Positions 1 to 64,000 of a DNA stretch of 64,000 nt are shown here, in pieces. Source of the stretch: Bradyrhizobium sp. 186 (GTDB lineage Bacteria; Pseudomonadota; Alphaproteobacteria; Rhizobiales; Xanthobacteraceae). The first letter of the stretch is position 1. Every line of letters starts with the position of its first letter. The position numbers were made by a program, and so were the translations under genes. The stretch is from positions 7,502,001 through 7,566,000 of the forward strand of contig NZ_CP082164.1 of assembly GCF_023101685.1 (NCBI RefSeq), written 5' to 3'. The notes below the pieces were generated by a model. The model saw only the letters and a list, made by a program, of their open reading frames with translations. It had not been told where the DNA came from and did not search any database.

Positions 1-150
1 TCGGTACGGCGGCTGCCACAAGCCATGACGAGCGGGAGCGCCACGGATGCGGCCAGCGATATTGACTTCGCCGGCCCATGCTCTTGACTGCGACCAGCTG
101 CTCCGCGACCGCACACCCCCTCGCCGGACCTAGCCACAAGGACTCTCGAA

Positions 151-3100
151 ATGACGCTGATGCAGGTCGAGCTGGAGGATAAATACCGGCTCGAATCGAA
201 GCGGATCTTCCTGTCCGGCACGCAGGCCCTGGTTCGATTGCCCATGTTGCAGCGCGAACGGGACCGGCTTCAGAGGCTTAATACTGGCGGCTTCATCTCG
301 GGCTATCGCGGTTCCCCGCTCGGCATGTACGACCACGCGCTGTGGCGCGCGAAGTCGCACCTCGCGCAGCACGACATCGCCTTCGTGCCCGGCCTGAACG
401 AGGATTTGGCGGCGACCGCCGTCTGGGGCAGCCAGCAGGTCGGCCTGTTTCCCGGCGCCAAGGTCGATGGCGTGTTCGGCATCTGGTACGGCAAGGGCCC
501 CGGCGTCGACCGCTCGGTCGATGCGCTGAAGCACGCCAACGCTGCCGGCACCTCGCTGAACGGCGGTGTGCTCGCGCTTGCCGGCGACGACCACGGCTGT
601 CAGTCCTCGACGCTGGCGCATCAGAGCGAGCAGGTGTTCGCGGCAGCACTGATCCCGGTGATCAATCCAGCGACGCTCCAGGACTATCTCGACCTCGGTC
701 TCTATGGCTTCGCCCTGTCGCGCTTCTCCGGCTGCTGGGTCGGCTTCAAGGCGATCAGCGAGACCGTGGAAAGCTCGGCCTCGATCTACAGCGATCCCGA
801 GCGCATCCAGATCAAGCTGCCCGATGATTTCGAGATGCCGCCCGGCGGCCTCAACATCCGCTGGCCCGATCCGCCGCTGGAGGCGGAGAGGCGCCTGTTC
901 GGCCCGAAGATGGCTGCGGTGCAGGCCTTTGCCCGCGCCAACCAGCTCGACCGCATCGTGCTCGATTCAAAACCCGCGCGGCTGGGCATTGTCGCGACCG
1001 GCAAGGCCTATCTCGATTTGCGCCAGGCGCTTGCCGATCTCGGCATCAGCGACAAGGACGCGCAGGATCTCGGCCTTCGCATTTACAAGGTCGCGCTGAC
1101 CTGGCCGCTGGAAGAGAGCGGCGCACGCCGCTTCGCCGAGGGCCTTCAGGACGTGCTGGTGGTCGAGGAGAAGCGCGGCTTCATCGAAGACCAGCTCATG
1201 CGCATCCTCTACAATATCGATGCCTCAAGGCGCCCGACGGTCACCGGCAAGCGTGACGAGCGCGGCGCACCGCTGCTGCCGAGCGAGGGCGAGTTGACCC
1301 CGACGATCGTTGCGGCCGCGCTGGTGGCACGGCTGCGCAAGCTCGGCCATCACAGCCCGGTGCTGGAGCAGCGCCTCGCACGGCTCGAAGCGTTCGACAA
1401 CCCCGTCACCACCAGCACGCCGATCAAGCTCGCGCGCACGCCGTTCTTCTGCTCGGGCTGTCCGCATAACAGTTCGACGAAGGTGCCGGACGGGAGCCGC
1501 GCCATGGCTGGCATCGGCTGCCATGGCATGGCGTTGAGCATGCCGACGCGTCGTACCGATTTGCTGTCGCACATGGGCGCCGAGGGCGTGAACTGGATCG
1601 GGCAATCGCCGTTCACCACCGAGCAGCACATTTTCCAGAACCTCGGCGACGGCACCTATACGCATTCCGGCCTGCTCGCGCTCCGCGCTGCTTCCGCGGC
1701 CGGCATCAACATCACCTACAAGATCCTCTACAACGATGCCGTCGCCATGACCGGCGGCCAGCCGGCCGAGGGCGGCTTCAATGTCGCGCAGATCGCGCAC
1801 CAGGTCTGGGCGGAAGGCGTCAAGCGGCTGGCGATCGTCTCGGATGATCCGGGCAAATATCCTGACGGCAACTACTTCCCGCAGGGCGCGACCATCCATC
1901 ACCGCCGCGAGCTCGATGCCGTGCAGCGCGAGCTGCGCGACATCAACGGCCTCACGGTCATCATCTACGACCAGACCTGCGCGGCCGAGAAACGGCGCCG
2001 CCGCAAACGCAGGCTCTATCCCGATCCAGCCAAGCGCGCCTTCATCAACGAGCTCGTCTGCGAAGGCTGCGGCGACTGCTCGCAGGCCTCGAATTGCGTT
2101 TCGGTACAACCGCTGGAAACCGAGTTCGGGCGCAAGCGCCAGATCGACCAGTCGAACTGCAACAAGGACTTTTCCTGCGTCGAGGGCTTTTGCCCGAGCT
2201 TTGTCACGGTGCATGGCGGCACGCTGAAGCGGATCAAGACCTCGGCGGTCGATTCCGGACAATTGTTCGCCGACCTGCCGCTGCCGCCTGCACGCGAGCT
2301 GGAAGCCCCCTACAACATTCTCGTCACCGGCATCGGCGGCACCGGCGTCATCACCATCGGCGCACTGCTCGGCATGGCCGCCCATGTCGACGGCCGCGGC
2401 TGCTCGGCGCTGGATTTCACCGGCCTGTCGCAGAAAAACGGCGCGGTGATGAGCCACGTGCGTATCGCGCCCAAGCCGGAGGATATTTCCGCGGTCCGCA
2501 TCACCACGGGCGGCGCTGACGTCATCCTCGGCTGCGACATGATCGTCTCGGCAGGTCCCTCCGCGCTCAGCCGCGCCGAGCGCGGCGTGACGAAAGCCTA
2601 CATCAACGCCGACCTGCAGCCGACCGCGAGCTTCGTACAAAACCCTGACCTCGATTTCGAGATGGGCACGATGCAGACGGTGTTGCGCGACGCGATCGGC
2701 GACAACAATCTCGACATCATTGACGCCACCGGCATGGCCGCGGCGCTGATGGGCGACTCGATCGCGACCAATCCCTTCATGCTCGGCTTTGCCTTCCAGA
2801 AGGGCGCGATCCCGCTGTCGCTGGAAGCACTCCTGCGCGCCATCGAGATCAACGGTGCCGCGATCGAGATGAACAAGCTCGCCTTCACCTGGGGGCGCGT
2901 CGCCGCCCACGACATGTCGCGGGTGCGCAGCGTGCTCCAGTTCAAGAGCCGGGCTTCCGCACCGACCAAGTCGCTCGACGACATCATCGCGATCCGCGCG
3001 GAGTTTTTGACCGGCTATCAGGACAAGGCCTATGCGGACCGCTACCTCGCGGCCGTTGCCAAGGTGCGGAAGGCGGAGAACGCGGCCTCGCCTACCTCGA

Positions 3101-3627
3101 CGGAACTCACGGAAGCGGTGGCAAAGAACCTGTTCAAGCTGATGTCCTACAAGGACGAGTACGAGGTCGCGCGGCTCTACACTGACGGCAGCTTCGCCAA
3201 GAAGGTATCGGAAAAGTTCGACGGCGATTTTTCACTGAAGTTATACCTGGCACCGCCGATCTTCGCGCAACGTGACAAGGTGACGGGCCATCTTCAGAAG
3301 AAGGAATTCGGCGGCTGGATGATCCATGCCTTCCGCATGCTGGCGAAGCTGAAATTCTTGCGCGGCACTGCGCTTGACCTGTTCGGCCGCACCGAGGAGC
3401 GCAGGACCGAGCGGAGGCTGGTCGAGGATTATCTTGCGACAATGGATCTGCGGATCGCCGGGCTGAAGGCAGCGCAGATTCCCCTGCTGGTGAGGCTCGC
3501 GCGCGTGCCCGAGACGATCCGCGGCTTCGGGCACGTCAAGGAAACTAACATCAAGCAGGCAGCCGCCGAGAAGGCGCGGCTCGAGGCGGAGCTGGAAAAC
3601 AGCCGCTTTGCGGCTGCCGCGGAGTAG
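151..3627 (+). CDS. Indolepyruvate:ferredoxin oxidoreductase family protein (fused alpha, beta and gamma regions)
   Basis: This is a 1158-residue thiamine-diphosphate enzyme that oxidatively decarboxylates aryl-pyruvates or other 2-oxoacids to acyl-CoA, passing electrons to ferredoxin in the cytoplasm. The N-terminal half carries pyruvate-oxidoreductase-like regions. A TPP-binding segment lies around residues 450-560, with GIGCHGMALSMP, the GDGTYTHSG stretch and NDAVAMTGGQPAEGG. A cysteine-rich iron-sulfur region (CEGCGDCSQASNC, then CNKDFSC and FCPSF) lies near residues 630-680. A gamma-type domain starts at ILVTGIGGTGVITIG. The length matches the fused single-chain form common in rhizobia rather than the split IorA/IorB form. 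The ATG follows an aaggac ribosome site and no other gene shares the strand nearby, so it is probably monocistronic. The exact 2-oxoacid substrate is not readable from sequence. Confidence 0.9.
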   Translation: MTLMQVELEDKYRLESKRIFLSGTQALVRLPMLQRERDRLQRLNTGGFISGYRGSPLGMYDHALWRAKSHLAQHDIAFVPGLNEDLAATAVWGSQQVGLFPGAKVDGVFGIWYGKGPGVDRSVDALKHANAAGTSLNGGVLALAGDDHGCQSSTLAHQSEQVFAAALIPVINPATLQDYLDLGLYGFALSRFSGCWVGFKAISETVESSASIYSDPERIQIKLPDDFEMPPGGLNIRWPDPPLEAERRLFGPKMAAVQAFARANQLDRIVLDSKPARLGIVATGKAYLDLRQALADLGISDKDAQDLGLRIYKVALTWPLEESGARRFAEGLQDVLVVEEKRGFIEDQLMRILYNIDASRRPTVTGKRDERGAPLLPSEGELTPTIVAAALVARLRKLGHHSPVLEQRLARLEAFDNPVTTSTPIKLARTPFFCSGCPHNSSTKVPDGSRAMAGIGCHGMALSMPTRRTDLLSHMGAEGVNWIGQSPFTTEQHIFQNLGDGTYTHSGLLALRAASAAGINITYKILYNDAVAMTGGQPAEGGFNVAQIAHQVWAEGVKRLAIVSDDPGKYPDGNYFPQGATIHHRRELDAVQRELRDINGLTVIIYDQTCAAEKRRRRKRRLYPDPAKRAFINELVCEGCGDCSQASNCVSVQPLETEFGRKRQIDQSNCNKDFSCVEGFCPSFVTVHGGTLKRIKTSAVDSGQLFADLPLPPARELEAPYNILVTGIGGTGVITIGALLGMAAHVDGRGCSALDFTGLSQKNGAVMSHVRIAPKPEDISAVRITTGGADVILGCDMIVSAGPSALSRAERGVTKAYINADLQPTASFVQNPDLDFEMGTMQTVLRDAIGDNNLDIIDATGMAAALMGDSIATNPFMLGFAFQKGAIPLSLEALLRAIEINGAAIEMNKLAFTWGRVAAHDMSRVRSVLQFKSRASAPTKSLDDIIAIRAEFLTGYQDKAYADRYLAAVAKVRKAENAASPTSTELTEAVAKNLFKLMSYKDEYEVARLYTDGSFAKKVSEKFDGDFSLKLYLAPPIFAQRDKVTGHLQKKEFGGWMIHAFRMLAKLKFLRGTALDLFGRTEERRTERRLVEDYLATMDLRIAGLKAAQIPLLVRLARVPETIRGFGHVKETNIKQAAAEKARLEAELENSRFAAAAE

Positions 3628-3655
3628 CGGTTAGGAGAGCGAACTCCCTCCGCCC

Positions 3656-3873
3656 GTCATTGCGAGGAGCCCTTGCGACGAAGCAATCCAGACTGTCACC
3701 GCGGAAAGATTCTAGATTGCTTCGCTGCGCTCGCAATGACGAGATTGTGGGACGAGCCCGCCACACTCTCACTGTCATCGCCCGGCTTGACCGGGCGAGC
3801 CAGTACGCCGCAGCGATTGTTATAAATCGCGCGGCCTCTGGAATACTGGATGCCCCGCTTTCGCGGAGCATGA
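3656..3873. repeat. Two adjacent Bradyrhizobium-type palindromic interspersed repeats
   Basis: The first unit runs from about 3656 to 3740. It starts with cgtcattgcgag and cgaagcaatc and ends with the inverse, gattgcttcg and ctcgcaatgacg, so the transcript can fold into a long stem. A second unit from about 3775 to 3873 begins near gtcatcgcccggcttgaccg and ends ctttcgcggagcatgaca. It resembles the common rhizobial repeat family that carries an aatactggat core. The block lies between two convergent genes and could act as a bidirectional terminator. Confidence 0.6.
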
Positions 3874-3887
3874 CAGCGGAGGGATCG

Positions 3888-5612
3888 CTAGACTGAAGCT
3901 GTCGCAGCAACCCGCTCGACAGCCGCCCCCTCCGCCAGATGCCGCCCTGCGATGTACCCGAACATCAGCGCCGGCCCGAGCGTGATGCCGGGGGCCGGAC
4001 AATTGCCGTTCATGATCGAGGCCATGTCGTTGCCGCAGGCATAGAGGCCCGCGATCGGCGTGCCGTCCTCGCGCAGCACGCGCGCCTGTGCGTCGACCTT
4101 CATGCCGATCGCCGTGCCGAGATCGGCCGGATGGATGCGCATCGCGAAGAATGGCGCGCGGACAATCGGCGCGACGCAAGGATTTGGTTTGTGAGTGGCA
4201 TCGCCAAGATGGCGCTGGTAGATGGTGCTGCCGCGGCCGAATTCCGGATCGCGGCCGTCCCTTGCGTCGCCGTTGTAGTTCGCAACCGTCGCGGCGAGCG
4301 CGGACGGCTTGAGGCCGATCCTCGCGGCAAGCTGCTCGATGTCCGGAGCCTCGATCAGCTCTCCGCTCGCCACATAGCGCCGGACGTTGCGCGTCAACGG
4401 CTTGATGCGGCCGAGGCCGTAGCTCCAGAGGAATTGCCGGTCGCAGATCAGATAGAAGGGACGATCCGGCTCGCCATTGCCGTCGCGCAGCATGGCGAGC
4501 ACGAATTCATGGTGGGACAGCGCCTCGTTGACGAAGCGCCGGCCGGCGGCATTGACGGCGATCACGCCCGGCTTGGCGCGATCCGTCACTGTGTGCGGGA
4601 AGACGCCACGGCTGCCGTCGCTCCGGCGGAACAGCGAGGCCGGCCCCCAGTAGGCCGGGCTGGTGGCCTCCGTATCCAGCGCGGCGCCGGTCGCGGTCGC
4701 GAGGCGAAGCCCGTCGCCTGTGCCGGACGTGCTGGTCGCCGAGACAAACCCGGCCGCAGCCGGGAAGAAGCGCTTGCGCAAGCTTGCATCGTGCGAAAAG
4801 CCGCCGGTTGCCAGCACTACACCGCGGCGCGCCGCGACCAGGCGATCGCGGGAGCCGTGGCGGATCACCACGCCACCGACGCGATCCCCCTGCATCGACA
4901 AGTCCTCGACGTCGGCGCTGAAGAGGATGTCGACCTGCCGCGCCAGCAGCGAGGCGTAAAGCCGTGCGGCGAGCGCGTTGCCGAGATGCAGCGTCGTGCC
5001 GCGCGGGCTGCGAAGCCGTTGCCACGCATATTCAGAGACGAGCCGTGCCGCGCGCATGGTCGAGCGCAGCGATTTTCCGACCCGGCGCAGATGCGGGATG
5101 TCGAGACGGTTGACCATCATCCCGCCGAATAGCGTGAACTCCGGCAGCGGCGGCCGCAGCCGGGCAAAACTTTTACCCAGCCGCGTGCCGTCGAAAGCGA
5201 CGGGCTCGAGCACGCGCCCGCCGGAGGTTGCGCCCAATCGTTCCGGATAGTAGTCCGGATAGGCCTTCACGGCCTGAAGGCGAACCTCGGTGTTGGCTTC
5301 GAGATAGGCGATCGCCTCCGGGCCGCGCGCCAGGAAGGCCGCGCGCAAGCCGGCATTGGCGGCCTCGGGCACCGTGCTCAACAGATACTGGACGGCATCG
5401 GCGACGCTATCCGAAAGCCCCGCCTCCCTCATCTTCGGATTGGCGGGGATCCAGATCATGCCGTCCGACCACGCGGTAGTGCCGCCGACGAAGGCGGTCT
5501 TCTCGATCACCAGCACGCGCAGGCCTTCGGCGGCGGCGACGGCCGCCGCCGTCATGCCGCCGGCACCGGCGCCGATGACGATGACGTCGTAAGTCTCATG
5601 CGCCGGCATCAT
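3888..5612 (-). CDS. FAD-dependent oxidoreductase of the fumarate reductase / 3-ketosteroid dehydrogenase type
   Basis: A flavoprotein of about 574 residues. The N-terminal dinucleotide-binding motif VIVIGAGAGGMTAAAVAA is followed by the acidic end of the second strand (VLVIEKTAFVGGTTAWSDG). The C-terminal FAD-contacting segment GLYACGNDMASIMNG then APGITLGPALMFGYIAGRH is typical of ketosteroid delta-1-dehydrogenases and fumarate reductase flavoproteins. I place the start at the ATGATG encoding MMPAHETYD, because residues upstream of it look non-native and the FAD motif then begins at the usual distance. It probably dehydrogenates a hydrophobic or cyclic ketone. No electron-transfer partner or steroid-degradation gene lies next to it, so the substrate is unknown. 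Confidence 0.8.
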   Translation of the reverse strand: MMPAHETYDVIVIGAGAGGMTAAAVAAAEGLRVLVIEKTAFVGGTTAWSDGMIWIPANPKMREAGLSDSVADAVQYLLSTVPEAANAGLRAAFLARGPEAIAYLEANTEVRLQAVKAYPDYYPERLGATSGGRVLEPVAFDGTRLGKSFARLRPPLPEFTLFGGMMVNRLDIPHLRRVGKSLRSTMRAARLVSEYAWQRLRSPRGTTLHLGNALAARLYASLLARQVDILFSADVEDLSMQGDRVGGVVIRHGSRDRLVAARRGVVLATGGFSHDASLRKRFFPAAAGFVSATSTSGTGDGLRLATATGAALDTEATSPAYWGPASLFRRSDGSRGVFPHTVTDRAKPGVIAVNAAGRRFVNEALSHHEFVLAMLRDGNGEPDRPFYLICDRQFLWSYGLGRIKPLTRNVRRYVASGELIEAPDIEQLAARIGLKPSALAATVANYNGDARDGRDPEFGRGSTIYQRHLGDATHKPNPCVAPIVRAPFFAMRIHPADLGTAIGMKVDAQARVLREDGTPIAGLYACGNDMASIMNGNCPAPGITLGPALMFGYIAGRHLAEGAAVERVAATASV

Positions 5613-5670
5613 GCGGCAGGATTCCCGGGACGAAGCATGACCCGTCATACCCCGCCCCGCCGCCGGTGCG

Positions 5671-6690
5671 CTAGCGCGCCGGCTTGCGCTCGATCGGGTC
5701 GATGTCGATCGCCCGCAGGCGGCCGAGCCGCAGCACGTCCATGCCCAGCCGCCGGCCGATCCGGTCGCGGTCGAGCACGCGGATCAGATCGTCGACGCCG
5801 TTGATCTCGACGCCATCGAGCTTGATGACCACGTCGCCCGGCAGCAGCCCCGCCTTCGCCGCCGGCCCGTCCGGCTCGATCTGGGCGAGCAGCGCGCCCA
5901 TCTTGTTCTCGACGCCGGCCAGCACCGCGTGCCGCCGCGGGATCGGCGCGGTCTGCCCGGCGACGCCGATATAGGCGCGGCGGACATAGCCGTGGCGGAT
6001 GATCTCCGACAGCACGAATTGCGCGGTGTTGCTGGCGACCGCAAAACAGATGCCTTGCGCGCCGCTGATGATGGCGGTGTTGATGCCGATCACCTCGGCA
6101 TTCGACGACACCAGCGGCCCGCCGGAATTGCCGGGATTGAGCGCGGCATCGGTCTGGATGACGTCCTCGATCGTGCGTCCGCTGACCGAGCGGATCGAGC
6201 GCCCGAGCGCCGAGACCACGCCGGCCGTCACGGTCGATTCAAAGCCGAGCGGATTGCCGATCGCGATCACGAGCTGGCCGCGCCGCAGGTTCTTGGAATT
6301 GCCTAGCGCGGCATAGGGCAAGTCGCGGACGCCATTGGCGCGCAGCAGCGCCAGGTCCGTATCCGGGTCGACGCCGAGCACCCGGGCGTCGCCGACATGG
6401 CCCTCGACGTCGCGCAGCCGGATCTCCTTGGAGGAGCCGACCACATGGCTGTTGGTGAGAACGAGGCCGTCCGGCGAGATCACGATGCCCGAGCCGAGCC
6501 CACCGCGCTCGCGGCCGTTCGGCACCTTCGGCCCGGTCTCGACGCGCACGACGGCAGCGCCGACGCGGTCGGTCACGTCGATTACGGCATTGGAATAAGC
6601 GTCCAGCAAAGCCCGGTCGTTGTCCGGGACAGCCGCTGTCGCTCGCGATGACGATCCGTCATCGGCGATTTCTGAGGTAAAATCCAACAT
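5671..6690 (-). CDS. HtrA/DegP-like trypsin-type serine protease with one PDZ domain
   Basis: This 339-residue protein has a trypsin-like core with the expected order of catalytic residues: His in LTNSHVVG (about residue 84), Asp in DPDTDLALLRA (about residue 114), and Ser in NPGNSGGPLVSS (about residue 188). A single PDZ domain follows (GALLAQIEPDGPAAKAGLLPGD). The length matches DegS/HtrA family members with one PDZ. There is no clear signal peptide or transmembrane helix at the N-terminus (MLDFTSEIADDGSSSRA), unlike typical periplasmic HtrA proteins, so it may act in the cytoplasm or be exported unusually. It is likely a quality-control protease. It sits just downstream of the flavoprotein gene's start in the same direction but with no overlap. 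Confidence 0.85.
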   Translation of the reverse strand: MLDFTSEIADDGSSSRATAAVPDNDRALLDAYSNAVIDVTDRVGAAVVRVETGPKVPNGRERGGLGSGIVISPDGLVLTNSHVVGSSKEIRLRDVEGHVGDARVLGVDPDTDLALLRANGVRDLPYAALGNSKNLRRGQLVIAIGNPLGFESTVTAGVVSALGRSIRSVSGRTIEDVIQTDAALNPGNSGGPLVSSNAEVIGINTAIISGAQGICFAVASNTAQFVLSEIIRHGYVRRAYIGVAGQTAPIPRRHAVLAGVENKMGALLAQIEPDGPAAKAGLLPGDVVIKLDGVEINGVDDLIRVLDRDRIGRRLGMDVLRLGRLRAIDIDPIERKPAR

Positions 6691-6786
6691 GGCAGGAGTC
6701 CTTGAGGCTCACACAGATGGTGACCTGTTCCCTCTCGCGCAAGTAGCCCGCTTGGGATGCAAAGCTGGGCTGCTAAGGCTGGGGTG

Positions 6787-7236
6787 CTAGGGCGCCTTTC
6801 TCAGGCTCGTAGGCCTTGCCCTGACGGGATCGAGCAGGGACCAATCGCCGTCTTCGAGCACATAGCCCTTGGGGAACGGGGCGCGAAGCTCGAGCCCGAG
6901 GGAGCGCAGCACACGGTCGTCGCGGTAGTAGCATTGCAGCACGACGCGAACGAGCGTTACGGCGGGCGCCCCGCCGGAGGTGCGAAACTCCTGCGCCACC
7001 GCATCGCGCTTGGCGGTATCGAGTTCGCCAAGCGGCTGTCCGGCAAGCCGCGCCAAGTGATCCAGCGCCGCCGTCACCGGCTTGGTGTCGCGGCCGAGCG
7101 TCGCGAGGATGTCGGCCTGGATTGCCGGGTCGTCGGCGCCGGGCACCTTGTACTCGTCGCTGGCGGGAACGATCATCGCAGCGATGGTGCGGAGATCGTC
7201 GCGCTGGTTGCGTGTCAGTTGATTGTCTGCGGACAT
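6787..7236 (-). CDS. Gluconate 2-dehydrogenase subunit 3-like small subunit
   Basis: A 149-residue protein beginning MSADNQLTRNQRDDLRTIAA with IVPASDEYKVPGADDP. This matches the small (subunit 3) partner of membrane-associated GMC dehydrogenases. It lies only 7 bases after the stop of the GMC gene on the same strand, so the two form an operon and probably a complex. Family members often carry a twin-arginine export signal, but none is visible here. The function is inferred from the family resemblance and the pairing. Confidence 0.75.
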   Translation of the reverse strand: MSADNQLTRNQRDDLRTIAAMIVPASDEYKVPGADDPAIQADILATLGRDTKPVTAALDHLARLAGQPLGELDTAKRDAVAQEFRTSGGAPAVTLVRVVLQCYYRDDRVLRSLGLELRAPFPKGYVLEDGDWSLLDPVRARPTSLRKAP

Positions 7237-7243
7237 GGCTGCC

Positions 7244-8842
7244 TCAATCGAACAAATTGGCGAGGCGCTGCTTCATCTGGTCGGCGACGTAGAGCGCGAT
7301 GGCCTGGATGGTCGAGGTCGGGTTGACCCCGCCCGAGGTGACGAAGACGCTGCCGTCGACGATGAAGAGATTCTTCACGTCGTGCGAGCGGCCCCATTCG
7401 TTGACCACGGAGCTTTCAGGGTCGGTGCCCATCCGCGCAGTGCCGAGCAGATGCCAGCCGCCCCACGGGATTGGCGAATTGATGCAGATGTCGGTCGCAC
7501 CCGCAGTTTCGAGAACCTCCCGGCCGCGCGCCAGCGCATGCTCCATCATCTTCCGGCTGTTCTCGCTGATGGTGTAGTCGATCCTCGGCGCCGGAATGCC
7601 GTGGCTGTCCTTCAGGACCGGATCGAGCGTGACGCAATTGTGCTGCTCGGGAAGGTCCTCGCAGATCGCGGAAAATCCGAGCCGGTGGCCGTTGAGCTTG
7701 CGGAACACGCGGTGATGATCCGCACCCCACGGCAGAATCCCCCTCTGCTCGCTGACGATGGCTTCGAACACCGGCCCGGCGCCGCGCACGAACTGAACGC
7801 CGTAGCCCCGCACGAAGCCGCGCGACAGGTCGGTGTCGTAGAACTCCTTGCTCCACAGGCAGGTCGGCGGCGCGCGGTTGGAATCAGTCGGCTCCTTCAC
7901 GTAGCCGTAGATCTGCGCGTAGGGATGAAACATCAGGTTCTTGCCGACGAGACCCGACGAATTGGCAAGGCCGTTCTGAAAGCGGCCGGACGCGGAGTTC
8001 AGCAGCAGGCGCGGCGTGCCGACGCCGTTGCAGGCGATGATGACGACATGCGCGGGCTGAAACTGCTCGACGCCGTCCTTGTCGTAATAGACCACGCCCG
8101 AGGCCATGCCGTTCTCGTCGGTCGTGATCTCGCGCACCCGGCAATGGGTACGCAGCTCGACGCCGGCACGGATCGCATGCGGCCAATAGGTGATGTCGGT
8201 CGAGGATTTTGCACCTTGCGCGCAAGCCGGCGTGCAATGACCGAGATTGATGCAGCGCGCCCGGCCCTCATAGTCCATCGTCGCGACCGTCGTGTCCGAC
8301 GGCCACCAGTGCCAGCCGAGCTTGTTCATGGCCTTGCCGATCAGCGGCCCGGATAATCCGAGCGGCTGCGGCGGCATCGGTGGATGCGTCAGCGGCGACA
8401 GCGGATCGCCCGACAGGCCGGAGGTGCCCATCATGCGGTCGTTCTCTTCGAAGAACGGGGTCAGCGCGTCGTAGTCGATCGGCCAATCGTCGGCGACGCC
8501 GTCGAGCGTCTTGACCTTGAAATCGGAGGGATGCAGCCGGGGCCAGTGCGCGGTGTACATCACCGTCGAGCCGCCGACCGCATTGTAATTGACGACCTTG
8601 ATCGGCGAATTGTCGTCGTTGATCGGGTAGTCCTCTGGGCGGCCGCGGATGTTCGGGCTCGACGACCACTCGCCGTAAAACTTGGCTTCCCAGTCCCGGC
8701 CCGTGCTCGGGTATTCCGCCGGATTCATCCAGCCGCCCTGCTCCAGGCAGAGAATGTGCATCTTGGTCTCGGCCAGCGACCACGCGACCGCGGCGCCCGA
8801 AGCGCCGGCGCCGATGATCAGGACGTCCACAGGATCGTTCAT
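7244..8842 (-). CDS. GMC family oxidoreductase (large subunit, gluconate/sorbitol dehydrogenase type)
   Basis: An FAD-dependent alcohol or polyol dehydrogenase of 532 residues. The FAD motif VLIIGAGASGAAVAWSLAE lies at residues 6-24 and the GMC signature stretch NYNAVGGSTVMYTAHWPR lies near residue 95. The C-terminal active-site region has NSPIPWGGWHLLGTARMG (catalytic His) and GGVNPTSTIQAIALYVADQM. The open frame continues far upstream into the nuclease gene. I chose the ATG for MNDPVDVL because it puts the FAD motif at the N-terminus and is preceded by an AG-rich site (gggaggaaaa). The small subunit follows directly. No cytochrome c partner is seen in the window, so the electron acceptor is unknown. 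Confidence 0.88.
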   Translation of the reverse strand: MNDPVDVLIIGAGASGAAVAWSLAETKMHILCLEQGGWMNPAEYPSTGRDWEAKFYGEWSSSPNIRGRPEDYPINDDNSPIKVVNYNAVGGSTVMYTAHWPRLHPSDFKVKTLDGVADDWPIDYDALTPFFEENDRMMGTSGLSGDPLSPLTHPPMPPQPLGLSGPLIGKAMNKLGWHWWPSDTTVATMDYEGRARCINLGHCTPACAQGAKSSTDITYWPHAIRAGVELRTHCRVREITTDENGMASGVVYYDKDGVEQFQPAHVVIIACNGVGTPRLLLNSASGRFQNGLANSSGLVGKNLMFHPYAQIYGYVKEPTDSNRAPPTCLWSKEFYDTDLSRGFVRGYGVQFVRGAGPVFEAIVSEQRGILPWGADHHRVFRKLNGHRLGFSAICEDLPEQHNCVTLDPVLKDSHGIPAPRIDYTISENSRKMMEHALARGREVLETAGATDICINSPIPWGGWHLLGTARMGTDPESSVVNEWGRSHDVKNLFIVDGSVFVTSGGVNPTSTIQAIALYVADQMKQRLANLFD

Positions 8843-9044
8843 CGCGACATTTTCCTCCCGCCCTCGCCGCTTCCTGGGCGATTCGGCCATCACGGCGCGC
8901 AGGCTGACGCAGACGATAGGATCAGAGCGACCGGCGAGTAAAGCCGCGGCCCTGGAATGTCGCACTTCACAGAGCGCAGACCATTGGTATCGCCACATCC
9001 GGATGCTAGGAACGAGTGGAAAGAGCAATCGATAGCGAGACCGT

Positions 9045-9833
9045 ATGTCCTTCACAAATTCCTTTGCCGCTGCCCGCGCTTTCGCGCTTGTTTTCTTTCT
9101 CGCTCTGCCCGGATTCCTGGCCTCCTCAGGGCCCGGCTTCGCACTGACCGCGACAGCGACCGTCCGGGACGCCAATTCCATCCAGCTTGGGGACGTCACC
9201 TACCGGCTCGACGGGGTGGATGCGCCGGAGCTCGACCAGGTCTGCATCGACGATCACGCCGATCCCTGGACCTGCGGCCTGGACGCGCGCGATCGGCTGA
9301 CGAAGCTGATCGGCGGACGCCCGGTGCGCTGCGACGATGTCGGGCCGGAGAAGAGCTTTGGCAAGCGACACCGGGCGATCTGCACAGCCGAGGGCGACAA
9401 GGTCTCGTTGAACGAGCAACTGGTCAAACTCGGCTTTGCCATCGCGCGCGAGCCAGTCAAAGCGAACGTCAAGCCGGCCGCGGGCGAAGCCAAGACCGCG
9501 TCAGCCGGCATCTGGAAGGGCTGCTTTGTTGCACCGCAAGAATTCCGCACCGGCAAGAAGGACGGTGCGCTCCTGGGCGCCGCCTGCCGCGCCGACCGCG
9601 ACAAGGAGATTCGTGCGGCGCTATTTCCGGAAGAGCTGACGATGCCGCCGAGTTGCAGCATCAAGGGCAAGCTCGCGGTGCGGGCGCGGGTCACCGGCAA
9701 TATCGGCATCTATCATTTGCGGGGCTGCCCGAGCTACCCCGCAACCACGAAGCCGGACCGCTGGTTCTGCTCGGAGGACGACGCACAGGCCGCCGGCTTC
9801 CGCAAGGCCTATAATTGCCGCCGGCCGAAATGA
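9045..9833 (+). CDS. Exported thermonuclease (SNase) family protein
   Basis: This 262-residue protein has a signal peptide (hydrophobic core [17 protein letters not shown], residues 11-27) followed by an SNase-like domain. The domain shows the conserved [14 protein letters not shown] stretch, with the acidic residues that bind calcium in staphylococcal nuclease, then FGKRHRAIC. The C-terminal third ([36 protein letters not shown]) is the Ada-like cysteine-containing tail found on many rhizobial SNase proteins. It is probably a periplasmic or secreted phosphodiesterase. It is transcribed away from the GMC operon, and the 200 bases between them hold the divergent promoters. Confidence 0.8.
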
Positions 9834-10012
9834 GGAAGGCGCGCCAAGCGCTCAGCTGCGCCAATTCGAGACAGTATTGATCCGGAATTGAACTCTATCC
9901 GCAGTTGCTGCATTTTGAGAACGTGCGTTAGCGCCTTGGGCTAGCGCCTCCTTGGCAGCAATCCGGCTTCGGCCCGATTGTCCTTGCTCGGGCGTTTCCT
10001 CCCTAGACTTGG

Positions 10013-10044
10013 GCCGCTTGTCACAACAAGCGGCTCTTCTTTTT
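10013..10044 (+). terminator. Rho-independent terminator-like hairpin
   Basis: A 9-bp stem (gccgcttgt paired with acaagcggc) around a short loop is followed by tcttcttttt. It lies about 180 bases past the nuclease stop on the plus strand and is the likely terminator of that transcript. Confidence 0.6.
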
Positions 10045-10079
10045 GTGCGCCCTCCTGGAGCATCATCTACGGAAGGTCG

Positions 10080-10432
10080 TCATGCCCGGGCTTGTCCCAC
10101 GGCTGTCCGGTTCAGGCTTCGGCGTCAAAAAGCGAGTCGCTAGAGTCAATTAATGGCGTCGGGGCATAGCTGCGAATACTTGTTGTTCGCGAGAACACCG
10201 CAAATTTTCTTCATTGCGGACCTCAGCATACTCCGCTGCGGGTCGCTCGGCTAAAACGAGAGCGCAAAAATCGTGAGTCATATCAATGAATTTTGCGCTC
10301 ATTACGAGTCGGTGCGTCTCGTTGCAACCGTTTTGCCTGAACCGGACAGCCGTGGGCTTGTCCCGGGCATCCACGTTCTTCGCGCCGTGGGTAAGGCGTG
10401 GATGGCCGGGACAAGCCCGGCCATGACGACGT
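10080..10432. repeat. Rhizobial palindromic repeat pair with a 22-bp perfect inverted repeat
   Basis: The gene-free stretch 9834-10460 holds a terminator hairpin and this structure. A fragment starting catgcccgggcttgtcccac at 10081 contains a 22-base segment (10096-10117). Its exact reverse complement lies at 10335-10356, followed by a fuller copy of the repeat ending ccggccatgacgacgtgg at 10432. The roughly 220 bases between the arms have no recognisable gene. A related repeat lies at 42456-42541. Confidence 0.6.
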
Positions 10433-10460
10433 GGAAGCTTCAACGGACCAAGCGCCCACT

Positions 10461-10850
10461 CTATCTGCGCATCTGCATGATCTGGTCCATCGGCGGCATG
10501 TTCTGATTGAGATGCGCCATGATCCAGACGGTTCCACCGACCACCAGGAAGACGACCAGCAACCCGAAGGCGAGCGCCAGCACGTTGTTGGTGTTGTCAG
10601 GTCCCGTCGTGATGTGCAGGAAGAACACCAGATGCACGCCCATCTGCGCGATCGCGAGCACGATCAGCGCGACCGGGATGGAGGGCTGCCAGACCAGATT
10701 GGTGCCGGCGATGAAGAACGACGTTGCCGTAAGCAGCAGCGCGAGACCGAGGCCGACCGTGTAGCCGAGGATCCGCGCACCGACACTGTGTTCCTCTTCC
10801 TCGCCTGGTGCGAGGTCGTGTTCGGTCCGCGCGTGGATCTGATCGCTCAT
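10461..10850 (-). CDS. cyoD: Cytochrome o ubiquinol oxidase subunit IV
   Basis: A 129-residue subunit with three predicted transmembrane helices, including ILGYTVGLGLALLLTATSFF, ALIVLAIAQMGVHLVFFLH and VLALAFGLLVVFLVVGGTVW. The motif QMGVHLVFFLHI is characteristic of CyoD. The start overlaps the cyoC stop as ATGA, so the two are translationally coupled. It is the last gene of the run. No cyoE follows, so heme O synthesis must rely on a copy elsewhere. Confidence 0.92.
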   Translation of the reverse strand: MSDQIHARTEHDLAPGEEEEHSVGARILGYTVGLGLALLLTATSFFIAGTNLVWQPSIPVALIVLAIAQMGVHLVFFLHITTGPDNTNNVLALAFGLLVVFLVVGGTVWIMAHLNQNMPPMDQIMQMRR

Positions 10851-11488
10851 ACGCCACTCCCAAGCAGGTAAACGACGGAAAACACTGCGACCCAAATGAT
10901 GTCGAGCGCGTGCCAGAACAGCGCAAAGCACATCATGCGGCGCAGGATGTCGGCGCGAAAGCCTTTTGCGAACACCTGCGCCATCATGGTCAGGAGCCAG
11001 AGCACGCCGGCCGAGACGTGCAGGCCGTGACATCCGACCAGCGAGAAGAACGCTGTCAGGAACGCGCTACGCGACGGACCATAGCCGCGGGAGACCAGAT
11101 CGGCGAACTCGCGAAACTCCATGGCGAGGAACACGAGCCCCAGCACGCAGGTCACGGCCATGCCAAAGTAGAACCAGAACCGGTTGCGCACATCGGCCGC
11201 GATGCTTGCCATGCCGCAGGTGAAGCTCGACAGCAGCAGGCAGACCGTCTCGATCGCAACATTTCGCTGTTCGAAAATCTCGGAGCCCTTCGGGCCGCCC
11301 GCAGTCTGGCCGACCAGCACCGCATAGGCCGCGAAGAAGCAGGAGAACATCACGATGTCGGAGAGCAGGAAGACCCAGAAGCCGTAGGCGGTCACAATGC
11401 GCTTCGACGCGGGGCCGGGATGCTCAATGACGATTCCGATGTGATGGGGATCGGCATGGGCGCGGCCGACGGTCGCGGTCATCGACAT
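10847..11488 (-). CDS. cyoC: Cytochrome o ubiquinol oxidase subunit III
   Basis: A 213-residue membrane subunit with five predicted helices, such as GFWVFLLSDIVMFSCFFAAY and FLTAFFSLVGCHGLHVSAGVLW. The FFSLVGCHGLHV segment is typical of heme-copper oxidase subunit III. It belongs to the terminal oxidase that reduces oxygen with ubiquinol in the inner membrane. It starts inside the cyoB stop (TGATG) and overlaps cyoD, so cyoBCD is a tightly coupled unit. Confidence 0.93.
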   Translation of the reverse strand: MSMTATVGRAHADPHHIGIVIEHPGPASKRIVTAYGFWVFLLSDIVMFSCFFAAYAVLVGQTAGGPKGSEIFEQRNVAIETVCLLLSSFTCGMASIAADVRNRFWFYFGMAVTCVLGLVFLAMEFREFADLVSRGYGPSRSAFLTAFFSLVGCHGLHVSAGVLWLLTMMAQVFAKGFRADILRRMMCFALFWHALDIIWVAVFSVVYLLGSGV

Positions 11489-13491
11489 CAGATCGCCCCT
11501 GCCATGCTGACGAGGCTGCGCCGTTCCTCGAGATTGACGCGGTCAATGCGCGCGACCTCCTCGGCCGGAATGACGTATTCGTCATGGTCGCGCCAGGCGA
11601 ACACGACGAAGGTCGCGAACGCGCCGATGCCGCCCAGGATCACCATCCACCACATGTGCCAGATCAGCGCAAAGCCCATGATGGTGGCGAAGAACGCGCA
11701 GACGAAACCGGTCGGCGAATTCCGGGGCATCTCGATGTCCTGGTATTCCGGTCCTTCATGCTCGAGCGATTGCTGCTGGGCATGGATCTTCATGTCCCAA
11801 TAGGCGTCCTCGCCGCGCACATCGGGAGAGAAGGCGAAATTGAACACCGGTGGCGGCGACGACGTCGCCCATTCCAGCGAACGGCCATCCCAGGGATCGC
11901 CGGTGCGGTCGCGTAACGCCTCGCGATTGCGGATGCTGACCACGATCTGCATGACCTGGCAGATCACGCCGACCGTCAGCACGACCATGCCAATCGCCGC
12001 CACGATCATCCAGGGCCGCCACGCCGCGACATCATAGTGTTGCATGCGCCGCGTCATGCCGAGCATGCCGGCGATATAGAGCGGAACGAAGGTGACATAG
12101 AAACCGAGGAAGGTGAACCAGAACGCGGCCTTGCCCCAGCGCTCGTCGAGGCGAAACCCGAACGCCTTCGGAAACCAGTATTCGAAGCCGGCGAACGCGC
12201 CGAACAGAACGCCGCCGATGATGACATTATGAAAGTGCGCCACCAGAAACATGCTGTTGTGGAGCATGAAGTCGGCCGGCGGCACGGCGACCAGCACGCC
12301 GGTCAATCCGCCGATGATGAAGGTGACCATGAAGCCGACCGCCCACAGCATCGGCGTCTCAAATCTGATGCGTCCGCCATACATCGTGAACAGCCAGTTG
12401 TAGATCTTTACCCCGGTCGGTATCGCGATGATCATGCTGGCGATGCCGAAGATGGCGTTGACGTCGGGGCCCGCGCCCATCGTGAAGAAATGGTGCAGCC
12501 AGACCATGAAGGAGATGACGCAGATCGCCATGGTCGCGAGCACCATCGAGCGATAGCCGAACAGCGCCTTGCCGGAGAAGGTCGAGACCACCTCGGAGAA
12601 GATGCCGAAGGCCGGCAGCACGAGGATGTAGACCTCCGGATGCCCCCAGGCCCAGATCAGGTTCATGAACATCATGACATTGCCACCGGCTTCATTGGTG
12701 AAGAAGTGGAAGCCGAGATAGCGGTCGAGCAGGAGCATCGCGAGCGTGGCGGTGAGGATCGGGAAGGCCGCGACGATCAGAAGGTTTGAGGCCAGTGTCG
12801 TCCAGCAGAACATCGGCATGCGCAGATAGTTCATGCCCCTGGTGCGCAGCTTCAGCACGGTGGTGACGAGGTTGATGCCGGCGACCAGCGTGCCGACGCC
12901 CGAGATCTGGAGCGACCAGGCGTAATAGTCGACACCGACGCCGGGCGAGTAGGACAGTTCCGACAGCGGCGGAAAGGCGAGCCAGCCGGTGCGGGCGAAC
13001 TCGCCGATCACGAGCGAGAGATTGACCAGCAGCGCGCCGGTCGCGGCCAGCCAGAAACCCACCGAATTGAGCGTCGGAAAAGCGACATCGCGCACGCCCA
13101 ACTGAAGCGGCACGATCAGGTTCATCAGCCCGATCACGAACGGCATCGCCACGAAGAAGATCATGATGGTGCCGTGGGCCGAAAAGATCTGGTTGTAGTG
13201 CTCCGGCGGAAGATAGCCCTGCGACTGGTAGGCGACCGCTTGCTGGATCCGCATCATGATGGCGTCGCTGCCGCCGCGCAGCAGCATCACCGAAGCCAGC
13301 AGGATATACATGACGCCGATGCGCTTGTGATCGACGCTGGTGATCCATTCATGCCAGAGATAAGGCAGATGCCCCTTCACCACGACCCAGATCAGCACCG
13401 CGAGGATCGCGACCAGTACCACAGCACCCGCAAGCAGTGGGATCGGCTGGTCGAACGGGATGGCCGACCAATCGAGCTTACCGAGCATCAT
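11488..13491 (-). CDS. cyoB: Cytochrome o ubiquinol oxidase subunit I
   Basis: This is the catalytic subunit of about 667 residues, with the usual 15 or so helices. The binuclear-centre ligands are visible: [20 protein letters not shown] with the His-Tyr pair, WLHHFFTMG with the two copper histidines, and [14 protein letters not shown] with the heme histidines. The motif [17 protein letters not shown] is near the N-terminus. The length matches enterobacterial CyoB. I start it at [16 protein letters not shown]. This overlaps the end of cyoA by 14 bases, a coupled junction. Confidence 0.94.
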
Positions 13492-14317
13492 GGCCTCCAC
13501 TGTGCGGCCGGCCGGCATCGGAGATCAGCTCGGGTCCGGGCCCTGGCGGAATGTGCTGGGTCGAAATCAGGTCGAACAGCCGGGGATCGTCGAGCCGATA
13601 CGTCGGCCTGCCTGTCTCGATGCCCTGCTGCATCAGCTTCGTGTAGCTCTCCTCATTGAGAACGGCATCGGACTTCGCCGTGGTCGCCACCCAATCCGGA
13701 AACGCGAGCGGCGAGACCACGTTGACGTCGAACATCATGTCGGGAAAACCATCGCCGGAGAAATGCGCCGACAGGCCCTGAAGCTTGCCCTCATTGTCGG
13801 CGCGCAGGTTCAGCTTCGTCACCATGCCGTTCATGGTGTAGATCATGCTGCCGAGCTGCGGGATGAAGAACACGTTCATCACGCTCGACGACGTCAGCTG
13901 GAAATTCAGCTCGACGCCGGTCGGCACGGTCAATGTGTTGACGGTGGCGATACGCTGGTCCGGATAGATGAAGAGCCATTTCCAGTCGAGCGAGACGGCC
14001 TGGATGCGGACCGGGCTGCCGGTCCCCGGCACGGGTGCCGCTGGATCGAGCTGGTGCGAGCCGATCCAGGCGACGCCGCCGAGCAGGATGACGGTGAGCG
14101 CGGGGATCGCCCACACCACCATTTCGATCCGGCCGGAATAGACGAAGTCCGGCTGATAGCGCGCCTTCGGATTGGACGCGCGAAACCAGAACGCAAACGC
14201 CAGGATCGCGATGATGGTCGGCACCACGATCGCAAGCATGATGAAGACGGAATCGACCAGGATGGTGCTGTTGGCCGCAGCGACCGGCCCCTGTGGATCG
14301 AGCAGATTCATCGGCAA
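13478..14317 (-). CDS. cyoA: Cytochrome o ubiquinol oxidase subunit II, apparently without signal peptide
   Basis: This 279-residue subunit II has two transmembrane helices ([20 protein letters not shown] and [20 protein letters not shown]). A cupredoxin-like periplasmic domain follows ([34 protein letters not shown]) and lacks CuA ligands, as in quinol oxidases. Family members normally start with a lipoprotein signal peptide. Here the frame opens only at a TTG (MPMNLLDPQ) or the ATG two codons later. Upstream in the same frame a short ATG-initiated peptide MRLRLLPGRVSR ends at TAG (14351-14353). A TVAC lipobox-like string is visible in another frame just before MNLLDPQ. The N-terminus may therefore be damaged. 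An inverted repeat (catgt/acatg, 14453-14472) lies in the likely promoter region. Confidence 0.88.
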
Positions 14318-14546
14318 GCCACTGTCGATTGGGAAGCCCCGAGGGAGAGCCTAACGCGAAACACGCCCCGGCAGCAAACGCAGTCGCATGAAAACGGTTC
14401 CTGAGCCGCAAGGACCAGCCACGCGCAATGAGCCAGGCGCAACATGCAATTCCATGTGATGTCAATGACATGAACGCATGAGCCACGCCCTTCTCTCCTG
14501 TCGGGGCGATTGCTAATCTGCACGAAAATAGATGGGATGAAACGAC

Positions 14547-14899
14547 ATGCAGGGCCCCGAGGACGATGCCGGTCTCGCCGGCAAGGTGGCTCTGGTCAGC
14601 GGCGGCGGCTACATCCGCTTCAAGAGCAAGCCCGATCCGCGCTTGCGGGAGCTTGCGATCCTCCAGGTCGGCTGGATAGAGAAGTCGGAAGGCGCGCGCG
14701 AGATGGTACGCGAACTCGCGATGTCGGATGCGCCTTTGCCGAGATCAAGCAGCATCTCTCCGACGAGCACATGGTCGACCTCGTGCTGACCATCGCCTTC
14801 TACTGCGCCGTGGTGCGCGTGCTCGCCACCATGAAGATCGACAACGAGCCGACTTACAAAGAGGTACTGCAGCAGTACCCGATTTCGGGAGTGAACTGA
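14547..14899 (+). pseudogene. Chimeric remnant: SDR N-terminus joined to carboxymuconolactone decarboxylase-like fragment, frameshifted
   Basis: The first codons read GLAGKVALVSGGG, the nucleotide-binding start of a short-chain dehydrogenase. Directly after it comes YIRFKSKPDPRLRELAILQVGW, which belongs to carboxymuconolactone decarboxylase / AhpD-like proteins. That frame stops soon after. The continuation FAEIKQHLSDEHMVDLVLTIAFYCA to PISGVN is found in another frame, with the shift near 14725. I read this as an internal deletion fusing two neighbouring genes, followed by a frameshift. An intact SDR starts two bases after its stop. Confidence 0.7.
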
Positions 14900-14900
14900 C

Positions 14901-15701
14901 ATGCGCTTGAAGGACAAGATTGCGATCGTCGTGGGCGCCGGCCAGAGCCCCGGCGAAGGCATGGGCAATGGCCGCGCCACCGCGCTAACCTTCGCGCGCG
15001 AAGGCGCCAAGGTGCTCTGCGTCGATCATCACCTGGAATCGGCGCAGGAAACCGTCGCCTTGATCGCCGCGAAGCAAGGCACCGCCGCGGCCTTCAAGGC
15101 CGACGTCACCAGTTCGGCCGATATCAAGGCGATGGTGGCCGACGCGCAGGCGCGCTGGGGCCGGATCGACGTGCTGCACAACAATGTCGGCGTCAGCCTG
15201 TCCGGCGGCGACGCCGAGCTGCTTCAATTGACCGAAGAGGCGTTCGACCGCGTCGTCGCCATCAATTTGAAGAGCTGCATTCTCGCCGCCAAGGAGGTGA
15301 TCCCGATCATGCGCGCGCAGACGAGCGGCGCGATCATCAACATCTCCTCGATGGCAGCGATCACGACCTATCCTTACGTCGCCTACAAGGCAACGAAATC
15401 GGCGATGATCGCCTTCACCGAACAGCTCGCCTACCAGAACGCCGAGTACGGCATCCGCGCCAACGTCATCTTGCCGGGCCTGATGAACACGCCGATGGCC
15501 GTCGACACCCGCGCCCGCGAATGGCACAAGACCCGCGCCGAGGTCGAAGCCGAACGCGACAGCAAGGTGCCGCTGCGCAAGAAGATGGGCACGGGATGGG
15601 ACGTGGCGAATGCCGCGCTGTTTCTGGCGTCGGATGAAGCGAATTTCATTACGGGTGTGACGCTGCCGGTGGATGGAGGGGCGAGTGTGAGAAGAGGATA
15701 G
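14901..15701 (+). CDS. SDR family NAD(P)-dependent oxidoreductase
   Basis: A 266-residue classical short-chain dehydrogenase. The cofactor motif is IVVGAGQSPGEGMGNG (a variant TGxxxGxG, residues 9-24). The NNVGVS motif (NNAG equivalent) lies near residue 94, a catalytic Ser in NISSMAAITT near 147, and YVAYKATKSA (YxxxK) near 159. The C-terminus GVTLPVDGGASVRRG is the usual ending. It starts directly after the preceding CMD-like remnant, suggesting both once belonged to one degradative operon. The substrate cannot be told from sequence. Confidence 0.85.
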   Translation: MRLKDKIAIVVGAGQSPGEGMGNGRATALTFAREGAKVLCVDHHLESAQETVALIAAKQGTAAAFKADVTSSADIKAMVADAQARWGRIDVLHNNVGVSLSGGDAELLQLTEEAFDRVVAINLKSCILAAKEVIPIMRAQTSGAIINISSMAAITTYPYVAYKATKSAMIAFTEQLAYQNAEYGIRANVILPGLMNTPMAVDTRAREWHKTRAEVEAERDSKVPLRKKMGTGWDVANAALFLASDEANFITGVTLPVDGGASVRRG

Positions 15702-15728
15702 CGATGCAAGTACTGCCCCTTCCTTCTC

Positions 15729-15855
15729 CCCTTGTGGGAGAAGGTGGCGCGAAGCGCCGGATGAGGGGTCGCATCCACGAACTCACAGGTCATTCGCGGA
15801 TAGAGACCCCTCACCCGGCTTCGCGTTCCGCGAAGCCACCCTCTCCCACAAGGGG
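15729..15855. repeat. Interspersed inverted repeat (ccttgtgggagaaggtggcg type)
   Basis: The left arm 15729-15770 (cccttgtgggagaaggtggcg, gaagcgccgg, atgaggggtc) is matched by a near-perfect inverse copy at 15805-15855. It lies between convergent genes and would fold into a long hairpin. The same family is abundant in rhizobial chromosomes. Confidence 0.6.
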
Positions 15856-15884
15856 CGAGGGTGCACCTTCACCGCGGCGCGAGT

Positions 15885-17213
15885 CTAATGCGTCACCCGC
15901 CATATCGTGCCGCTGCCGTCTTCCGAGATCAGCAACGCGCCGTCCTTGGCAACGGCGATCCCGACCGGTCTTCCCCACACCTCCGTGTCGTTCACGACGA
16001 ACCCCGTGACAAAATCCTCATACTCGCCCGTCGGCTTGCCGTCCTTCATCCTGATGCGGATCACCTTGTAGCCGGTGCGCTTCGAACGGTTCCAGGAGCC
16101 GTGCTCGGCGGCGAAGGCGTCGCCCTGATACTCGGACGGAAACTGCGTGCCCTGGTAGAACGTCATGCCGAGCGAAGCGGAATGCGGCTGCACCAGCACG
16201 TCCGGCACCGTCACCTTGTCCTTGAGGTCCGGCCGCGCACCGGCATGGCGCGGGTCTTCGTTGCCGCCGATATAGAACCACGGCCAGCCGTAGAAGGCGC
16301 CTTCCTGCACGCTGGTCACGTAATCAGGCACGAGATTATCGCCGAGGCCATCGCGCTCGTTGGTCGAGCACCAGGGCACGCCGGTTTGCGGCTGGATCGC
16401 AAGGCCGACGCAGTTGCGGATGCCGGTGGCGTAGAGCTTGCGGTCCTTGCCATCGGGCGTGAAGGCAAGCACGGCGGCGCGCTCGGCCTCATAGCCCCAG
16501 GATGCGCCGAGCGGCTGCGCCTTCGACCACGCCTCGAGCCCGCCGGGCGGATTGCCCATGCCGTCGCCGACATTGCCGGCCGAGCCGACCGAGACCAGCA
16601 TGCGCCTGCCATCCGGCGTGAACACGATGTCGCGGGTGGAGTGGCCCGATCCAGACGGCAGGCTCGCAACCACCGTCTCCGCCTTGGCGGACGCCTTGAG
16701 GTCGCCGACACGATAAGGAAAGCGAACGACGCTGCCGGTGTTGGCGACATAGAGCCATTGCGGATTGTCACCGCTCGGAAAGAACGCGATGCCGAAGGGT
16801 CGGCTCAGTCCGGTCGCATAGACTTCGTTGGTTGCGACCTTCGCGCCGCCTTCGCCCGCGCGCAGCACGCGGATGCGCCCGGCCCGCGTTTCCGCGACAA
16901 AGATATCGCCGTTCGGCGCGATACGAAGAACACGCGGGTCAGACAGGCCTTCGGCCAACAACTCGACCTTGAATCCCGGCGGCACCATCGGCATCGCGCC
17001 GGACCTTGCCGTCAAGCGCGTCGGATTGGCGACCGACGGCGAGGCGCCGGGCTTCGGCAGATCCTCGGGCCGGATCAGCCTGACGACACCGGGCTTGTCG
17101 GCCTGCCAACTGCCGAACGCATCCTTGCCTTGCAGCACGGACTCGGCCTGCGCGCCGGCGCAGACCGATAGCATCCATGCAGCGAGCGTCATGTGCGACA
17201 CATGCATCTTCAC
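15885..17213 (-). CDS. Exported PQQ-type / L-sorbosone dehydrogenase-like beta-propeller protein
   Basis: A 442-residue protein with a signal peptide (MTLAAWMLSVCAGAQAES). A six-bladed propeller of the soluble glucose / sorbosone dehydrogenase family follows. Recognisable strings are VELLAEGLSDPRVLRIAPNG, DIFVAETRAGRIRVLR, STRDIVFTPDGRRMLVSVGS, YATGIRNCVGLAIQPQTG and EHGSWNRSKRTGYKVIRI. It probably oxidises a sugar or aldehyde in the periplasm using pyrroloquinoline quinone. The start could be the first ATG or the one seven codons later, and both leave the signal peptide. It is transcribed away from the puuD-like gene. Confidence 0.82.
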   Translation of the reverse strand: MKMHVSHMTLAAWMLSVCAGAQAESVLQGKDAFGSWQADKPGVVRLIRPEDLPKPGASPSVANPTRLTARSGAMPMVPPGFKVELLAEGLSDPRVLRIAPNGDIFVAETRAGRIRVLRAGEGGAKVATNEVYATGLSRPFGIAFFPSGDNPQWLYVANTGSVVRFPYRVGDLKASAKAETVVASLPSGSGHSTRDIVFTPDGRRMLVSVGSAGNVGDGMGNPPGGLEAWSKAQPLGASWGYEAERAAVLAFTPDGKDRKLYATGIRNCVGLAIQPQTGVPWCSTNERDGLGDNLVPDYVTSVQEGAFYGWPWFYIGGNEDPRHAGARPDLKDKVTVPDVLVQPHSASLGMTFYQGTQFPSEYQGDAFAAEHGSWNRSKRTGYKVIRIRMKDGKPTGEYEDFVTGFVVNDTEVWGRPVGIAVAKDGALLISEDGSGTIWRVTH

Positions 17214-17392
17214 GGCGTCCTCCTCCCGGTCTTATCTGCCAAATCCCACGTCAGCTCATGCCCGCACGATGTGCAAGAGCGCGCGGGCATCGTACTGGAA
17301 AATAACGCGGATCGGTGCGACACATTGGAAGGGCGACCGCCAGTCGCGGTCATCAAAGCCGCGGCATCGATGTCGCGATTGATGGGGTGATC

Positions 17393-18586
17393 ATGTGGGG
17401 ATCGATCGTATCGGAATGGGCCAGCCTGCTGCTGCGCTGGCTGCATGTCGTGGCGGCGATCGGCTGGATCGGCAGTTCCTTTTACTTCATCCATCTCGAT
17501 CTCAGCCTGAAACCCGGGGCTGACCTGCCGGACGGCGTGCAGGGAGAAGCCTGGCAGGTCCATGGCGGCGGCTTCTACCGGATCATGAAATATCTGGTGG
17601 CGCCAAGCCAGATGCCGGAGGAGCTGACCTGGTTCAAATGGGAGGCCTACACCACCTGGCTCTCCGGCTTCGCGCTGATGGTGGTGGTGTACTATCTCGA
17701 TGCCGACCTGTTCCTGGTCGACAAATCGATCCTCGACCTCACGCCGTTCCAGGCCGGGCTGTTCAGCCTCTCGAGCCTCGCGCTGGCATGGCTGCTCTAT
17801 GAGGCCGCCTGCCGCACCGGGCTGGCCCAGCGCGAGCTCGGCTTTGCCATCGGCGGCTATCTGTTCCTGGTCGCACTCACCTTCGCCTTCACGCATGTCC
17901 TCAGCGGACGCGGCGCCTTCAACCAGATCGGGGCGATCATCGGCACCATCATGGTCGCCAATGTCTTCGCGGTGATTATCCCGAACCAGAAGAAGATCGT
18001 GGCCGCCCTGATCGCGGGCCGGGCGCCCGATTCGAAACTCGGCAAGACCAGCAAGGAGCGCTCGGTCCACAACAACTATCTGACGCTCCCTGTGGTCGTG
18101 CTGATGATTAGCAACCACTATCCCCTGCTCTATGCCACCCGCTTCAACTGGATCATCGTCGCGATCGTGCTGGCGCTGGGGCCGGTGATCCGTCACTTCT
18201 TCAACGAGCGGCATGCCGGCCGCAAATCGCCATGGTGGGTGTGGGGTGTCGCGGCGGCGGGCGCGATCGCGATCTTCTTCCTCTCCGCGGCCGGCCCGCG
18301 CGAGGTGAAGACGGGCGCGCTGTCGGCACAGCCCACGCTCGCCAATGTCGAGGAGATCGTGATGTCCCGCTGTAGCATGTGCCACGCGGCCGAGCCGGTC
18401 TGGGCCGGCATCGTGACCGCGCCGAAAGGCATCCTGCTTGACGGTCCCGAGAACATCCACCGCAATATCCGCCTGATCGGCCGCGTGGCCGCATGGTCCA
18501 ACGCGATGCCGCCGGGCAACATCACGGAAATGACGAGCGAGGAGCGCGCCATCCTCGCCGCCTATATCAGCGAGCAGGATCGCTGA
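17393..18586 (+). CDS. puuD: Urate hydroxylase PuuD-type membrane protein with C-terminal cytochrome c domain
   Basis: An inner-membrane protein of 397 residues. The N-terminal region has about eight helices (LLLRWLHVVAAIGWIGSSFY is the first). The C-terminal periplasmic domain has a single heme-binding motif, CSMCH (about residue 326). The combination matches PuuD, the membrane urate oxidase that passes electrons to its own cytochrome c instead of making peroxide. The sequence HLDLSLKPG and WQVHGGGFYRIMKYLVAPS are family signatures. I start it at the ATG of MWGSIVSEW, 78 bases into the open frame, because that puts the first helix at the N-terminus. No other purine catabolism gene lies next to it. 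Confidence 0.86.
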   Translation: MWGSIVSEWASLLLRWLHVVAAIGWIGSSFYFIHLDLSLKPGADLPDGVQGEAWQVHGGGFYRIMKYLVAPSQMPEELTWFKWEAYTTWLSGFALMVVVYYLDADLFLVDKSILDLTPFQAGLFSLSSLALAWLLYEAACRTGLAQRELGFAIGGYLFLVALTFAFTHVLSGRGAFNQIGAIIGTIMVANVFAVIIPNQKKIVAALIAGRAPDSKLGKTSKERSVHNNYLTLPVVVLMISNHYPLLYATRFNWIIVAIVLALGPVIRHFFNERHAGRKSPWWVWGVAAAGAIAIFFLSAAGPREVKTGALSAQPTLANVEEIVMSRCSMCHAAEPVWAGIVTAPKGILLDGPENIHRNIRLIGRVAAWSNAMPPGNITEMTSEERAILAAYISEQDR

Positions 18587-18748
18587 CGCCATCGACCGTT
18601 GCGCGTCGACGCAGCGTTTCGCGAAATGAAATTCCGCTTTTGCCGGCGATTTCAAAATGACTTGAGCGTCCATCCATCGTAGACAGGACATGGTACGGTC
18701 GTTTTTGCGATCGTCAGCTCAGCTTGAAGACATGCCGGGGAAATCACA

Positions 18749-19606
18749 GTGGCCCTCAAGAACGTCATCGGTATCGACCACGCCGTAGTCATGGTGAAGG
18801 ACCTCAACAAGGCTGCCGAGAATTACAAGCAGCTCGGCTTCACCATATCGCCGCGCGGCACCCACAGCGCGCATATGGGCTCCGGCAACTACACCATCAT
18901 GTTCGACCCGGACTATATGGAGCTGCTCGGTGTGCTCGCGCCGACCGAACACAATGCGCCGGCGCGCGCCTTCCTCGACGAGCGGGGTGAGGGCATCGAA
19001 CGCATCGCCTTCACCGCGGTCGATTCCGCCGCCGGTGCGGAGGAGATCCGCGCGCGCGGCCTGGTGCCGATCGGACCGACCGATTTCGAGCGGCCGGTGA
19101 CGCTGCCAAACGGCACGGTGTCGGCGGCAAAATTCCGCACCTTCATGTGGCCGACCTCGGAAGCGCCGGGCGGCGTACGCATCTTCGCCTGCCAGCACAA
19201 GACGCGTGAGACGGTCTGGATTCCCGAACTGATGAAGCACGCCAATGCGGCGAAGCGGATCAAGCAAACGCTGATCGCAACGCCCGAGCCGGCGAAGGAG
19301 GCGGCACATCTTGCACACTTGATCGACCGCGAGCCGAAGCTCGAAGCCGACGGCGCGGTCACCGTGCCCTCTGGCGGCGACCGTGCCGATTTCGTTTATC
19401 TGACACTGGACCAGCTCGGCAAACGCTATCCCGGCGTGCCGCTGGCGGGCCTCTCCGAGCGCGGCGGCGCGGCGCTGGTGCTGGTGAGCGGCGATCTCGC
19501 AACGACCGAGAAGGCGCTGGGTTCGGCCGGCGCGCGTAGCGGAGCGGCCATCTGCGTGCCACCAGCCAAGGCCAACGGCACCCTGCTCGCCTTCATTGCA
19601 GGCTGA
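18749..19606 (+). CDS. VOC family (glyoxalase-like) protein
   Basis: A 285-residue protein starting at GTG (MALKNVIGIDHAVVMVKDLN) just after a gggga ribosome site. The first beta-alpha-beta-beta-beta module carries GIDHAVVMV, with a metal-ligand His, and YTIMFDPDYMELLGVL, with an acidic ligand. The middle part FMWPTSEAPGGVRIFACQH supplies the second module. It resembles the glyoxalase_3 type group in Pfam. The substrate is unknown and no operon partner is seen. Confidence 0.75.
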   Translation: MALKNVIGIDHAVVMVKDLNKAAENYKQLGFTISPRGTHSAHMGSGNYTIMFDPDYMELLGVLAPTEHNAPARAFLDERGEGIERIAFTAVDSAAGAEEIRARGLVPIGPTDFERPVTLPNGTVSAAKFRTFMWPTSEAPGGVRIFACQHKTRETVWIPELMKHANAAKRIKQTLIATPEPAKEAAHLAHLIDREPKLEADGAVTVPSGGDRADFVYLTLDQLGKRYPGVPLAGLSERGGAALVLVSGDLATTEKALGSAGARSGAAICVPPAKANGTLLAFIAG

Positions 19607-19684
19607 TTTGAACCAATTCTTTAACGTGTGTTTACCCGGCGGCCCTAGAATTCCCGGCAGTCCAAGCCGCCTGGGGCTAACCGC

Positions 19685-20065
19685 ATGTTTCGAGAAAGCT
19701 CGCCGATCGCCTATGACGCGCCGGCCGAACTGAAGAAGTGGCCGTCGCTGAAAGGCGAGAGGCAGAAGGACAGAGGTCCGCCCTATATGGTCTATAACGG
19801 CACGCTCGCGGATTGCGTCCGTGAGCTGATGGGAAAGCCGATCAAGGGCATCTCGCTCTACGACATCATGACGAGGCCGCAGCCGGCGTTCGAGCAGACC
19901 GTTCTGTCGCCCGGCGACGCCGCCGAGATCGCGATGCGCAAAGGACTTTCCAAAAGATTAGTTCGAGGCGCGCTTTGCGGCAGGCTTTCCCTGCCGCTTC
20001 GACGAGGACTCCGTCGGCGCATCGAGGAAGACAACCGGCGTGCCGCGCTTGACGTTTTCGCCTAA
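19685..20065 (+). CDS. Hypothetical protein, C-terminus probably shifted by one base
   Basis: The first ~85 residues (MFRESSPIAYDAPAELKKWP then GPPYMVYNGTLADCVRELMG and PQPAFEQTVLSPGDAAEIAMRK) look like a compact real protein of unknown function. The remaining 40 residues are arginine-rich and read through the end of the convergent L,D-transpeptidase remnant. Removing one g from the gg near 19945 would give RKDFPKD and a stop at about 19961, ending the protein before the overlap. I therefore suspect a frameshift in the last codons. Confidence 0.5.
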   Translation: MFRESSPIAYDAPAELKKWPSLKGERQKDRGPPYMVYNGTLADCVRELMGKPIKGISLYDIMTRPQPAFEQTVLSPGDAAEIAMRKGLSKRLVRGALCGRLSLPLRRGLRRRIEEDNRRAALDVFA

Positions 20066-20586
20066 CGTGCGGACGTCCCAATTCGTCAACCTGATGCAGC
20101 CATGGGACGCCGACTTGGTGATCCTGTCGGGCTCCGCCGTTCCGTGGATGCCGTAGCTCTGAGCCGACAGGCCGATCCAGTACGCTCCCACCGGATTGTT
20201 CGGCCCCGGCTTGACGTCGAACGGTTTCCTGGATTTGACGCTGTCGAACTTGTAGTCGGGATTGTAGTGATAGGTCGGTTTGTCGTTGGTCGAGGCGACC
20301 TTGACCGTCCCGCTCGGCGTCGGACGATCCGGGCTGCCGATTGACGCCGGATAGAACGCGACCTGGCGATCGGACCCATCAAACGCCTTCAACGTCCCGC
20401 TCTTCTTATCGATCTCAAGCCGGGCAATGCGCGGCAACTCTCGCCGTGCCGAAACATTCGCAACGGCGATCGTCTCCCCGGCTTTGTCGGCATCACCGCT
20501 GTTGCATCAAGGTTGCCTGCGAGCGCCGGGATGGCAAGCCACAGCAAAATCATCGCGCCGATCATCCACCGCATCATCTTGCGCAT
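19958..20586 (-). pseudogene. L,D-transpeptidase (YkuD) remnant with internal deletion and frameshift
   Basis: The C-terminal 160 residues encode an intact YkuD domain: PSGTVKVAS, SAQSYGIHGT and the catalytic SHGCIRLTNWD. That domain would cross-link peptidoglycan in the periplasm. It has no start or signal peptide in frame except a TTG in mid-domain. A signal peptide (MRKMMRWMIGAMILLWLAIP, ALAGNLDATAV) starts at 20586 in another frame. The domain frame continues backwards as DADKAGETIAVANVSARREL to a stop. The LysM-like or peptidoglycan-binding middle (usually a couple of hundred residues) is missing. This is an inactivated gene. Confidence 0.75.
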
Positions 20587-20754
20587 CCCAATCGCAAATG
20601 ATCCGCAAACGCCCGGAGAGTTTCTCTTCGGGAACACCGTAGTAACACCGGCGGAACCGACGAGATCGCAGCTTTGCCGCAATCGCAGGGTTAAGACGTC
20701 CTTATCGTCGGCGCATCGCCGGCCGTTCACCCACAGTTCGAGGTTGCCCCAGCA

Positions 20755-21708
20755 ATGCGATTTGTCGTCGCGGCTTGCGCCGCGTTTATGGTTCTGATGT
20801 GCGACCTCGATCCGTCGGCGTCCCGGCAAGCATCAACTTTCAACAACTCCGTTCTTCAGAACAATCGAGCCTCCCCACTCGTTCCGGTCGTCGAACTGTT
20901 CCTCGCGAGCGTGCAAGCCATCGAGCTCACCAATGCACGCGCGGCTTATGAGGAGACGGTCGAGCCGCCGCGCCCGGTCGAATCCGTCGCGCCGGCGCCG
21001 GTTTCACCGACCGAACGGTTCTGCCACGCGCTCACGGAAGCGGCTGAGGCCAGCGGCATTCCGGTGCCGTTCTTTGCGCGCCTGCTCTGGCAGGAGAGCC
21101 GCTTTCGCTCCAACGAGGTCAGCGGCGCCGGCGCACAAGGTGTCGCGCAGTTCATGCCGGGAACGGCCGCGGAGGTCGGGCTCGATGACCCCTTCGATCC
21201 CATGAAGGCCTTGCCCGCATCGGCAAAGTTCTTGCGTAAGCTCCGCGACGATTTCGGCAATCTCGGCCTCGCCGCAGCCGCTTACAACGCAGGCCCGGGT
21301 CGCATCCAGAAATGGCTTGCCAAGGAAAGTGGGCTGCCGCGCGAGACGCGCGACTATGTCCGGATCATCACCGGCACGAAAGCGGAGGACTGGATCGAGC
21401 GCTCCGAGGCCCTTGCGATCCGGATCGACCTGCCGCGCGAAGCCCCATGCGAAGGCATCGGCAGCCTTTCCAAGACCAAGGATGTCGCCTGGGTTCCCGT
21501 GAACCTGGCACCTACGGTCACCACCATCATTCGCAAAGCCGAGCAACTGGCGGCGCGATTCACGGCGAACCGTGCGCGCAAGCAGTTCGCATCCATGCTC
21601 CGGAAGAATGTCTCGGCCCATGGCAAGGCGCGCAGCATGATCGCGGCACGCGCGGCCGGAAAGAGTGCGAAGGCCCGCGCCATCCGCGTCGCGTCGCGCG
21701 AGCACTGA
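20755..21708 (+). CDS. Lytic transglycosylase (SLT domain)
   Basis: A 317-residue exported protein with a short hydrophobic start (MRFVVAACAAFMVLMCDLDP). The SLT catalytic domain is near residues 95-220: LLWQESRFRSNEVSGAGAQG holds the catalytic Glu, VAQFMPGTAAEVGLDDPFDP follows, and LGLAAAAYNAGPGRIQKWL holds the conserved AYNAGPG. The C-terminus is basic and alanine-rich. It cleaves peptidoglycan glycan strands in the periplasm. It is divergent from the broken L,D-transpeptidase; the two may once have been co-regulated wall-remodelling genes. Confidence 0.85.
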   Translation: MRFVVAACAAFMVLMCDLDPSASRQASTFNNSVLQNNRASPLVPVVELFLASVQAIELTNARAAYEETVEPPRPVESVAPAPVSPTERFCHALTEAAEASGIPVPFFARLLWQESRFRSNEVSGAGAQGVAQFMPGTAAEVGLDDPFDPMKALPASAKFLRKLRDDFGNLGLAAAAYNAGPGRIQKWLAKESGLPRETRDYVRIITGTKAEDWIERSEALAIRIDLPREAPCEGIGSLSKTKDVAWVPVNLAPTVTTIIRKAEQLAARFTANRARKQFASMLRKNVSAHGKARSMIAARAAGKSAKARAIRVASREH

Positions 21709-21726
21709 TTGATCAGGCCGGACGCC

Positions 21727-22710
21727 TCAATCGGATTTGATGTTCGCCGCCGCCACCACCTCGGCAAGCTCCTTCGTCTCCTTCGTGATCTTCGCAGCGT
21801 ACTCGGCCGGGCTGAGCACGGAGACCACGCCTTGCGTCTCCAACCGTTCCCGCAACACCGGATCATTGGCGGCCGCGATGATCTCCCGATGCAGCATCTC
21901 GAGGATCGGCACGGGTGTCGCCTTGGGCATGAAGAAGCCGACCCAGAATGAGAGATCGAAGCCGGGATAGCCGGCTTCCGCAACGGTCGGCACGTCGGGC
22001 AACGACGACAGCCGCTCGACTGACGACACCGCGAGCGCGCGCAGCTTTCCATCCCTGACCAGCGGCACGGCGGAGAGCGGATCGAACACCGCCAAAACCT
22101 CCTGCGCGAGGATGCCGACCTCGGACGCCGCACCGCCGCGATAGGGCACGTGGATCATCTTGATGCCGGCGCGCTGGCCGAGCAGCTCCATCGCGAGATG
22201 GGCGAGGTTGCCGTTGCCGCCAGAGCCGTAAGCGAGTTCGCCCGGCTTGGCCTTCGCGGCGGCGACGAGATCGGCCACGGTCCTGATGTCGGCGGTCTTG
22301 GGAATCTCCGGATTGACCACGAGAACGAGCGGCGCCGAGACGACAGTGGTCAGCGGGGCGAAGTCCGCTTGCGGGTTGTAACGAATGTCCTTGAACAGCG
22401 TCTTGTTGAGGGTGATCGTGGATGAGTTGCAGGCCAGCATCGTGTAGCCGTCCGCTTCCGCATGCGCCACGCCCTCGGCCGCGATCATGCCGTTGGCGCC
22501 GGCGCGGTTCTCGACTACGAAGGGCTGCCCGAGCTTGTTGCCGAGCCGGTCGGCGATGATGCGCGCGACCACGTCGACCGGACCGCCCGCGCTGAAGCCA
22601 ACCATGATCTTGACCGGGCGCGTCGGATATTTTTGCGCATCGGCCTGCGCCGCCAGCGTCGAAACGCACAGTCCGCCGATGACCGCCAGCAGGCGAAGCC
22701 TTCGTTGCAT
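21727..22710 (-). CDS. Tripartite tricarboxylate transporter substrate-binding protein (TctC/Bug family)
   Basis: A periplasmic binding protein of 327 residues. The signal peptide is MQRRLRLLAVIGGLCVSTLA ending AQADA. Family landmarks follow: YPTRPVKIMVGFSAGGPVDV, PFVVENRAGANGMIAAEGVA, LAYGSGGNGNLAHLAMELLG and IKMIHVPYRGGAASEVGILA. The start is the ATG at 22710; the frame stays open upstream but the extra residues are non-native. No TctA/TctB membrane subunits are adjacent, which is usual for orphan Bug proteins in this group. It likely binds a carboxylate. Confidence 0.86.
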   Translation of the reverse strand: MQRRLRLLAVIGGLCVSTLAAQADAQKYPTRPVKIMVGFSAGGPVDVVARIIADRLGNKLGQPFVVENRAGANGMIAAEGVAHAEADGYTMLACNSSTITLNKTLFKDIRYNPQADFAPLTTVVSAPLVLVVNPEIPKTADIRTVADLVAAAKAKPGELAYGSGGNGNLAHLAMELLGQRAGIKMIHVPYRGGAASEVGILAQEVLAVFDPLSAVPLVRDGKLRALAVSSVERLSSLPDVPTVAEAGYPGFDLSFWVGFFMPKATPVPILEMLHREIIAAANDPVLRERLETQGVVSVLSPAEYAAKITKETKELAEVVAAANIKSD

Positions 22711-22918
22711 TCGTTCTCTCCCCAGACGTCGACGCCGCCTGTGCATGTTGTTGGTGCGACGCGTTCGGCGATCATGATGAGCGGCCGTACTGATTTTCGC
22801 AATCGTGTTTCCACGCACGCGACATGCTCGACAATTCCGCCGCACGGCAAGCGAAGGCCGCCGCCAAACAAAAAATGCTAAAACAACCCCATGCACAGTA
22901 GCCGACGCTAGCCAGAAC

Positions 22919-22978
22919 AAGGACTTGCGCGGGGCAAGGACTTGCAGGGCAGACTTGCACGGGGGAAGGATTTGCGCG
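22919..22978. repeat. Four imperfect ~16-bp direct repeats
   Basis: The motif aaggacttgc with a g-rich tail recurs at 22919, 22936, about 22950 (agacttgc) and 22966 (aaggatttgc). The surrounding 22711-23186 stretch has no other gene I can support. The repeats lie between the divergent TctC gene and the phage-like pair. Confidence 0.5.
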
Positions 22979-23186
22979 TCCCGCAAAGGCCTTTGACACG
23001 TCGGGCAAAACACCGGCAGGATGGCATCATCGCGAGAGCCGTCAGCGCCTGCCCCACCCGGCCCCGGGCGCTTCGACAGCACTGCGCGAAAAACCCGACA
23101 TCTCAAAATCGTACAGCGCGCCACAGCGAGCGGCTTGATCCGCACGGAACGCGCCCGCGCGTCTGCGCCAACGAAGGACACAGGAC

Positions 23187-23790
23187 ATGACGACATCCCC
23201 GAAACGCAACACGACGGCATCGATCGCCACAAACAATCACGCCGGGTTCGCCTCAAGCCCGCGGGTCAAACTCTCCCGGAGGCGAATTTCGATCGACCAT
23301 CCGGACCCGCGCGCCGGCGAACGACTGCTGGCCGATGCGCTGGGTGCCGTCGACCGCGACGTTGGATCGCCTGCTCAAGCAATTGGTGAAGGCCAGCGTG
23401 ATCGGCCAAAAACCGGATGAAGCCAATCTCGCCTTCATGATCTCGATGATGAAGAGCATCGGCCCGCGGGATTCCATCGAGGCCATGCTGGCGGCCCAGA
23501 TGGTGTGCGTTCACGTCGCCGCGATGCGATGCGCCTGTCGCCTCGCCTGCACTATCGACATCCAGCAGCAGGAGAGCGCCACGCGCGCACTCGGCCGGCT
23601 CATGCGCATTTTTCCGGCCCAGGTCGAGGCGCTCAGCCGCTACCGCAACAATGGCGAACGCGGCATCACCGTGCAGAACCTGTCGGTGCAGGATGGTGGG
23701 AAGGCGATCGTGGGGAATGTCACCCAGCATGCGAGCGTGCTCGTGTCGGAGCCGAAGCGGGGCGACGCAAGGCAAGGCGCCACCGCATGA
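23187..23790 (+). pseudogene. Conserved hypothetical protein interrupted by a frameshift
   Basis: The first part (MTTSPKRNTTASIATNNHAG to DHPDPRAGERLLADALGAVD) and the second part (LDRLLKQLVKASVIGQKPDE, SIEAMLAAQMVCVHVAAMRC, NLSVQDGGKAIVGNVTQHAS) are in different frames. They join near 23365-23372. Together they make a protein of about 200 residues with a helical middle and a short beta C-terminus. I know similar proteins only as hypothetical, phage-associated ones. The stop overlaps the next gene as ATGA, so the second half is still coupled to it. Confidence 0.6.
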
Positions 23791-24056
23791 CCGGCGGCCA
23801 CGCCCGCAACACCGTCCCGATGCTGGCAAGCCCGCGCTGCGGCGCCCGGACCCGCAGCGGCGGCACGTGTCGTTCGCCGGCCGCGCACGACAAGGCGCGA
23901 TGCCGCATGCACGGCGGCACGCCGAGATCCGGCGCACCTCGGGGAAACCGGAATGCGTGCAAGCATGGGCTGTTCACGAGGGATGCGAGCGCCGAGCGAA
24001 GACAGGTCCGGCTGATGCTTGATGAGGCGCGGAAGCTGTTGCGGGAGTTGAAATAA
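23787..24056 (+). CDS. Small Cys/His protein with HGG...GAPRGNRNA motif
   Basis: An 89-residue protein beginning MTGGHARNTVPMLASPRCGA. Cysteines at RCGARTRSGGTC and ARCRMHGG could form a zinc-binding knuckle. The motif MHGGTPRSGAPRGNRNACKH followed by GLFT is a conserved signature in small proteins often found beside phage or terminase-type genes. The C-terminus is helical and charged. It is translationally coupled to the frameshifted gene before it. The role is unknown; a nucleic-acid-binding or phage-remnant role is a guess. Confidence 0.6.
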   Translation: MTGGHARNTVPMLASPRCGARTRSGGTCRSPAAHDKARCRMHGGTPRSGAPRGNRNACKHGLFTRDASAERRQVRLMLDEARKLLRELK

Positions 24057-24201
24057 GGCGAGCGTCCCCCGTTCCCGCCGAGCATCGGTGCGTCAGTTCT
24101 ATGGATACCAGCGTGCATCGAGGTGCTCGCCCAAGCCGCTAACATCAAGAAGGGGCGCGACCACTGCGATACGCGCCCCTTCCAAAGATCCACGCGCGCT
24201 G

Positions 24202-24483
24202 TCAGACGGGCCTGCACCTGTTCCTGCCGTTGTAGTTTAAGCACTGCATTTTGCGCGGTTTGCCGAGCCCCGTGGACCGCCCAGGAAGGCGGTTAACGGG
24301 ATGGCCCGCGCTGTCATAGACGGGGCGCCGGACGACGTTCGAGGCCAGCACAATGCTCGACTCCGACGCAATCGGGAGGAGAGGTGCCGCCATCGCGGAC
24401 ACTGGGTGTACGATGGCGACAAATGTTGCGCTGGCAACGGTGGCGACCGCGCATGCGATCGAAAATCTTCTGGTCTTTGTCAT
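24202..24483 (-). CDS. Small exported hypothetical protein
   Basis: A 93-residue protein with a signal peptide (MTKTRRFSIACAVATVASAT then FVAIVHPVSAMA). The short mature part includes SIVLASNVVRRPVYDSAGHP and ends KMQCLNYNGRNRCRPV with two cysteines. I recognise no domain. It is the first of the exported small proteins in this region that has a CGATCG-centred palindrome in front of it (24554-24571, about 80 bases upstream). The start is chosen at the ATG giving the signal peptide. Confidence 0.6.
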   Translation of the reverse strand: MTKTRRFSIACAVATVASATFVAIVHPVSAMAAPLLPIASESSIVLASNVVRRPVYDSAGHPVNRLPGRSTGLGKPRKMQCLNYNGRNRCRPV

Positions 24484-24553
24484 GGTTGTCGTAGCTCTCC
24501 GTCCGGCTTCCATTAATCCCCGATCAAGAATTGCATGGGACGAGTGAGCACGC

Positions 24554-24571
24554 GTCCTCCGATCGGTGGAC
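24554..24571 (-). promoter_or_regulatory. CGATCG-centred palindrome, site A
   Basis: The sequence gtcctccgatcggtggac has one arm mismatch around a cgatcg core. It is one of five related sites and lies about 80 bases upstream of the 24483 start. See the finding on the shared palindrome. Confidence 0.4.
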
Positions 24572-24594
24572 CTGCCCTCCGAGATAAGCAAAAA

Positions 24595-24622
24595 ATCGCA
24601 GCGCGAAAATTCGCGCTGCGAT
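24595..24622 (-). terminator. Perfect hairpin downstream of the 295-residue exported protein gene
   Basis: The arms atcgcagcgcga and tcgcgctgcgat flank an aaat loop, 28 bases after the stop of the gene at 24650-25537. On the minus strand the hairpin is followed by a T-rich tttttgctta. It has a near copy at 26228-26260. Confidence 0.6.
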
Positions 24623-24649
24623 CCTGCTTCGGTTCACGCTTGTTTCGAT

Positions 24650-25537
24650 TTAGTGCGGCTTGCGGTCGTTGCCGCCATTCGTGGACCGTGCTGAACCCGA
24701 CCCACCCGCCGTTTTTTGTGTCTGGGTCATGGTCACGCCACCTCCGCCACCCGATGCCTTTCGATGATCGCGGATAGCCGGCTCTGCCCCGTTGCTGGGT
24801 GGAGCATTCGTGCTGACCGTTCCAATGGGAGCTGCGGGCGGCGGACCGCCGGGCGTTGGGGCAGTAGCGGTACCTTGGCGATGATCGTTGACGACGGGAG
24901 CGGCGTTACCCAACGCGTCGCTGTTGCGATGGCCGGTCGGTTGGGGCACCGGTTGGCCCGCTGCGACCGCTCTGTCGCGGACGACCTTGTCGCGCCTCAG
25001 AGCGTACTCGTTTTTCGCAGTTGCCGGATTGGCGTATGCGGCATTGACGCCCGCGGCCTTAAGTTGTCGGGCTAATTCAGGATCCCAGACGTGATAACGG
25101 GCCCCGTTCGGCGCCAAAATCATCTGTCCGTTTTCGGTCGGAACGCCCTGCTTGACTGTATAGGTGCTGGTGCCCGCCCCATCTGTAACGACGACCGTGG
25201 TGTACTGGCCGTTCCAGCCCCGGTTCGGGTCGTCGTCGATGACACCCTTGCCGTTGCCCTTGCCTCCACCCGTTCCTCCCTTGTTAGTCTCCTTGCCTCC
25301 TGCCCCGCGGCCTCTCACGTCTTCGCCTTCATATCCCCTCTTTCTATTCCTGTTTTCGCACGCTTTCTCTGCTATGTTGCAGGCCCCGAACGAAGCCAAT
25401 TTTTCGCCGTCGCGAATGCAATGGTTGAATCTTGCCGAGCAGTTTTCGGGCTCGGCAAAGGCCAACTGGGTGAAGGCCCCGAAGCTGATCAGCGTGAGCG
25501 CGATGGCGAGTGTGGCTTGGTGTGAAAACTTGCGCAT
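24650..25537 (-). CDS. Exported glycine/asparagine-rich hypothetical protein
   Basis: A 295-residue protein with signal peptide MRKFSHQATLAIALTLISFG and AFTQLAFAEP. An N-terminal cysteine motif follows (CSARFNHCIRDGEK, ACNIAEKACENRN). A glycine-rich basic linker (GGKETNKGGTGGGKGNGKG) precedes a small beta-like segment (GQYTTVVVTDGAGTSTYTVK). The C-terminal half is proline/glycine-rich and probably disordered. No known domain is visible. It looks like a secreted or periplasmic structural protein. Its terminator-like hairpin and part of its 3' end recur as a remnant at 26218-26345. Site B lies about 110 bases upstream. Confidence 0.6.
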   Translation of the reverse strand: MRKFSHQATLAIALTLISFGAFTQLAFAEPENCSARFNHCIRDGEKLASFGACNIAEKACENRNRKRGYEGEDVRGRGAGGKETNKGGTGGGKGNGKGVIDDDPNRGWNGQYTTVVVTDGAGTSTYTVKQGVPTENGQMILAPNGARYHVWDPELARQLKAAGVNAAYANPATAKNEYALRRDKVVRDRAVAAGQPVPQPTGHRNSDALGNAAPVVNDHRQGTATAPTPGGPPPAAPIGTVSTNAPPSNGAEPAIRDHRKASGGGGGVTMTQTQKTAGGSGSARSTNGGNDRKPH

Positions 25538-25640
25538 TCTGAGTCTCCGGTTGGTTCACAGTCTGTCCTGACTGTGGAATTGTTAGAATTACCCACCCCA
25601 TCAGCGCTGCCCGCATCATGGCCGTTTGCCGATCGCGCCG

Positions 25641-25660
25641 CGTCCTGCGATCGGGGGATA
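25641..25660 (-). promoter_or_regulatory. CGATCG-centred palindrome, site B
   Basis: The sequence cgtcctgcgatcgggggata matches the shared motif, with the core cgatcg at 25648-25653. It lies about 110 bases upstream of the gene starting at 25537. Confidence 0.4.
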
Positions 25661-25738
25661 CTCGCGCGAACCGATGGATCGTCGTCGCTAGGCCCGCTTC
25701 GCCTACATTCATGTTTTCGATCAAATTATGCGGCCGTC

Positions 25739-25758
25739 CATCCCTCGATCGGAGGATT
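25739..25758 (+). promoter_or_regulatory. CGATCG-centred palindrome, site C
   Basis: The sequence catccctcgatcggaggatt has the core cgatcg at 25746-25751. It lies about 135 bases upstream of the plus-strand gene starting at 25884, so this copy faces the other way from the others. Confidence 0.4.
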
Positions 25759-25883
25759 TGGCACTGACCGTTTTCCATCAGGATCGCGGTGAAACTCGCG
25801 GGATTTTCCCGGAGTTGCATTCAACGATCGATCAACGGCATTCGTCGAAACGCCGCAAGTGATCGAGCAAACAGGAAACGACT

Positions 25884-26147
25884 ATGCTGAAGAACCACGT
25901 AACAACACCCCGTATCCTTGCCACGCTTGCGGCGGGATTCATTCTGATGGCAGCGACGGAAGGTGCGCTCGCCCGGGTCAACACCGGCACCCGCCCGATT
26001 AGCACCAGCGCCGGCAAAGCTTTTGGCATCAATGCCGGTGTCGGCAAAGGCGTCGGCGCAGATGGCGGCGTTGCCATGGGCGGCAGCAGCGGTGCAGTTG
26101 TCCCCAAGCCGCCGCGGTTCCATCACCCCTTCCCTCCGCGTGATTAA
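25884..26147 (+). CDS. Small exported glycine-rich protein
   Basis: An 87-residue protein with signal peptide (ILATLAAGFILMAATEGALA). The mature part has a repetitive glycine/valine/alanine stretch (AGKAFGINAGVGKGVGADGG then VAMGGSSGAVV) and a basic-aromatic tail PRFHHPFPPRD. No known domain is visible. The composition resembles secreted glycine-rich peptides. A hairpin that may terminate it lies at 26228-26260. Site C is upstream. Confidence 0.55.
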   Translation: MLKNHVTTPRILATLAAGFILMAATEGALARVNTGTRPISTSAGKAFGINAGVGKGVGADGGVAMGGSSGAVVPKPPRFHHPFPPRD

Positions 26148-26217
26148 CTGACGTCAGCTCGCGACTGTCGGCGCCGCTTCAAGCCGTAGCCGGCAGTCGC
26201 CGCCGTTTTCGACGATA

Positions 26218-26345
26218 AGCACAAGCAGAAACGCAGCGCGAAATTTTCGCGCTGCGTTTCCGTTTCAACTTGTTCGATTTGTTGCGGGCTTGCGGCCGGT
26301 GCTCCACATGCTGTCCTGCCCGTGGAATTGGCCGAACCACTCGCC
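26218..26345. repeat. Hairpin plus collapsed remnant of a paralogue of the 24650-25537 gene
   Basis: The perfect hairpin 26228-26260 (arms gaaacgcagcgcgaaa and tttcgcgctgcgtttc) resembles the one at 24595-24622. It is followed by cttgttcgatttgttgcggg and cttgcggccgg, which match the sequence past the other hairpin and the last codons of that gene. Next comes ctgtcctgcccgtggaattg, which matches ctgtcctgactgtggaattg just upstream of that gene's start at 25565. The coding body between the two is missing. The hairpin probably also terminates the 25884 gene. Confidence 0.55.
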
Positions 26346-26348
26346 CGG

Positions 26349-26774
26349 CTAGCCGCCCGGCTGCGGCCCGACTACACCGCGTCGAAATAGATCTGATTGT
26401 TGCGACGTCCGCCCCGGATGCTTTCCGATAATGGGCGGGCTTTCATAGCGGCTATGCCTGTGCCGGCGCTCGTAGCGATACCGGTCGCCATGTTTGTGAC
26501 TTGAGCTGCCGTCATGGCCCACACGACCGTCACCTTTTCCGGGAATGGGAACGGGAGGAAGAGGCTTGCCGATCGGACCGCCGGGAGCGGGTTTTTCAAC
26601 GAGGAGAGCGGTGCCGCCACCTCCCGACTGGATCTTGGCTCCGGTGTTGCCGGTGCCGGGTCGGGCACCATTTCCTGCAGACGCATCACCCGTCGCCACG
26701 GCCAGGGCGATACCGACCATGAGCACCGGAAGAAGCCGGATCGACATGGCAAAACTTTTAGGTGTCTTCATCAA
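26349..26774 (-). CDS. Exported Gly/Pro/His-rich hypothetical protein
   Basis: A 141-residue protein with signal peptide (MSIRLLPVLMVGIALAVATG ending DASAG). The mature part is GNGARPGTGNTGAKIQSGGG, a proline-rich stretch (APGGPIGKPLPPVPIPGKGD), and a histidine/arginine/tyrosine-rich region (SSSHKHGDRYRYERRHRHSR). No domain is recognised. The His-rich tail could bind metal, but that is a guess. Two start choices exist (26774 or the inner ATG at 26747), and both keep the signal peptide. Site D lies about 100-130 bases upstream. Confidence 0.55.
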   Translation of the reverse strand: MMKTPKSFAMSIRLLPVLMVGIALAVATGDASAGNGARPGTGNTGAKIQSGGGGTALLVEKPAPGGPIGKPLPPVPIPGKGDGRVGHDGSSSHKHGDRYRYERRHRHSRYESPPIIGKHPGRTSQQSDLFRRGVVGPQPGG

Positions 26775-26875
26775 CTATCCTCTCGCTGATTTGGCGGGCG
26801 CGACGTGCTGCCTGCTAAAAAAATCCTGAACTCATTCAGAACAAGATTCGGCCGGACCCTAGGGCGGTGCTGAAA

Positions 26876-26907
26876 GGCCCGCGTCCTGCGATCGGAGGAC
26901 GCGGGCC
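26876..26907. promoter_or_regulatory. Perfect palindrome, site D (also possible terminator of the luxR-type gene)
   Basis: Twelve-base perfect arms (ggcccgcgtcct and aggacgcgggcc) flank gcgatcgg. It lies 46 bases after the LuxR-type gene stop and about 100 bases before the exported protein gene starting at 26774. It could therefore serve as a terminator, an operator or both. On the minus strand it is followed by tttcagc. Confidence 0.5.
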
Positions 26908-26952
26908 GAGAAAGCGACATGGCGATCTTTTTGGGTCTGCGCGGTATCCGGA

Positions 26953-28092
26953 TCAGACCGCCAGCGGCGTCGAAAAACCGGCGACCAGTTTGACCAGATC
27001 GGCCTGACGGCCGGCGCCGGTCTTTTCAAACAGCCGCCCGACATGCGTCTTGATGGTGGTTTCCGCGACGCCGAGGGCGGTCGCCACCTCGGGGACCCCG
27101 CCAACCTCAACGACGGCAATCAGCACGCGCAACTCCATTGGGGTCAATTTGAAAGCTCTGCCTATAACTTCCGGACGTGATGGAGTTTCCAACGCCGCCT
27201 TGCGGACGAATACCGCCGCGATCGCGGTGTGGTTAATTCCGGCGTCACGGCGCGCACCCGAGGTCAACGGCAGCACGTGCGCGACGTAACGCTCGCCATC
27301 ATGCGCCGTCAACGGCAATGCAATGCCCTTGATGCCGAGCGCCGCATTACCCTGCGCAGCAAATGCAAATACTTCCCGCAAGGTCTGGTTGACCTGCGCA
27401 TCACCTGCCACAAGCTGACCTCTGATCGAACGCAGGAAATCACCGGCCCCGAGAATTGCACGTCCAGCCACATTGGCGTGGGCGATCTGCCCGCGGCCAT
27501 CCACGAGAAACATGCCGGCGCTAAGGCCATCGAGGGTTTCGGCGAGCGCAGCTGTTTCGGCGCGCCTGAAATCGATCGCCTTGCCGATGAGGATCGCGCG
27601 GCGGACATGAGGCACGATACCGGCGATACGCCGACGCATTTCGCCGTCGACCATACCGCCCAACTTGTCCCGGACGATTCCGAGAAACGCGCAACTCGTC
27701 AGCGACTTCTCGAGCACCGCGCTTGCAACGTCGGTCCACCCCTGCGGCCGCGCCCATTCCTGATAAAAGCGCCCCTGGCGATATTCCTCATAGGGTACGA
27801 GATCCGGAAGGCTCACGATCTCTCCCACACCAAAGAGCGGCACGCCTGCCAGCGGATCCAATTGCGCATAAGTCTTCGAATAAGCCTGCATCTCGCTGGG
27901 ATCGACCCCGTACTGATGGCGGGCCTCGACAACTGCGCTCGTTGAATCAATCACGGCAAGCGCGCCAGCTCGAGCTCCGGCAAAGTCGGCAATCTTCGCG
28001 AGCACGCCGGTCCACATTGCAGGATCGAGCGCAGCATCGTAGATTTCGCCAACAAGACTGCTGTTTTTTTCAGCTTCGGACGTGTCGCTCAT
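26953..28092 (-). CDS. LuxR-type helix-turn-helix transcriptional regulator
   Basis: A 379-residue regulator. The N-terminal two thirds read like the sensory part of rhizobial LuxR-type proteins (LVGEIYDAALDPAMWTGVLA near the start, then a PAS-like segment LDGLSAGMFLVDGRGQIAHA). The C-terminal HTH is FKLTPMELRVLIAVVEVGGV, then PEVATALGVAETTIKTHVGR and LFEKTGAGRQADLVKLVAG. The start is set at MSDTSEAEKNS because upstream residues are non-native. Its position amid the exported proteins that share a palindrome makes it the obvious candidate regulator, but that is inference. The ligand is unknown. Confidence 0.82.
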   Translation of the reverse strand: MSDTSEAEKNSSLVGEIYDAALDPAMWTGVLAKIADFAGARAGALAVIDSTSAVVEARHQYGVDPSEMQAYSKTYAQLDPLAGVPLFGVGEIVSLPDLVPYEEYRQGRFYQEWARPQGWTDVASAVLEKSLTSCAFLGIVRDKLGGMVDGEMRRRIAGIVPHVRRAILIGKAIDFRRAETAALAETLDGLSAGMFLVDGRGQIAHANVAGRAILGAGDFLRSIRGQLVAGDAQVNQTLREVFAFAAQGNAALGIKGIALPLTAHDGERYVAHVLPLTSGARRDAGINHTAIAAVFVRKAALETPSRPEVIGRAFKLTPMELRVLIAVVEVGGVPEVATALGVAETTIKTHVGRLFEKTGAGRQADLVKLVAGFSTPLAV

Positions 28093-28469
28093 CCGCAACG
28101 CGGGCTTGGAGACGCGACCGGCCGCTCGAATTTTCTGGATTTCTCGAATCACACTTGTCAAGAACGCTCTCCCGTCAAAATGAATACACAAAACTTGCGA
28201 TATGAATGGCAGCACGGCACGGCAACCCGTGGTGGCCCCAGATTGAATAATTGCAACGGCGGCCTCGCGAAAAACGAAGATGCGGCCCGGCGCCGCTCGG
28301 CAACAAGGCAGTGCATGACTCCAGGTAGCCCCGTGCTCGCGAACTGCCAACTAGCAGTCCTCGGCATGTACGACTAGTTCAGGAAATGAATCGGGCGTGG
28401 GCGGAACTGACCTGAGCAATTTCGGTCGCCTGGCCATTTGTTGCGGTCGCAGGCACTATCCAGCCAAGG

Positions 28470-28706
28470 ATGCCCCAGAATGGGGATGGTTCGACCGTCC
28501 TGCACAACTGCACTTTCCAGGGTCGAGATCGCCTCGGTCCGGCGAACCTGCCCTTGGCGTTTCCATCGACAAAACTTGCAGAGTCCTTCGTTGCCGACCC
28601 CGCGTACGACTCTTACATCGCGGCTCGCAAAGCCGGTAGTGAAAGCCGCTTCCAACTAATCGACGGTACCGATTTGGCAGGTACAATATCGTATGTATCT
28701 GCGTAA
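28470..28706 (+). CDS. Doubtful small ORF, possible gene fragment
   Basis: A 78-residue frame whose second half (LPLAFPSTKLAESFVADPAY, DSYIAARKAGSESRFQLIDG) has protein-like composition. It lacks a convincing ribosome site and its N-terminus looks random. The whole stretch 28093-29199 is otherwise gene-poor and of lower GC. A minus-strand frame at 28715-28969 is equally uncertain. I see no other gene in that kilobase. Confidence 0.2.
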   Translation: MPQNGDGSTVLHNCTFQGRDRLGPANLPLAFPSTKLAESFVADPAYDSYIAARKAGSESRFQLIDGTDLAGTISYVSA

Positions 28707-29199
28707 GGGATGAGTTACGGGCCACGCGCACTTGCATGACCTAATCCCGCGCTCCTCTTCCTTGCGAGCATCCTGCGGAGCATTCGACTTTCCGACGGTG
28801 TAAAGTGGAATTCGACAAGACTGCTAACGTCGCCTAACTCATGCAGACTCGCGTAGTAGATTCGATGAGGACGCATCATCGAGAGAGCGGCTTTACTTTT
28901 CCGGGTCTTTATCGAGGAACGATCCGGATTTCCGCACAAGAAGGGATGCGTCGAGCAGCCGATACTCACTTGGCAATGTGAACGGCGAGTTTGGCGGTAA
29001 CCAGCTTAAGGGGCTCGCCGAAGCCTGGGCAGGTTTCGTTTCTCTCGGTGCCTTCAAGGCCATGGACGACTCCCTTTAAAATGTTGCCTGCATTTGTCGG
29101 TATTTGGCGTCACGGGCGCCACATCCTCGTCATTTTCGACGCCGGTGTTTCCCGTTCATCGTTACGTGAGCGCACGATTTCACCGAAGGCTCGCCGCCT

Positions 29200-29718
29200 T
29201 CAGTCATTTCGCAAGAATATATAGTCTGCCGAATAGGGCACGCTGCGGAAGGCACCCGCTTCGTCGCATGGTCCGCGTGCTAAGCCGCCTCGAGTGTTGA
29301 CACGCTGCACGTGGGTCACACCGGAAAATTTGCCCTTGCCGCGTTGATCCACAACATCGAGCTGGAGCCATGGGATATCGTCCTCGGTCGCGCCAGGCGC
29401 GCTGCTGGCCGATTTTGCCTGTATCACGCTGCCATCGACGTACTCCCAACGCGGGCCCGCGTAGTGGCGCCCAACCGTGCTGCCGTCGAAAATAAGCGTG
29501 GCAGTCGGCTCACGGGCCCGCCAAGCGAGATTGCCGTCGGACGCGGCCCTGCACTCGTAGACCTGGGCTCCTTCGGCATGAAGGACAGCAGCAACTGCCA
29601 GGCCGGGCGTTGCAATTGCTGCGGAGACCTCGACCGAGGGATGGGACGCAGTAGCCGCGTTAAACGATCCGACGCTCAGTGCGAAGACGAATAGCGGCAG
29701 TTTCCAACAAGCATTCAT
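29200..29718 (-). CDS. Exported DUF3455 family protein
   Basis: A 172-residue protein with signal peptide (MNACWKLPLFVFALSVGSFN then AATASHPS). The body matches the DUF3455 pattern: HAEGAQVYECRAASDGNLAW, TVGRHYAGPRWEYVDGSVI, ATEDDIPWLQLDVVDQRGKG, GVTHVQRVNTRGG and SVPYSADYIFL. Family members are found in fungi and bacteria and have no assigned function. I start at the ATG of MNACW. A weak hairpin just downstream (29180-29196) may terminate it. No CGATCG palindrome lies in front, only a ggaggacgcga half-site at 29749. Confidence 0.75.
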   Translation of the reverse strand: MNACWKLPLFVFALSVGSFNAATASHPSVEVSAAIATPGLAVAAVLHAEGAQVYECRAASDGNLAWRAREPTATLIFDGSTVGRHYAGPRWEYVDGSVIQAKSASSAPGATEDDIPWLQLDVVDQRGKGKFSGVTHVQRVNTRGGLARGPCDEAGAFRSVPYSADYIFLRND

Positions 29719-29875
29719 GGCTATTCTCATAGATGATGGGGGATGCCTGGAGGACGCGAGCAATTCGCGGTCGAACAGTTATGGTCATGATCGAAGTCCG
29801 GTTTCCGCGGCCAGGCTTCGTGGGGCGAAGGGCGAATGCGAAAGGCTTCGAGGGCGGGAGCGTCCCGCCAACACG

Positions 29876-29902
29876 TGGGCGACGGGTATGAACCCGCCGC
29901 CC
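29876..29902 (-). terminator. Hairpin downstream of the 310-residue exported protein gene
   Basis: The arms gggcgacgggt and acccgccgccc (one mismatch) flank a short loop about 20 bases after the stop at 29922. There is no strong T-run, so it may be only a transcript-end stabiliser. Confidence 0.4.
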
Positions 29903-29921
29903 GCGCGATCGATTGCAGAGG

Positions 29922-30854
29922 TCACCAAGCAGTAAAGAGGTCATAGATATCCTTCGCCGACTCTTCCACTTCGTGAGCGGCGCCCTTAATGCCACCTTTG
30001 GCGAGGCCGTACCCAGCAGCAACGGGAGGGACAAAGGTGAGGACTCCAACTCCTAACGCGGCCTTGTCGGCAGTCATCCCAATCTTAATACCTGGTGAAT
30101 CAAAACCGGTGACAGTGCCTCGAGTGGTCGGCGCCTCCGGCGTCGGCGCAACGCTGACGACCGTCTTGCCTTCCCCGTTTTTGGCGCCAACTTGAACGTT
30201 GTTCTGCGCGGCTCCGACACCGAGCGCGTTGGACACGGTCACCGAGCTCCCGTTCAAGGTCACCGAATCCTTACCGTTGGTCACCGTGATCTTGCCTGGA
30301 CCGCTGGAATACGCCGAAACCCCTCCCGCACCATTGGGGATTTCATACTTGGTCACGCCGTTGGACACGGTCACGTTGCCGGCCGGCGGACTGACGATGG
30401 GGTGGATCGTGTTTACGGCCGAAGTGACGCCGGTCGGGCTTCCGGAACCGGAAGCGACGGGATTGCTTGCAACGGTCTGCGGTGGCTTTCCGCTGGCCGC
30501 CTCGACCGGCTTGCCGCCAGAAGGCATCTTGTGCCTGCCGTCACCAAGCCGCTCTCCGTCACGGCTCCACTTTTCATGCTTGTGGTCCTGCTCGTTGCCA
30601 TGCTTGTTGGAGCGATCGAACTTCGCATGATCAGAGTTGGGCTTGTCGCCGCCATGACGCTCCGCGAGGATGGGACGAATGTCGTTCCGACCGGGATTGG
30701 CAGTGGTGAGCCTGGCGTTATCGCCTCTACCTTGACCAGAATTGTTGCCGCCATGATGCCCGGCATTGCCTGGCGCGCCCGCAAGCAGAAGGATCCCAGC
30801 CGCAAGCGTTGCGATGGAGCCGGTCGATCTAACGAGGCATTTGAATTCTTTCAT
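29922..30854 (-). CDS. Exported hypothetical protein with charged linker and repetitive beta-like region
   Basis: A 310-residue protein with signal peptide (GSIATLAAGILLLAGAPGNA). A His/Asp/Lys-rich, probably disordered segment follows (HHGGNNSGQGRGDNA, RSNKHGNEQDHKHEKWSRDG). Next comes a Ser/Thr/Val/Gly repetitive region with short alternating strands (GNVTVSNGVTKYEI, GKITVTNGKDSVTLNGSSVT, VSNALGVGAAQNNVQVG). The C-terminus is hydrophobic and helical (ALGVGVLTFVPPVAAGYGLA). The V-x-N-G pattern recalls beta-solenoid or adhesin-like surface proteins, but no family is certain. Site E is about 100 bases upstream. Confidence 0.6.
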   Translation of the reverse strand: MKEFKCLVRSTGSIATLAAGILLLAGAPGNAGHHGGNNSGQGRGDNARLTTANPGRNDIRPILAERHGGDKPNSDHAKFDRSNKHGNEQDHKHEKWSRDGERLGDGRHKMPSGGKPVEAASGKPPQTVASNPVASGSGSPTGVTSAVNTIHPIVSPPAGNVTVSNGVTKYEIPNGAGGVSAYSSGPGKITVTNGKDSVTLNGSSVTVSNALGVGAAQNNVQVGAKNGEGKTVVSVAPTPEAPTTRGTVTGFDSPGIKIGMTADKAALGVGVLTFVPPVAAGYGLAKGGIKGAAHEVEESAKDIYDLFTAW

Positions 30855-30950
30855 GGTTCACCTGCTGTGTTCGGTCGCAGATTCCAAATGGGCTGCGACT
30901 GGGTTGCCGATCTCTTCCCCGGCAACAACAGTGACCTCGCCTTGGGCGCC

Positions 30951-30974
30951 CTGCGTCCCCCGATCGGAGGACGC
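30951..30974 (-). promoter_or_regulatory. CGATCG-centred palindrome, site E
   Basis: The sequence has gcgtcc (30953-30958) and ggacgc (30969-30974) as inverted ends around cccgatcgga, with core cgatcg at 30961-30966. It lies about 100-120 bases upstream of the gene starting at 30854. Confidence 0.4.
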
Positions 30975-31034
30975 GAATGGCAACTCCCGTCATGAATTCA
31001 TCAACTGGGCGTTACCCGAGTAATCTTCATAACG

Positions 31035-31210
31035 TTGACTCGAAGCATCTTCCGAAACAGAGCCGCTCTTCAAACTATTGATGAAATATCTGACAAGTTA
31101 ACGAACCAACGTTTCGTCACCGTCGTCGGCCGGGCGGAATCGGCAAGACCACATTTCGCTATCGCGTCGAGCGTAAACATCGATAACGTCACCGAACAAT
31201 TTTCCAGGAT
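31035..31210 (+). pseudogene. Fragment of a P-loop ATPase-type transcriptional regulator with compensating frameshifts
   Basis: The open frame gives RAALQTIDEISDKLTNQRFV, TVVG, then RAESARPH, then FAIASSVN. In the next frame bases 31130-31153 encode PGGIGKTT, the Walker A motif expected right after RFVTVVG. One base is missing near 31130 and one t is added near 31155, so the frame returns. The rest of the gene is absent; it breaks off at the tRNA-like sequence. Family members are NB-ARC-like regulators with winged helices. Confidence 0.6.
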
Positions 31211-31224
31211 TGACGGTCGACAGC

Positions 31225-31262
31225 AAAAAGCCCTTGAAAACATCATGTTTTCAAGGGCTTTT
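31225..31262. terminator. Strong bidirectional terminator beside the tRNA-like sequence
   Basis: A 13-bp perfect stem (agcccttgaaaac with gttttcaagggct) has a five-base loop, an A-run before it and a T-run after it. It lies directly past the 3' end of the minus-strand tRNA-like sequence, as expected for a tRNA gene terminator. Confidence 0.8.
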
Positions 31263-31338
31263 GGTTGCGGAGACGGGATTTGAACCTATGACCTCAAGAT
31301 CATGAGCCTGACGAGCGAGCGGGCCAACCCAGCCCCGG
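31262..31338 (-). pseudogene. Degenerate tRNA-fMet(CAT)-like sequence
   Basis: On the minus strand the 3' part reads gctcgtcaggctcatgatct, then tgaggtcataggttcaaatc, then ccgtctccgcaacca. The encoded CCA end, T-loop gttcaaat and CAT anticodon loop match initiator tRNA. The anticodon stem and T-stem have mismatches, and the 5' acceptor strand does not pair with the 3' strand. It is probably a decayed tRNA copy or a trace of a tRNA-targeted integration. It is unlikely to be functional. Confidence 0.6.
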
Positions 31339-31419
31339 TCAACCGCTCAATGCCGTGCCAACAGCTCGCACCACGCAAGCCGGTCGGCGCCGCGTACGGC
31401 GCCGGCCGTGTCTTGCCAC

Positions 31420-32367
31420 CTACTGCGAGCGGTCCGAGGTCCAGCCCTTGTACTCGCCGATGTTGTCGCGCGTCACGAGTTTCGACGGCAGCAGCTCGAC
31501 GGTGGCCGCAGGCTTCTGGCCGTTGAGGATGCCGACGCCGACCTGCACGGCGCGGCGGGCCATGAAGAACGGGTCCTGCGAGGCGGAGGCCTGGATCTGC
31601 GGCGACTGCGGGTCCTTGAGGGCTGCTTCGATGTCGGGCGCGCCGTCGACCGCGGTGATGATGATGCCCGTGCGCTGCTGCTGGCGCGCCGCGAGGTCAG
31701 TGCCGATCGCCTGCGGATCGTTGATGGCAAAGACGGCGTCGATCTTGGCAAAGCGGGTCAGATAGCCCTGCGCCACCGTCAGGCCGCCTTCGCGCGAGCC
31801 CTTGCCGTCCTGGTCGTTGGACAGGACCTTGATGCCGGGGTTCTTGCCGAGCACGTTCTTGCACCCGACGACGCGGTCGATCACTGCGGAGACCTGCGGG
31901 CCGTTCTCGATGATCACATCGCCTTTGCCCCCCAGCTTGTCGACGATGTACTGGCAGGAGATCTCGCCGGCCTGGACGTTGTTGGTGGTCACCGTGGCGT
32001 CGGCGCCTTCGGCGGCGGTGTCGACGGCAACGACGACGATGCCGGCCGCCTGCGCCTTCTTGATCGCCGGTCCGACCGCCTTGGGATCGCCGGGATTGAG
32101 CAGGATCAGGTCGACGCCCGCAGCGATGAAATTGTCGATCTGGGTGACCTGCTTGCCGAGATCGTATTCGAAGCCGACAGCGGTGATCTTCACGTTGGGG
32201 TTGGTCTTTTTGGCCTCGAACTCGGCGCCCTTCGACAACGCGACGAAGAACGGATTGCCGAGCGAGCCCAGCGAAACGCCGATCGACTTGAGCTCCTTGG
32301 CCGAAATCGGCGCGGAGCTCAGGACAAGCGCCATAGCGGCGCCGGCAAACGAGATCGTCTTCAACAT
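31420..32367 (-). CDS. Sugar ABC transporter periplasmic substrate-binding protein (RbsB type)
   Basis: A 315-residue periplasmic binding protein with signal peptide (MLKTISFAGAAMALVLSSAP ISAKE). Two-lobe sugar-binding features follow: SIGVSLGSLGNPFFVALSKG, IDNFIAAGVDLILLNPGDPK, GIVVVAVDTAAEGADATVTT and IDAVFAINDPQAIGTDLAAR. It delivers a pentose or polyol to the membrane complex encoded upstream. It is the last gene of the xylulokinase-rbsA-rbsC-rbsB order on the minus strand, with about 100 bases before it. The ligand is unknown. Confidence 0.88.
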   Translation of the reverse strand: MLKTISFAGAAMALVLSSAPISAKELKSIGVSLGSLGNPFFVALSKGAEFEAKKTNPNVKITAVGFEYDLGKQVTQIDNFIAAGVDLILLNPGDPKAVGPAIKKAQAAGIVVVAVDTAAEGADATVTTNNVQAGEISCQYIVDKLGGKGDVIIENGPQVSAVIDRVVGCKNVLGKNPGIKVLSNDQDGKGSREGGLTVAQGYLTRFAKIDAVFAINDPQAIGTDLAARQQQRTGIIITAVDGAPDIEAALKDPQSPQIQASASQDPFFMARRAVQVGVGILNGQKPAATVELLPSKLVTRDNIGEYKGWTSDRSQ

Positions 32368-32465
32368 TGGCTTCCTCCCTGGTCTGTTTGAATCTCCGTC
32401 ACGACGACCAGTTGCCGTGACAGAATCAACATGACGGCGCGGCGCCCGCCGCATTTCTCTCGTGC

Positions 32466-33506
32466 TCAAGTCCGGGCCGAGCCCTGCAGTCGATAGCGGT
32501 CCAGCGCCACCGCGCCGATGATCACCAGGCCCTTGATCACATATTGCCAGACATCGGACACGCCGATCAGGATCAGGCCGTTCGACAACACCGCAATGAT
32601 CAGCGCGCCGACCAGCGTCCCCCAGATCGAGCCGATGCCACCGACAAAGGAGGTGCCGCCCAGGATCACGGCGGTGATGGCGTCGAGCTCGTAGGACTGG
32701 CCGAGCTGGAGGCCATTGGCCGCGTAGAGACGAGCCGCCTGCATCGCGCCGCCGAGGCCGGCGAGCAGGCCGGACACGCCATAGACGAAGATCAGCACGG
32801 CCCAGACCTTGATGCCGGCGAGCCGCGCCGCGCTCTCGTTGCCGCCGACCGCATAGATGTGCACCCCGAGCACGGTGCGCTTGAGCACCAGCCACGACAC
32901 CAGGATGACCAGCAACGCGATCACCCAGAGCCAGGGAATCGACACGACGCCGGGAATAAGCGTGAGGGCGCCGTTGCCGATGAAGGCATAGGGTATAGAC
33001 GGATTGAACACCGTGGTGTCGGCGCCGAGCAGGCGCGCGGCGCCGCGCACGGCGGTCAACGAGCCCAGCGTGACGATGAAAGGCGGTAGCCGCAACAGGG
33101 CGATCAAGGCGCCATTGAGGATGCCGAAGACGGCGCCGGTGAGCACCGCGGCCGGCAACCACAGCAGCCCGAGATCGGGGAATTTGGAGATGATCAAGCC
33201 GGCCATCGCCGACGCCGCGAGGATGGAGCCGACCGAGAGGTCGATGCCGCCGGTGAGGATGACGAAGGTCATGCCCGCGGCCAGCACGGTATTGACCGCG
33301 GACTGCTGCACCACGATGCCGATGTTCTGGCCGGTGAAGAAGCGGCCGTCCGACAGGACATGAAAGCCGATGCACAGCAGCAGCAGCACCGGCAGCATGC
33401 CGACCGCGCGAATGATCATCCGCGTGCGCTGCCGCTTCGTCTCTTGCGCTGCGGCAAGGCCGGGCGCGGTGGGGGCGGTCTTGGCCAAAGCGCCATTGTC
33501 AGGCAT
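32466..33506 (-). CDS. Sugar ABC transporter permease (RbsC type)
   Basis: A 346-residue inner-membrane permease with about ten helices. Family motifs include [40 protein letters not shown] and [20 protein letters not shown]. The start ATG (MPDNGALAK) overlaps the ATPase gene end by eight bases, so the two are coupled. It forms the channel for the transporter whose binding protein and ATPase are adjacent. Confidence 0.9.
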
Positions 33507-35022
33507 CGAGCTGCTCCGTTCCGGTGGCAAGCGCCATGATCTCCTCCTGGCTGAGCGGCGAGGTCGCACCCCGCCGCATCTGGCCGGCGATGTGCCCTGC
33601 GCGCATCACGATGACGCGGTCGCAGATGCCGATGATCTCGGGCAGGTCGGACGAGATGACGAGAACCGCGGTGCCCGACTTCGCAAGGTTGTCGATGATC
33701 GAATAGATCTCGGACTTGGCGCCGACGTCGACGCCGCGCGTCGGCTCGTCGAGGATCAGGATCTTTGGGCCGATCGCGAGCAGCCGCGACAGCAGCACCT
33801 TCTGCTGGTTGCCGCCGGAGAGCCCGCCGGCGGGGACACCGACATTCGCGGCGCGGATGCCGAGCGCCGTGAAGGCTCGTTTGGCGCGGTCGCGGGCCTT
33901 GTCGCGGTTGAGGATGCCGCCGAACTTCGCATCCCGGCCCAGCACGGCGAGATTGATGTTGTCGAGGCAGGACATGTCGAGGAACAGGCCGAGCGCCTTC
34001 CTGTCCTCGGTCAGGTAGGCAATGCCGGCGTCCAGCGCCTCGCCGGGCGTGCGGATGCTGACCGCGCGGCCCTCGATCTCGACATGGCCCGAGATCATGG
34101 GCGCGGCGCCGATGATGAGATGCGCAAGCTCGGTGCGGCCGGCGCCGACCAGGCCGGCGAGGCCGACGACCTCGCCCGCATGCACCGTCAACGAACACCC
34201 CTTGACGCGCCGTCCGTCGGCGATGTCGACGGCCGCAAGCACGGGCGCGCCCGGCCTCGCCTGCGGATCGTGGTCCTTCTTGTAAAAGGACGAGACGTCG
34301 CGCCCCACCATCATCCGCACGATGGCGTCGGCGCGGATCTCGGGCTTGTCGAGCGAACCGACCAGCGTGCCGTCGCGCAGCACCGTGACGCGGTCGCCGA
34401 GCGCATAGACCTCGTCCATGCGATGCGAGATGTAGATGATGGCAAGACCTTCGGCGCGCAGCTGGCGGATCAGGGCGAACAGCCTTTCGCTCTCGCCGGC
34501 CGACAGCGCCGTGGTCGGTTCGTCCATGATCAGGATCCTGGAGCGGGCGTGCAGCGCGCGGGCGATCTCGACCAGTTGACGCTGGCCCATCGACAGATTG
34601 GCCACCAGCGTCTGCGGCGTGAAATCGGCGCCGAGCCGCGCCAGGATCGGACCGACGCCGGCCTGCATCGCCTCGCGCGCCAGCAAGCCGCCGCGGGAGA
34701 CCTCGCGGCCGAGATAGATATTCTCGGCGACGCTCAGATTGGGGGCGAGCGAAAGTTCCTGATAGATGATCGCGATGCCGGCCGCGCGGCCGCCGAGCGG
34801 GCCGTTGATCTGCACCGGCTGGCCGTCGATGCGGATTTCGCTGCCCGGATCTGGCCGGTAGGCGCCCGACAGGATCTTCATCAGGGTGGATTTGCCGGCG
34901 CCGTTCTCGCCCATCAAGGCGTGGATCTCACCCGGATAGACGGTGAGGTCGACGTCGCGCAACGCCTTGATGCTGAAGAAAGACTTGGAGACCCGGCGCA
35001 TCTCGAGGATGGGCTCGCTCAT
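33499..35022 (-). CDS. Sugar ABC transporter ATP-binding protein with two ATPase domains (RbsA type)
   Basis: A 507-residue double ATPase. The first half has Walker [15 protein letters not shown], signature [16 protein letters not shown] and Walker [13 protein letters not shown]. The second half has a degenerate Walker A ([14 protein letters not shown]), signature [17 protein letters not shown] and Walker [15 protein letters not shown]. This asymmetry is normal for RbsA/XylG proteins. It powers sugar import from the inner membrane. It starts at [16 protein letters not shown]; the longer open frame upstream is non-native. Confidence 0.92.
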
Positions 35023-35265
35023 CACACCTCCCCGACGTGCCGACGGCGGCATCGCATCTCACCCGCGTCTCGTTTGGTCCCTGGCGCGCGTGGGCGCATT
35101 AAACAAAAGGCTGCGGCGCAGGGCAATAGCTCCCGCGAGCTCACGAACGGTCGGGAGCGGATTTATCTTTTCCAGACGGAACCGATGTTCGGACGTGATG
35201 CCTTTTCTTCGCCACATCGTCGCGCACCATCCCTCGCCTCGGTCGCGACCGTGTCGCGAGGGATG

Positions 35266-36711
35266 TCAGCGCCGCGGCCGATACAGGCGCCGCCATTCCG
35301 GAAGCCGCTCGGCATAGGCTTGCGCAAGTGCGGGCTCAGGCTGGAACGTCTCGACGCGCTGCGGCGCGGTGCAGACGGCGTCGATCGCCTCCCCGGTGAC
35401 CGCGAGGCGCCCGAGACGCGCTGCGCCAAACGCAGCGCCGGTTTCGCCATCGGCAAATCGATGCACGGGGATGTTCAGGACATTGGCCAGCACCGAAAGC
35501 CAGAACCGCGACCGCGAGCCACCGCCGATGACATCCGCCTCCGCGATCACCAGTCCGGTATCGGCAAGCACGTCCCGGCAGTCCGCAAGCGCGAAGGCAA
35601 CGCCTTCGAGCCCGCCTTGCACGATCGCGTCACGATCGGTGGCGTGACTGAGCCCATCGAGCATGCCGCGCACGTCCGGATCATCGTGCGGGGTGCGCTC
35701 GCCGGAGAGATAGGGCAGGAAGCTGACAGGCGACGGAGCCTTCGGGCGCAACCCGAGCGGCGCCAGCAGGTCAGCCTCGGACGCCCCCAACAGTCGCGCG
35801 ATCCAGGCAAGGCAGGATGCGGCCGAGAGGATCGCGCCGGCCTGGATCCATCTGCCGGGGACGGCGTGACAGAACGTGTGCACGACCCGCTCCGGATTGG
35901 CCGCGATTGTCTCGGTCGGCACCAGCAGTGCGCCGGAGGTTCCGAGCGAAATGAAGGCTGCGCCCGGGCCGATGGCGCCGATGCCGATAGCTCCCGCCGG
36001 ATTGTCGCCGGCGCCGCCGGCGATCATCGGTCGCCTGATCATGCCCCAGCGCTGCGCCATCTCGCTCCGCAGCCGTGCCGCCGGTGCGCAGCCCTCGACC
36101 AAACGGGGCATCTGCCGGCGCGACAGGCCGGTCGCGGCGAGCCCCTCATCCGACCAATCGCGGCGCGCCACATCGAGCCACAGCGATCCCGAGGCGTCCG
36201 AGACATCCTCGATCGCCTCACCGGTCAGCACCAGGCGCAGATAGGCCTTGGGTTGCAGCACGAGCCTGGTGGCGGCGAAGATCTCCGGTTCGTGCCTGGC
36301 GACCCACAACAACTTTGGCGCCGTGAATCCAGGCATGGCCTTGTTGCCTGTCGTCGCCCGCAATGCGGGCCAGCGCTGCTCCAGCTCGGCGCATTCCGCA
36401 GCGGACCGTCCGTCATTCCAGAGAATGCAGGGCCGCAACGGCGTGAGACCGGCATCGAGCAGCGTTGCGCCGTGCATCTGGCCCGACAGGCCGATGCCCT
36501 CGACGTCGGCCAATTCGCGCGCGTGATCAGCCTTCAGCGCGTCCAGCGCCGCGAACGTGGCCTCTATCCACTGCGCCGGGTCCTGTTCGCAATGGCCGGG
36601 ACGTGGCGCCTTGACTGTCAGCGACCGGCTGCGGCTCGCCACCACCCGCTGCGCGTCATCGACGAGAACGATTTTGACGGCAGACGTGCCGAGATCGATG
36701 CCGAGATACAT
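35266..36711 (-). CDS. xylB: Xylulokinase
   Basis: A 481-residue FGGY-family carbohydrate kinase. The N-terminal phosphate-binding motif is YLGIDLGTSAVKIVLVDDA. The substrate region has GLSGQMHGATLLDAG with LRPCILWNDGRS. The C-terminal domain has AFISLGTSGALLVPTE and EADVIGGGSRSRFWLSVLAN, the adenosine motif. It phosphorylates D-xylulose or a close relative in the cytoplasm. It is the first gene of the minus-strand operon with the RbsABC-type transporter, so the imported sugar is probably converted to a ketose before this step. A 15-bp tandem repeat lies 53-82 bases upstream. Confidence 0.88.
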   Translation of the reverse strand: MYLGIDLGTSAVKIVLVDDAQRVVASRSRSLTVKAPRPGHCEQDPAQWIEATFAALDALKADHARELADVEGIGLSGQMHGATLLDAGLTPLRPCILWNDGRSAAECAELEQRWPALRATTGNKAMPGFTAPKLLWVARHEPEIFAATRLVLQPKAYLRLVLTGEAIEDVSDASGSLWLDVARRDWSDEGLAATGLSRRQMPRLVEGCAPAARLRSEMAQRWGMIRRPMIAGGAGDNPAGAIGIGAIGPGAAFISLGTSGALLVPTETIAANPERVVHTFCHAVPGRWIQAGAILSAASCLAWIARLLGASEADLLAPLGLRPKAPSPVSFLPYLSGERTPHDDPDVRGMLDGLSHATDRDAIVQGGLEGVAFALADCRDVLADTGLVIAEADVIGGGSRSRFWLSVLANVLNIPVHRFADGETGAAFGAARLGRLAVTGEAIDAVCTAPQRVETFQPEPALAQAYAERLPEWRRLYRPRR

Positions 36712-36763
36712 GATGTCACTTGCCTTGCGCGCCGGCCCCATGGGGCAGACAGCCCGCACCATC

Positions 36764-36793
36764 GCTGCATAAATTTGCGCTGCATAAATTTGC
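36764..36793. repeat. Perfect tandem 15-bp repeat upstream of xylulokinase gene
   Basis: The unit gctgcataaatttgc occurs twice head to tail at 36764-36778 and 36779-36793. It lies in the short region between the divergent xylulokinase operon and MFS gene, so it may hold operator or promoter elements, or be a chance duplication. Confidence 0.5.
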
Positions 36794-36911
36794 CGCCATC
36801 GCCTCAAATCTGCAAGGCCGGCCTGCGTGCCCTGTCGCGGCCTCCTCCGCCATTGGCACGGCCTCCCCGATCGTGTAACGCCACCCAAAACCTTCTCGGG
36901 ACGGGACGCTG

Positions 36912-38165
36912 ATGGGGACCGCTGCCACGAACGACGCGGGCGATGCCACCCGCGCGCTGATCTTTGCGCTGGTCGCGCTGGCCTGCGGGCACATGCTGTC
37001 GACATTGCTGCGCACGATTCCGGCGGTCAGCCTCGATCTGATGGCGACGGACTTTCATATCGAGCCGCAGGCGCTGGCGAGCCTCACCTCGGTCTATCAT
37101 TTCGCCTTTGCCGCGGCGCAGATCCCGGTCGGCGCGGCGATGGATCGTTTTGGCGTGCGCCCGGTATCGCTCAGCCTGCTCGGCGGGACCGTCATTGGCG
37201 CAATCGCTTCGGGCTTTGCGACGGGGCCCGAGAGTTTTGCATTCGGGCAGCTGCTGCTGGGTATCGCGACCTCGGGCATGCTGATGTGTCCGATGACGCT
37301 CGCCGCCAAGCAATTGTCAACGGCGCGCTTCGGGCTGTGGTCGGGCGCGATCCTCTCGATCGGCAATGTCGGTATGCTGCTGTCGTCGAGCCCGCTCGCC
37401 TTCGTGGTCGATCATTACGGCTGGCGCGCCGGGTTCTGGATCTCTGGGCTCGGCGGCGTTCTGGTGGCACTCGCGGTGTTCGCGCTGGTGCCGAACCAGC
37501 CGGCCGAGCACAAGGACGAGTCTTCGCCACTGTCGCAGATGATCGCGGTGCTGCGGCTCGGCCTGTCGCGCCCGCTGCGCGGCCTGATCGCACTGGCGCT
37601 GGTGTCGCTTGCGACTTCGCTGGTGCTGCGCGGATTGTGGGGCGGGCCGTGGCTGATGCAGGTCAAGGGATTGTCACGGGTCGAGGCCGGCAACCAGCTC
37701 GGCGCGTTCACGCTCGCGATGATCATCGGTCCGCTCTGCATCGGCATGATCGACCGCAGGCTCAGTCGCCGCCGCGAGCTGGTGGCCGGCACGCACCTCG
37801 TCGCGGCGCTTCTGGTCGGGCTGATGGCGCTCGGCGCGCCGCACTACGCGGTCTCGGCGCTGTTCGGCGTTTCCGTGATGCCGCCGCACTACGATCTGGT
37901 GCTGTTCGTGCTGATTGGGCTTGCGGCCTCCGCGCAGCCGCTGCTGTTCGCCATGTCCCGGCAACTGGTCGACGCGCAAACCGCGGGCAAGGCGCTCGCC
38001 GCGGTCAATCTGGCTTTCTTCCTCGGCGCGGCCCTGATGCAGTCGATCACCGGCGCGGTGGCAGCGCTCGCGGGGCTGCCGGCGGTGCTGCTGTTCATGG
38101 CAGCGGCGCTTGTCGTCGGGGTGCTGATCTTTCTGGCGTATACGCGGACAGTCCAAAACCGATAA
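36912..38165 (+). CDS. MFS transporter
   Basis: A 417-residue transporter with about twelve predicted helices. The loop 2-3 motif is a relaxed AAMDRFGVRPVSLSL (GxxxDRxGRR type). It starts ALIFALVALACGHMLSTLLR and contains FGLWSGAILSIGNVGMLLSS. It most resembles the nitrate/oxalate and cyanate type of small-molecule MFS exporters or importers, but the substrate is unknown. It is divergent from the xylulokinase operon and followed by a broken phzF. Confidence 0.82.
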   Translation: MGTAATNDAGDATRALIFALVALACGHMLSTLLRTIPAVSLDLMATDFHIEPQALASLTSVYHFAFAAAQIPVGAAMDRFGVRPVSLSLLGGTVIGAIASGFATGPESFAFGQLLLGIATSGMLMCPMTLAAKQLSTARFGLWSGAILSIGNVGMLLSSSPLAFVVDHYGWRAGFWISGLGGVLVALAVFALVPNQPAEHKDESSPLSQMIAVLRLGLSRPLRGLIALALVSLATSLVLRGLWGGPWLMQVKGLSRVEAGNQLGAFTLAMIIGPLCIGMIDRRLSRRRELVAGTHLVAALLVGLMALGAPHYAVSALFGVSVMPPHYDLVLFVLIGLAASAQPLLFAMSRQLVDAQTAGKALAAVNLAFFLGAALMQSITGAVAALAGLPAVLLFMAAALVVGVLIFLAYTRTVQNR

Positions 38166-38200
38166 GCTCGGAGTTCCTGATCTTCACTCCGGAGGGACGA

Positions 38201-39042
38201 ATGCACGTACAGCGGATCGCCGCATTTTCGCAAGGCGCAAGCGGCGGCAACCCTGCCGGGGTCGTGCTCTGCGACGCGTTGCCTCCGGCCGACCGGATGC
38301 TGGCGATCGCGGCGGAGGTCGGGTATTCGGAGACGGTTTTCGCCGCGCCGAATGCGGATGGCTGGCGGGTGCGCTACTTCGCGCCCGAGATCGAGGTGCC
38401 GTTCTGCGGCCACGCAACGATCGCGCTCGGCGCCGCGCTTGCCCTTGCCCATGGCGACGGCACCTTCACGCTCCAGCTCAACGACACCAGGATCACGGTC
38501 ACGGGCTGGCGGAAGGAGTCCGGGCTGATGGCGGCGCTGCAATCACCGCGCACGCGCAGCGCGCAGGCACCTGAGGCGCTGGTCGCGGCCGCGCTCGGAC
38601 TGTCATTGCCGATCTCGACCCGCGCCTGCCTCCCGCGATTGCCGAGGCCGGCGCGCAGCATCTCGTCCTCGCCTTGGCGAGCCGGCAGAAGCTGGCCGCT
38701 ATGCACTATGACCTTGAGCAAGGGCGGCGGTTGATGACGGCGGTCGGCCTCGTCACGATCAGCCTCGTCCATGCGGAAACCGCCACGCTGTTCAATGCTC
38801 GTAATCCGTTCGCAGCCGGCGGCGTCTACGAGGACGCCGCGACGGGGGCTGCGGCCGCAGCCTTCGCCGGGTATCTGCGGGACCTTGGTTGGCCTCATGG
38901 CGGCATGATCGATATTGTGCAGGGCGAGGACATGGGTATGCCCTCGCGGCTGCGCGCCGAGATCAGCCCCGAACCCGGCGCGAGCATCCGGGTGTCCGGC
39001 GCGGCCCGGCAGATGTGGCCGGCGAAGCTTGCACGCGGATGA
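38201..39042 (+). pseudogene. PhzF family isomerase gene with a frameshift
   Basis: The first frame encodes a normal PhzF start (MHVQRIAAFSQGASGGNPAG, VGYSETVFAA, VRYFAPEIEVPFCGHATIAL with the conserved Glu region). After ALGLSL it becomes nonsense and stops near 38734. The native continuation ADLDPRLPPAIAEAGAQHLV begins at 38611 in another frame. It runs through LFNARNPFAAGGVYEDAATG to WPAKLARG. The shift lies near 38600-38612. Either the gene is dead or there is a sequencing error. Confidence 0.75.
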
Positions 39043-39059
39043 GCGACGCGTGATCTGCC

Positions 39060-39191
39060 CTACGCGCCACCCATCCCGCGCGGCTGGCTCTTGATCCGAT
39101 CGCGATAGGCTTCGAAACCCTGCACGAGGTCTTTGCCGGGAATCCAGTCGTCCTCCTCATCCATCAGCCCGGCCTCCAGCATTGCGGCGGC
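39060..39191 (-). pseudogene. C-terminal fragment of an unknown protein (first copy)
   Basis: The frame ends AAAMLEAGLMDEEDDWIPGK then DLVQGFEAYRDRIKSQPRGM GGA. A related string lies at 39845-39931 (MLKAVLMDEGGEWVLGKHLL QGLESLNAS). No start or upstream domain is visible, so I call both fragments. I do not recognise the parent family. Confidence 0.35.
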
Positions 39192-39207
39192 GGAGGGCCA
39201 ATGCAGA

Positions 39208-39380
39208 TCAACCCAGCGGCGATCCTGTCGTCCGCCATGCCGTCGCGCCGATCGAAAGCACGAGCGCGCCATAAATCGCAAGCGGGGTCAGGGCCAGCAG
39301 GACCACTGCATCCTGACGGTCGGATTGTCAGGGCCCGATATGTAAGAAAGGATCGTGGTGAAGGTGCCAATCAAAGCCAT
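39208..39380 (-). pseudogene. Small two-helix membrane protein with a frameshift
   Basis: The first frame gives MALIGTFTTILSYISGPDNP. The second, one shift away, gives QDAVVLLALTPLAIYGALVL then SIGATAWRTTGSPLG and a stop at 39208. Joined near 39305-39320 they make a membrane protein of about 57 residues with two helices. The function is unknown. Confidence 0.4.
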
Positions 39381-39463
39381 CAAGTTGACCGAGATCACCC
39401 GCGAGAGCCCGCTGCAACTGGCGAGCTCTCGGGGTCGATGCTGAGCGCCGGCATGGCGCAGGA

Positions 39464-39706
39464 TTAGCCCTTCCCGAACATCGGATGCGCGTTGTTGCAC
39501 GCATTGACCGCCGCGTCGTTTATCTTGGGATCATTGCGATACTGCGGCAGCAGCTGCGAGTGCACATTGCGGATGCACTTTGTATACTCGGGGTTCATGT
39601 GATTGAGGAAGCTCAAGTCGATCGCCGCAGCCGGCCTCGTGCCGACGACGGAGCCGAGCCCAACGACGAGGACGGAGGCGAGAAGAGTGGTGCGATAGAG
39701 CGACAT
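39464..39706 (-). CDS. Small exported hypothetical protein
   Basis: An 80-residue protein with signal peptide (MSLYRTTLLASVLVVGLGSV VGTRPAAA). The mature domain IDLSFLNHMNPEYTKCIRNV then NDPKINDAAVNACNNAHPMF has two cysteines that could form a disulfide. The function is unknown. The start is chosen at the ATG with the signal peptide; the open frame upstream contains the fragment at 39845-39931. Confidence 0.6.
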   Translation of the reverse strand: MSLYRTTLLASVLVVGLGSVVGTRPAAAIDLSFLNHMNPEYTKCIRNVHSQLLPQYRNDPKINDAAVNACNNAHPMFGKG

Positions 39707-39844
39707 GGTGATGTCCCTTTTCCGGCTGCCCAATTGCAGCGTGGAGACACCATGCATCAACTCGCGAATTGGGTCGGTGACGGAGATCACAGAGCGGTTT
39801 GAGGTCGCTATCCGGTCTGATGCGGCAGGACGATCGTTTGATCC

Positions 39845-39931
39845 GCTCGCGTTAAGAGACTCGAGCCCCTGCAGGAGATGCTTGCCCAGGACCCACTCGC
39901 CGCCTTCGTCCATCAACACCGCCTTCAGCAT
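39845..39931 (-). pseudogene. C-terminal fragment of an unknown protein (second copy)
   Basis: The string MLKAVLMDEGGEWVLGKHLL QGLESLNAS shares the pattern ML-A-LMDE--W--GK-L-QG-E with the fragment ending at 39060. The rest of 39707-40086 shows no gene. Confidence 0.3.
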
Positions 39932-40086
39932 CCGCCCTTAGACAGACGCCGCGAGCGGCGATTGCGTCGGCTCCGCGACCATGCGCGGACAGCAACGCAA
40001 CGCCGCCGTTCATGCGTTGAGTCGGCCTTGCGAAACAACGCACAGCAGGAGATGTTGACACGTACCGTGCATCCAAGGAATGACTC

Positions 40087-41280
40087 ATGCCTGTCGACAC
40101 CAAAGCCGCCACCGACCGCCTCATGCGCTTTCTCGCCATCGAGGGCGTCACCGGACAGGAGGCGGCGATCGGGCGTGAGCTCACGGCCGCGCTGCAGGAG
40201 AGCGGCGTGCCGGCGGGCGCGATCCGGCTCGACGACGCCAACATCCGCATTCCCGTGCCGACCGAGACCGGCAACCTCATCGTAGACCTGCCCGGCCGCG
40301 GCACGCTGCACAACCAGCCGCGGATCATGTTCATGACCCACATGGACACGGTGCCGCTCTGCGCCGGCGCACAGCCGAAGCTTTCGGGGCGCAAGATCGT
40401 CAACCAGGCGAAAACCGCGCTCGGCGGCGACAACCGCTGCGGCTGTGGCGTGCTGGTGACGCTTGCCGCCGAGCTTGCCAAGCAGAAGCTCGATCATCCG
40501 CCGATCACGCTCTTGTTCTGCGTGCGCGAGGAGAGCGGGCTCTATGGCGCGCGCCACGTCAAGCTGGATGAGCTCGGCTCGCCGGTGATGGCCTTCAACT
40601 ATGACGGCGGCTCCGCCTCCAATGTCATCATCGGCGCCGTCGGCGCGGATCGCTGGAACGTCGAGATCTTCGGCCGCGCCTCGCATGCCGGCGTCGCGCC
40701 GGAGCGCGGCATCTCTTCGACGATGATCCTCGCGCTTGCGCTTGCGGAGGTGAAGGCCGGCGGCTGGTTCGGCAAGGTGGCCAAGGGCAAGCGGCAGGGC
40801 ACCAGCAATGTCGGTCCCGTCACCGGCGGCGATGGCCGCCCCGCAGGCGATGCCACCAACGTCGTCACCGACTACGTGCATGTGCGCGGCGAAAGCCGCA
40901 GCCACGACGGAAAGTTCTTCAAGGAGATCACCAAGGCCTACAAGGCCGCGTTCGAGAAGGCGGCCAAGAAGGTCACGAACGCCCAAGGCAAGTCCGGCCG
41001 CGTCAAGTTCAAGGCCGAGACCGACTATCATCCGTTCCGCATGAAGGACAATTTGCCGGTGGTCAAACGCGCGATCGAGGCCGTGTCCGCGGTCGGCGGA
41101 ACACCGAACGTCCGCGCCGCCAATGGCGGCCTTGACGCGAACTGGATGGTCCGCCACGGCGTTCCGACCGTGACGTTCGGCGCAGGCCAGAACGAGGCGC
41201 ACACCATCGACGAATGGATCAATCTCGACGAATACGACCGGGGCTGTGCGCTGGCGCTCCAGCTTGCAACGATGCGGTGA
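40087..41280 (+). CDS. M20-type metallopeptidase (tripeptidase T-like)
   Basis: A 397-residue zinc hydrolase. Metal ligands sit in IMFMTHMDTVPLC (His), GGDNRCGCGVLVT (bridging Asp), LFCVREESGLYGARH (catalytic and ligand Glu), MAFNYDGG (Asp) and GAGQNEAHTIDEWINLDEY (C-terminal His). The middle lid domain starts at SASNVIIGAVGADRWNVEIF. It is probably a cytoplasmic aminopeptidase or tripeptidase. It is transcribed in the same direction as the mandelate racemase-like gene, about 80 bases before it. Confidence 0.82.
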   Translation: MPVDTKAATDRLMRFLAIEGVTGQEAAIGRELTAALQESGVPAGAIRLDDANIRIPVPTETGNLIVDLPGRGTLHNQPRIMFMTHMDTVPLCAGAQPKLSGRKIVNQAKTALGGDNRCGCGVLVTLAAELAKQKLDHPPITLLFCVREESGLYGARHVKLDELGSPVMAFNYDGGSASNVIIGAVGADRWNVEIFGRASHAGVAPERGISSTMILALALAEVKAGGWFGKVAKGKRQGTSNVGPVTGGDGRPAGDATNVVTDYVHVRGESRSHDGKFFKEITKAYKAAFEKAAKKVTNAQGKSGRVKFKAETDYHPFRMKDNLPVVKRAIEAVSAVGGTPNVRAANGGLDANWMVRHGVPTVTFGAGQNEAHTIDEWINLDEYDRGCALALQLATMR

Positions 41281-41357
41281 GCTGCGTTGCGCTACGCACG
41301 CTTGCCCGAGGGCGCTCATCGGCCTAGCCTGCAAGAAAAAGCAGGGATGAACGCCCA

Positions 41358-42446
41358 ATGGCACGCATCGCAGCGATCGAGACCGGATTCTACCGGATCC
41401 CCCTCCCCGTCACGCTCTCCGACAGCACGCATGGCGAGATCGCCGCATTCGAGCTGATCACTTGCCGCATTCGCGATGCCGATGGCGCGGACGGTGTGGG
41501 CTACACCTACACGGTGGGACGCAATGGCGGTGCTGTCGCCGATATCCTCAAGCGTGAGATCCCGCCGCTCGTCGAGGGACGCGAGGCCGACGACACCGAA
41601 GCGATCTGGCATCACGTCTGGTGGGGCCTGCATTATGGCGGCCGCGGCGGCCCAGCGGTGCTGGCGCTGTCGGCGCTCGATATCGCGCTGTGGGATTTGA
41701 AGGCGCGGCGCGCCGAGCTGCCGCTGTTCCGGCTGCTCGGCGGGTACGACGCGCGCGTGCCGTGTTATGCCGGCGGCATCGACCTCGATCTTTCGATTGA
41801 GGCACTGCTGAAGCAGACCGACGGCAATCTTGCAAAGGGCTTTCGCGCCATCAAGATGAAGGCCGGCCGGCCCGATCTCAAATCCGACGTCGCGCGCGTC
41901 GCCGCCATGCGCAAGCATCTCGGCGACGGCTTTCCGCTGATGGCGGACGCCAACATGAAGTGGACGGTCGAGGAAGCGATCCGCGCCGCCCGCGCGTTTG
42001 TTCCCTACGACCTCACCTGGCTCGAGGAGCCGATCATCCCGGACGACGTCGCCGGCCACACCCGCATCATGCAAGCCGGCGGCGTGCCGATCGCGGCCGG
42101 CGAGAATTTGCGCTCGCTGTGGGAGTCCAAGAATTACATCGTCGCCGGCGCGGTGTCCTATCCCGAGCCCGACGTCACCAATTGCGGCGGCGTGAGTGCG
42201 TTCATGAAGATCGCGCGGCTGGCGGAGGCGTTCAACCTGCCCGTCACCAGCCACGGCGCGCACGACATCACCGTGCATCTGCTCGCGGCGTGCCCGAACC
42301 GCTCCTATCTCGAAGCCCATGGTTTTGGGCTCGACACCTATATCGAGCACCCGCTGGTGCTCGAAGACGGCCTGGCGCTCGCGCCGGCGCGGCCGGGCCA
42401 TGGCATCGGCTTTGACTGGAAGGGGCTGGCGAAGCTTTCGCCGTAG
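41358..42446 (+). CDS. Mandelate racemase / muconate lactonizing enzyme family protein
   Basis: A 362-residue enolase-superfamily enzyme. The catalytic base region is FRAIKMKAGRPDL (KxK motif near residue 165). Metal ligands sit in LMADANMKW (Asp), LTWLEEPIIPDD (Glu) and IAAGENLRS (Glu). VTSHGAHDITVHLLAA supplies the His. It likely acts on an acid sugar or related alpha-hydroxy acid. The neighbours are two hydrolases, so the local pathway is unclear. Confidence 0.85.
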   Translation: MARIAAIETGFYRIPLPVTLSDSTHGEIAAFELITCRIRDADGADGVGYTYTVGRNGGAVADILKREIPPLVEGREADDTEAIWHHVWWGLHYGGRGGPAVLALSALDIALWDLKARRAELPLFRLLGGYDARVPCYAGGIDLDLSIEALLKQTDGNLAKGFRAIKMKAGRPDLKSDVARVAAMRKHLGDGFPLMADANMKWTVEEAIRAARAFVPYDLTWLEEPIIPDDVAGHTRIMQAGGVPIAAGENLRSLWESKNYIVAGAVSYPEPDVTNCGGVSAFMKIARLAEAFNLPVTSHGAHDITVHLLAACPNRSYLEAHGFGLDTYIEHPLVLEDGLALAPARPGHGIGFDWKGLAKLSP

Positions 42447-42455
42447 GGCAATCCG

Positions 42456-42541
42456 TCATGCCCGGGCTTGTCCCGGGCATCCACATTCTTCGTGCTGCGA
42501 GGCAAGACGTGGATGGCCGGGTCAAGCCCGGCCATGGCGAT
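42456..42541. repeat. Palindromic interspersed repeat (tcatgcccgggcttgtcccg type)
   Basis: The left end is catgcccgggcttgtcccgg gcatccac. The right end is the inverse, gtggatggccgggtcaagcc cggccatg. It is related to the copy at 10335-10432. It lies between two plus-strand genes. Confidence 0.6.
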
Positions 42542-42632
42542 GTGGGGACATTTGGCCCCAAAGCATCAACAAACCACTTTGCTGCACGCGAGGCATTCCA
42601 AGGCGCTTGATGCGGCGGGCGGATAATCGGCT

Positions 42633-43820
42633 ATGGTGGCGGCCGTCGACACCATGCGAAAGATGCCCGCCTTGACACCCGAGCTGCACCAGAAACTGAC
42701 CGCGTGGCGCCGGCATTTGCATGCGCATCCCGAACTCTCCCTCCAGGAAAAGGCCACCGCCGCCTTCGTGCAGGAAAAGCTCACCGAACTCGGCATTCCC
42801 TTCGAGGCCGGCATCGGCGGGCACGGCGTCGTCGCGACGCTGACGCGCGGGTCTGCGCAAGGCCGCGTCGGCCTGCGCGCCGACATGGATGCACTGCCGA
42901 TCACCGAGGATACCGGGCTGCCTTATGCCTCGAACACCCCCGGCGTGATGCATGCCTGCGGACATGACGGGCATACGGCTTCGCTGCTCGGCGCGGCGGC
43001 ACTGCTGGTGGCGGATACGGACTGGAGCGGGACGGTCGACTTCATCTTCCAGCCCGCCGAGGAAGGCTTTGGCGGCTCGCGCGCGATGGTGGCGGCGGGG
43101 CTGTTCGAACGCTTCCCGATAGATCGGGTGTTCGGCTTTCACAATTGGCCCGGGCTCGAAGCCGGTACGATCGCGATCCATGACGGCGTCGTCATGGCCT
43201 CCGGCGGGCGCGTCAGCATCACCATCGACGGCCATGCCGGACATGCCGGCATGCCGCACCTGACGCGCGACCCGGTGATGGCCGCAGGCCATTTGATCGT
43301 GGCGCTGCAATCGATCGTTTCGCGCAGCGTCGATCCGCTCGACACCGCCGTGCTCTCGCTGTGCACGATCGAAGGCGGCACGGCGCGCAACCAGATCGCG
43401 GGGCGCGTCATGATCGGCGGCACGCTGCGGTATCATCGCGACGCGGTGAAAGATATTATCCTGGCGCGGATCGAAGCGATCTGCGCCGGCATCGCGACGA
43501 GTTTTGGCGTCAAGGTCACGCCCGAGATCGTCATGGGCGTCGGCGTCGTGATCAATACGCCGGCCGAGGCGGGCCTCGCCCGGATGGCTGCGGAGAAAGT
43601 GCAGGCCCGGGTGCGGCGCGATCTCGCGCCCAGCATGGCCGGCGAGGATTTTGCGTTCTATCTCCAGCACCGGCCCGGCGCCTTCGTCTGGATCGGCAAC
43701 GGGGAATTGCGCGACGGCGCCGAGCTGCACGGCCCGCGCTACGATTTCAACGATGCGATCCTGCCGGTTGCGTCGCGCTGGATGGCCGAAATCGCCAAGA
43801 CGGCGCTGGCGTCGAACTAG
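42633..43820 (+). CDS. M20 family amidohydrolase (hippurate hydrolase-like)
   Basis: A 395-residue zinc amidohydrolase. The motifs appear in order: RRHLHAHPELSLQEKATAAF, GLRADMDALPITEDTGLPYA, VMHACGHDGHTASLLGAAAL, FQPAEEGFGGSRAMVAAG and FGFHNWPGLEAGTIAIHDG. They identify the HipO / IAA-amino-acid hydrolase group. It releases a carboxylate from an N-acyl amino acid in the cytoplasm. The start may be the ATG at 42633 or 42654. It ends 32 bases from the convergent helicase gene. Confidence 0.88.
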   Translation: MVAAVDTMRKMPALTPELHQKLTAWRRHLHAHPELSLQEKATAAFVQEKLTELGIPFEAGIGGHGVVATLTRGSAQGRVGLRADMDALPITEDTGLPYASNTPGVMHACGHDGHTASLLGAAALLVADTDWSGTVDFIFQPAEEGFGGSRAMVAAGLFERFPIDRVFGFHNWPGLEAGTIAIHDGVVMASGGRVSITIDGHAGHAGMPHLTRDPVMAAGHLIVALQSIVSRSVDPLDTAVLSLCTIEGGTARNQIAGRVMIGGTLRYHRDAVKDIILARIEAICAGIATSFGVKVTPEIVMGVGVVINTPAEAGLARMAAEKVQARVRRDLAPSMAGEDFAFYLQHRPGAFVWIGNGELRDGAELHGPRYDFNDAILPVASRWMAEIAKTALASN

Positions 43821-43851
43821 CGGATGCGATCCGCCTATCCGGCCGCCGCCA

Positions 43852-46800
43852 TCACGAATCGTCCAGAAGATCGAAGAATTCGTCGACCCTGTCGAACGGG
43901 GCATCCCGCAGTTGACTGTGGTAGACGACACGATCGCCATCGCGTTGCAGCGATCGTCCCCTGGATTTCCGCAATCGACCCGGCAGGAATGTCGCAGCCA
44001 CCGCCTCGGGCCCGACGTCAAGACGGATGATGCCTCTCCGCTTGCAATCGAGTCTCAGCCTCGCCGCGGCGAAGAAGTCCCGGGTCATCGGCGGCAGTCG
44101 TCCGAAACGGCGGGAGGTTTCCTCCTCCAGATCGTCGAGATCGTCCTCGCTGCGGCACCTTGCGGCACGGGCATAGAGTTCGAGCCGCACGGCCTCCGAC
44201 TGCACATAGGTTTCCGGAAGCATGTCCGCGACCGGCAGATTCAGGTCGGGCACCCAAACCTCGGCCCTTCCGTCATCGACCTTCTCGGAAGCCATTTTCA
44301 AGAGGTGACTGTAGAGCACGGGCCCGAAGACCTGGACGTGGCCGGATTGCTGCTCCGAAAACAGATCCCCCGCACCTCTTAGATCCAGATCGCGCTCGCT
44401 GATGGCAAAACCCGCGCCGGGCCGGCTGAACTCCTCGAGCACGGCGAGCCGCTTCTCGGACTGCCCGGAGTCCGACTCGGTCAGCAAATATGCGAAGGCG
44501 CGTATCCCGCTACGGCCCACCCGCCCGCGCAGCTGGTGAAGTTGAGCGAGACCGAATTTTTCAGGCCAGCAGACCACGATGGTATTCGCACGCGGGATAT
44601 CGAGGCCGCTCTCCACGATGTTGGTCGCAAGCAGAACGTCGGCCCCGCCTTCGACGAAGCTCATCATCCGGTCGTCAATCTCGTCGGCAGGCAATTTGCC
44701 ATGGAGACAGACGATGCGAAGATCAGGCGCCACCGCCTGCACGCGTGCCAGCATAGGATCAAGATCCTGGATGCGTGGACAGATCAGGAAACTCTGCCCG
44801 TGGCGCCTCTGCTCCCGCAGCAATGCCGAGGCGATGGCGGCATCCGACAACGGAGCAATTTTCGTTGCGACCGGAAGCCGATGAACCGGAGGCGAGGCGA
44901 TGATGCTCAGATCCCTGAAGCCGGCAAGACCTGCGGCGAGAGTCCGCGGGATCGGCGTGGCGCTCATCCAAAGCGTATGGACACTCTTGGCTAAACCGGA
45001 GAGCTTCGCTTTCTCCGCTGCACCAAAATGCTGCTCCTCGTCGATGATGACGAGGCCGAGATCGGCAAACTTGACGTCCTTTGAAGCGAGCGCTTGCGTT
45101 CCGACCACGATTTTCGTCCGGCCGCTTCGCAAGCCCTCCTTGGTCTCCCGCATCTCCGCGCCTGACGCGGCCCGCGACAGGCTGCCCACCTCGATGTCGA
45201 ACGGGGCGAAGCGCTTGCGGAACGTGGCGACGTGCTGCCGTGCCAGGACGGTCGTCGGCACCGCGATCGCCACCTGCTTTCCCGATAGCACCACGGCCGC
45301 CGCCGCCCGCAGCGCCACCTCGGTCTTCCCGAATCCCACGTCGCCGCATATCACCCGGTCCATCGGGTGACCGGACGCAAGATCATCCAAGACATCCCGG
45401 ATGGCTGTCGCCTGGCCGCTCGTCGTGAAATACGGGAAGCGCGCCACGAATTTCTCGTAGACCGATCCGGGCGGAACCAGTTTCGCAGCCCGCCGCCGAC
45501 GTCGCTGGCTGATGTGCTTGGCGAGCACCTTGCCGGCGATCTGGATTTCCCGCTCGGCCTCGGTACGGCGGGCCCACCACGTGCTCCCATCCGCCTTGTC
45601 GAGAGCCACTTTGCCGCGCTCTGCCGCATAGGGCCACATCAAGGCCAAATCGGGCGGCGGGACGAGCGCCGCATTGTCTCCCGCGAACCCAAGCCTGACC
45701 ATCTCCCGCAACGCGCCGCCGCCCGTGTTCACGGTCTGCAAGCCATCGAGCACGGCGAGGCCACGCTGGAGATGAACGACGACAGTGCCCTGTTCCGGCA
45801 CATCGGCATGATCGAAGGCCGCGATCCAGCTCCTGGCCATCGGCTGCGGATGATGAGCCCTGCTGCCGAGCACGTCGGCAGCCGTCACGACGACAAGAGC
45901 CTTTTTTCCGGCGACGACGAAGCCCGCGTCGAAATCGGCCAGCAGAGCCGCTTCGCGATCACGTCCGCTCGTCACCTCGTTCCAATCCGCGAGACGCTCC
46001 GCCCTGACGCCGCTCATCCGCTCCATCGCACGCAGATCCTCCTCCTGCGCTGCGACGAAGATCAGACGCGAACCGGCTCGCCGCGTCTCCTCGACGAAGG
46101 CACGAAGCGCTTTTCTGGAGGATGTAAGCTTCGAAAACTCCGGCGTGGGTTGGAAGGGAGTAGCGAGCGGCAACAGCTTCATGCTCTTGGTCGCCTGCTT
46201 CCATTCGCGCCGTCCCAGATATTCGCGCTCCCTGTCCGCACGCCCCGCCGCCTCCTCGATCGTGCTCAGCCAGCCGTCGGCGTGCAACGAAACGCCTGCA
46301 TCCGCGACCCACTTGGCTCGTCCGCAATATTCGAAAAGCGTCGCGCGCTTGCCGCGCTTGCCGGCAAAGGCGAGCCGCTCCGACATGGGATCGACGAGAA
46401 GCTCCCTCGTCTCAAAAATGATGTCATGCTGTTTCGGGTCGAAGGCCACGATGCGGCGTATCGCGCGACCTGAATGCTCTATCCGGAACGGACCTAGCGC
46501 GCCCGCGGGAAATAGCTCGAATGTCTGCCCATGAAACAGGCCGCCGCCCGGATAATCCGGCTCGTCGTCCAGATCGTATCCGAGGGCTTCGAGACGCCCG
46601 CGAAGGTCCTGCTCGGAGAACGTGCCTCCTACCTTCAAACTTATATTCAGGCGCGACAGGCTCGCCGGCGCTGGCAGGCGCTCCATCACGGCTTCCGCCG
46701 TCGAGACGAGGAAGATCGGCCTCCTGGATTTCGCGAGACGCCTCAGGACCGAGGCTCGACGCCCTGCGATTTCGCGAGATGGTTCCAATTGGTCGAACGG

Positions 46801-47184
46801 CAAGGTGTTCAATCGCGGAAACACCAGGACTTCGCAGGACGGGTCGAGCGCATGAATGACGCTGCCGAGCCGCTCCGCTCTGTTCTCACTCTCGGCGAGG
46901 AAAACCAGGCCGCTTTGGCCAGACTGCTTCCATTGTGCAAGCAGATGAAGAGCCATCATACCAAGGGGCGACGAAGACGAGATCGCCGCGCGTTGCGACC
47001 CTTTGCTCTTCTTCGGTGAACTCTTCTTTGGCGAGCCCTTCTTTGGCGAGCTCTTGGTTCGCGAGCTGATTCGCGAATTCTTGACGAGTTGCGCTTTCTT
47101 GGAATGCCGCACGTTAAATCCGGTTCTGGTCGTAAACAGTCGCACGCGGACCGACCTCATTTCGATTCGGCGGTCCATCGTCAT
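43852..47184 (-). CDS. Divergent Mfd-type helicase / transcription-repair coupling factor-like protein with SPKK tail
   Basis: A 1110-residue superfamily 2 translocase. The N-terminus has a basic tail SSPKKGSPKKSSPKKSKGSQ (about residues 45-64). A UvrB-like module follows (FPRLNTLPFDQLEPSREIAG, STAEAVMERLPAP). A RID-like segment is GTVVVHLQRGLAVLDGLQTV. The motor domain has Walker A ICGDVGFGKTEVALRAAAAV, Walker B LVIIDEEQHFG, motif III WMSATPIPRTLAAGLAG, and motif VI LAQLHQLRGRVGRSGIRAFA. A TRCF-like C-terminal domain ends it. The RID lacks the usual VHxxHG pattern. It is probably a paralogue of true Mfd, role unproven. Confidence 0.8.
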   Translation of the reverse strand: MTMDRRIEMRSVRVRLFTTRTGFNVRHSKKAQLVKNSRISSRTKSSPKKGSPKKSSPKKSKGSQRAAISSSSPLGMMALHLLAQWKQSGQSGLVFLAESENRAERLGSVIHALDPSCEVLVFPRLNTLPFDQLEPSREIAGRRASVLRRLAKSRRPIFLVSTAEAVMERLPAPASLSRLNISLKVGGTFSEQDLRGRLEALGYDLDDEPDYPGGGLFHGQTFELFPAGALGPFRIEHSGRAIRRIVAFDPKQHDIIFETRELLVDPMSERLAFAGKRGKRATLFEYCGRAKWVADAGVSLHADGWLSTIEEAAGRADREREYLGRREWKQATKSMKLLPLATPFQPTPEFSKLTSSRKALRAFVEETRRAGSRLIFVAAQEEDLRAMERMSGVRAERLADWNEVTSGRDREAALLADFDAGFVVAGKKALVVVTAADVLGSRAHHPQPMARSWIAAFDHADVPEQGTVVVHLQRGLAVLDGLQTVNTGGGALREMVRLGFAGDNAALVPPPDLALMWPYAAERGKVALDKADGSTWWARRTEAEREIQIAGKVLAKHISQRRRRRAAKLVPPGSVYEKFVARFPYFTTSGQATAIRDVLDDLASGHPMDRVICGDVGFGKTEVALRAAAAVVLSGKQVAIAVPTTVLARQHVATFRKRFAPFDIEVGSLSRAASGAEMRETKEGLRSGRTKIVVGTQALASKDVKFADLGLVIIDEEQHFGAAEKAKLSGLAKSVHTLWMSATPIPRTLAAGLAGFRDLSIIASPPVHRLPVATKIAPLSDAAIASALLREQRRHGQSFLICPRIQDLDPMLARVQAVAPDLRIVCLHGKLPADEIDDRMMSFVEGGADVLLATNIVESGLDIPRANTIVVCWPEKFGLAQLHQLRGRVGRSGIRAFAYLLTESDSGQSEKRLAVLEEFSRPGAGFAISERDLDLRGAGDLFSEQQSGHVQVFGPVLYSHLLKMASEKVDDGRAEVWVPDLNLPVADMLPETYVQSEAVRLELYARAARCRSEDDLDDLEEETSRRFGRLPPMTRDFFAAARLRLDCKRRGIIRLDVGPEAVAATFLPGRLRKSRGRSLQRDGDRVVYHSQLRDAPFDRVDEFFDLLDDS

Positions 47185-47326
47185 GCATATGGGATTTGCC
47201 GTGCGAACGCACGCCTCCCATCAAGTCTCGCGCGACGTGAAGGTTGCCGGCAAATTCACGAAATTGCGCGGGGACAAGTGGAATGCCGGAACAAAGCCCG
47301 CCCGCCGGGGTCGTGGTGCATCTGTG

Positions 47327-48514
47327 CTAAATGATGTCGCCTTGCCGAAGCGCCGCAATCGCGGCCGGGTCATAGCCGAGCTCGGCCAGGATAATATCCG
47401 TATGCTCGCCGAGCAGCGGCGGACGCGTCGCGATTTCACCCGGCGTTTCCGACAGCCGGACGGCGGCGCGTGCGACCGGTGCGGGCTTCGGCAAGCCCGG
47501 ATAATCGACATCCTGCATGAAGCCTGTGGCGCGAATGTGGGGATGATCGAGCGCCTGCTGCGGGCTTAAGACCGGTCCGGCCGGAATCATCGCACGTCCC
47601 AGCGTGTCGACAGCCTCCAGCGTGGTGCGCTCGGCGCACCAGCGCGCCATCCGCTCGCTGATCACGGGGCCGTTGTCGCCGCGCTTGAGATCGTCCGCAA
47701 AGCGCGGATCGTTCAGCCACTGCTCCTCCTCACCCATCAATCTGGCCCAGCGAATGAACAGCGGATGCCCCGTGACCTGGCACAGCACCCAGCCGTCTTT
47801 GGTGCGATAGATGTCGGCTGGTGCGGCGGTCTGGCCGAGATTGCCGGTCGGAACGCGATTGACTGATATCACCGCCTGCTCGATCAGCGTGGCGTTGGTG
47901 AAGGACAACGCGGTTGCAAGCAATGCGCCCTCGACGATCTGCCCGCGCCCGGATTTGCCGCGCTCGATCAGCGCGGCGAGTGTCCCGAACGCGCAGTGTA
48001 GCGCAGTTCCGAAATCAACCCAGTTCACCGCTGCCCGGTAAGGCGGATCGCCGGCGCCGGTCATGTACACCGAACCCGACATGACCTGGCCGACGCCGTC
48101 GAAGCCGACGCGGTCGGACCAGGGCCCCGGCCCGCCGAATGCGGTTGCCGTCGTCAGGATGATGTCGGGCTTGATCGCCTTCAACGAGTCGTAATCGAGC
48201 TTCATCGCGCGCAGGGTCTGCGGCGGCAGATTGGCGACGACCACGTCGGCGGTCTTAACCAGCCGGCGCATCACCTCCTGGCCCTCCGGCTTCATCGGAT
48301 CGAGCGTGATGCACTTCTTGTTGCGGTTGATCTGGAGAAACAGTGCGCCTTCACCGCCTTCGCCGACCGGCGCCACGAAGCGATCCTCGCTGCCGTCGCG
48401 CTTTTCCACGCGAATGACCTCGGCGCCGAATTCGGCCAGCAATGTCGCGCAATAAGGCCCCGCGATGTAGCGCCCGAAATCGAGGACGCGCACGCCCTCC
48501 AACACTCCCCCCAT
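47327..48514 (-). CDS. CaiB/BaiF family (class III) CoA-transferase
   Basis: A 395-residue CoA-transferase. Landmarks are GGVLEGVRVLDFGRYIAGPY, FGAEVIRVEKRDGSEDRF, INRNKKCITLDPMKPEGQEV and DVVVANLPPQTLRAMKLDYD. The catalytic Asp is probably in NWVDFGTALHCAFGTLAAL. It moves CoA between carboxylates such as carnitine or formate-type acids. The acids are unknown. It is monocistronic on the minus strand. Confidence 0.87.
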   Translation of the reverse strand: MGGVLEGVRVLDFGRYIAGPYCATLLAEFGAEVIRVEKRDGSEDRFVAPVGEGGEGALFLQINRNKKCITLDPMKPEGQEVMRRLVKTADVVVANLPPQTLRAMKLDYDSLKAIKPDIILTTATAFGGPGPWSDRVGFDGVGQVMSGSVYMTGAGDPPYRAAVNWVDFGTALHCAFGTLAALIERGKSGRGQIVEGALLATALSFTNATLIEQAVISVNRVPTGNLGQTAAPADIYRTKDGWVLCQVTGHPLFIRWARLMGEEEQWLNDPRFADDLKRGDNGPVISERMARWCAERTTLEAVDTLGRAMIPAGPVLSPQQALDHPHIRATGFMQDVDYPGLPKPAPVARAAVRLSETPGEIATRPPLLGEHTDIILAELGYDPAAIAALRQGDII

Positions 48515-48741
48515 GGATCTCTTTCCTTATGTGTCTTTTGTCAGATGACAGGGAATGGTTGCCACGGCAAGGCGGCAACCGCCAGCCTCTGCGAGAAGAA
48601 GTGATCGCCCAATGCTTCGATTAGTCGATGACCTGTTCTAGACTTTTGTTTTGACGCGTTTTCTTCACGCGAACCGGTATCCACTTCGCTCGAAAACGCT
48701 CTAATATGATCTGTCCCTCATCCCTAGCCAGAGCCGCATCT

Positions 48742-49629
48742 ATGCCTCAGCAATTTGATCGGTCCACTGAAGATCTCGGAAACGCGATTCATTTCGAGCA
48801 CGTCAACATCCAGGTCCCGGATCAGCGACTGGCGAGCTTATTCTACGTCACGGGACTTGGGCTCACCCGCGATCCCTATCTGATGGTGTCAGACACCAAC
48901 ATGTGGATCAATGCCGGACGAAGCCAGTTTCACTTGCCGAGCGGCAGACCGCAGGTGCTGCGCGGTCATGTCGGGCTGGTCATCGAGGGCCGTGAGGCGC
49001 TGCTGCAACGGCTGGCGTCGGTCGCCAGGAAGCTCGAGGACACGGCGTTCGCATTCGCCGAGCACAATGGCTATGTCGAGGCGACCTGTCCGTGGGGCAA
49101 TCGCGTGCGCTGCCATGAGCCGGACGCGGCGCGCTTCGGGCGCATCGCGCTCGGCATTCCCTATGTCGAATTCGAGGTGCCGGCCGGGACCGCGAAGGCG
49201 ATTTGCGGCTTCTATCCGGAGATCATGGGCATGCCCGCCGAGCTCTGGAACGGCGACGGCACGGTTGCAGCGGTGAAGACAGGCCGCGACCAGCACCTCT
49301 TGTTCCGCGAGACCGATCGGCCCCAGCCCGACTATGACGGGCACCACGTGCAGATGTACATCACCGACTTCTCCGGTCCTTACCGCAGGCTCGCGGCGCG
49401 CAACCTGATCTCGCGCGAGGACAATCAATACCAGTACCGGTTTTGCGACATCGTCGATCTCGACAACGGCAAGCCGCTCTTCACGGTCGAGCACGAGGTG
49501 CGCAGCGCAACCCACCCGATGTTCATGCGGCCGATGGTCAATCGCAATCCGGCGGTCACCAACCGCAATTACGCGTTCGGCCACGATCAATCGTCCTGGG
49601 CGATGGGGCCGGACCATTACGACGGATAG
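48742..49629 (+). CDS. VOC family protein resembling extradiol ring-cleavage dioxygenase
   Basis: A 295-residue protein with two VOC modules. The first begins IHFEHVNIQVPDQRLASLFY, with a His metal ligand. The second begins IPYVEFEVPAGTAKAICGFY and includes YDGHHVQMYITDFSGPYRRL, with a His ligand. The spacing resembles dioxygenases or glyoxalase-like enzymes, but the Glu ligand is uncertain. I take the ATG of MPQQFDRSTEDLGN as start because upstream residues look non-native. The substrate is unknown. Confidence 0.7.
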   Translation: MPQQFDRSTEDLGNAIHFEHVNIQVPDQRLASLFYVTGLGLTRDPYLMVSDTNMWINAGRSQFHLPSGRPQVLRGHVGLVIEGREALLQRLASVARKLEDTAFAFAEHNGYVEATCPWGNRVRCHEPDAARFGRIALGIPYVEFEVPAGTAKAICGFYPEIMGMPAELWNGDGTVAAVKTGRDQHLLFRETDRPQPDYDGHHVQMYITDFSGPYRRLAARNLISREDNQYQYRFCDIVDLDNGKPLFTVEHEVRSATHPMFMRPMVNRNPAVTNRNYAFGHDQSSWAMGPDHYDG

Positions 49630-49655
49630 GTAGCGGCAAGGTTGCGCAGCCTCGC

Positions 49656-49871
49656 TCACGATATCTCGCGAGGCAGCTTCCAGTCCGGCCGCGGCTCGCA
49701 AACTTCGTCGACACGCTCGACGTGATATCCGGCCGGGAGGAGCCGGCCGCCCTCCTCGTCCGCAACGGGAACGTCGGTCACCAGACCCTCGATCAGCGCG
49801 GCTTCCCACACCTCTTTCTCGGTGGGAAATGGATCGCCGATCTGCTTGTTGCCTTCGAACAGCGCGTACAT
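49656..49871 (-). CDS. Small conserved hypothetical protein
   Basis: A 71-residue protein MYALFEGNKQIGDPFPTEKE followed by VWEAALIEGLVTDVPVADEE and VERVDEVCEPRPDWKLPREI. The start at the ATG for MYALFEG is chosen over a further upstream ATG because the intervening part is low-complexity. No domain is known. It is convergent with the VOC gene and divergent from the DUF72 gene. Confidence 0.55.
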   Translation of the reverse strand: MYALFEGNKQIGDPFPTEKEVWEAALIEGLVTDVPVADEEGGRLLPAGYHVERVDEVCEPRPDWKLPREIS

Positions 49872-49994
49872 CGGTACCAGTCCTGCTTGGACCCTGCCGA
49901 CAAGCAACGTATCCGCCGCCCGGACGTTCCCCTCCGGAAAGCGTGGCCTATCGAGTGCCGCGTCCGATGACGGCAACGGGATGACACGTGAAAA

Positions 49995-50729
49995 ATGGCG
50001 CGCGTTCTGATCGGCACCTCCGGCTGGCACTATGCATCCTGGCGAGGCCCGTTCTTTCCCGAGGGCTTACCGCTGAAGCAGCAGCTTCGCTATTACGCCG
50101 GTCAATTCGATACCACCGAGCTGAACGGCGTGTTCTATCGCACGCCGACGCAGGAGGCCGTCAAAGCGTGGCGGGAGCAGACCGGCGGCGACTTCGTCTT
50201 CGCCTGGAAGGCGTCCAAATTCATTACCCATTGGAAGCGCCTGTCCGACCGCTCTATCAACAGTATCGAGCTTCTGGAGGATCGCATTTCGCTGCTGCGC
50301 GGCAAGGCGGGCCCGATCCTGTTTCAACTGCCGCCGCAATTCGAGATGGATGCCGACCGCCTCGCCGCCTTCTTCAAGCTGCTGTCGAAAAAGCGCCGCT
50401 ACAGTTTCGAATTCCGTCATCCGAGCTGGTATCAGCCGCGCATTTTGCGGATGCTGGCTGATCAGAACATCTCGCTCTGCCTGTCGGACCATCATGATGC
50501 TCCGGCGCCGTGGAAACGTACGGCGGACTTCGTCTATGTCCGCGGCCATGGCCCCGGCGGCCGCTATCACGGCCACTATTCGCGGCCGGCATTGGCGGAG
50601 TGGGCGCGCCGCATCAGATCATGGAAGCGGCAGGGCTGCGATGTCTATGTCTACTTCGACAACGACCAGAAGAGCGCGGCGCCGGCCGATGCGCGGGCGC
50701 TGAAAAAACTGCTGTCGCGACCGGGCTAG
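49995..50729 (+). CDS. DUF72 family protein
   Basis: A 244-residue protein with the DUF72 signatures VLIGTSGWHYASWRGPFFPE, FDTTELNGVFYRTPTQEAVK, DFVFAWKASKFITHWKRLSD, YSFEFRHPSWY and RTADFVYVRGHGPGGRYHGH. It is predicted to be a TIM-barrel-like protein and its function is unassigned. It converges on a 56-residue ORF, with their stop codons overlapping. Confidence 0.85.
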   Translation: MARVLIGTSGWHYASWRGPFFPEGLPLKQQLRYYAGQFDTTELNGVFYRTPTQEAVKAWREQTGGDFVFAWKASKFITHWKRLSDRSINSIELLEDRISLLRGKAGPILFQLPPQFEMDADRLAAFFKLLSKKRRYSFEFRHPSWYQPRILRMLADQNISLCLSDHHDAPAPWKRTADFVYVRGHGPGGRYHGHYSRPALAEWARRIRSWKRQGCDVYVYFDNDQKSAAPADARALKKLLSRPG

Positions 50730-50896
50730 GGCCCGCCGGCGACCGAGCCGGCGATCACCATGACCAGATCGGCAAGGTCGATCTTGCCGTTGACGATCAG
50801 TTCGTCAGAGCCTTCGACCTTGAGCGATTGCGGCCGGTTGGCCGCCTGCCGCTTGAGTTCGCCGATGATGGCTTCCTTGAGTTTCTCTTCCAGCAT
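50726..50896 (-). CDS. 56-residue hypothetical protein
   Basis: The frame MLEEKLKEAIIGELKRQAAN then RPQSLKVEGSDELIVNGKID and LADLVMVIAGSVAGGP is short but has protein-like composition: a charged helix, a beta hairpin and a hydrophobic end. It starts 30 bases after the stop of the Cys-rich copper protein gene on the same strand, so the two could form an operon. The stop overlaps the DUF72 stop. Confidence 0.55.
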   Translation of the reverse strand: MLEEKLKEAIIGELKRQAANRPQSLKVEGSDELIVNGKIDLADLVMVIAGSVAGGP

Positions 50897-50926
50897 GAAC
50901 TTACCTTTCAGGCTGCCGTTTTCCCT

Positions 50927-51256
50927 TCAAGCCGCCATGGCGCGGCAGGATTCGGCGCACGACCTGCACATCGCGACGCATTCGTCCATGCCGCCGATCC
51001 GCTCGCAATCCTCGGCGCATTCGGTGCAAATCTCGGCACACTCGCCGCAGGTATGCCTGTGATGCGGCGTGTTGATCAGCATGAAATGCGCCGAGGTCCG
51101 GCACATTTCGGCGCACGCCATCATCAGCCGAAAGTGCTTCGGCTCGACATGCTTGCCACCGGTCTCGAGGCAGTGGTTCATCGCCGTGCCGAGACAGCTC
51201 TGGTAGCAGCTCATGCAAAGCCCGATGCAACGGGTCATGTCTTCCGATTGGGCCAT
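50927..51256 (-). CDS. Four-helix bundle copper-binding protein (Csp-like, Cys-rich)
   Basis: A 109-residue protein with about 15 cysteines spaced as CxxxC and similar pairs on helices: MTRCIGLCMSCYQSCLGTAM, LMMACAEMCRTSAHF, HTCGECAEICTECAEDCERI and DECVAMCRSCAESC. This is the pattern of Csp copper-storage proteins and the DUF326 group, in which cysteine-lined four-helix bundles hold many Cu(I) ions. There is no signal peptide, so it would be a cytoplasmic store. The small gene at 50726-50896 follows it. Confidence 0.85.
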   Translation of the reverse strand: MAQSEDMTRCIGLCMSCYQSCLGTAMNHCLETGGKHVEPKHFRLMMACAEMCRTSAHFMLINTPHHRHTCGECAEICTECAEDCERIGGMDECVAMCRSCAESCRAMAA

Positions 51257-51340
51257 TATTCTCTCCAATTCGCGTGCCCTTCCCGCTCCGCTCAACCAAA
51301 GCAGGGCCGCGCAGTTCGTTCCTGACGCCGGTCCCCTCCA

Positions 51341-52417
51341 TCATTTCGGGTTCGGATCCTCCAAGCCTGCACCGGGGTGGTGCAGCCGTCCGCTGCGCGC
51401 GAGCCGGACTGCGTTGCCGAGGGCCCGCGCCACGTTCAGAACCTCCTGCTCAAATTCGCGGTCTTCATCCAGATCCCGATGCGAGGTGGCATACTGCTCC
51501 ATGTAGCCGACGTAGCCGTCGAGCTCACCGAAGCGCCCCGCCGAGATCAGGTGCATGTCGGTCAGCCAGTCGGAGAGACCCCTGCGCACACCCTCGGCGC
51601 CGACACTGTCACCGTGAACGACGAGGCCGAAATGGCGGCCGGCGAGATGACGCGGATAGGGCCAGCCCTTCAGCTCCATCGCCTTCGCTTCAGCGGCTTT
51701 CTTGCCATGCGTCGACGTCGGATCTGGATTGCCGCCGTCCGCACAGACCAGGCGGTCCATCATCGCCTTGAGCCCGGCGGGCACGTGATACCAGTTTACG
51801 GGCGCCGCGATCAGGATGCCGTGAGCCGCGACCCAGAGCGGATAGATCTCGTTCATCCAGTCGCTGGTTTGCCCCAGCGCGTAGTTGGGATAACAACTGC
51901 ACGGCCAGTGGCAGAGCGGCATGGCGGTGGAGACGCAGGATTTGCAGGGATGGATATTCTTGCCGAACTCCGAGGTGAGGCGGGAGAGATCGAGAATATC
52001 GACGGCAAATCCCATCTCGACGAAGACGGGCTCGGCCAGCTTCACTATGCGCCAGGTCTTGGACATCTCGCCGGGACAGGTGTGCTCGCTGCGCGCCGAG
52101 CCGTTGATGACGAGGATGCGCGGCGCCTCGCTGGCGTCGTCGTGCCGCCGCTGCGCTTGAAGGATCGCGGCGCGCGCATCGAGCCAGTCGAGAGCAATCT
52201 CATAGCTGGGATCGGCGAAGCCCGGTCCGGCTTGCCGGGTCAACGGCGCCTTGCGCGAATGGCTGTAGGCGTCCCAAGCGGCGCCGGTCATCGCATCGAG
52301 CTCGCGCTGGAGCGGAGCAAAGGCGGGATCGACGAACTGGCTCTTGTAGCGGCTTTCGAACGCCTCACGCGACAGCTTGACGGGTGGCATCCCCTTGCGA
52401 ACGTCCGGTTCCGGCAT
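51341..52417 (-). CDS. NADPH-dependent FMN reductase / flavodoxin-fold protein with N-terminal extension
   Basis: A 358-residue protein. The flavodoxin-like core begins RILVINGSARSEHTCPGEMS (phosphate loop) and includes GILIAAPVNWYHVPAGLKAM MDRLVC and HFGLVVHGDSVGAEGVRRGL. A cysteine motif HPCKSCVSTAMPLCHWPCSC lies between the loop and the flavin site, as in iron-sulfur flavoprotein relatives. About 100 N-terminal residues precede the core. It probably reduces flavin or quinones. It lies after two small overlapping ORFs and before the Csp gene, all on the minus strand. Confidence 0.75.
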   Translation of the reverse strand: MPEPDVRKGMPPVKLSREAFESRYKSQFVDPAFAPLQRELDAMTGAAWDAYSHSRKAPLTRQAGPGFADPSYEIALDWLDARAAILQAQRRHDDASEAPRILVINGSARSEHTCPGEMSKTWRIVKLAEPVFVEMGFAVDILDLSRLTSEFGKNIHPCKSCVSTAMPLCHWPCSCYPNYALGQTSDWMNEIYPLWVAAHGILIAAPVNWYHVPAGLKAMMDRLVCADGGNPDPTSTHGKKAAEAKAMELKGWPYPRHLAGRHFGLVVHGDSVGAEGVRRGLSDWLTDMHLISAGRFGELDGYVGYMEQYATSHRDLDEDREFEQEVLNVARALGNAVRLARSGRLHHPGAGLEDPNPK

Positions 52418-52493
52418 GCTGGGTCCTCGAAGAGATCGGTCTTCCGACCAACCCGACCGGCACGCGCGGTTCCCGCGCGTCGTCGGGGGCATC

Positions 52494-52700
52494 CTATTGA
52501 CGGACGACCTCAGGAGGCAAATCGAACTGCGCGAGCTGCTTGTCCAGTCGCCACAGCTCGATGCGATTGACCAGCGCGAGCGCCGCAGCCTCGCGCTTGG
52601 CTTGCTCATCGTCGCTACAGACGAGATTGATGCAGCCGAAAACATGGCCGTCCGGGTCGATCTGGAAGGCGCGGTAGTGCTTGAAATTCTGCATGCTCAT
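52494..52700 (-). CDS. Small hypothetical protein (68 residues)
   Basis: The protein starts MSMQNFKHYRAFQIDPDGHV then FGCINLVCSDDEQAKREAAA LALVNRIELWRL. It has a plausible mixed alpha/beta composition. The start ATG overlaps the stop of the next upstream gene (ATGA). The function is unknown. Confidence 0.6.
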   Translation of the reverse strand: MSMQNFKHYRAFQIDPDGHVFGCINLVCSDDEQAKREAAALALVNRIELWRLDKQLAQFDLPPEVVRQ

Positions 52701-52903
52701 CTTCCACGTTTCTGGAAGCCGGGAGCACTCAGCCAATCCGTCAAGTTCGAGGTCACTTCGTTCTGGTTGGCGCGCCGCAACAACATTTCGCGATCCCTGC
52801 CCGGAGGCATCCGGCCCGCGAGCTCGCGCGCCTGGTCAGCCGCCAGTTGCAGGCGCTCCTGCAGCGAGTGCGTATGTTTCGTACGATTGCGTTTCGCGGT
52901 CAT
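52697..52903 (-). CDS. Small basic hypothetical protein (68 residues)
   Basis: The protein MTAKRNRTKHTHSLQERLQL AADQARELAGRMPPGRDREM LLRRANQNEV is charged and helical, with a basic N-terminus. It is translationally coupled to the 52494-52700 gene. It may bind nucleic acid or be a stress peptide, but I cannot say. Just upstream lies the IS1634 element. Confidence 0.6.
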   Translation of the reverse strand: MTAKRNRTKHTHSLQERLQLAADQARELAGRMPPGRDREMLLRRANQNEVTSNLTDWLSAPGFQKRGR

Positions 52904-52970
52904 GGCACTTTCACGGACTTTGAAAAGAGGAAATTGGCCCCGGCGGGGAGGCGTGGCGCCGGGGCCTAAT

Positions 52971-54906
52971 CCGAACTTCCCCTTGAGTAGCGACGTAAGC
53001 ATTTGAGCTGGCGTGTAATTCCAGCGGGCGTGACGGCGCGTCTGCCTACATTATGGGGCGATAGGAATGCCGAGCCGATTGAAGACGTCTTGTTGTAGTG
53101 GGGTTGGACTTGTGAGCATAGCGGCCGGGGCGTCCTGACCGATGCGAACGATGTTGCGTGTGAGCGTGGCGAGATCCTGCAACAGCGTTCGAAAGCTGTG
53201 CACGGGCCGGCCATCGTGGGTGTGCTTGCGATTAGCCTTGGTTCTGGCCGCGGCCGAGACTCTGGCCTTGGCGACGGGCGAGACGCGCGCGGCGTCGGCG
53301 GCCTCGCGGTCGTGATCGTCGAACAGGATCGGGGCCAGCGCGCGGCGCATGTGCCAGACGATGTAATAAGCGAGCATGCAGAGGAAGACGTGGGCGCGCA
53401 CGCGGCCAGCGAGGCGATGGTGGATCGGGCGCACCTCCAGTTCGACGGTCTTGATGGTGCGGAAGGCGCGTTCGACCTGGGCCAGGCTCTTGTAGGCACG
53501 CACCGTGGCGGCGGTGTCGAGGTTCTCGGCCGGCACGTTGGTCCGTAGCACATAGAAGCCGTCGAGCGACGCTTCGTTGGCGATGGCATCCTCGATCCGA
53601 CTGAAGTCGAACGAAGTGTCGGTGATGGCGAGGTGGAAGTGCTTGGCCATCTTACGCTTGCCCAGCACGGCGCCGACCTTCAGACCGATCTCATCCTCGC
53701 CGCGCAAGGGGTTGCGCTGACGCTGCACGGCGGCCTTGACGCGGGCGAGATCCTTCTCGGTCGCCGCCAGCAACTCGCCGCGCTTGCGCCGACGCTCGTC
53801 GGCCAGATCCGGGTTGCGGCACACGATCAGGCGCTCGCCGGGGAAGTCGGGGGACGTGATCTCGGCCATATCGCGATCGTCGAACAGCGACAATTGCAGC
53901 GGGCCGCCGTCCTCGGCGAGCTTGCGGATCGCCGGCGCCCGCAGAGCGGTGATCCAATCGAGCCCGGCCGGCATCAGATCGGCTTCGATACGGGCGCTGG
54001 TGATCATGCCGCGATCGCCGACCAGTACCACACGCGACAGCTTGAAGCGGGCCTTCAGTTTGTCGACTTGCGCGGCCAGCGTGCTCGGGTCGGCGGTGTT
54101 ACCTTCGAACACCTCCACCGCCACCGGGCAGCCGTCGGCGGCGCACAGCAAGCCGAACACGATCTGCAGCTTGTCGGAACGACCGTCGCGGCTGTAACCA
54201 TGCCGCGCCAATTCGCAATGTCGCCCCTCCAGATAGCTGGAGGTGAGATCGTAGAGCACCAGCGAGCCGTCATGCAGATGGCGCTTGGCGAGCGTCGCCT
54301 CGATCCCCGGTTGGGCCGTGCCGAGCAGGTCGAGCGCTTCGTAAAGCTCGTCCTCGTCGACGGCGCTGAGATCGAGCAGTTCGCCCAGCGAATGCGCCGC
54401 CGTCGCCTCGCTGAGCTGGCGCGCCGTGGCCAGCTTGGCGGCCGGTTCGATCACCCGTGCCACGATCAAGGCCAAAGCCAGCCTGGCCAACCGTCTGGGC
54501 TTGTCCGGGACAAGGCGATGCAGTCCGAGCTGGCGCGCCATGCCGAGCACCGCGGCCACGTGGCCGTGCGGCAGCGAGCGCTCGATCCGCAGTTGCTCGG
54601 CCGGCGAGACCAGCTCCTCGCCTTTCAGGACGCGGCGCAGCGCATCGATCTTCTCATCCGGTCAATGCGACAGGTTGGCCAGCGTGCGCGACTTGATCTT
54701 GTCGCCCTCGCGATAGCTCTCGCGCAACAGGATCGCGGGCGGTGAGTTGCGGTTGGGAATGCGGGCGACGAACATGCCGGAATCGAATCACGGAAACCTG
54801 CCATTCGCAAGCCAAAAATCATCATTTACATGCCTACAAAATCAGCCCGATCCAAACTTCTCAAATCCTCTCAACGCTCTAACAAAAATCCCGAGGGGAA
54901 GTTCGG
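52971..54906. mobile_element. IS1634-family insertion sequence, complete with target duplication
   Basis: The element is 1936 bp. Its ends are imperfect inverted repeats starting ccgaacttcccct at 52971 and ending aggggaagttcgg at 54906. The six bases cctaat occur immediately outside both ends (52965-52970 and 54907-54912), the expected target-site duplication. The uninterrupted site would be an intergenic sequence between the small minus-strand genes and the Crp/kinase operon, so no gene is visibly broken. Confidence 0.85.
53051..54775 (-). pseudogene. IS1634-family transposase with a nonsense codon
   Basis: The full frame would encode 574 residues. It starts MFVARIPNRNSPPAILLRES at 54775. 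Codon 38 is TGA (54662-54664), apparently in place of a Trp after TLANLSH, with PDEKIDALR next. The rest of the frame, from MAAVLGMARQLGLHRL, is intact for 502 residues. DDE-type features remain: VLYDLTSSYLEG, LVGDRGMITSARIEADL, and YKSLAQVERAFRTIKTVELE. An internal start could still make a protein lacking the N-terminus, but activity is unlikely. Confidence 0.82.
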
Positions 54907-55114
54907 CCTAATGCATGCCGGTTGGGGGGCGGCCCAGCCCCGGCATGGTTTGTAGCTTCGGGCGGTGGGGCGAGTTCCGGCATTTCAATAGGTTAAGGCC
55001 GCAAGATTTCGCAGGCATCGGAGCCGCTCGCGCCGTACTGCCGAAAGGGAAGCGATTCTGCCGGAACCGAATTGCTGATTCCTGTGTTCATGACGGATTC
55101 AACGGAGGATCATC

Positions 55115-55222
55115 ATGGCCAAAGCAGCATGGAAACGGCCGGGCTCGCCGATCGGCAAGACGGGGCCCCGCAAGGCGAACCCGTCGACGGAGGCGGCGAT
55201 CCCGGGTCAAGCGCGCCGATAG
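55115..55222 (+). CDS. Possible short basic peptide (35 residues)
   Basis: A ggagg ribosome site ten bases upstream precedes ATG and MAKAAWKRPGSPIGKTGPRK ANPSTEAAIPGQARR. The stop overlaps the end of the convergent Crp gene. Similar N-termini occur in small rhizobial hypothetical proteins, so it may be a truncated one. Confidence 0.35.
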   Translation: MAKAAWKRPGSPIGKTGPRKANPSTEAAIPGQARR

Positions 55223-55953
55223 AGTTCCAGATAGCCGGGCGAATACAGCGCGGCGTTCTTGAGCGTGTCGAGATCCGGAATGGTCAGGATCCGCTCCCGC
55301 AGCATGATCAGGCCGGATCCGCGCAACTCCTGGATCGTGCGATTAAGGTGAACCACGGAGAGGCCGGTCGCGTCGGCGAGGTCCATCTGGGTCACCGGGA
55401 GAGCACAGGAATTTCCATCGACAAGGCCGACGGGGCGGAGCCGCTCGTAGATCTCGCAGAACAAATGCGCTACGCGCTCCAAAGCGACGCGCCGTCCAAG
55501 ATTGATCGCCCATTCGCGTTGGATCGCGTTGTTCAGGAGGGTCTCGCACATGAACGCTTCAGACAATGTGCGGTCGCCCGCCAGCAGTTTTTCGAAACGC
55601 GCCCGCTTGATCTCGGCGTAGGTGACGGCCGTCACCGTCGAGATCGAATGGTCGATGGTGGACAGCAGATAGGCATGCGCGTCGCAGGTCTCTCCAGGCA
55701 GAATGAAATTGACGATCTGCCGCCTGCCATCTTCGAGCGTCTTGTGCCGGAACAACCAGCCTGAAAGCACGACCCGCACGCCGCCGAGGGGGTCGCCCTC
55801 GGCGATCAGGTCCTCGCCCGGGCCCGCCCGGAACAAGCCTTCGAGAATGGCCTGCTCGAACGCGGCAACGGCTTCCTGGGATAACGGCCTCAAGGTGTTG
55901 AAACGGCGAATGACCGCTTGCGCAAGACCCCCCTCGGTGCTTTGCGAGCGCAT
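55207..55953 (-). CDS. Crp/Fnr family transcriptional regulator
   Basis: A 248-residue regulator. The cyclic-nucleotide-binding-like beta roll includes EDLIAEGDPLGGVRVVLSGW and GRRQIVNFILPGETCDAHAY. The C-terminal winged helix has PVTQMDLADATGLSVVHLNR TIQELRGSGLI. Fnr-type cysteines are absent, so it is probably not an iron-sulfur sensor. It starts as the kinase gene ends (TGATG overlap), so the two are co-transcribed. The frame upstream of this ATG is non-native. Confidence 0.88.
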   Translation of the reverse strand: MRSQSTEGGLAQAVIRRFNTLRPLSQEAVAAFEQAILEGLFRAGPGEDLIAEGDPLGGVRVVLSGWLFRHKTLEDGRRQIVNFILPGETCDAHAYLLSTIDHSISTVTAVTYAEIKRARFEKLLAGDRTLSEAFMCETLLNNAIQREWAINLGRRVALERVAHLFCEIYERLRPVGLVDGNSCALPVTQMDLADATGLSVVHLNRTIQELRGSGLIMLRERILTIPDLDTLKNAALYSPGYLELYRRA

Positions 55954-58900
55954 CAGCCCTCCGGCGAAGGCGTGTGAAACGTGCGCTTGGTCAGCGGAAT
56001 TGCGATCACGCAGGTGAATCCGGACGGATTGAACGACATGGTCGTCTGCCCCTTCAGCTCGAATGCCACCGTGCGCTCCAGAAGCTCCGTGCCAAACCCC
56101 TTGCGCGGCCGTGGCGTCACCGGAGGACCGCCCCGCTCGCGCCACTCGAACAGCAATCGCGGCGGCTCAGCGGCTTCGTCGAAACGCCAGGAAATTTCGA
56201 GCCGGCCCGCGGGCTGGCTGAGCGCCCCGTATTTCAGCGCGTTGGTCGCAAGCTCATGGATCGCGAGCGCAAAGGTCTCGGCCGCCTTGGGCTGGAAACG
56301 CGCCGCGGCCCCAGACACGCGCACCTGCTCGCCTTCGCGGGCATTATAGGCCAAGAGCTCCTCGATCACGAGATATTCCAGATCGAGGCCGCCTTCCGGA
56401 TCGCGCGTGGCCAGCGCCTGCGTCCGCGCGAAGGCATTGAGCCGGCCGTCGAGATGGGCTGCATACTCCTCGACCGTCGTGCTCGTCTCCGCAGAGCGGC
56501 GCGCGATCGACCGCACGACCCCGAGCGTGTTGCGCACGCGGTGCTGAAGCTCGGCGAGCAGCAGGCGCTGCCGCTCCTCCGCGCGGGTGATCGCGGTGAC
56601 GTCGACGAAGGTGATGACGACGCCCGCGATGAAATTGTCGATGCTTCGGTACGGCAGGATACGGACGATATACCGCGTGCCGCTATCCGGCGCGGTCAGC
56701 TCGCGCTCCGCGCTGGCGAGCGTGCGCAGCACGCGGGGCACGTCGTCATAGAGGTCCTCGATCGGGATGCGCGCCTTGATGTGCGCTATCGGACGACCGA
56801 CGTCGGTCTCGACCAGATGCAGGATCTGCGTGATCGCGGGCGTGAACGTCATCACCCTGAGATTGTTGTCCAGGATGACGGTCGCGATCTGCGTGCTTTC
56901 AAGGAAGTTCTTGAGGTCGCTGGTGGCGCGGGTCAGCTCCTGGACCCGGTGCGCCAATTCGCCATTGACGGTCGTGAGCTCCTCGTTGACCGACTGCAAT
57001 TCCTCGCGCGAGGTTTCCAGCTCCTCGTTGGCGGATTGCATTTCTTCGTTGAGCGACTGGTACTCCTCGTTGGAGGATTTCAGCTCTTCGTTGGTGCTTT
57101 CGAGCTCCTCGATAGTCGCCTGAAGCCGTTCGCGGCTCGCTCGCAACTCGCTCTCGAGACGCTCGACATGCTCGGTACGGACCAGGGCGCCGGAATTGCT
57201 CTCGGCGACGCCGACGGAGCGCGCCGGGCCATCCTTGAACAGCACGACGAAATTGCGATGGCCGCCGGCGCCGTCCTGGATCGGCTCAACCGTGATGTCG
57301 ACGGGGACGTGATGGCCGGCGACGCCAAGCTGGACCTGCTCGACATGGACAGATTCGTTGGTTTCCGACGCGCGGCCGAGCGCGGTGCGCAGTTCCAGCC
57401 TGAGATCGCGATGCACGAACTGAAGCAGATCGAGCGACGCCGCGCCGGCGGTCGGCTCGATGTAGCGACCTGTGCGCCCGGAAAAATGCAGGATCTGGAA
57501 ATTGTCGTCCGTGATGACGTAGGCCGGCGCATAGCGCTCGGCGATCCGCTGGGCGCGGCGCTCCAGCCCGACGTCGGGACCGAACGAGCGAATCGGCGGC
57601 GATTCGACCGGCACCCGCCGGGCCGCCGTCGAGATCGGAAATTCGGGGGGCAGTCGTGTACCGGTCGCGAGCTTCTTGAAGATGCGGGCGCGGCGGTCGA
57701 CGGGTGCGAACAATTTCGGGTGCCTGGTCACGTTCTCGGAATTGCCGAGGAACAGGAAGCGCTCGGGCAGCAGCGCGAAGTGGAACAGCGGAATCACGCG
57801 GTTCTGAAGCTCCGCGTTGAGATAGATCAGCAGGTTGCGGCAGGAGACCAGGTCGAGCTTGGAGAAAGGAGCATCCTTGATCAAATTGTGCTGGGAGAAG
57901 ATGCACATCTCCCGCAATTCCTTCACCACGCAATAGGTATCGCCCTCGCGCACGAACCAGCGCGCCAGCCGCTCGGGCGACATGTCCTGCTCGATGCTGG
58001 TGCGATAGCGCCCGACGCGGGCGGTTGCGAGTGCCCGGCCGTCGATGTCGGTCGCGAAGATCTGGACCTGGGGAACGGAGTCGAGCATGGCCATGTGCTC
58101 GCGCAGGAGAATGCCGATGGAATAGGCCTCCTCGCCGGTCGCGCAGCCCAGGACCCAGACGCGCACCTGCTGCCCAGCACTCTTGCCCTCGAAAATCGCC
58201 GGGACGATCTGGGTCTCGAGCACTTCGAACTCGCGTTTGTCGCGGAAGAATTCGGTGACACCGATAAGCAGGTCATTGAAGAGATTCTGAGCCTCGTCCC
58301 TGTCGTTTCTCAGGAAGTCGACATAGAAGACGATCTCCTCGATCTGCACCACCTGCATGCGCCGCTGCACGCGGCGCAGGAAGGTGTTCTGCTTGTAGCC
58401 ATGGAAGTCATTGCCGGTCTTGTTGCGCAGGATGTCTGCGATGCGCGACAGCGAGGTCTCTGCCGCCGTCAAAACCTCATCGAAACCCTGCTTCTCGTCC
58501 AGGCGCCGCAGATGACGCGTATAGACCTGGATGCGTTCGGGAATGTCCTCGGGGGGCAGCACATAGTCTGCAATGGCCGTGGGCCTGCTGCTGTCGGCCA
58601 GATGATCGGATTCATCGCTGGGAGTCCGCTCCGCAATCGCCAGGCCGCCATGGTCCTTCAGCGTGGCGGCACCGAGCGTGCCGTCTTCGCCGGTCCCGTT
58701 CAAGAGCACGCCGACGGCTTGCTCGGCGCGCTCTTCCGCGAGCGATACCAGGAAGCTGTCGATGGTGGCCCGCTCGCCCGGCCTCTGCTCCGCCTTCCGC
58801 ACCGCGAAGCGGCCGCCCTGAATGGTGGTGATCATTGCAGCCGGACTGATATAGATCGTCCGACCTTCGACCGGCGCTCCATCGCTGATTTCGGAAAGCC

Positions 58901-59120
58901 TCGCCTCCTTGGCGCGGCCGATGAGCCCGCGCAGCCGCTCGTCAGCGAGCGCCTCGCGATTTTGAAGCACGAGGACGACCGCCTGGTCTTCGCTAAGCGT
59001 CAGCTTGGCGAAGAAGTGGTCGATACTGTCGAGCGTCCCCGCCGATGCGCCCACGCCGATGATCAACGGGGCCATGGCCTGACGCTCCCTGTCCTCCGGC
59101 ACCTTGCCGACTTCGCTCAT
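55953..59120 (-). CDS. CheB-CheR-PAS-HWE histidine kinase fusion
   Basis: A 1055-residue cytoplasmic signalling protein. A CheB-like methylesterase domain comes first: Ser in LIIGVGASAGTLDSID, Asp in GVLLNGTGEDGTLG. The His position reads VLQNREAL, Asn instead of His. A CheR-like methyltransferase follows (NDFHGYKQNTFLRRVQRRMQ, VWVLGCATGEEAYSIGILLR, SCRNLLIYLNAELQNRVIPL). Next come PAS segments joined by a long coiled coil (EELKSSNEEYQSLNEEMQSA). The C-terminus is an HWE kinase: H-box LQHRVRNTLGVVRSIARRSA, N-box HELATNALKYGAL. No receiver domain is seen. It is coupled to the Crp gene. Confidence 0.9.
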   Translation of the reverse strand: MSEVGKVPEDRERQAMAPLIIGVGASAGTLDSIDHFFAKLTLSEDQAVVLVLQNREALADERLRGLIGRAKEARLSEISDGAPVEGRTIYISPAAMITTIQGGRFAVRKAEQRPGERATIDSFLVSLAEERAEQAVGVLLNGTGEDGTLGAATLKDHGGLAIAERTPSDESDHLADSSRPTAIADYVLPPEDIPERIQVYTRHLRRLDEKQGFDEVLTAAETSLSRIADILRNKTGNDFHGYKQNTFLRRVQRRMQVVQIEEIVFYVDFLRNDRDEAQNLFNDLLIGVTEFFRDKREFEVLETQIVPAIFEGKSAGQQVRVWVLGCATGEEAYSIGILLREHMAMLDSVPQVQIFATDIDGRALATARVGRYRTSIEQDMSPERLARWFVREGDTYCVVKELREMCIFSQHNLIKDAPFSKLDLVSCRNLLIYLNAELQNRVIPLFHFALLPERFLFLGNSENVTRHPKLFAPVDRRARIFKKLATGTRLPPEFPISTAARRVPVESPPIRSFGPDVGLERRAQRIAERYAPAYVITDDNFQILHFSGRTGRYIEPTAGAASLDLLQFVHRDLRLELRTALGRASETNESVHVEQVQLGVAGHHVPVDITVEPIQDGAGGHRNFVVLFKDGPARSVGVAESNSGALVRTEHVERLESELRASRERLQATIEELESTNEELKSSNEEYQSLNEEMQSANEELETSREELQSVNEELTTVNGELAHRVQELTRATSDLKNFLESTQIATVILDNNLRVMTFTPAITQILHLVETDVGRPIAHIKARIPIEDLYDDVPRVLRTLASAERELTAPDSGTRYIVRILPYRSIDNFIAGVVITFVDVTAITRAEERQRLLLAELQHRVRNTLGVVRSIARRSAETSTTVEEYAAHLDGRLNAFARTQALATRDPEGGLDLEYLVIEELLAYNAREGEQVRVSGAAARFQPKAAETFALAIHELATNALKYGALSQPAGRLEISWRFDEAAEPPRLLFEWRERGGPPVTPRPRKGFGTELLERTVAFELKGQTTMSFNPSGFTCVIAIPLTKRTFHTPSPEG

Positions 59121-59332
59121 GATTGACGCTACTCTCGCTATCCGGCGATCAACAGCCAGCTTTCTGCAGTTGGCAGAAATCGACGTTATCCCAAGATACA
59201 AAAGGAGAGAACGGTTTCCGCGGGCTCGGCAGACCCCGGGGCCCGGGGGGAAAGCGCACCGCAGAGCGACGATCGCGGCGGGCCGCGCCGAATTCACACG
59301 ATCGTACGTCGATCCGACCGGAACGGGGCCGG

Positions 59333-59593
59333 CTAAGCCACGTTCTCGAGGTGATTCAACCGCTGGAGGATCAGTGTGCGATGCCGCTCCCACTCCACCA
59401 GGGTCTGCTTGAGCAGTTCCACCAGTCTTTCCGCCTGCCGCGAGTCATATCCCCCGGATTGGAGCTCCTGCACCCGGATCTCCTGGTATCGGATCCGCAG
59501 CAAGCCTTCCTCGATGTCGGTATCAGCCTTGCTCAGGTGGCGCCGCTCCTGGCGAAGCTGCGCGGTACGTTCGGTCGGGGACATGCCCATCAC
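59333..59593 (-). CDS. Small coiled-coil hypothetical protein
   Basis: An 86-residue, largely helical protein (TERTAQLRQERRHLSKADTD, ERLVELLKQTLVEWERHRTL ILQRLNHLENV). Its start overlaps the cheB stop (ATGA), so it is made together with CheB. It could be a scaffold or oligomerisation partner, but this is inference. Confidence 0.65.
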   Translation of the reverse strand: MMGMSPTERTAQLRQERRHLSKADTDIEEGLLRIRYQEIRVQELQSGGYDSRQAERLVELLKQTLVEWERHRTLILQRLNHLENVA

Positions 59594-60612
59594 GACGGCT
59601 CTCCCTCTCGCTGACGCTGACGCAGCACGGGATCGAGCGACTGTAGCACGACGCGCCGGATCATGTCGGCATATTCGCGATATTCGACGGCACGCAGCGC
59701 GTACATTTCGGCCACTGCGGGCCTGCCGGTGCGCCGGCCATTCTCCGCCATGCGGTGGACTAGCTCGGCGCGCTCCTCGATGATCCGGAGCGCGACGCGC
59801 AAGGCCTCGTCGACCTGTCCCTCCTGCTCCTTGGCGAGGGCATCAGCGGTGTAGGCGTGGCCGACCTGACAGCGAAACCGCATGGGATGAGCCTCTTTCA
59901 CCCCCGAAAGGACCCCGCCACAGCGCGGACATGTCAGCGCCGAGGGATCCGCGATCCCGGCCAGGCTTATGGAGCCGATCCTTTCGCCGGCCGCGATTTC
60001 AACCTCGAGGCGGATGTCGGGAGCAACAGGAAGCACCGCGCCCGGCGCTTCCTGGGTCAATCCGGAAAGAACGTCGCCGAGCCGCGCAGCGGGAATGCAG
60101 AGATCGGCAACGGTTGCCTCCAGCGCGCGCTGCGGCATTTCCGCCGAGATGGCATCCGCGGGATCCTGGACCAGCGCCATCCCGCCGCAGCGCTTGATCG
60201 CTTGGAGACCGGCGGCACCGTCCGACAGCGATCCGCTGAGCACGACTCCGATCACGCGGGGGCCGTGATGCAGTGCGGCGGAGCGGAACAGCGCGTCGAT
60301 CGCTGGCCGCACCATGTTTTCCCGCGGACCGCGCCCGAGCCGGAGGCGATCTGCCGACAGCAGCAGATGGTGATCGGGGGCTGCCAGATACACGTGGCCG
60401 CGCTCGAACGTCATGCCGTCCATGGCCTGATGCACCGGTAGCTTGCCGGCGGCAGCCGCGACCGTCGAAAGAATGCCGATCCCCTGCGCCGGAATGTGCA
60501 GAACGATGAAGATGGCTGCCGGCACATCCGGCGGCAGTCCCCCCAGGATCTGCTTCAGCGGCGCGGTAGCGCCTGCCGAACCGCCGATGACAATGATATC
60601 GCGGTTGCTCAT
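59590..60612 (-). CDS. cheB: Receiver-less CheB-type methylesterase with C-terminal zinc-ribbon-like region
   Basis: A 340-residue protein whose N-terminal 190 residues form a CheB catalytic domain with the canonical triad. Ser is in IIVIGGSAGATAPLKQI, His in IFIVLHIPAQGIGI, and Asp in VVLSGSLSDGAAGLQAI. There is no receiver domain. A C-terminal region has LTCPRCGGVLSG and MRFRCQVGHAYTADALA, a CxxC...CxxxH zinc-ribbon-like pattern, then a charged helix. It could demethylate chemoreceptors or act as a signalling enzyme. It is coupled to the coiled-coil gene and divergent from a response regulator. Confidence 0.85.
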   Translation of the reverse strand: MSNRDIIVIGGSAGATAPLKQILGGLPPDVPAAIFIVLHIPAQGIGILSTVAAAAGKLPVHQAMDGMTFERGHVYLAAPDHHLLLSADRLRLGRGPRENMVRPAIDALFRSAALHHGPRVIGVVLSGSLSDGAAGLQAIKRCGGMALVQDPADAISAEMPQRALEATVADLCIPAARLGDVLSGLTQEAPGAVLPVAPDIRLEVEIAAGERIGSISLAGIADPSALTCPRCGGVLSGVKEAHPMRFRCQVGHAYTADALAKEQEGQVDEALRVALRIIEERAELVHRMAENGRRTGRPAVAEMYALRAVEYREYADMIRRVVLQSLDPVLRQRQREGEPS

Positions 60613-60695
60613 GGAACCCATCACGCGATGCTTCGTTTGCACCAAGGCGTCGTTGGCGCGTATGTTCCTACCATTCGCGGGATGCCGGAGGAAAA

Positions 60696-61100
60696 ATGGC
60701 GGTGTCGGCAAACTCGTCGCGTAGCGGGGCTCCATTGTCGGGACGCCGTATCCTCGTCGTCGAGGACGAGTATTTTCTCGCCGACGACATCAGCCGTGCG
60801 CTGCGGCTGCACGGCGCCGAAGTTGCGGGACCGGTCGGTGAGCTCGACGATGCGCTTCCCGTCCTGAACGGAGGCGGCGTTCTCGATGGCGCGGTACTCG
60901 ACGTGAACATTCGCAGCGAAATGATTTTCCCCATTGCGCACGCGCTCAGGACACGCCATGTGCCGTTCGTGTTCACGACCGGCTACGACAAGGTCAGCAT
61001 TGCCCCGGAATTCCGGGACGTGATGCTCTGGGAAAAACCGATCGACCTGACGGCGATGGTCCGCGGATTGATCGAATTGATGGGCGATCGGCCAGCTTGA
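60696..61100 (+). CDS. Single-domain response regulator
   Basis: A 134-residue receiver domain. The acidic pocket is ILVVEDEYFLADDISR (EDE), the phospho-acceptor Asp is in DGAVLDVNIRS, and the switch residues are in FVFTTGYDK (Thr) and LWEKPIDL (Lys). There is no output domain. It probably takes phosphate from the HWE kinase fusion in the same cluster, or feeds a phosphorelay. It is divergent from cheB, 83 bases between starts. Confidence 0.88.
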   Translation: MAVSANSSRSGAPLSGRRILVVEDEYFLADDISRALRLHGAEVAGPVGELDDALPVLNGGGVLDGAVLDVNIRSEMIFPIAHALRTRHVPFVFTTGYDKVSIAPEFRDVMLWEKPIDLTAMVRGLIELMGDRPA

Positions 61101-61129
61101 CGCACGTGCAATCAGCCGTCCTATAGCAC

Positions 61130-61249
61130 CTATAGCAGCCTGCTCCAGGTCAGCCACGCCGCGACGACGAGACACAAGGTGATGGCCAGGTAAGGCAGGC
61201 CGAGGCGCCAGGCCGAAGCCACCCTGCCCGTTAGCTCAGCGTCATCCAT
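61130..61249 (-). CDS. Tiny membrane peptide (39 residues)
   Basis: The peptide MDDAELTGRVASAWRLGLPY LAITLCLVVAAWLTWSRLL has one hydrophobic helix. Its ATG overlaps the end of the previous tiny gene. The pair may be an operon of membrane peptides; the function is unknown. Confidence 0.45.
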   Translation of the reverse strand: MDDAELTGRVASAWRLGLPYLAITLCLVVAAWLTWSRLL

Positions 61250-61320
61250 ATGATTGCCCCAAGCATGACCAGAAAGCCCGTCATCGCCGTGGCAATGAAA
61301 ACCCGTTCGACGCGGTCCAT
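61231..61320 (-). CDS. Tiny membrane peptide (29 residues)
   Basis: The peptide MDRVERVFIATAMTGFLVML GAIIWMTLS has one helix after a charged N-terminus. The stop overlaps the start region of the next tiny gene by 19 bases. Confidence 0.4.
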   Translation of the reverse strand: MDRVERVFIATAMTGFLVMLGAIIWMTLS

Positions 61321-61543
61321 CGCCGTCGTAGCCCCTTGCCAAGGTGACTTTGACGGTTCGGGAGGCTTTCCGCATTAGGCCATGTGAATCGGTCAGTCAC
61401 GTTGCCGTGCCAATCGTGCAGCCCGGAAGTGTCCGCGGATGGGCCATCAGATCCTGCACGTCTTCGGTGCGCATATGCGCGAAACGCCGCGCGCGCCCGT
61501 TCCTCGGGGCGGCTGGCCGATCGCAGCCGGTGGTCCCGCGTGT

Positions 61544-62152
61544 CTATTCTCGCCACAACGCCGCCAGCTCCTCGGCGGTCACCAGGTCGACCTGGCCGTG
61601 GAAGCGGGTGCGGTACATCGTCATGAGCGCGTCGTGGCCGACGTCGGACGAACTGCATAGCGCGTCCTCCACGATCACGACCCGAAAGCCGAGATCGACC
61701 GCGCTCAGGACCGTCGACAGCACGCAGACGTCCGTCTCGGCACCGGTGATCACCACCGTGCCGATCCCCTTCTCGATCAGCAGGCTTGCCAGGCTGGAGC
61801 TGCTGAACGCCGAATAGGCCGGCTTGTCGACGACGAGGGCCGGCGGATTGAACCGGGCCAGCGCCGGCACGAGTTCGAGACCGGACGGCGGCAGGTAGCT
61901 GCGCGTTGCCTGCTTCCAGCGGCGAAAATAGCTCTGCCACTGGCCGGGACGATCTTCCGGATCCTGCGGCGTGATGAAGCGCGTGAAGATTGTTCTGGCC
62001 TGATGGCGCGAGACGATCGAGGCGATCGTCGGCAGGACCCTCTCCATCCAGGGCGTCTCCCAGAGACCGCCGCGAGCGAAGATATTCTGCATGTCGATGC
62101 AGAGGTGAACGGCATTCCTGATGCCGCCGACCTCCGACTTGCTGTCCCTCAT
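61544..62152 (-). CDS. Isochorismatase-type cysteine hydrolase
   Basis: A 202-residue alpha/beta hydrolase of the isochorismatase-like fold. The catalytic triad is visible: Asp in AVHLCIDMQNIFARG, Lys in LVVDKPAYSAFSSS, and Cys in TGAETDVCVLSTVLSAV. It likely hydrolyses an amide or nicotinamide-type substrate in the cytoplasm. The start ATG is chosen at MRDSKSEVGGIRN; the frame upstream is non-native. No operon partner is obvious. Confidence 0.82.
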   Translation of the reverse strand: MRDSKSEVGGIRNAVHLCIDMQNIFARGGLWETPWMERVLPTIASIVSRHQARTIFTRFITPQDPEDRPGQWQSYFRRWKQATRSYLPPSGLELVPALARFNPPALVVDKPAYSAFSSSSLASLLIEKGIGTVVITGAETDVCVLSTVLSAVDLGFRVVIVEDALCSSSDVGHDALMTMYRTRFHGQVDLVTAEELAALWRE

Positions 62153-62970
62153 GATCCTCCACCGTCGGATGCTTGCGCAGTCCCGCGCTGCGGGGCTGCG
62201 ATAGAATTCCGCCGGCCGCCGTTCCGTTCCTGTTGGATCGACCGGCTGTGCACCCGCGCTGATCGCGGCAGCGCGCATGCGATGACCCGATCGTCGCTCG
62301 GCGTTTCGATAGGCAGCAGGGACGGGATGCCGAAGGAGGATCACGACGCCTCTGGCTGGCGACGCAGTGCTGATCGCGTCAGTCTCCGTGCGATTTCCCT
62401 GCTAACAGAGAATTTTACAGGGAATTTTGCGATTTCGACGCGTCAGAGGCCGGCTGGGGAGCAAGAATCTGCTGTGCCGCAGCGACTTCTCGCGTAATTC
62501 CCTACGAGGATTAGCAACGAAAAATATTTAGGAGATCAGGGAAATTTATACCAGTATCAGGGAACAAGTTCCTCAACTACGCCGACATGCGGCCGTCGGC
62601 AGCATGTGCTGGGCCCACCAGTCTGGCGATCAAATCGCGATGCACACTTGATCCCAGTCGCCGGCAGGATCACACTAAGTAGGCGAGACGCGGGCCGATC
62701 ACGAGTAGCAGCAGCAAGACGATCCGACGGTTGCCGCCCCCATGCATGGAGCCGAGGCTTATCAATCTTGCGGTCGGAAGCGATACCGGCTTGCACAAAG
62801 TGTGGCAGCTCGCAAAAACGGCGCAAAAACGGGAGGACCACGCGAGGCTCCGCATATATAATCCAACCACCCAATGAGCTGGGCGGCTATATCGGGAGAG
62901 GGTCACCAGGCAACAACCGTCGGCGCAACTTTCGGTTTTACTCTCCTCCAGCGAAGCGGGAGGTGCATGC
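62153..62970. other. Gene-free stretch with short cagggaa repeats and a promoter-like tataat
   Basis: I find no supportable gene in these 818 bases. The AT-rich part 62395-62570 repeats cagggaa (62418, 62537, 62558) plus cagagaa (62406). The end holds cgcatatataatccaacc (about 62851) and a gggagg ribosome site at 62957 before the MetE-like gene. Confidence 0.5.
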
Positions 62971-64000
62971 ATGACCTACGCTAAGCCTGCCCCGATCGCC
63001 ATACCCACGGAGCCCATTGGCAGCATTCCGAGGCCTCCTGATCTCATCCAGAAACTCGCCCAAGTCGACAGCGAGGACCCCGCCCTTGCCGCTCGTTACG
63101 AAGAGGCAGTTCGAGACACCATCGAACGGTTTGAAGCCACGGGATCTCTAGTCGTCACGGACGGCGAACAGAGGAAGTATCACAATTTCTTGACATACTG
63201 CGTACATGGGCTTCCGAACACGTCCGCGGACGGGTTCAAAATCCCATTCTCGGACGGTCACACGCGGCGTATGTTGCGGCTAACGCGCGGCCCGTTTCGT
63301 TATTTGCGCTACGCAGATTCGTATCTGGATGTGGCCATGCGCTATGCGCACGTGCCCGTCAAGCAGGCCGTGATATCGCCGTCAGCCTTGAGCCTGATGT
63401 ACCCAGCCGAAGGCATTCCGGACTATCCGCGAGAACAATTCATCGAAGATCTGCTGCGCGAGCATGAAACCGAGATACGACGTTGCCTACAAAAAGGAGC
63501 GCATAAAGTTCAGATAGACTTTACCGAAGCGCGTCTCGCCACGAAGATCGACCCCTCCGGGCAGCTCCTTGACAGTTTCATTGACCTCAACAATCTCGCG
63601 CTGTCGCGTTTCTCACCAGAAGAGCGCAGGCGCATCGGGGTTCATACGTGTCCCGGGGGCGATTTCCATGCGACGCACAGCGCGGACGTCGATTACGCAG
63701 ATTTGCTGCCCAGGTTCTTTGAGCTAAAGGCAGACAATTTCTATGTTGCGCTTGCCTGTGAGCAGGACCGTCGACGAGTGCTAAAGATCATCCGGAAATA
63801 CCTGAAACCGAGGCAGCGGATCTTTGTCGGCGTCATTTCGCCCAACCGTGCAGGCATTGAGTCCGCGGAAGAGGTGCGCGACCGTGTACTGGAGGCGTTA
63901 GAGTACATACCGATCGAGCAACTCGGTACTACTGACGACTGCGGTTTCGCGCCTTTCAGCGACGACACCTCGACGAGCCGCGATACCGCCTTCGCAAAGA
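62971..64000 (+). CDS. MetE-like (cobalamin-independent methionine synthase family) methyltransferase, 5' part
   Basis: The frame begins MTYAKPAPIAIPTEPIGSIP RPPDLIQKL and runs off the window end (at least 343 residues). It matches the C-terminal domain family of cobalamin-independent methionine synthase (short UROD/MetE-like proteins). Zinc-site features are visible: IGVHTCPGGDF (HxC, with His and Cys ligands) and TTDDCGFAPFS (late Cys). It likely transfers a methyl or alkyl group to a thiol. Codon choice (cta, tta, ata, agg) and lower GC differ from the neighbours, suggesting transfer. Confidence 0.8.
   Translation, partial: MTYAKPAPIAIPTEPIGSIPRPPDLIQKLAQVDSEDPALAARYEEAVRDTIERFEATGSLVVTDGEQRKYHNFLTYCVHGLPNTSADGFKIPFSDGHTRRMLRLTRGPFRYLRYADSYLDVAMRYAHVPVKQAVISPSALSLMYPAEGIPDYPREQFIEDLLREHETEIRRCLQKGAHKVQIDFTEARLATKIDPSGQLLDSFIDLNNLALSRFSPEERRRIGVHTCPGGDFHATHSADVDYADLLPRFFELKADNFYVALACEQDRRRVLKIIRKYLKPRQRIFVGVISPNRAGIESAEEVRDRVLEALEYIPIEQLGTTDDCGFAPFSDDTSTSRDTAFAK

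Follow-up and report, generated by a model that had tools for sequence, protein, structure and literature searches.

The lux box is described as centred at -42.5 (PMC3376562), and the arrangement CT(N12)AG is given as typical of lux boxes (PMC4338825). The PAS-LuxR activators of Streptomyces (PimM, PteF, and their kin) use a palindromic operator, CTVGGGAWWTCCCBAG, in the -35 region of targets that are mainly antibiotic genes (PMC9774167). LuxR solos are defined by an AHL-binding domain, and unverified palindromes without CT(N12)AG have been described near alphaproteobacterial members of this group (PMC4338825). Searches of the open-access literature on LuxR-type, autotransporter, and AraC regulation in Bradyrhizobium, on the lux box, on PAS-LuxR proteins, and on start maps turned up neither the operator considered below nor a binding site described for this LuxR-type family.

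The window, meaning the whole stretch of 64,000 nucleotides that was analysed, contains five palindromes ahead of genes for exported proteins and, amid them, one orphan LuxR-type gene:

26953..28092, minus strand: gene for a LuxR-type regulator, 379 aa from the likely ATG; the proposed activator

With a probability of roughly 0.8, as judged from sequence, the palindromes serve as operators at activator-dependent promoters and are bound by the LuxR-type protein of 26953-28092. A dimer of this protein would bind the 22-bp inverted repeat with the core TCnTnCGATCGnAnGA, substitute for a -35 hexamer, and contact RNA polymerase in the manner of LuxR bound to the lux box, with the dyad at -42.5; the promoter could then fire although its -10 element (YAnnnT, +31 to +36) is poor. 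In its own genome the protein would act on the promoters of the five exported-protein genes that surround luxR and, probably, on one distant gene (L028/L152).

Comparison with LuxR reveals a shared GerE helix-turn-helix and, in both operators, key half-site pairs that are 12 bases apart. The lux box has GATC at its centre, as do the operators here. Both are inverted repeats of about 20 bp with the dyad at -42.5, reckoned here from predicted starts (PMC3376562), but the core is not shared, being TC(N12)GA here and CT(N12)AG in lux boxes (PMC4338825). The shift to TC(N12)GA with lux-box spacing retained may offer a natural case for how LuxR-type proteins change the DNA letters that they read. 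The PAS-LuxR activators combine a LuxR helix-turn-helix, which the window protein shares, with a PAS domain, to which its middle part may correspond, and they too have an operator over the -35 region, but the operator consensus here, gCgTCMTCCGATCGGAKGAcGc (from a matrix of 204 sites, in which T at 0.99 and C at 0.98 are the key positions that define TC(N12)GA), is unlike theirs (PMC9774167), and the window protein carries an extra N-terminal domain of about 165 residues before its PAS-like part. With the LuxR solos of Bradyrhizobium and other alphaproteobacteria the locus shares an orphan LuxR-type gene and conserved palindromes in nearby promoters; unlike both these solos and the quorum-sensing LuxR proteins, however, the window protein matches no AHL-binding family.

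Five palindromes and the genes they precede

The preliminary description had reported five related palindromes 80-140 bases ahead of five signal-peptide genes, each tracking the strand of its gene, with 12-base perfect arms at site D. This layout holds. All five sites are present as 22-mers, at measured distances from dyad to start codon of 79-135 bases (A 79, B 113, C 135, D 120, E 109), and the outer arms of site D are perfect over 12 bases (26876-26887 and 26896-26907). The palindrome itself is strandless, and it is a -10-like element that gives the direction of the gene in all five cases.

24552..24573, minus strand: predicted operator A, a 22-mer with its dyad at 24562.5, ahead of gene A; matrix score 25.3
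25640..25661, minus strand: predicted operator B, a 22-mer with its dyad at 25650.5; matrix score 22.7
25738..25759, plus strand: predicted operator C, a 22-mer with its dyad at 25748.5; matrix score 17.6, the lowest of the five
26881..26902, minus strand: predicted operator D, near-perfect, with its dyad at 26891.5, between the luxR stop and gene D; matrix score 33.3
30953..30974, minus strand: predicted operator E, a 22-mer with its dyad at 30963.5; matrix score 29.3

Paired positions about the dyad number 8, 7, 7, 10, and 10 out of 11 for sites A to E, respectively. With up to 3 mismatches, the 22-mer consensus matches A, B, D, and E and no other place in the window, where 0.00 matches are expected from 100 shuffles. 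Site C is weaker and is reached solely by a looser 17-mer, the matches of which are exactly the five places; its 10 strand matches compare with a mean of 4.7 expected, 3 of 100 shuffles get to 10, and taken alone the looser pattern is not very significant. Perfect matches to the 17-base core GTCCTNCGATCGGNGGA number four in the whole 10.77-Mb genome, namely A, B, D, and E. A genome-wide search for further copies, which had been beyond the preliminary description, covered part of the test proposed there: two-mismatch matches to the core are scattered over the genome, and a looser symmetric pattern occurs at 27 places, 5 of them inside these 6.4 kb and the remainder singles except for one pair 1.5 kb apart. 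Copies elsewhere are mostly lone and weak, and the strong ones concentrate in the cluster.

The scattered two-mismatch matches, together with the abundance of CGATCG, would suit an origin by chance or by copying of a mobile REP-like repeat, a reading that is nevertheless exceedingly improbable. CGATCG by itself is not enriched in the window (87 occurrences versus 81.7 expected). Against this origin stand the expectation of 0.00 for the 22-mer, flanks that, compared by eye, are dissimilar outside the operator except for the -10, and the retention of site and spacing ahead of orthologous genes. The repeat was rejected on the expectation, the unlike flanks, and the shortness of direct repeats, the longest of which linking any sites is 32 bases at 81% identity.

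Export of the downstream products was called by a simple signal-peptide rule devised for this analysis, which all five genes pass.

24202..24483, minus strand: gene A, 93 aa, exported by the rule; no Pfam or NCBIfam match at E 0.001
24650..25537, minus strand: gene B, 295 aa, exported by the rule; no Pfam or NCBIfam match at E 0.001
25884..26147, plus strand: gene C, 87 aa, exported by the rule; orthologues in loci L061 and L062
26349..26771, minus strand: gene D, 140 aa, exported by the rule; 26771 (ATG) is a better start than 26774 (TTG), the start given earlier
29922..30854, minus strand: gene E, 310 aa, exported by the rule
29200..29718, minus strand: DUF3455 gene, exported by the rule; same strand as gene E and 203 bases downstream of it

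The family of gene D comprises 29 database proteins including itself; those that carry a source name are called "hypothetical" or, once, "Secreted protein". That of gene E comprises 43 including itself among the 8000 best database candidates scored, none of the 43 with a precomputed Pfam domain. The DUF3455 gene is probably read from promoter E, and genes E, B, and DUF3455 stand in a row in L061 (twice) and in L062. Ahead of the gene C orthologues in these two loci the site is kept within 2 bases of the same distance; from coordinates, orthologues have 80 and 81 bases for A and 136 and 138 bases for C. A sixth operator ahead of the DUF3455 gene (GGAGGACGCGA, about 29749) was considered and dropped, as it is a single half lying about 30 bases from the start codon.

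Spacing between palindrome and -10 element

24527..24532, minus strand: predicted -10 of promoter A, AATTCT; predicted start 24520
25615..25620, minus strand: predicted -10 of promoter B, CATGAT; predicted start 25608
25779..25784, plus strand: predicted -10 of promoter C, CAGGAT; predicted start 25791
26856..26861, minus strand: predicted -10 of promoter D, TAGGGT; predicted start 26849
30928..30933, minus strand: predicted -10 of promoter E, CACTGT; predicted start 30921

At all five window sites a -10-like hexamer, NAnnnT, lies on the gene side at exactly 31-36 bases from the dyad, with A at +32 and T at +36 in 5/5; other offsets reach 2/5 or fewer, and on the side away from the gene at most 2/5 share such a spacing. 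None of 20,000 random quintets achieved 5/5 at any of 93 offsets. The start predicted from this element would fall 43 bases past the dyad and 32 bases beyond the edge of the palindrome, placing the dyad at -42.5 in all five promoters. Of 160 sites that have a called target, 83 are non-redundant; 67% of these 83 have A32, compared with an average of 21% across positions 13-79 (sd 9.5%). YA occupies positions 31-32 in 55 of them, compared with 8% at other positions, and no comparable peak appears on the far side of the dyad. T36, found in 5/5 window sites, is present in just 31% of the 83. Sites ahead of luxR genes have the -10 one base nearer (TATGCT at 30-35), and no clear -10 was seen for the autotransporter targets in relatives.

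The housekeeping promoter of Bradyrhizobium is described as TTG-N16-18-TATA (PMC4842269). A consensus scan of the five sites found no sigma-70-type promoter. TTG occupies the -35 place in 4 of the 83 sites, which is the background rate, TTGACA matches there are no better than at other places, and among the window sites TTG at 10-12 was seen, by eye, in C alone. An operator over the -35 place, no -35 hexamer, and a fixed -10 spacing, with a one-base shift in the luxR-target group, fit a class-II-type layout.

These observations bear on whether the bound protein would activate or repress. An operator over the -35 region would also permit the same LuxR-type protein to block polymerase at otherwise active promoters, and the sites found ahead of luxR homologues would suit negative autoregulation. 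A repressed promoter should, however, retain its -35 hexamer, and the window promoters have poor -10 elements, so that repression is improbable and activation is the function proposed here.

The preliminary description had offered an operator, a promoter element, or a leader hairpin as possible roles. The first two are supported by the fixed -10 spacing, the dyad at -42.5, and conservation across genomes with the LuxR-type gene; the hairpin is disfavored. A role as RNA, in leader hairpins or terminators, would draw on site D, a 12-bp GC-rich stem right after the luxR stop. Yet the palindromes would lie outside the leader, because the predicted start is 43 bases past the dyad, and the -10 spacing is fixed. 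Moreover, the five sites are absent from the 9 terminator-like places of the region, and the two Rfam matches sit elsewhere, both under the gathering score. On spacing, terminator scan, and Rfam this reading was rejected as very improbable, and the five palindromes most probably function as operators for a class-II-type activator rather than as leader hairpins. Site D might, as a side effect, terminate luxR transcription.

The LuxR-type protein and the distribution of its presumed sites

The LuxR-type protein consists of an N-terminal domain of about 165 residues, a PAS-like middle, and a GerE helix-turn-helix at 316-369; a structure model places a mixed alpha-beta domain at about 190-300 and the helices of the DNA-binding part at 306-372. 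PF00196 (GerE) is matched in all 38 homologues and PF13188 (PAS_8) in 20 of the 38, with no PAS match in the window protein. PF03472, the N-terminal AHL-binding domain, is the relevant family for a comparison with quorum sensing: an AHL-binding family is absent from the window protein at E 0.01, and none is found among the 25 listed of the 28 families matched in the 38 homologues. Genes of luxI type (PF00765) give four matches in three regions of the genome, none of them in the window. By matrix scan, no site lies ahead of the window luxR gene itself.

The LuxR-type gene had been named as a candidate regulator, and co-occurrence across genomes, together with sites ahead of luxR homologues, favors it. 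A motif-first survey covered 98 genomes of the genus and yielded 76 places, of which 39 have a gene of this family within 6 kb and 30 have one within 250 bases (35 and 29 of 72 places, respectively, with the own genome left out). Homologues at E 1e-50 occur in 34 of the 98 genomes. Genomes with a strong homologue (E <=1e-100) mostly contain a site (24 of 29), and those lacking one mostly do not (12 of 69 do; Fisher p 1.4e-9). A matrix scan of the 72 homologue loci located 199 sites, spread over 63 loci with none in the other 9, against an average of 1.9 and at most 14 for 30 column-shuffled matrices; the loci were chosen by their LuxR homologue and the matrix was trained on the same loci.

It could also be that the promoter parts are real, that another LuxR-type or an AraC protein binds them, and that the luxR neighbor is linked for other reasons. 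Against the LuxR-type gene as regulator, 37 of the 76 places in the genus are not near a homologue, 23 of these in genomes with a strong one. Sites also occur in genomes that lack a strong homologue. A close palindrome recurs 182-190 bases ahead of a 140-aa gene (MKHVGNCFCGAV...) in four loci, and for G062 and G071, which hold such loci, no LuxR homologue was found at E 1e-50 among the best 20 candidates per genome. A family-wide scan of 198 genomes gave 6 places beyond the own genome. Only one of these has a homologue within 1.5 kb (one locus being truncated), and of the three with a called gene in range only one (L161) has A32. AraC genes are common as targets and neighbors in relatives, including one group of 40 target proteins. 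Against another binder, half of the places in the motif-first survey are linked to this LuxR family, tblastn (E up to 1) with the AraC protein of L092 found no relative in the window, and the two-mismatch sites in 12 of 69 genomes may largely reflect chance, as a reversed control pattern matched in 17 of 98 genomes and the 17% rate of the 69 equals this control rate. Residues of the recognition helix also track the presence of sites: both T349 and R353 are carried by 24 of the 29 homologues that have local sites and by 0 of the 9 that do not, a comparison uncorrected for relatedness. Another binder is accordingly an alternative of low probability, and the LuxR-type gene amid the five sites is likely their regulator.

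Targets in related bacteria

The suggestion that the sites define a regulon of secreted proteins fits the cluster and its two nearest relatives; it does not extend across relatives, where regulators dominate. Targets there include luxR, AraC regulators, autotransporters, beta-barrels, and a small protein that lacks a signal peptide. Over the full set of targets, signal peptides show no enrichment (53 of 200, versus 24% of all called genes). Where the target is a luxR homologue, the site lies 55-95 bases before the start in 36 of 43 cases. Targets and distances in relatives are approximate because several atypical genes in the window escape the simple gene caller, and each target family takes its name from one to three representatives.

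Related bacteria apparently apply the same palindrome and the same kind of activator to other surface proteins and regulators. A more tentative proposal, at somewhat less than even odds, is that conserved operator and -10 form a portable cassette, read by one LuxR-type sensor family and fronting ever-changing surface proteins. If so, a lineage would keep one switch and exchange its surface cargo, which consists of orphan exported proteins in the present cluster and of autotransporters and beta-barrels in relatives. For this LuxR-type family the analysis yields an operator with its promoter geometry, together with a candidate regulator and a list of targets. Many of the targets belong to the envelope or are exported by soil and plant-associated bacteria, and several have no known family, so the switch may offer a handle on when they are made. 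Across the matrix set, 196 of 204 sites fall outside called genes, a distribution compatible with an operator and with an RNA element alike.

Palindromes of the window and its genome

All five palindromes that the preliminary description had reported are present, within a few bases of the positions claimed for them. Each precedes the exported-protein gene of the same letter, and they are listed here with the 22-mer GCGTCCTCCGATCGGAGGACGC as frame, together with the LuxR-type gene that lies among them.

Site A, 24552; 8 of 11 dyad positions paired
Site B, 25640; 7 of 11 dyad positions paired
Site C, 25738; 7 of 11 dyad positions paired
Site D, 26881; 10 of 11 dyad positions paired
Site E, 30953; 10 of 11 dyad positions paired
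LuxR-type gene, 26953-28092; 379 aa from the likely ATG

By itself, CGATCG shows no enrichment in the window (87 found, 81.7 expected); for a loose 17-mer the enrichment there is no more than mild. The full 22-mer matches beyond chance, finding A, B, D, and E at up to three mismatches with 0.00 expected. These same four sites are the only perfect matches to the 17-base core in the 10,772,313-base genome. A looser symmetric pattern occurs at 27 places genome-wide, five of them in the cluster; when 16 of the 22 outside places were scored with the operator matrix derived below, only those at 2080634 (21.8) and 4503125 (32.8) exceeded 20.

Association of the LuxR-type protein with the sites

Three tests, comprising a motif-only survey, the loci of homologues, and the residues of the recognition helix, tie the LuxR-type protein, as putative activator, to the sites. 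In the motif-only search, 36 of 98 genomes of the genus have a site with at most two mismatches, including 24 of the 29 with a strong homologue (E <=1e-100) versus 12 of the 69 others (Fisher p 1.4e-9); the latter rate, 17%, is also that at which the reversed control turns up (17 of 98 genomes). A homologue lies within 6 kb of 39 of the 76 motif places and within 250 bases of 30 (35 and 29, respectively, of the 72 places outside the own genome), while the remaining 37 of the 76 have no homologue nearby. For the second test, a symmetric matrix was derived from 72 loci fetched with the LuxR protein; it finds 199 sites in 63 of these loci, in addition to the five window sites, versus a mean of 1.9 and a maximum of 14 for 30 column-shuffled matrices, although this set shows conservation rather than independence because its loci were chosen by the protein. 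Finally, T349 and R353 of the recognition helix occur together in 24 of 29 homologues whose loci have sites and in none of nine whose loci lack them, a comparison uncorrected for kinship, with the site label somewhat clustered on the tree (6 changes versus 8.4 in shuffles).

The LuxR-type protein is the single regulator among eight cluster proteins scanned with Pfam. Its helix-turn-helix matches GerE (PF00196), as in all 38 homologues; a PAS family match, found in 20 of the 38, is missing from the window protein. In an AlphaFold model (mean pLDDT 85, pTM 0.57), the helix-turn-helix is preceded by two alpha-beta domains, the first of them N-terminal, with a long helix in between. Judged by family search, the protein is no AHL receptor. 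The window has no luxI-type genes; the own genome has them (PF00765) in three regions elsewhere (G000:C2:281441, G000:C1:9038966-9039480, and G000:C1:498981), one apparently split over two frames.

Predicted promoter geometry

With sites oriented towards their own genes and bases numbered from the dyad, all five window sites have A at position 32 and T at 36, the hexamers at 31-36 being, from A to E, AATTCT, CATGAT, CAGGAT, TAGGGT, and CACTGT. Other offsets, far side included, are common to at most two of the five, and among 20,000 quintets drawn at random from the window, not one had five of five at any of 93 offsets. Among 83 non-redundant sites, A32 reaches 67% (mean 21%, sd 9.5% over positions 13-79) and YA at 31-32 is found in 55, versus 8% elsewhere, with no comparable peak on the far side; T36 reaches only 31%. 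The -10-like element is one base closer to the dyad in the luxR-target group, and no clear one is seen in the autotransporter group.

Taking 31-36 as the -10 hexamer (-12 to -7) would place the transcription start at 43 and the dyad at -42.5. TTG at the -35 place occurs in 4 of the 83 sites, the background rate, giving no -35 hexamer. The Bradyrhizobium housekeeping consensus is TTG-N16-18-TATA (PMC4842269), and a consensus scan places a standard promoter at none of the five sites. From the geometry we infer activation rather than repression. The lux box is an inverted repeat centred at -42.5 (PMC3376562), the same geometry as that predicted here. Its core is CT(N12)AG (PMC4338825), the present one TC(N12)GA. 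The operator would work like a lux box, yet is not one by its letters. Streptomyces PAS-LuxR activators likewise have a palindromic operator within the -35 region, of different sequence. The system is rated as another case of the known LuxR-type activator regulons.

Distant sites, targets, and relatives

Another protein may also read sites of this type, since the close palindrome GCGTCCGCCGAACGGAGGACGC occurs in genomes without a close homologue. It lies 182-190 bases before a 140-aa gene at four loci of other genomes (L042, L044, L049, and L161; about 1501-1522), and two of its genomes (G062, G071) have no homologue at E 1e-50 among the best 20 candidates per genome. The 140-aa gene begins MKHVGNCFCGAV and is GFA-like by eye; T31-A32 is present at three of the four loci. 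The full 22-mer, scanned across 198 genomes of the family, matches in six (reversed control, 0). Of its six places in other genomes, only one (L164, another genus) has a homologue within 1.5 kb, and among the three that have a called gene within range, A32 occurs in L161 only. In distant genomes (L066, L161, L167), genes for membrane proteins NnrU-like by eye recur beside sites.

Of all 204 sites, 196 are outside called genes and 160 have a called gene start 25-260 bases away.

Target groups, with domains taken from representatives of each
luxR homologues, 43
AraC representative, 40
85-aa protein, 26
autotransporters, 20
outer-membrane beta-barrels, 9

No site was found in front of the window's own luxR. 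In the window itself, the targets are exported orphans: 43 members of family E are known among the 8000 best candidates scored, and 29 of family D, each count including the window protein. Where a source gives a member a name, it is "hypothetical protein" and in one case "secreted protein."

In Bradyrhizobium AS23.2 (L061) and SSUT77 (L062), where LuxR is 80-82% identical to that of the window, gene C keeps its operator at 138 bases (136 in the window), gene D at 118 and 114 (121), and gene E at 81-104 (110); gene A is kept in SSUT77 at 81 (80). Unlike in the window, gene B follows E in a row with the DUF3455 gene, without a called site of its own. This E-B-DUF3455 block occurs twice in AS23.2 (12964-15531 and 18333-20904), both E copies preceded by an operator, so that regulon cargo is duplicated.

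The 85-aa target is found in the own genome too, 144 bases beyond the high-scoring site at 4503125; that 3-kb locus lacks luxR, and the gene is probably a distant regulon member. At three other loci (L079, L092, and L102, ~9900-17000), tandem luxR homologues are followed by a site and by two genes named by eye, one for a TauE/SafE-like transporter and one for RND-type efflux, with the 85-aa gene behind the site called in L102; this transporter neighbourhood is kept, without luxR, in the own genome (L028). Between the regulon genes of the window, two hairpins that resemble each other, each with a T-rich tail behind it (24592-24625 and 26226-26262), are probably terminators. Beside the cluster, 31265-31305, where ARAGORN makes no call, resembles by eye the 3' part of a tRNA gene and is possibly an old integration edge.
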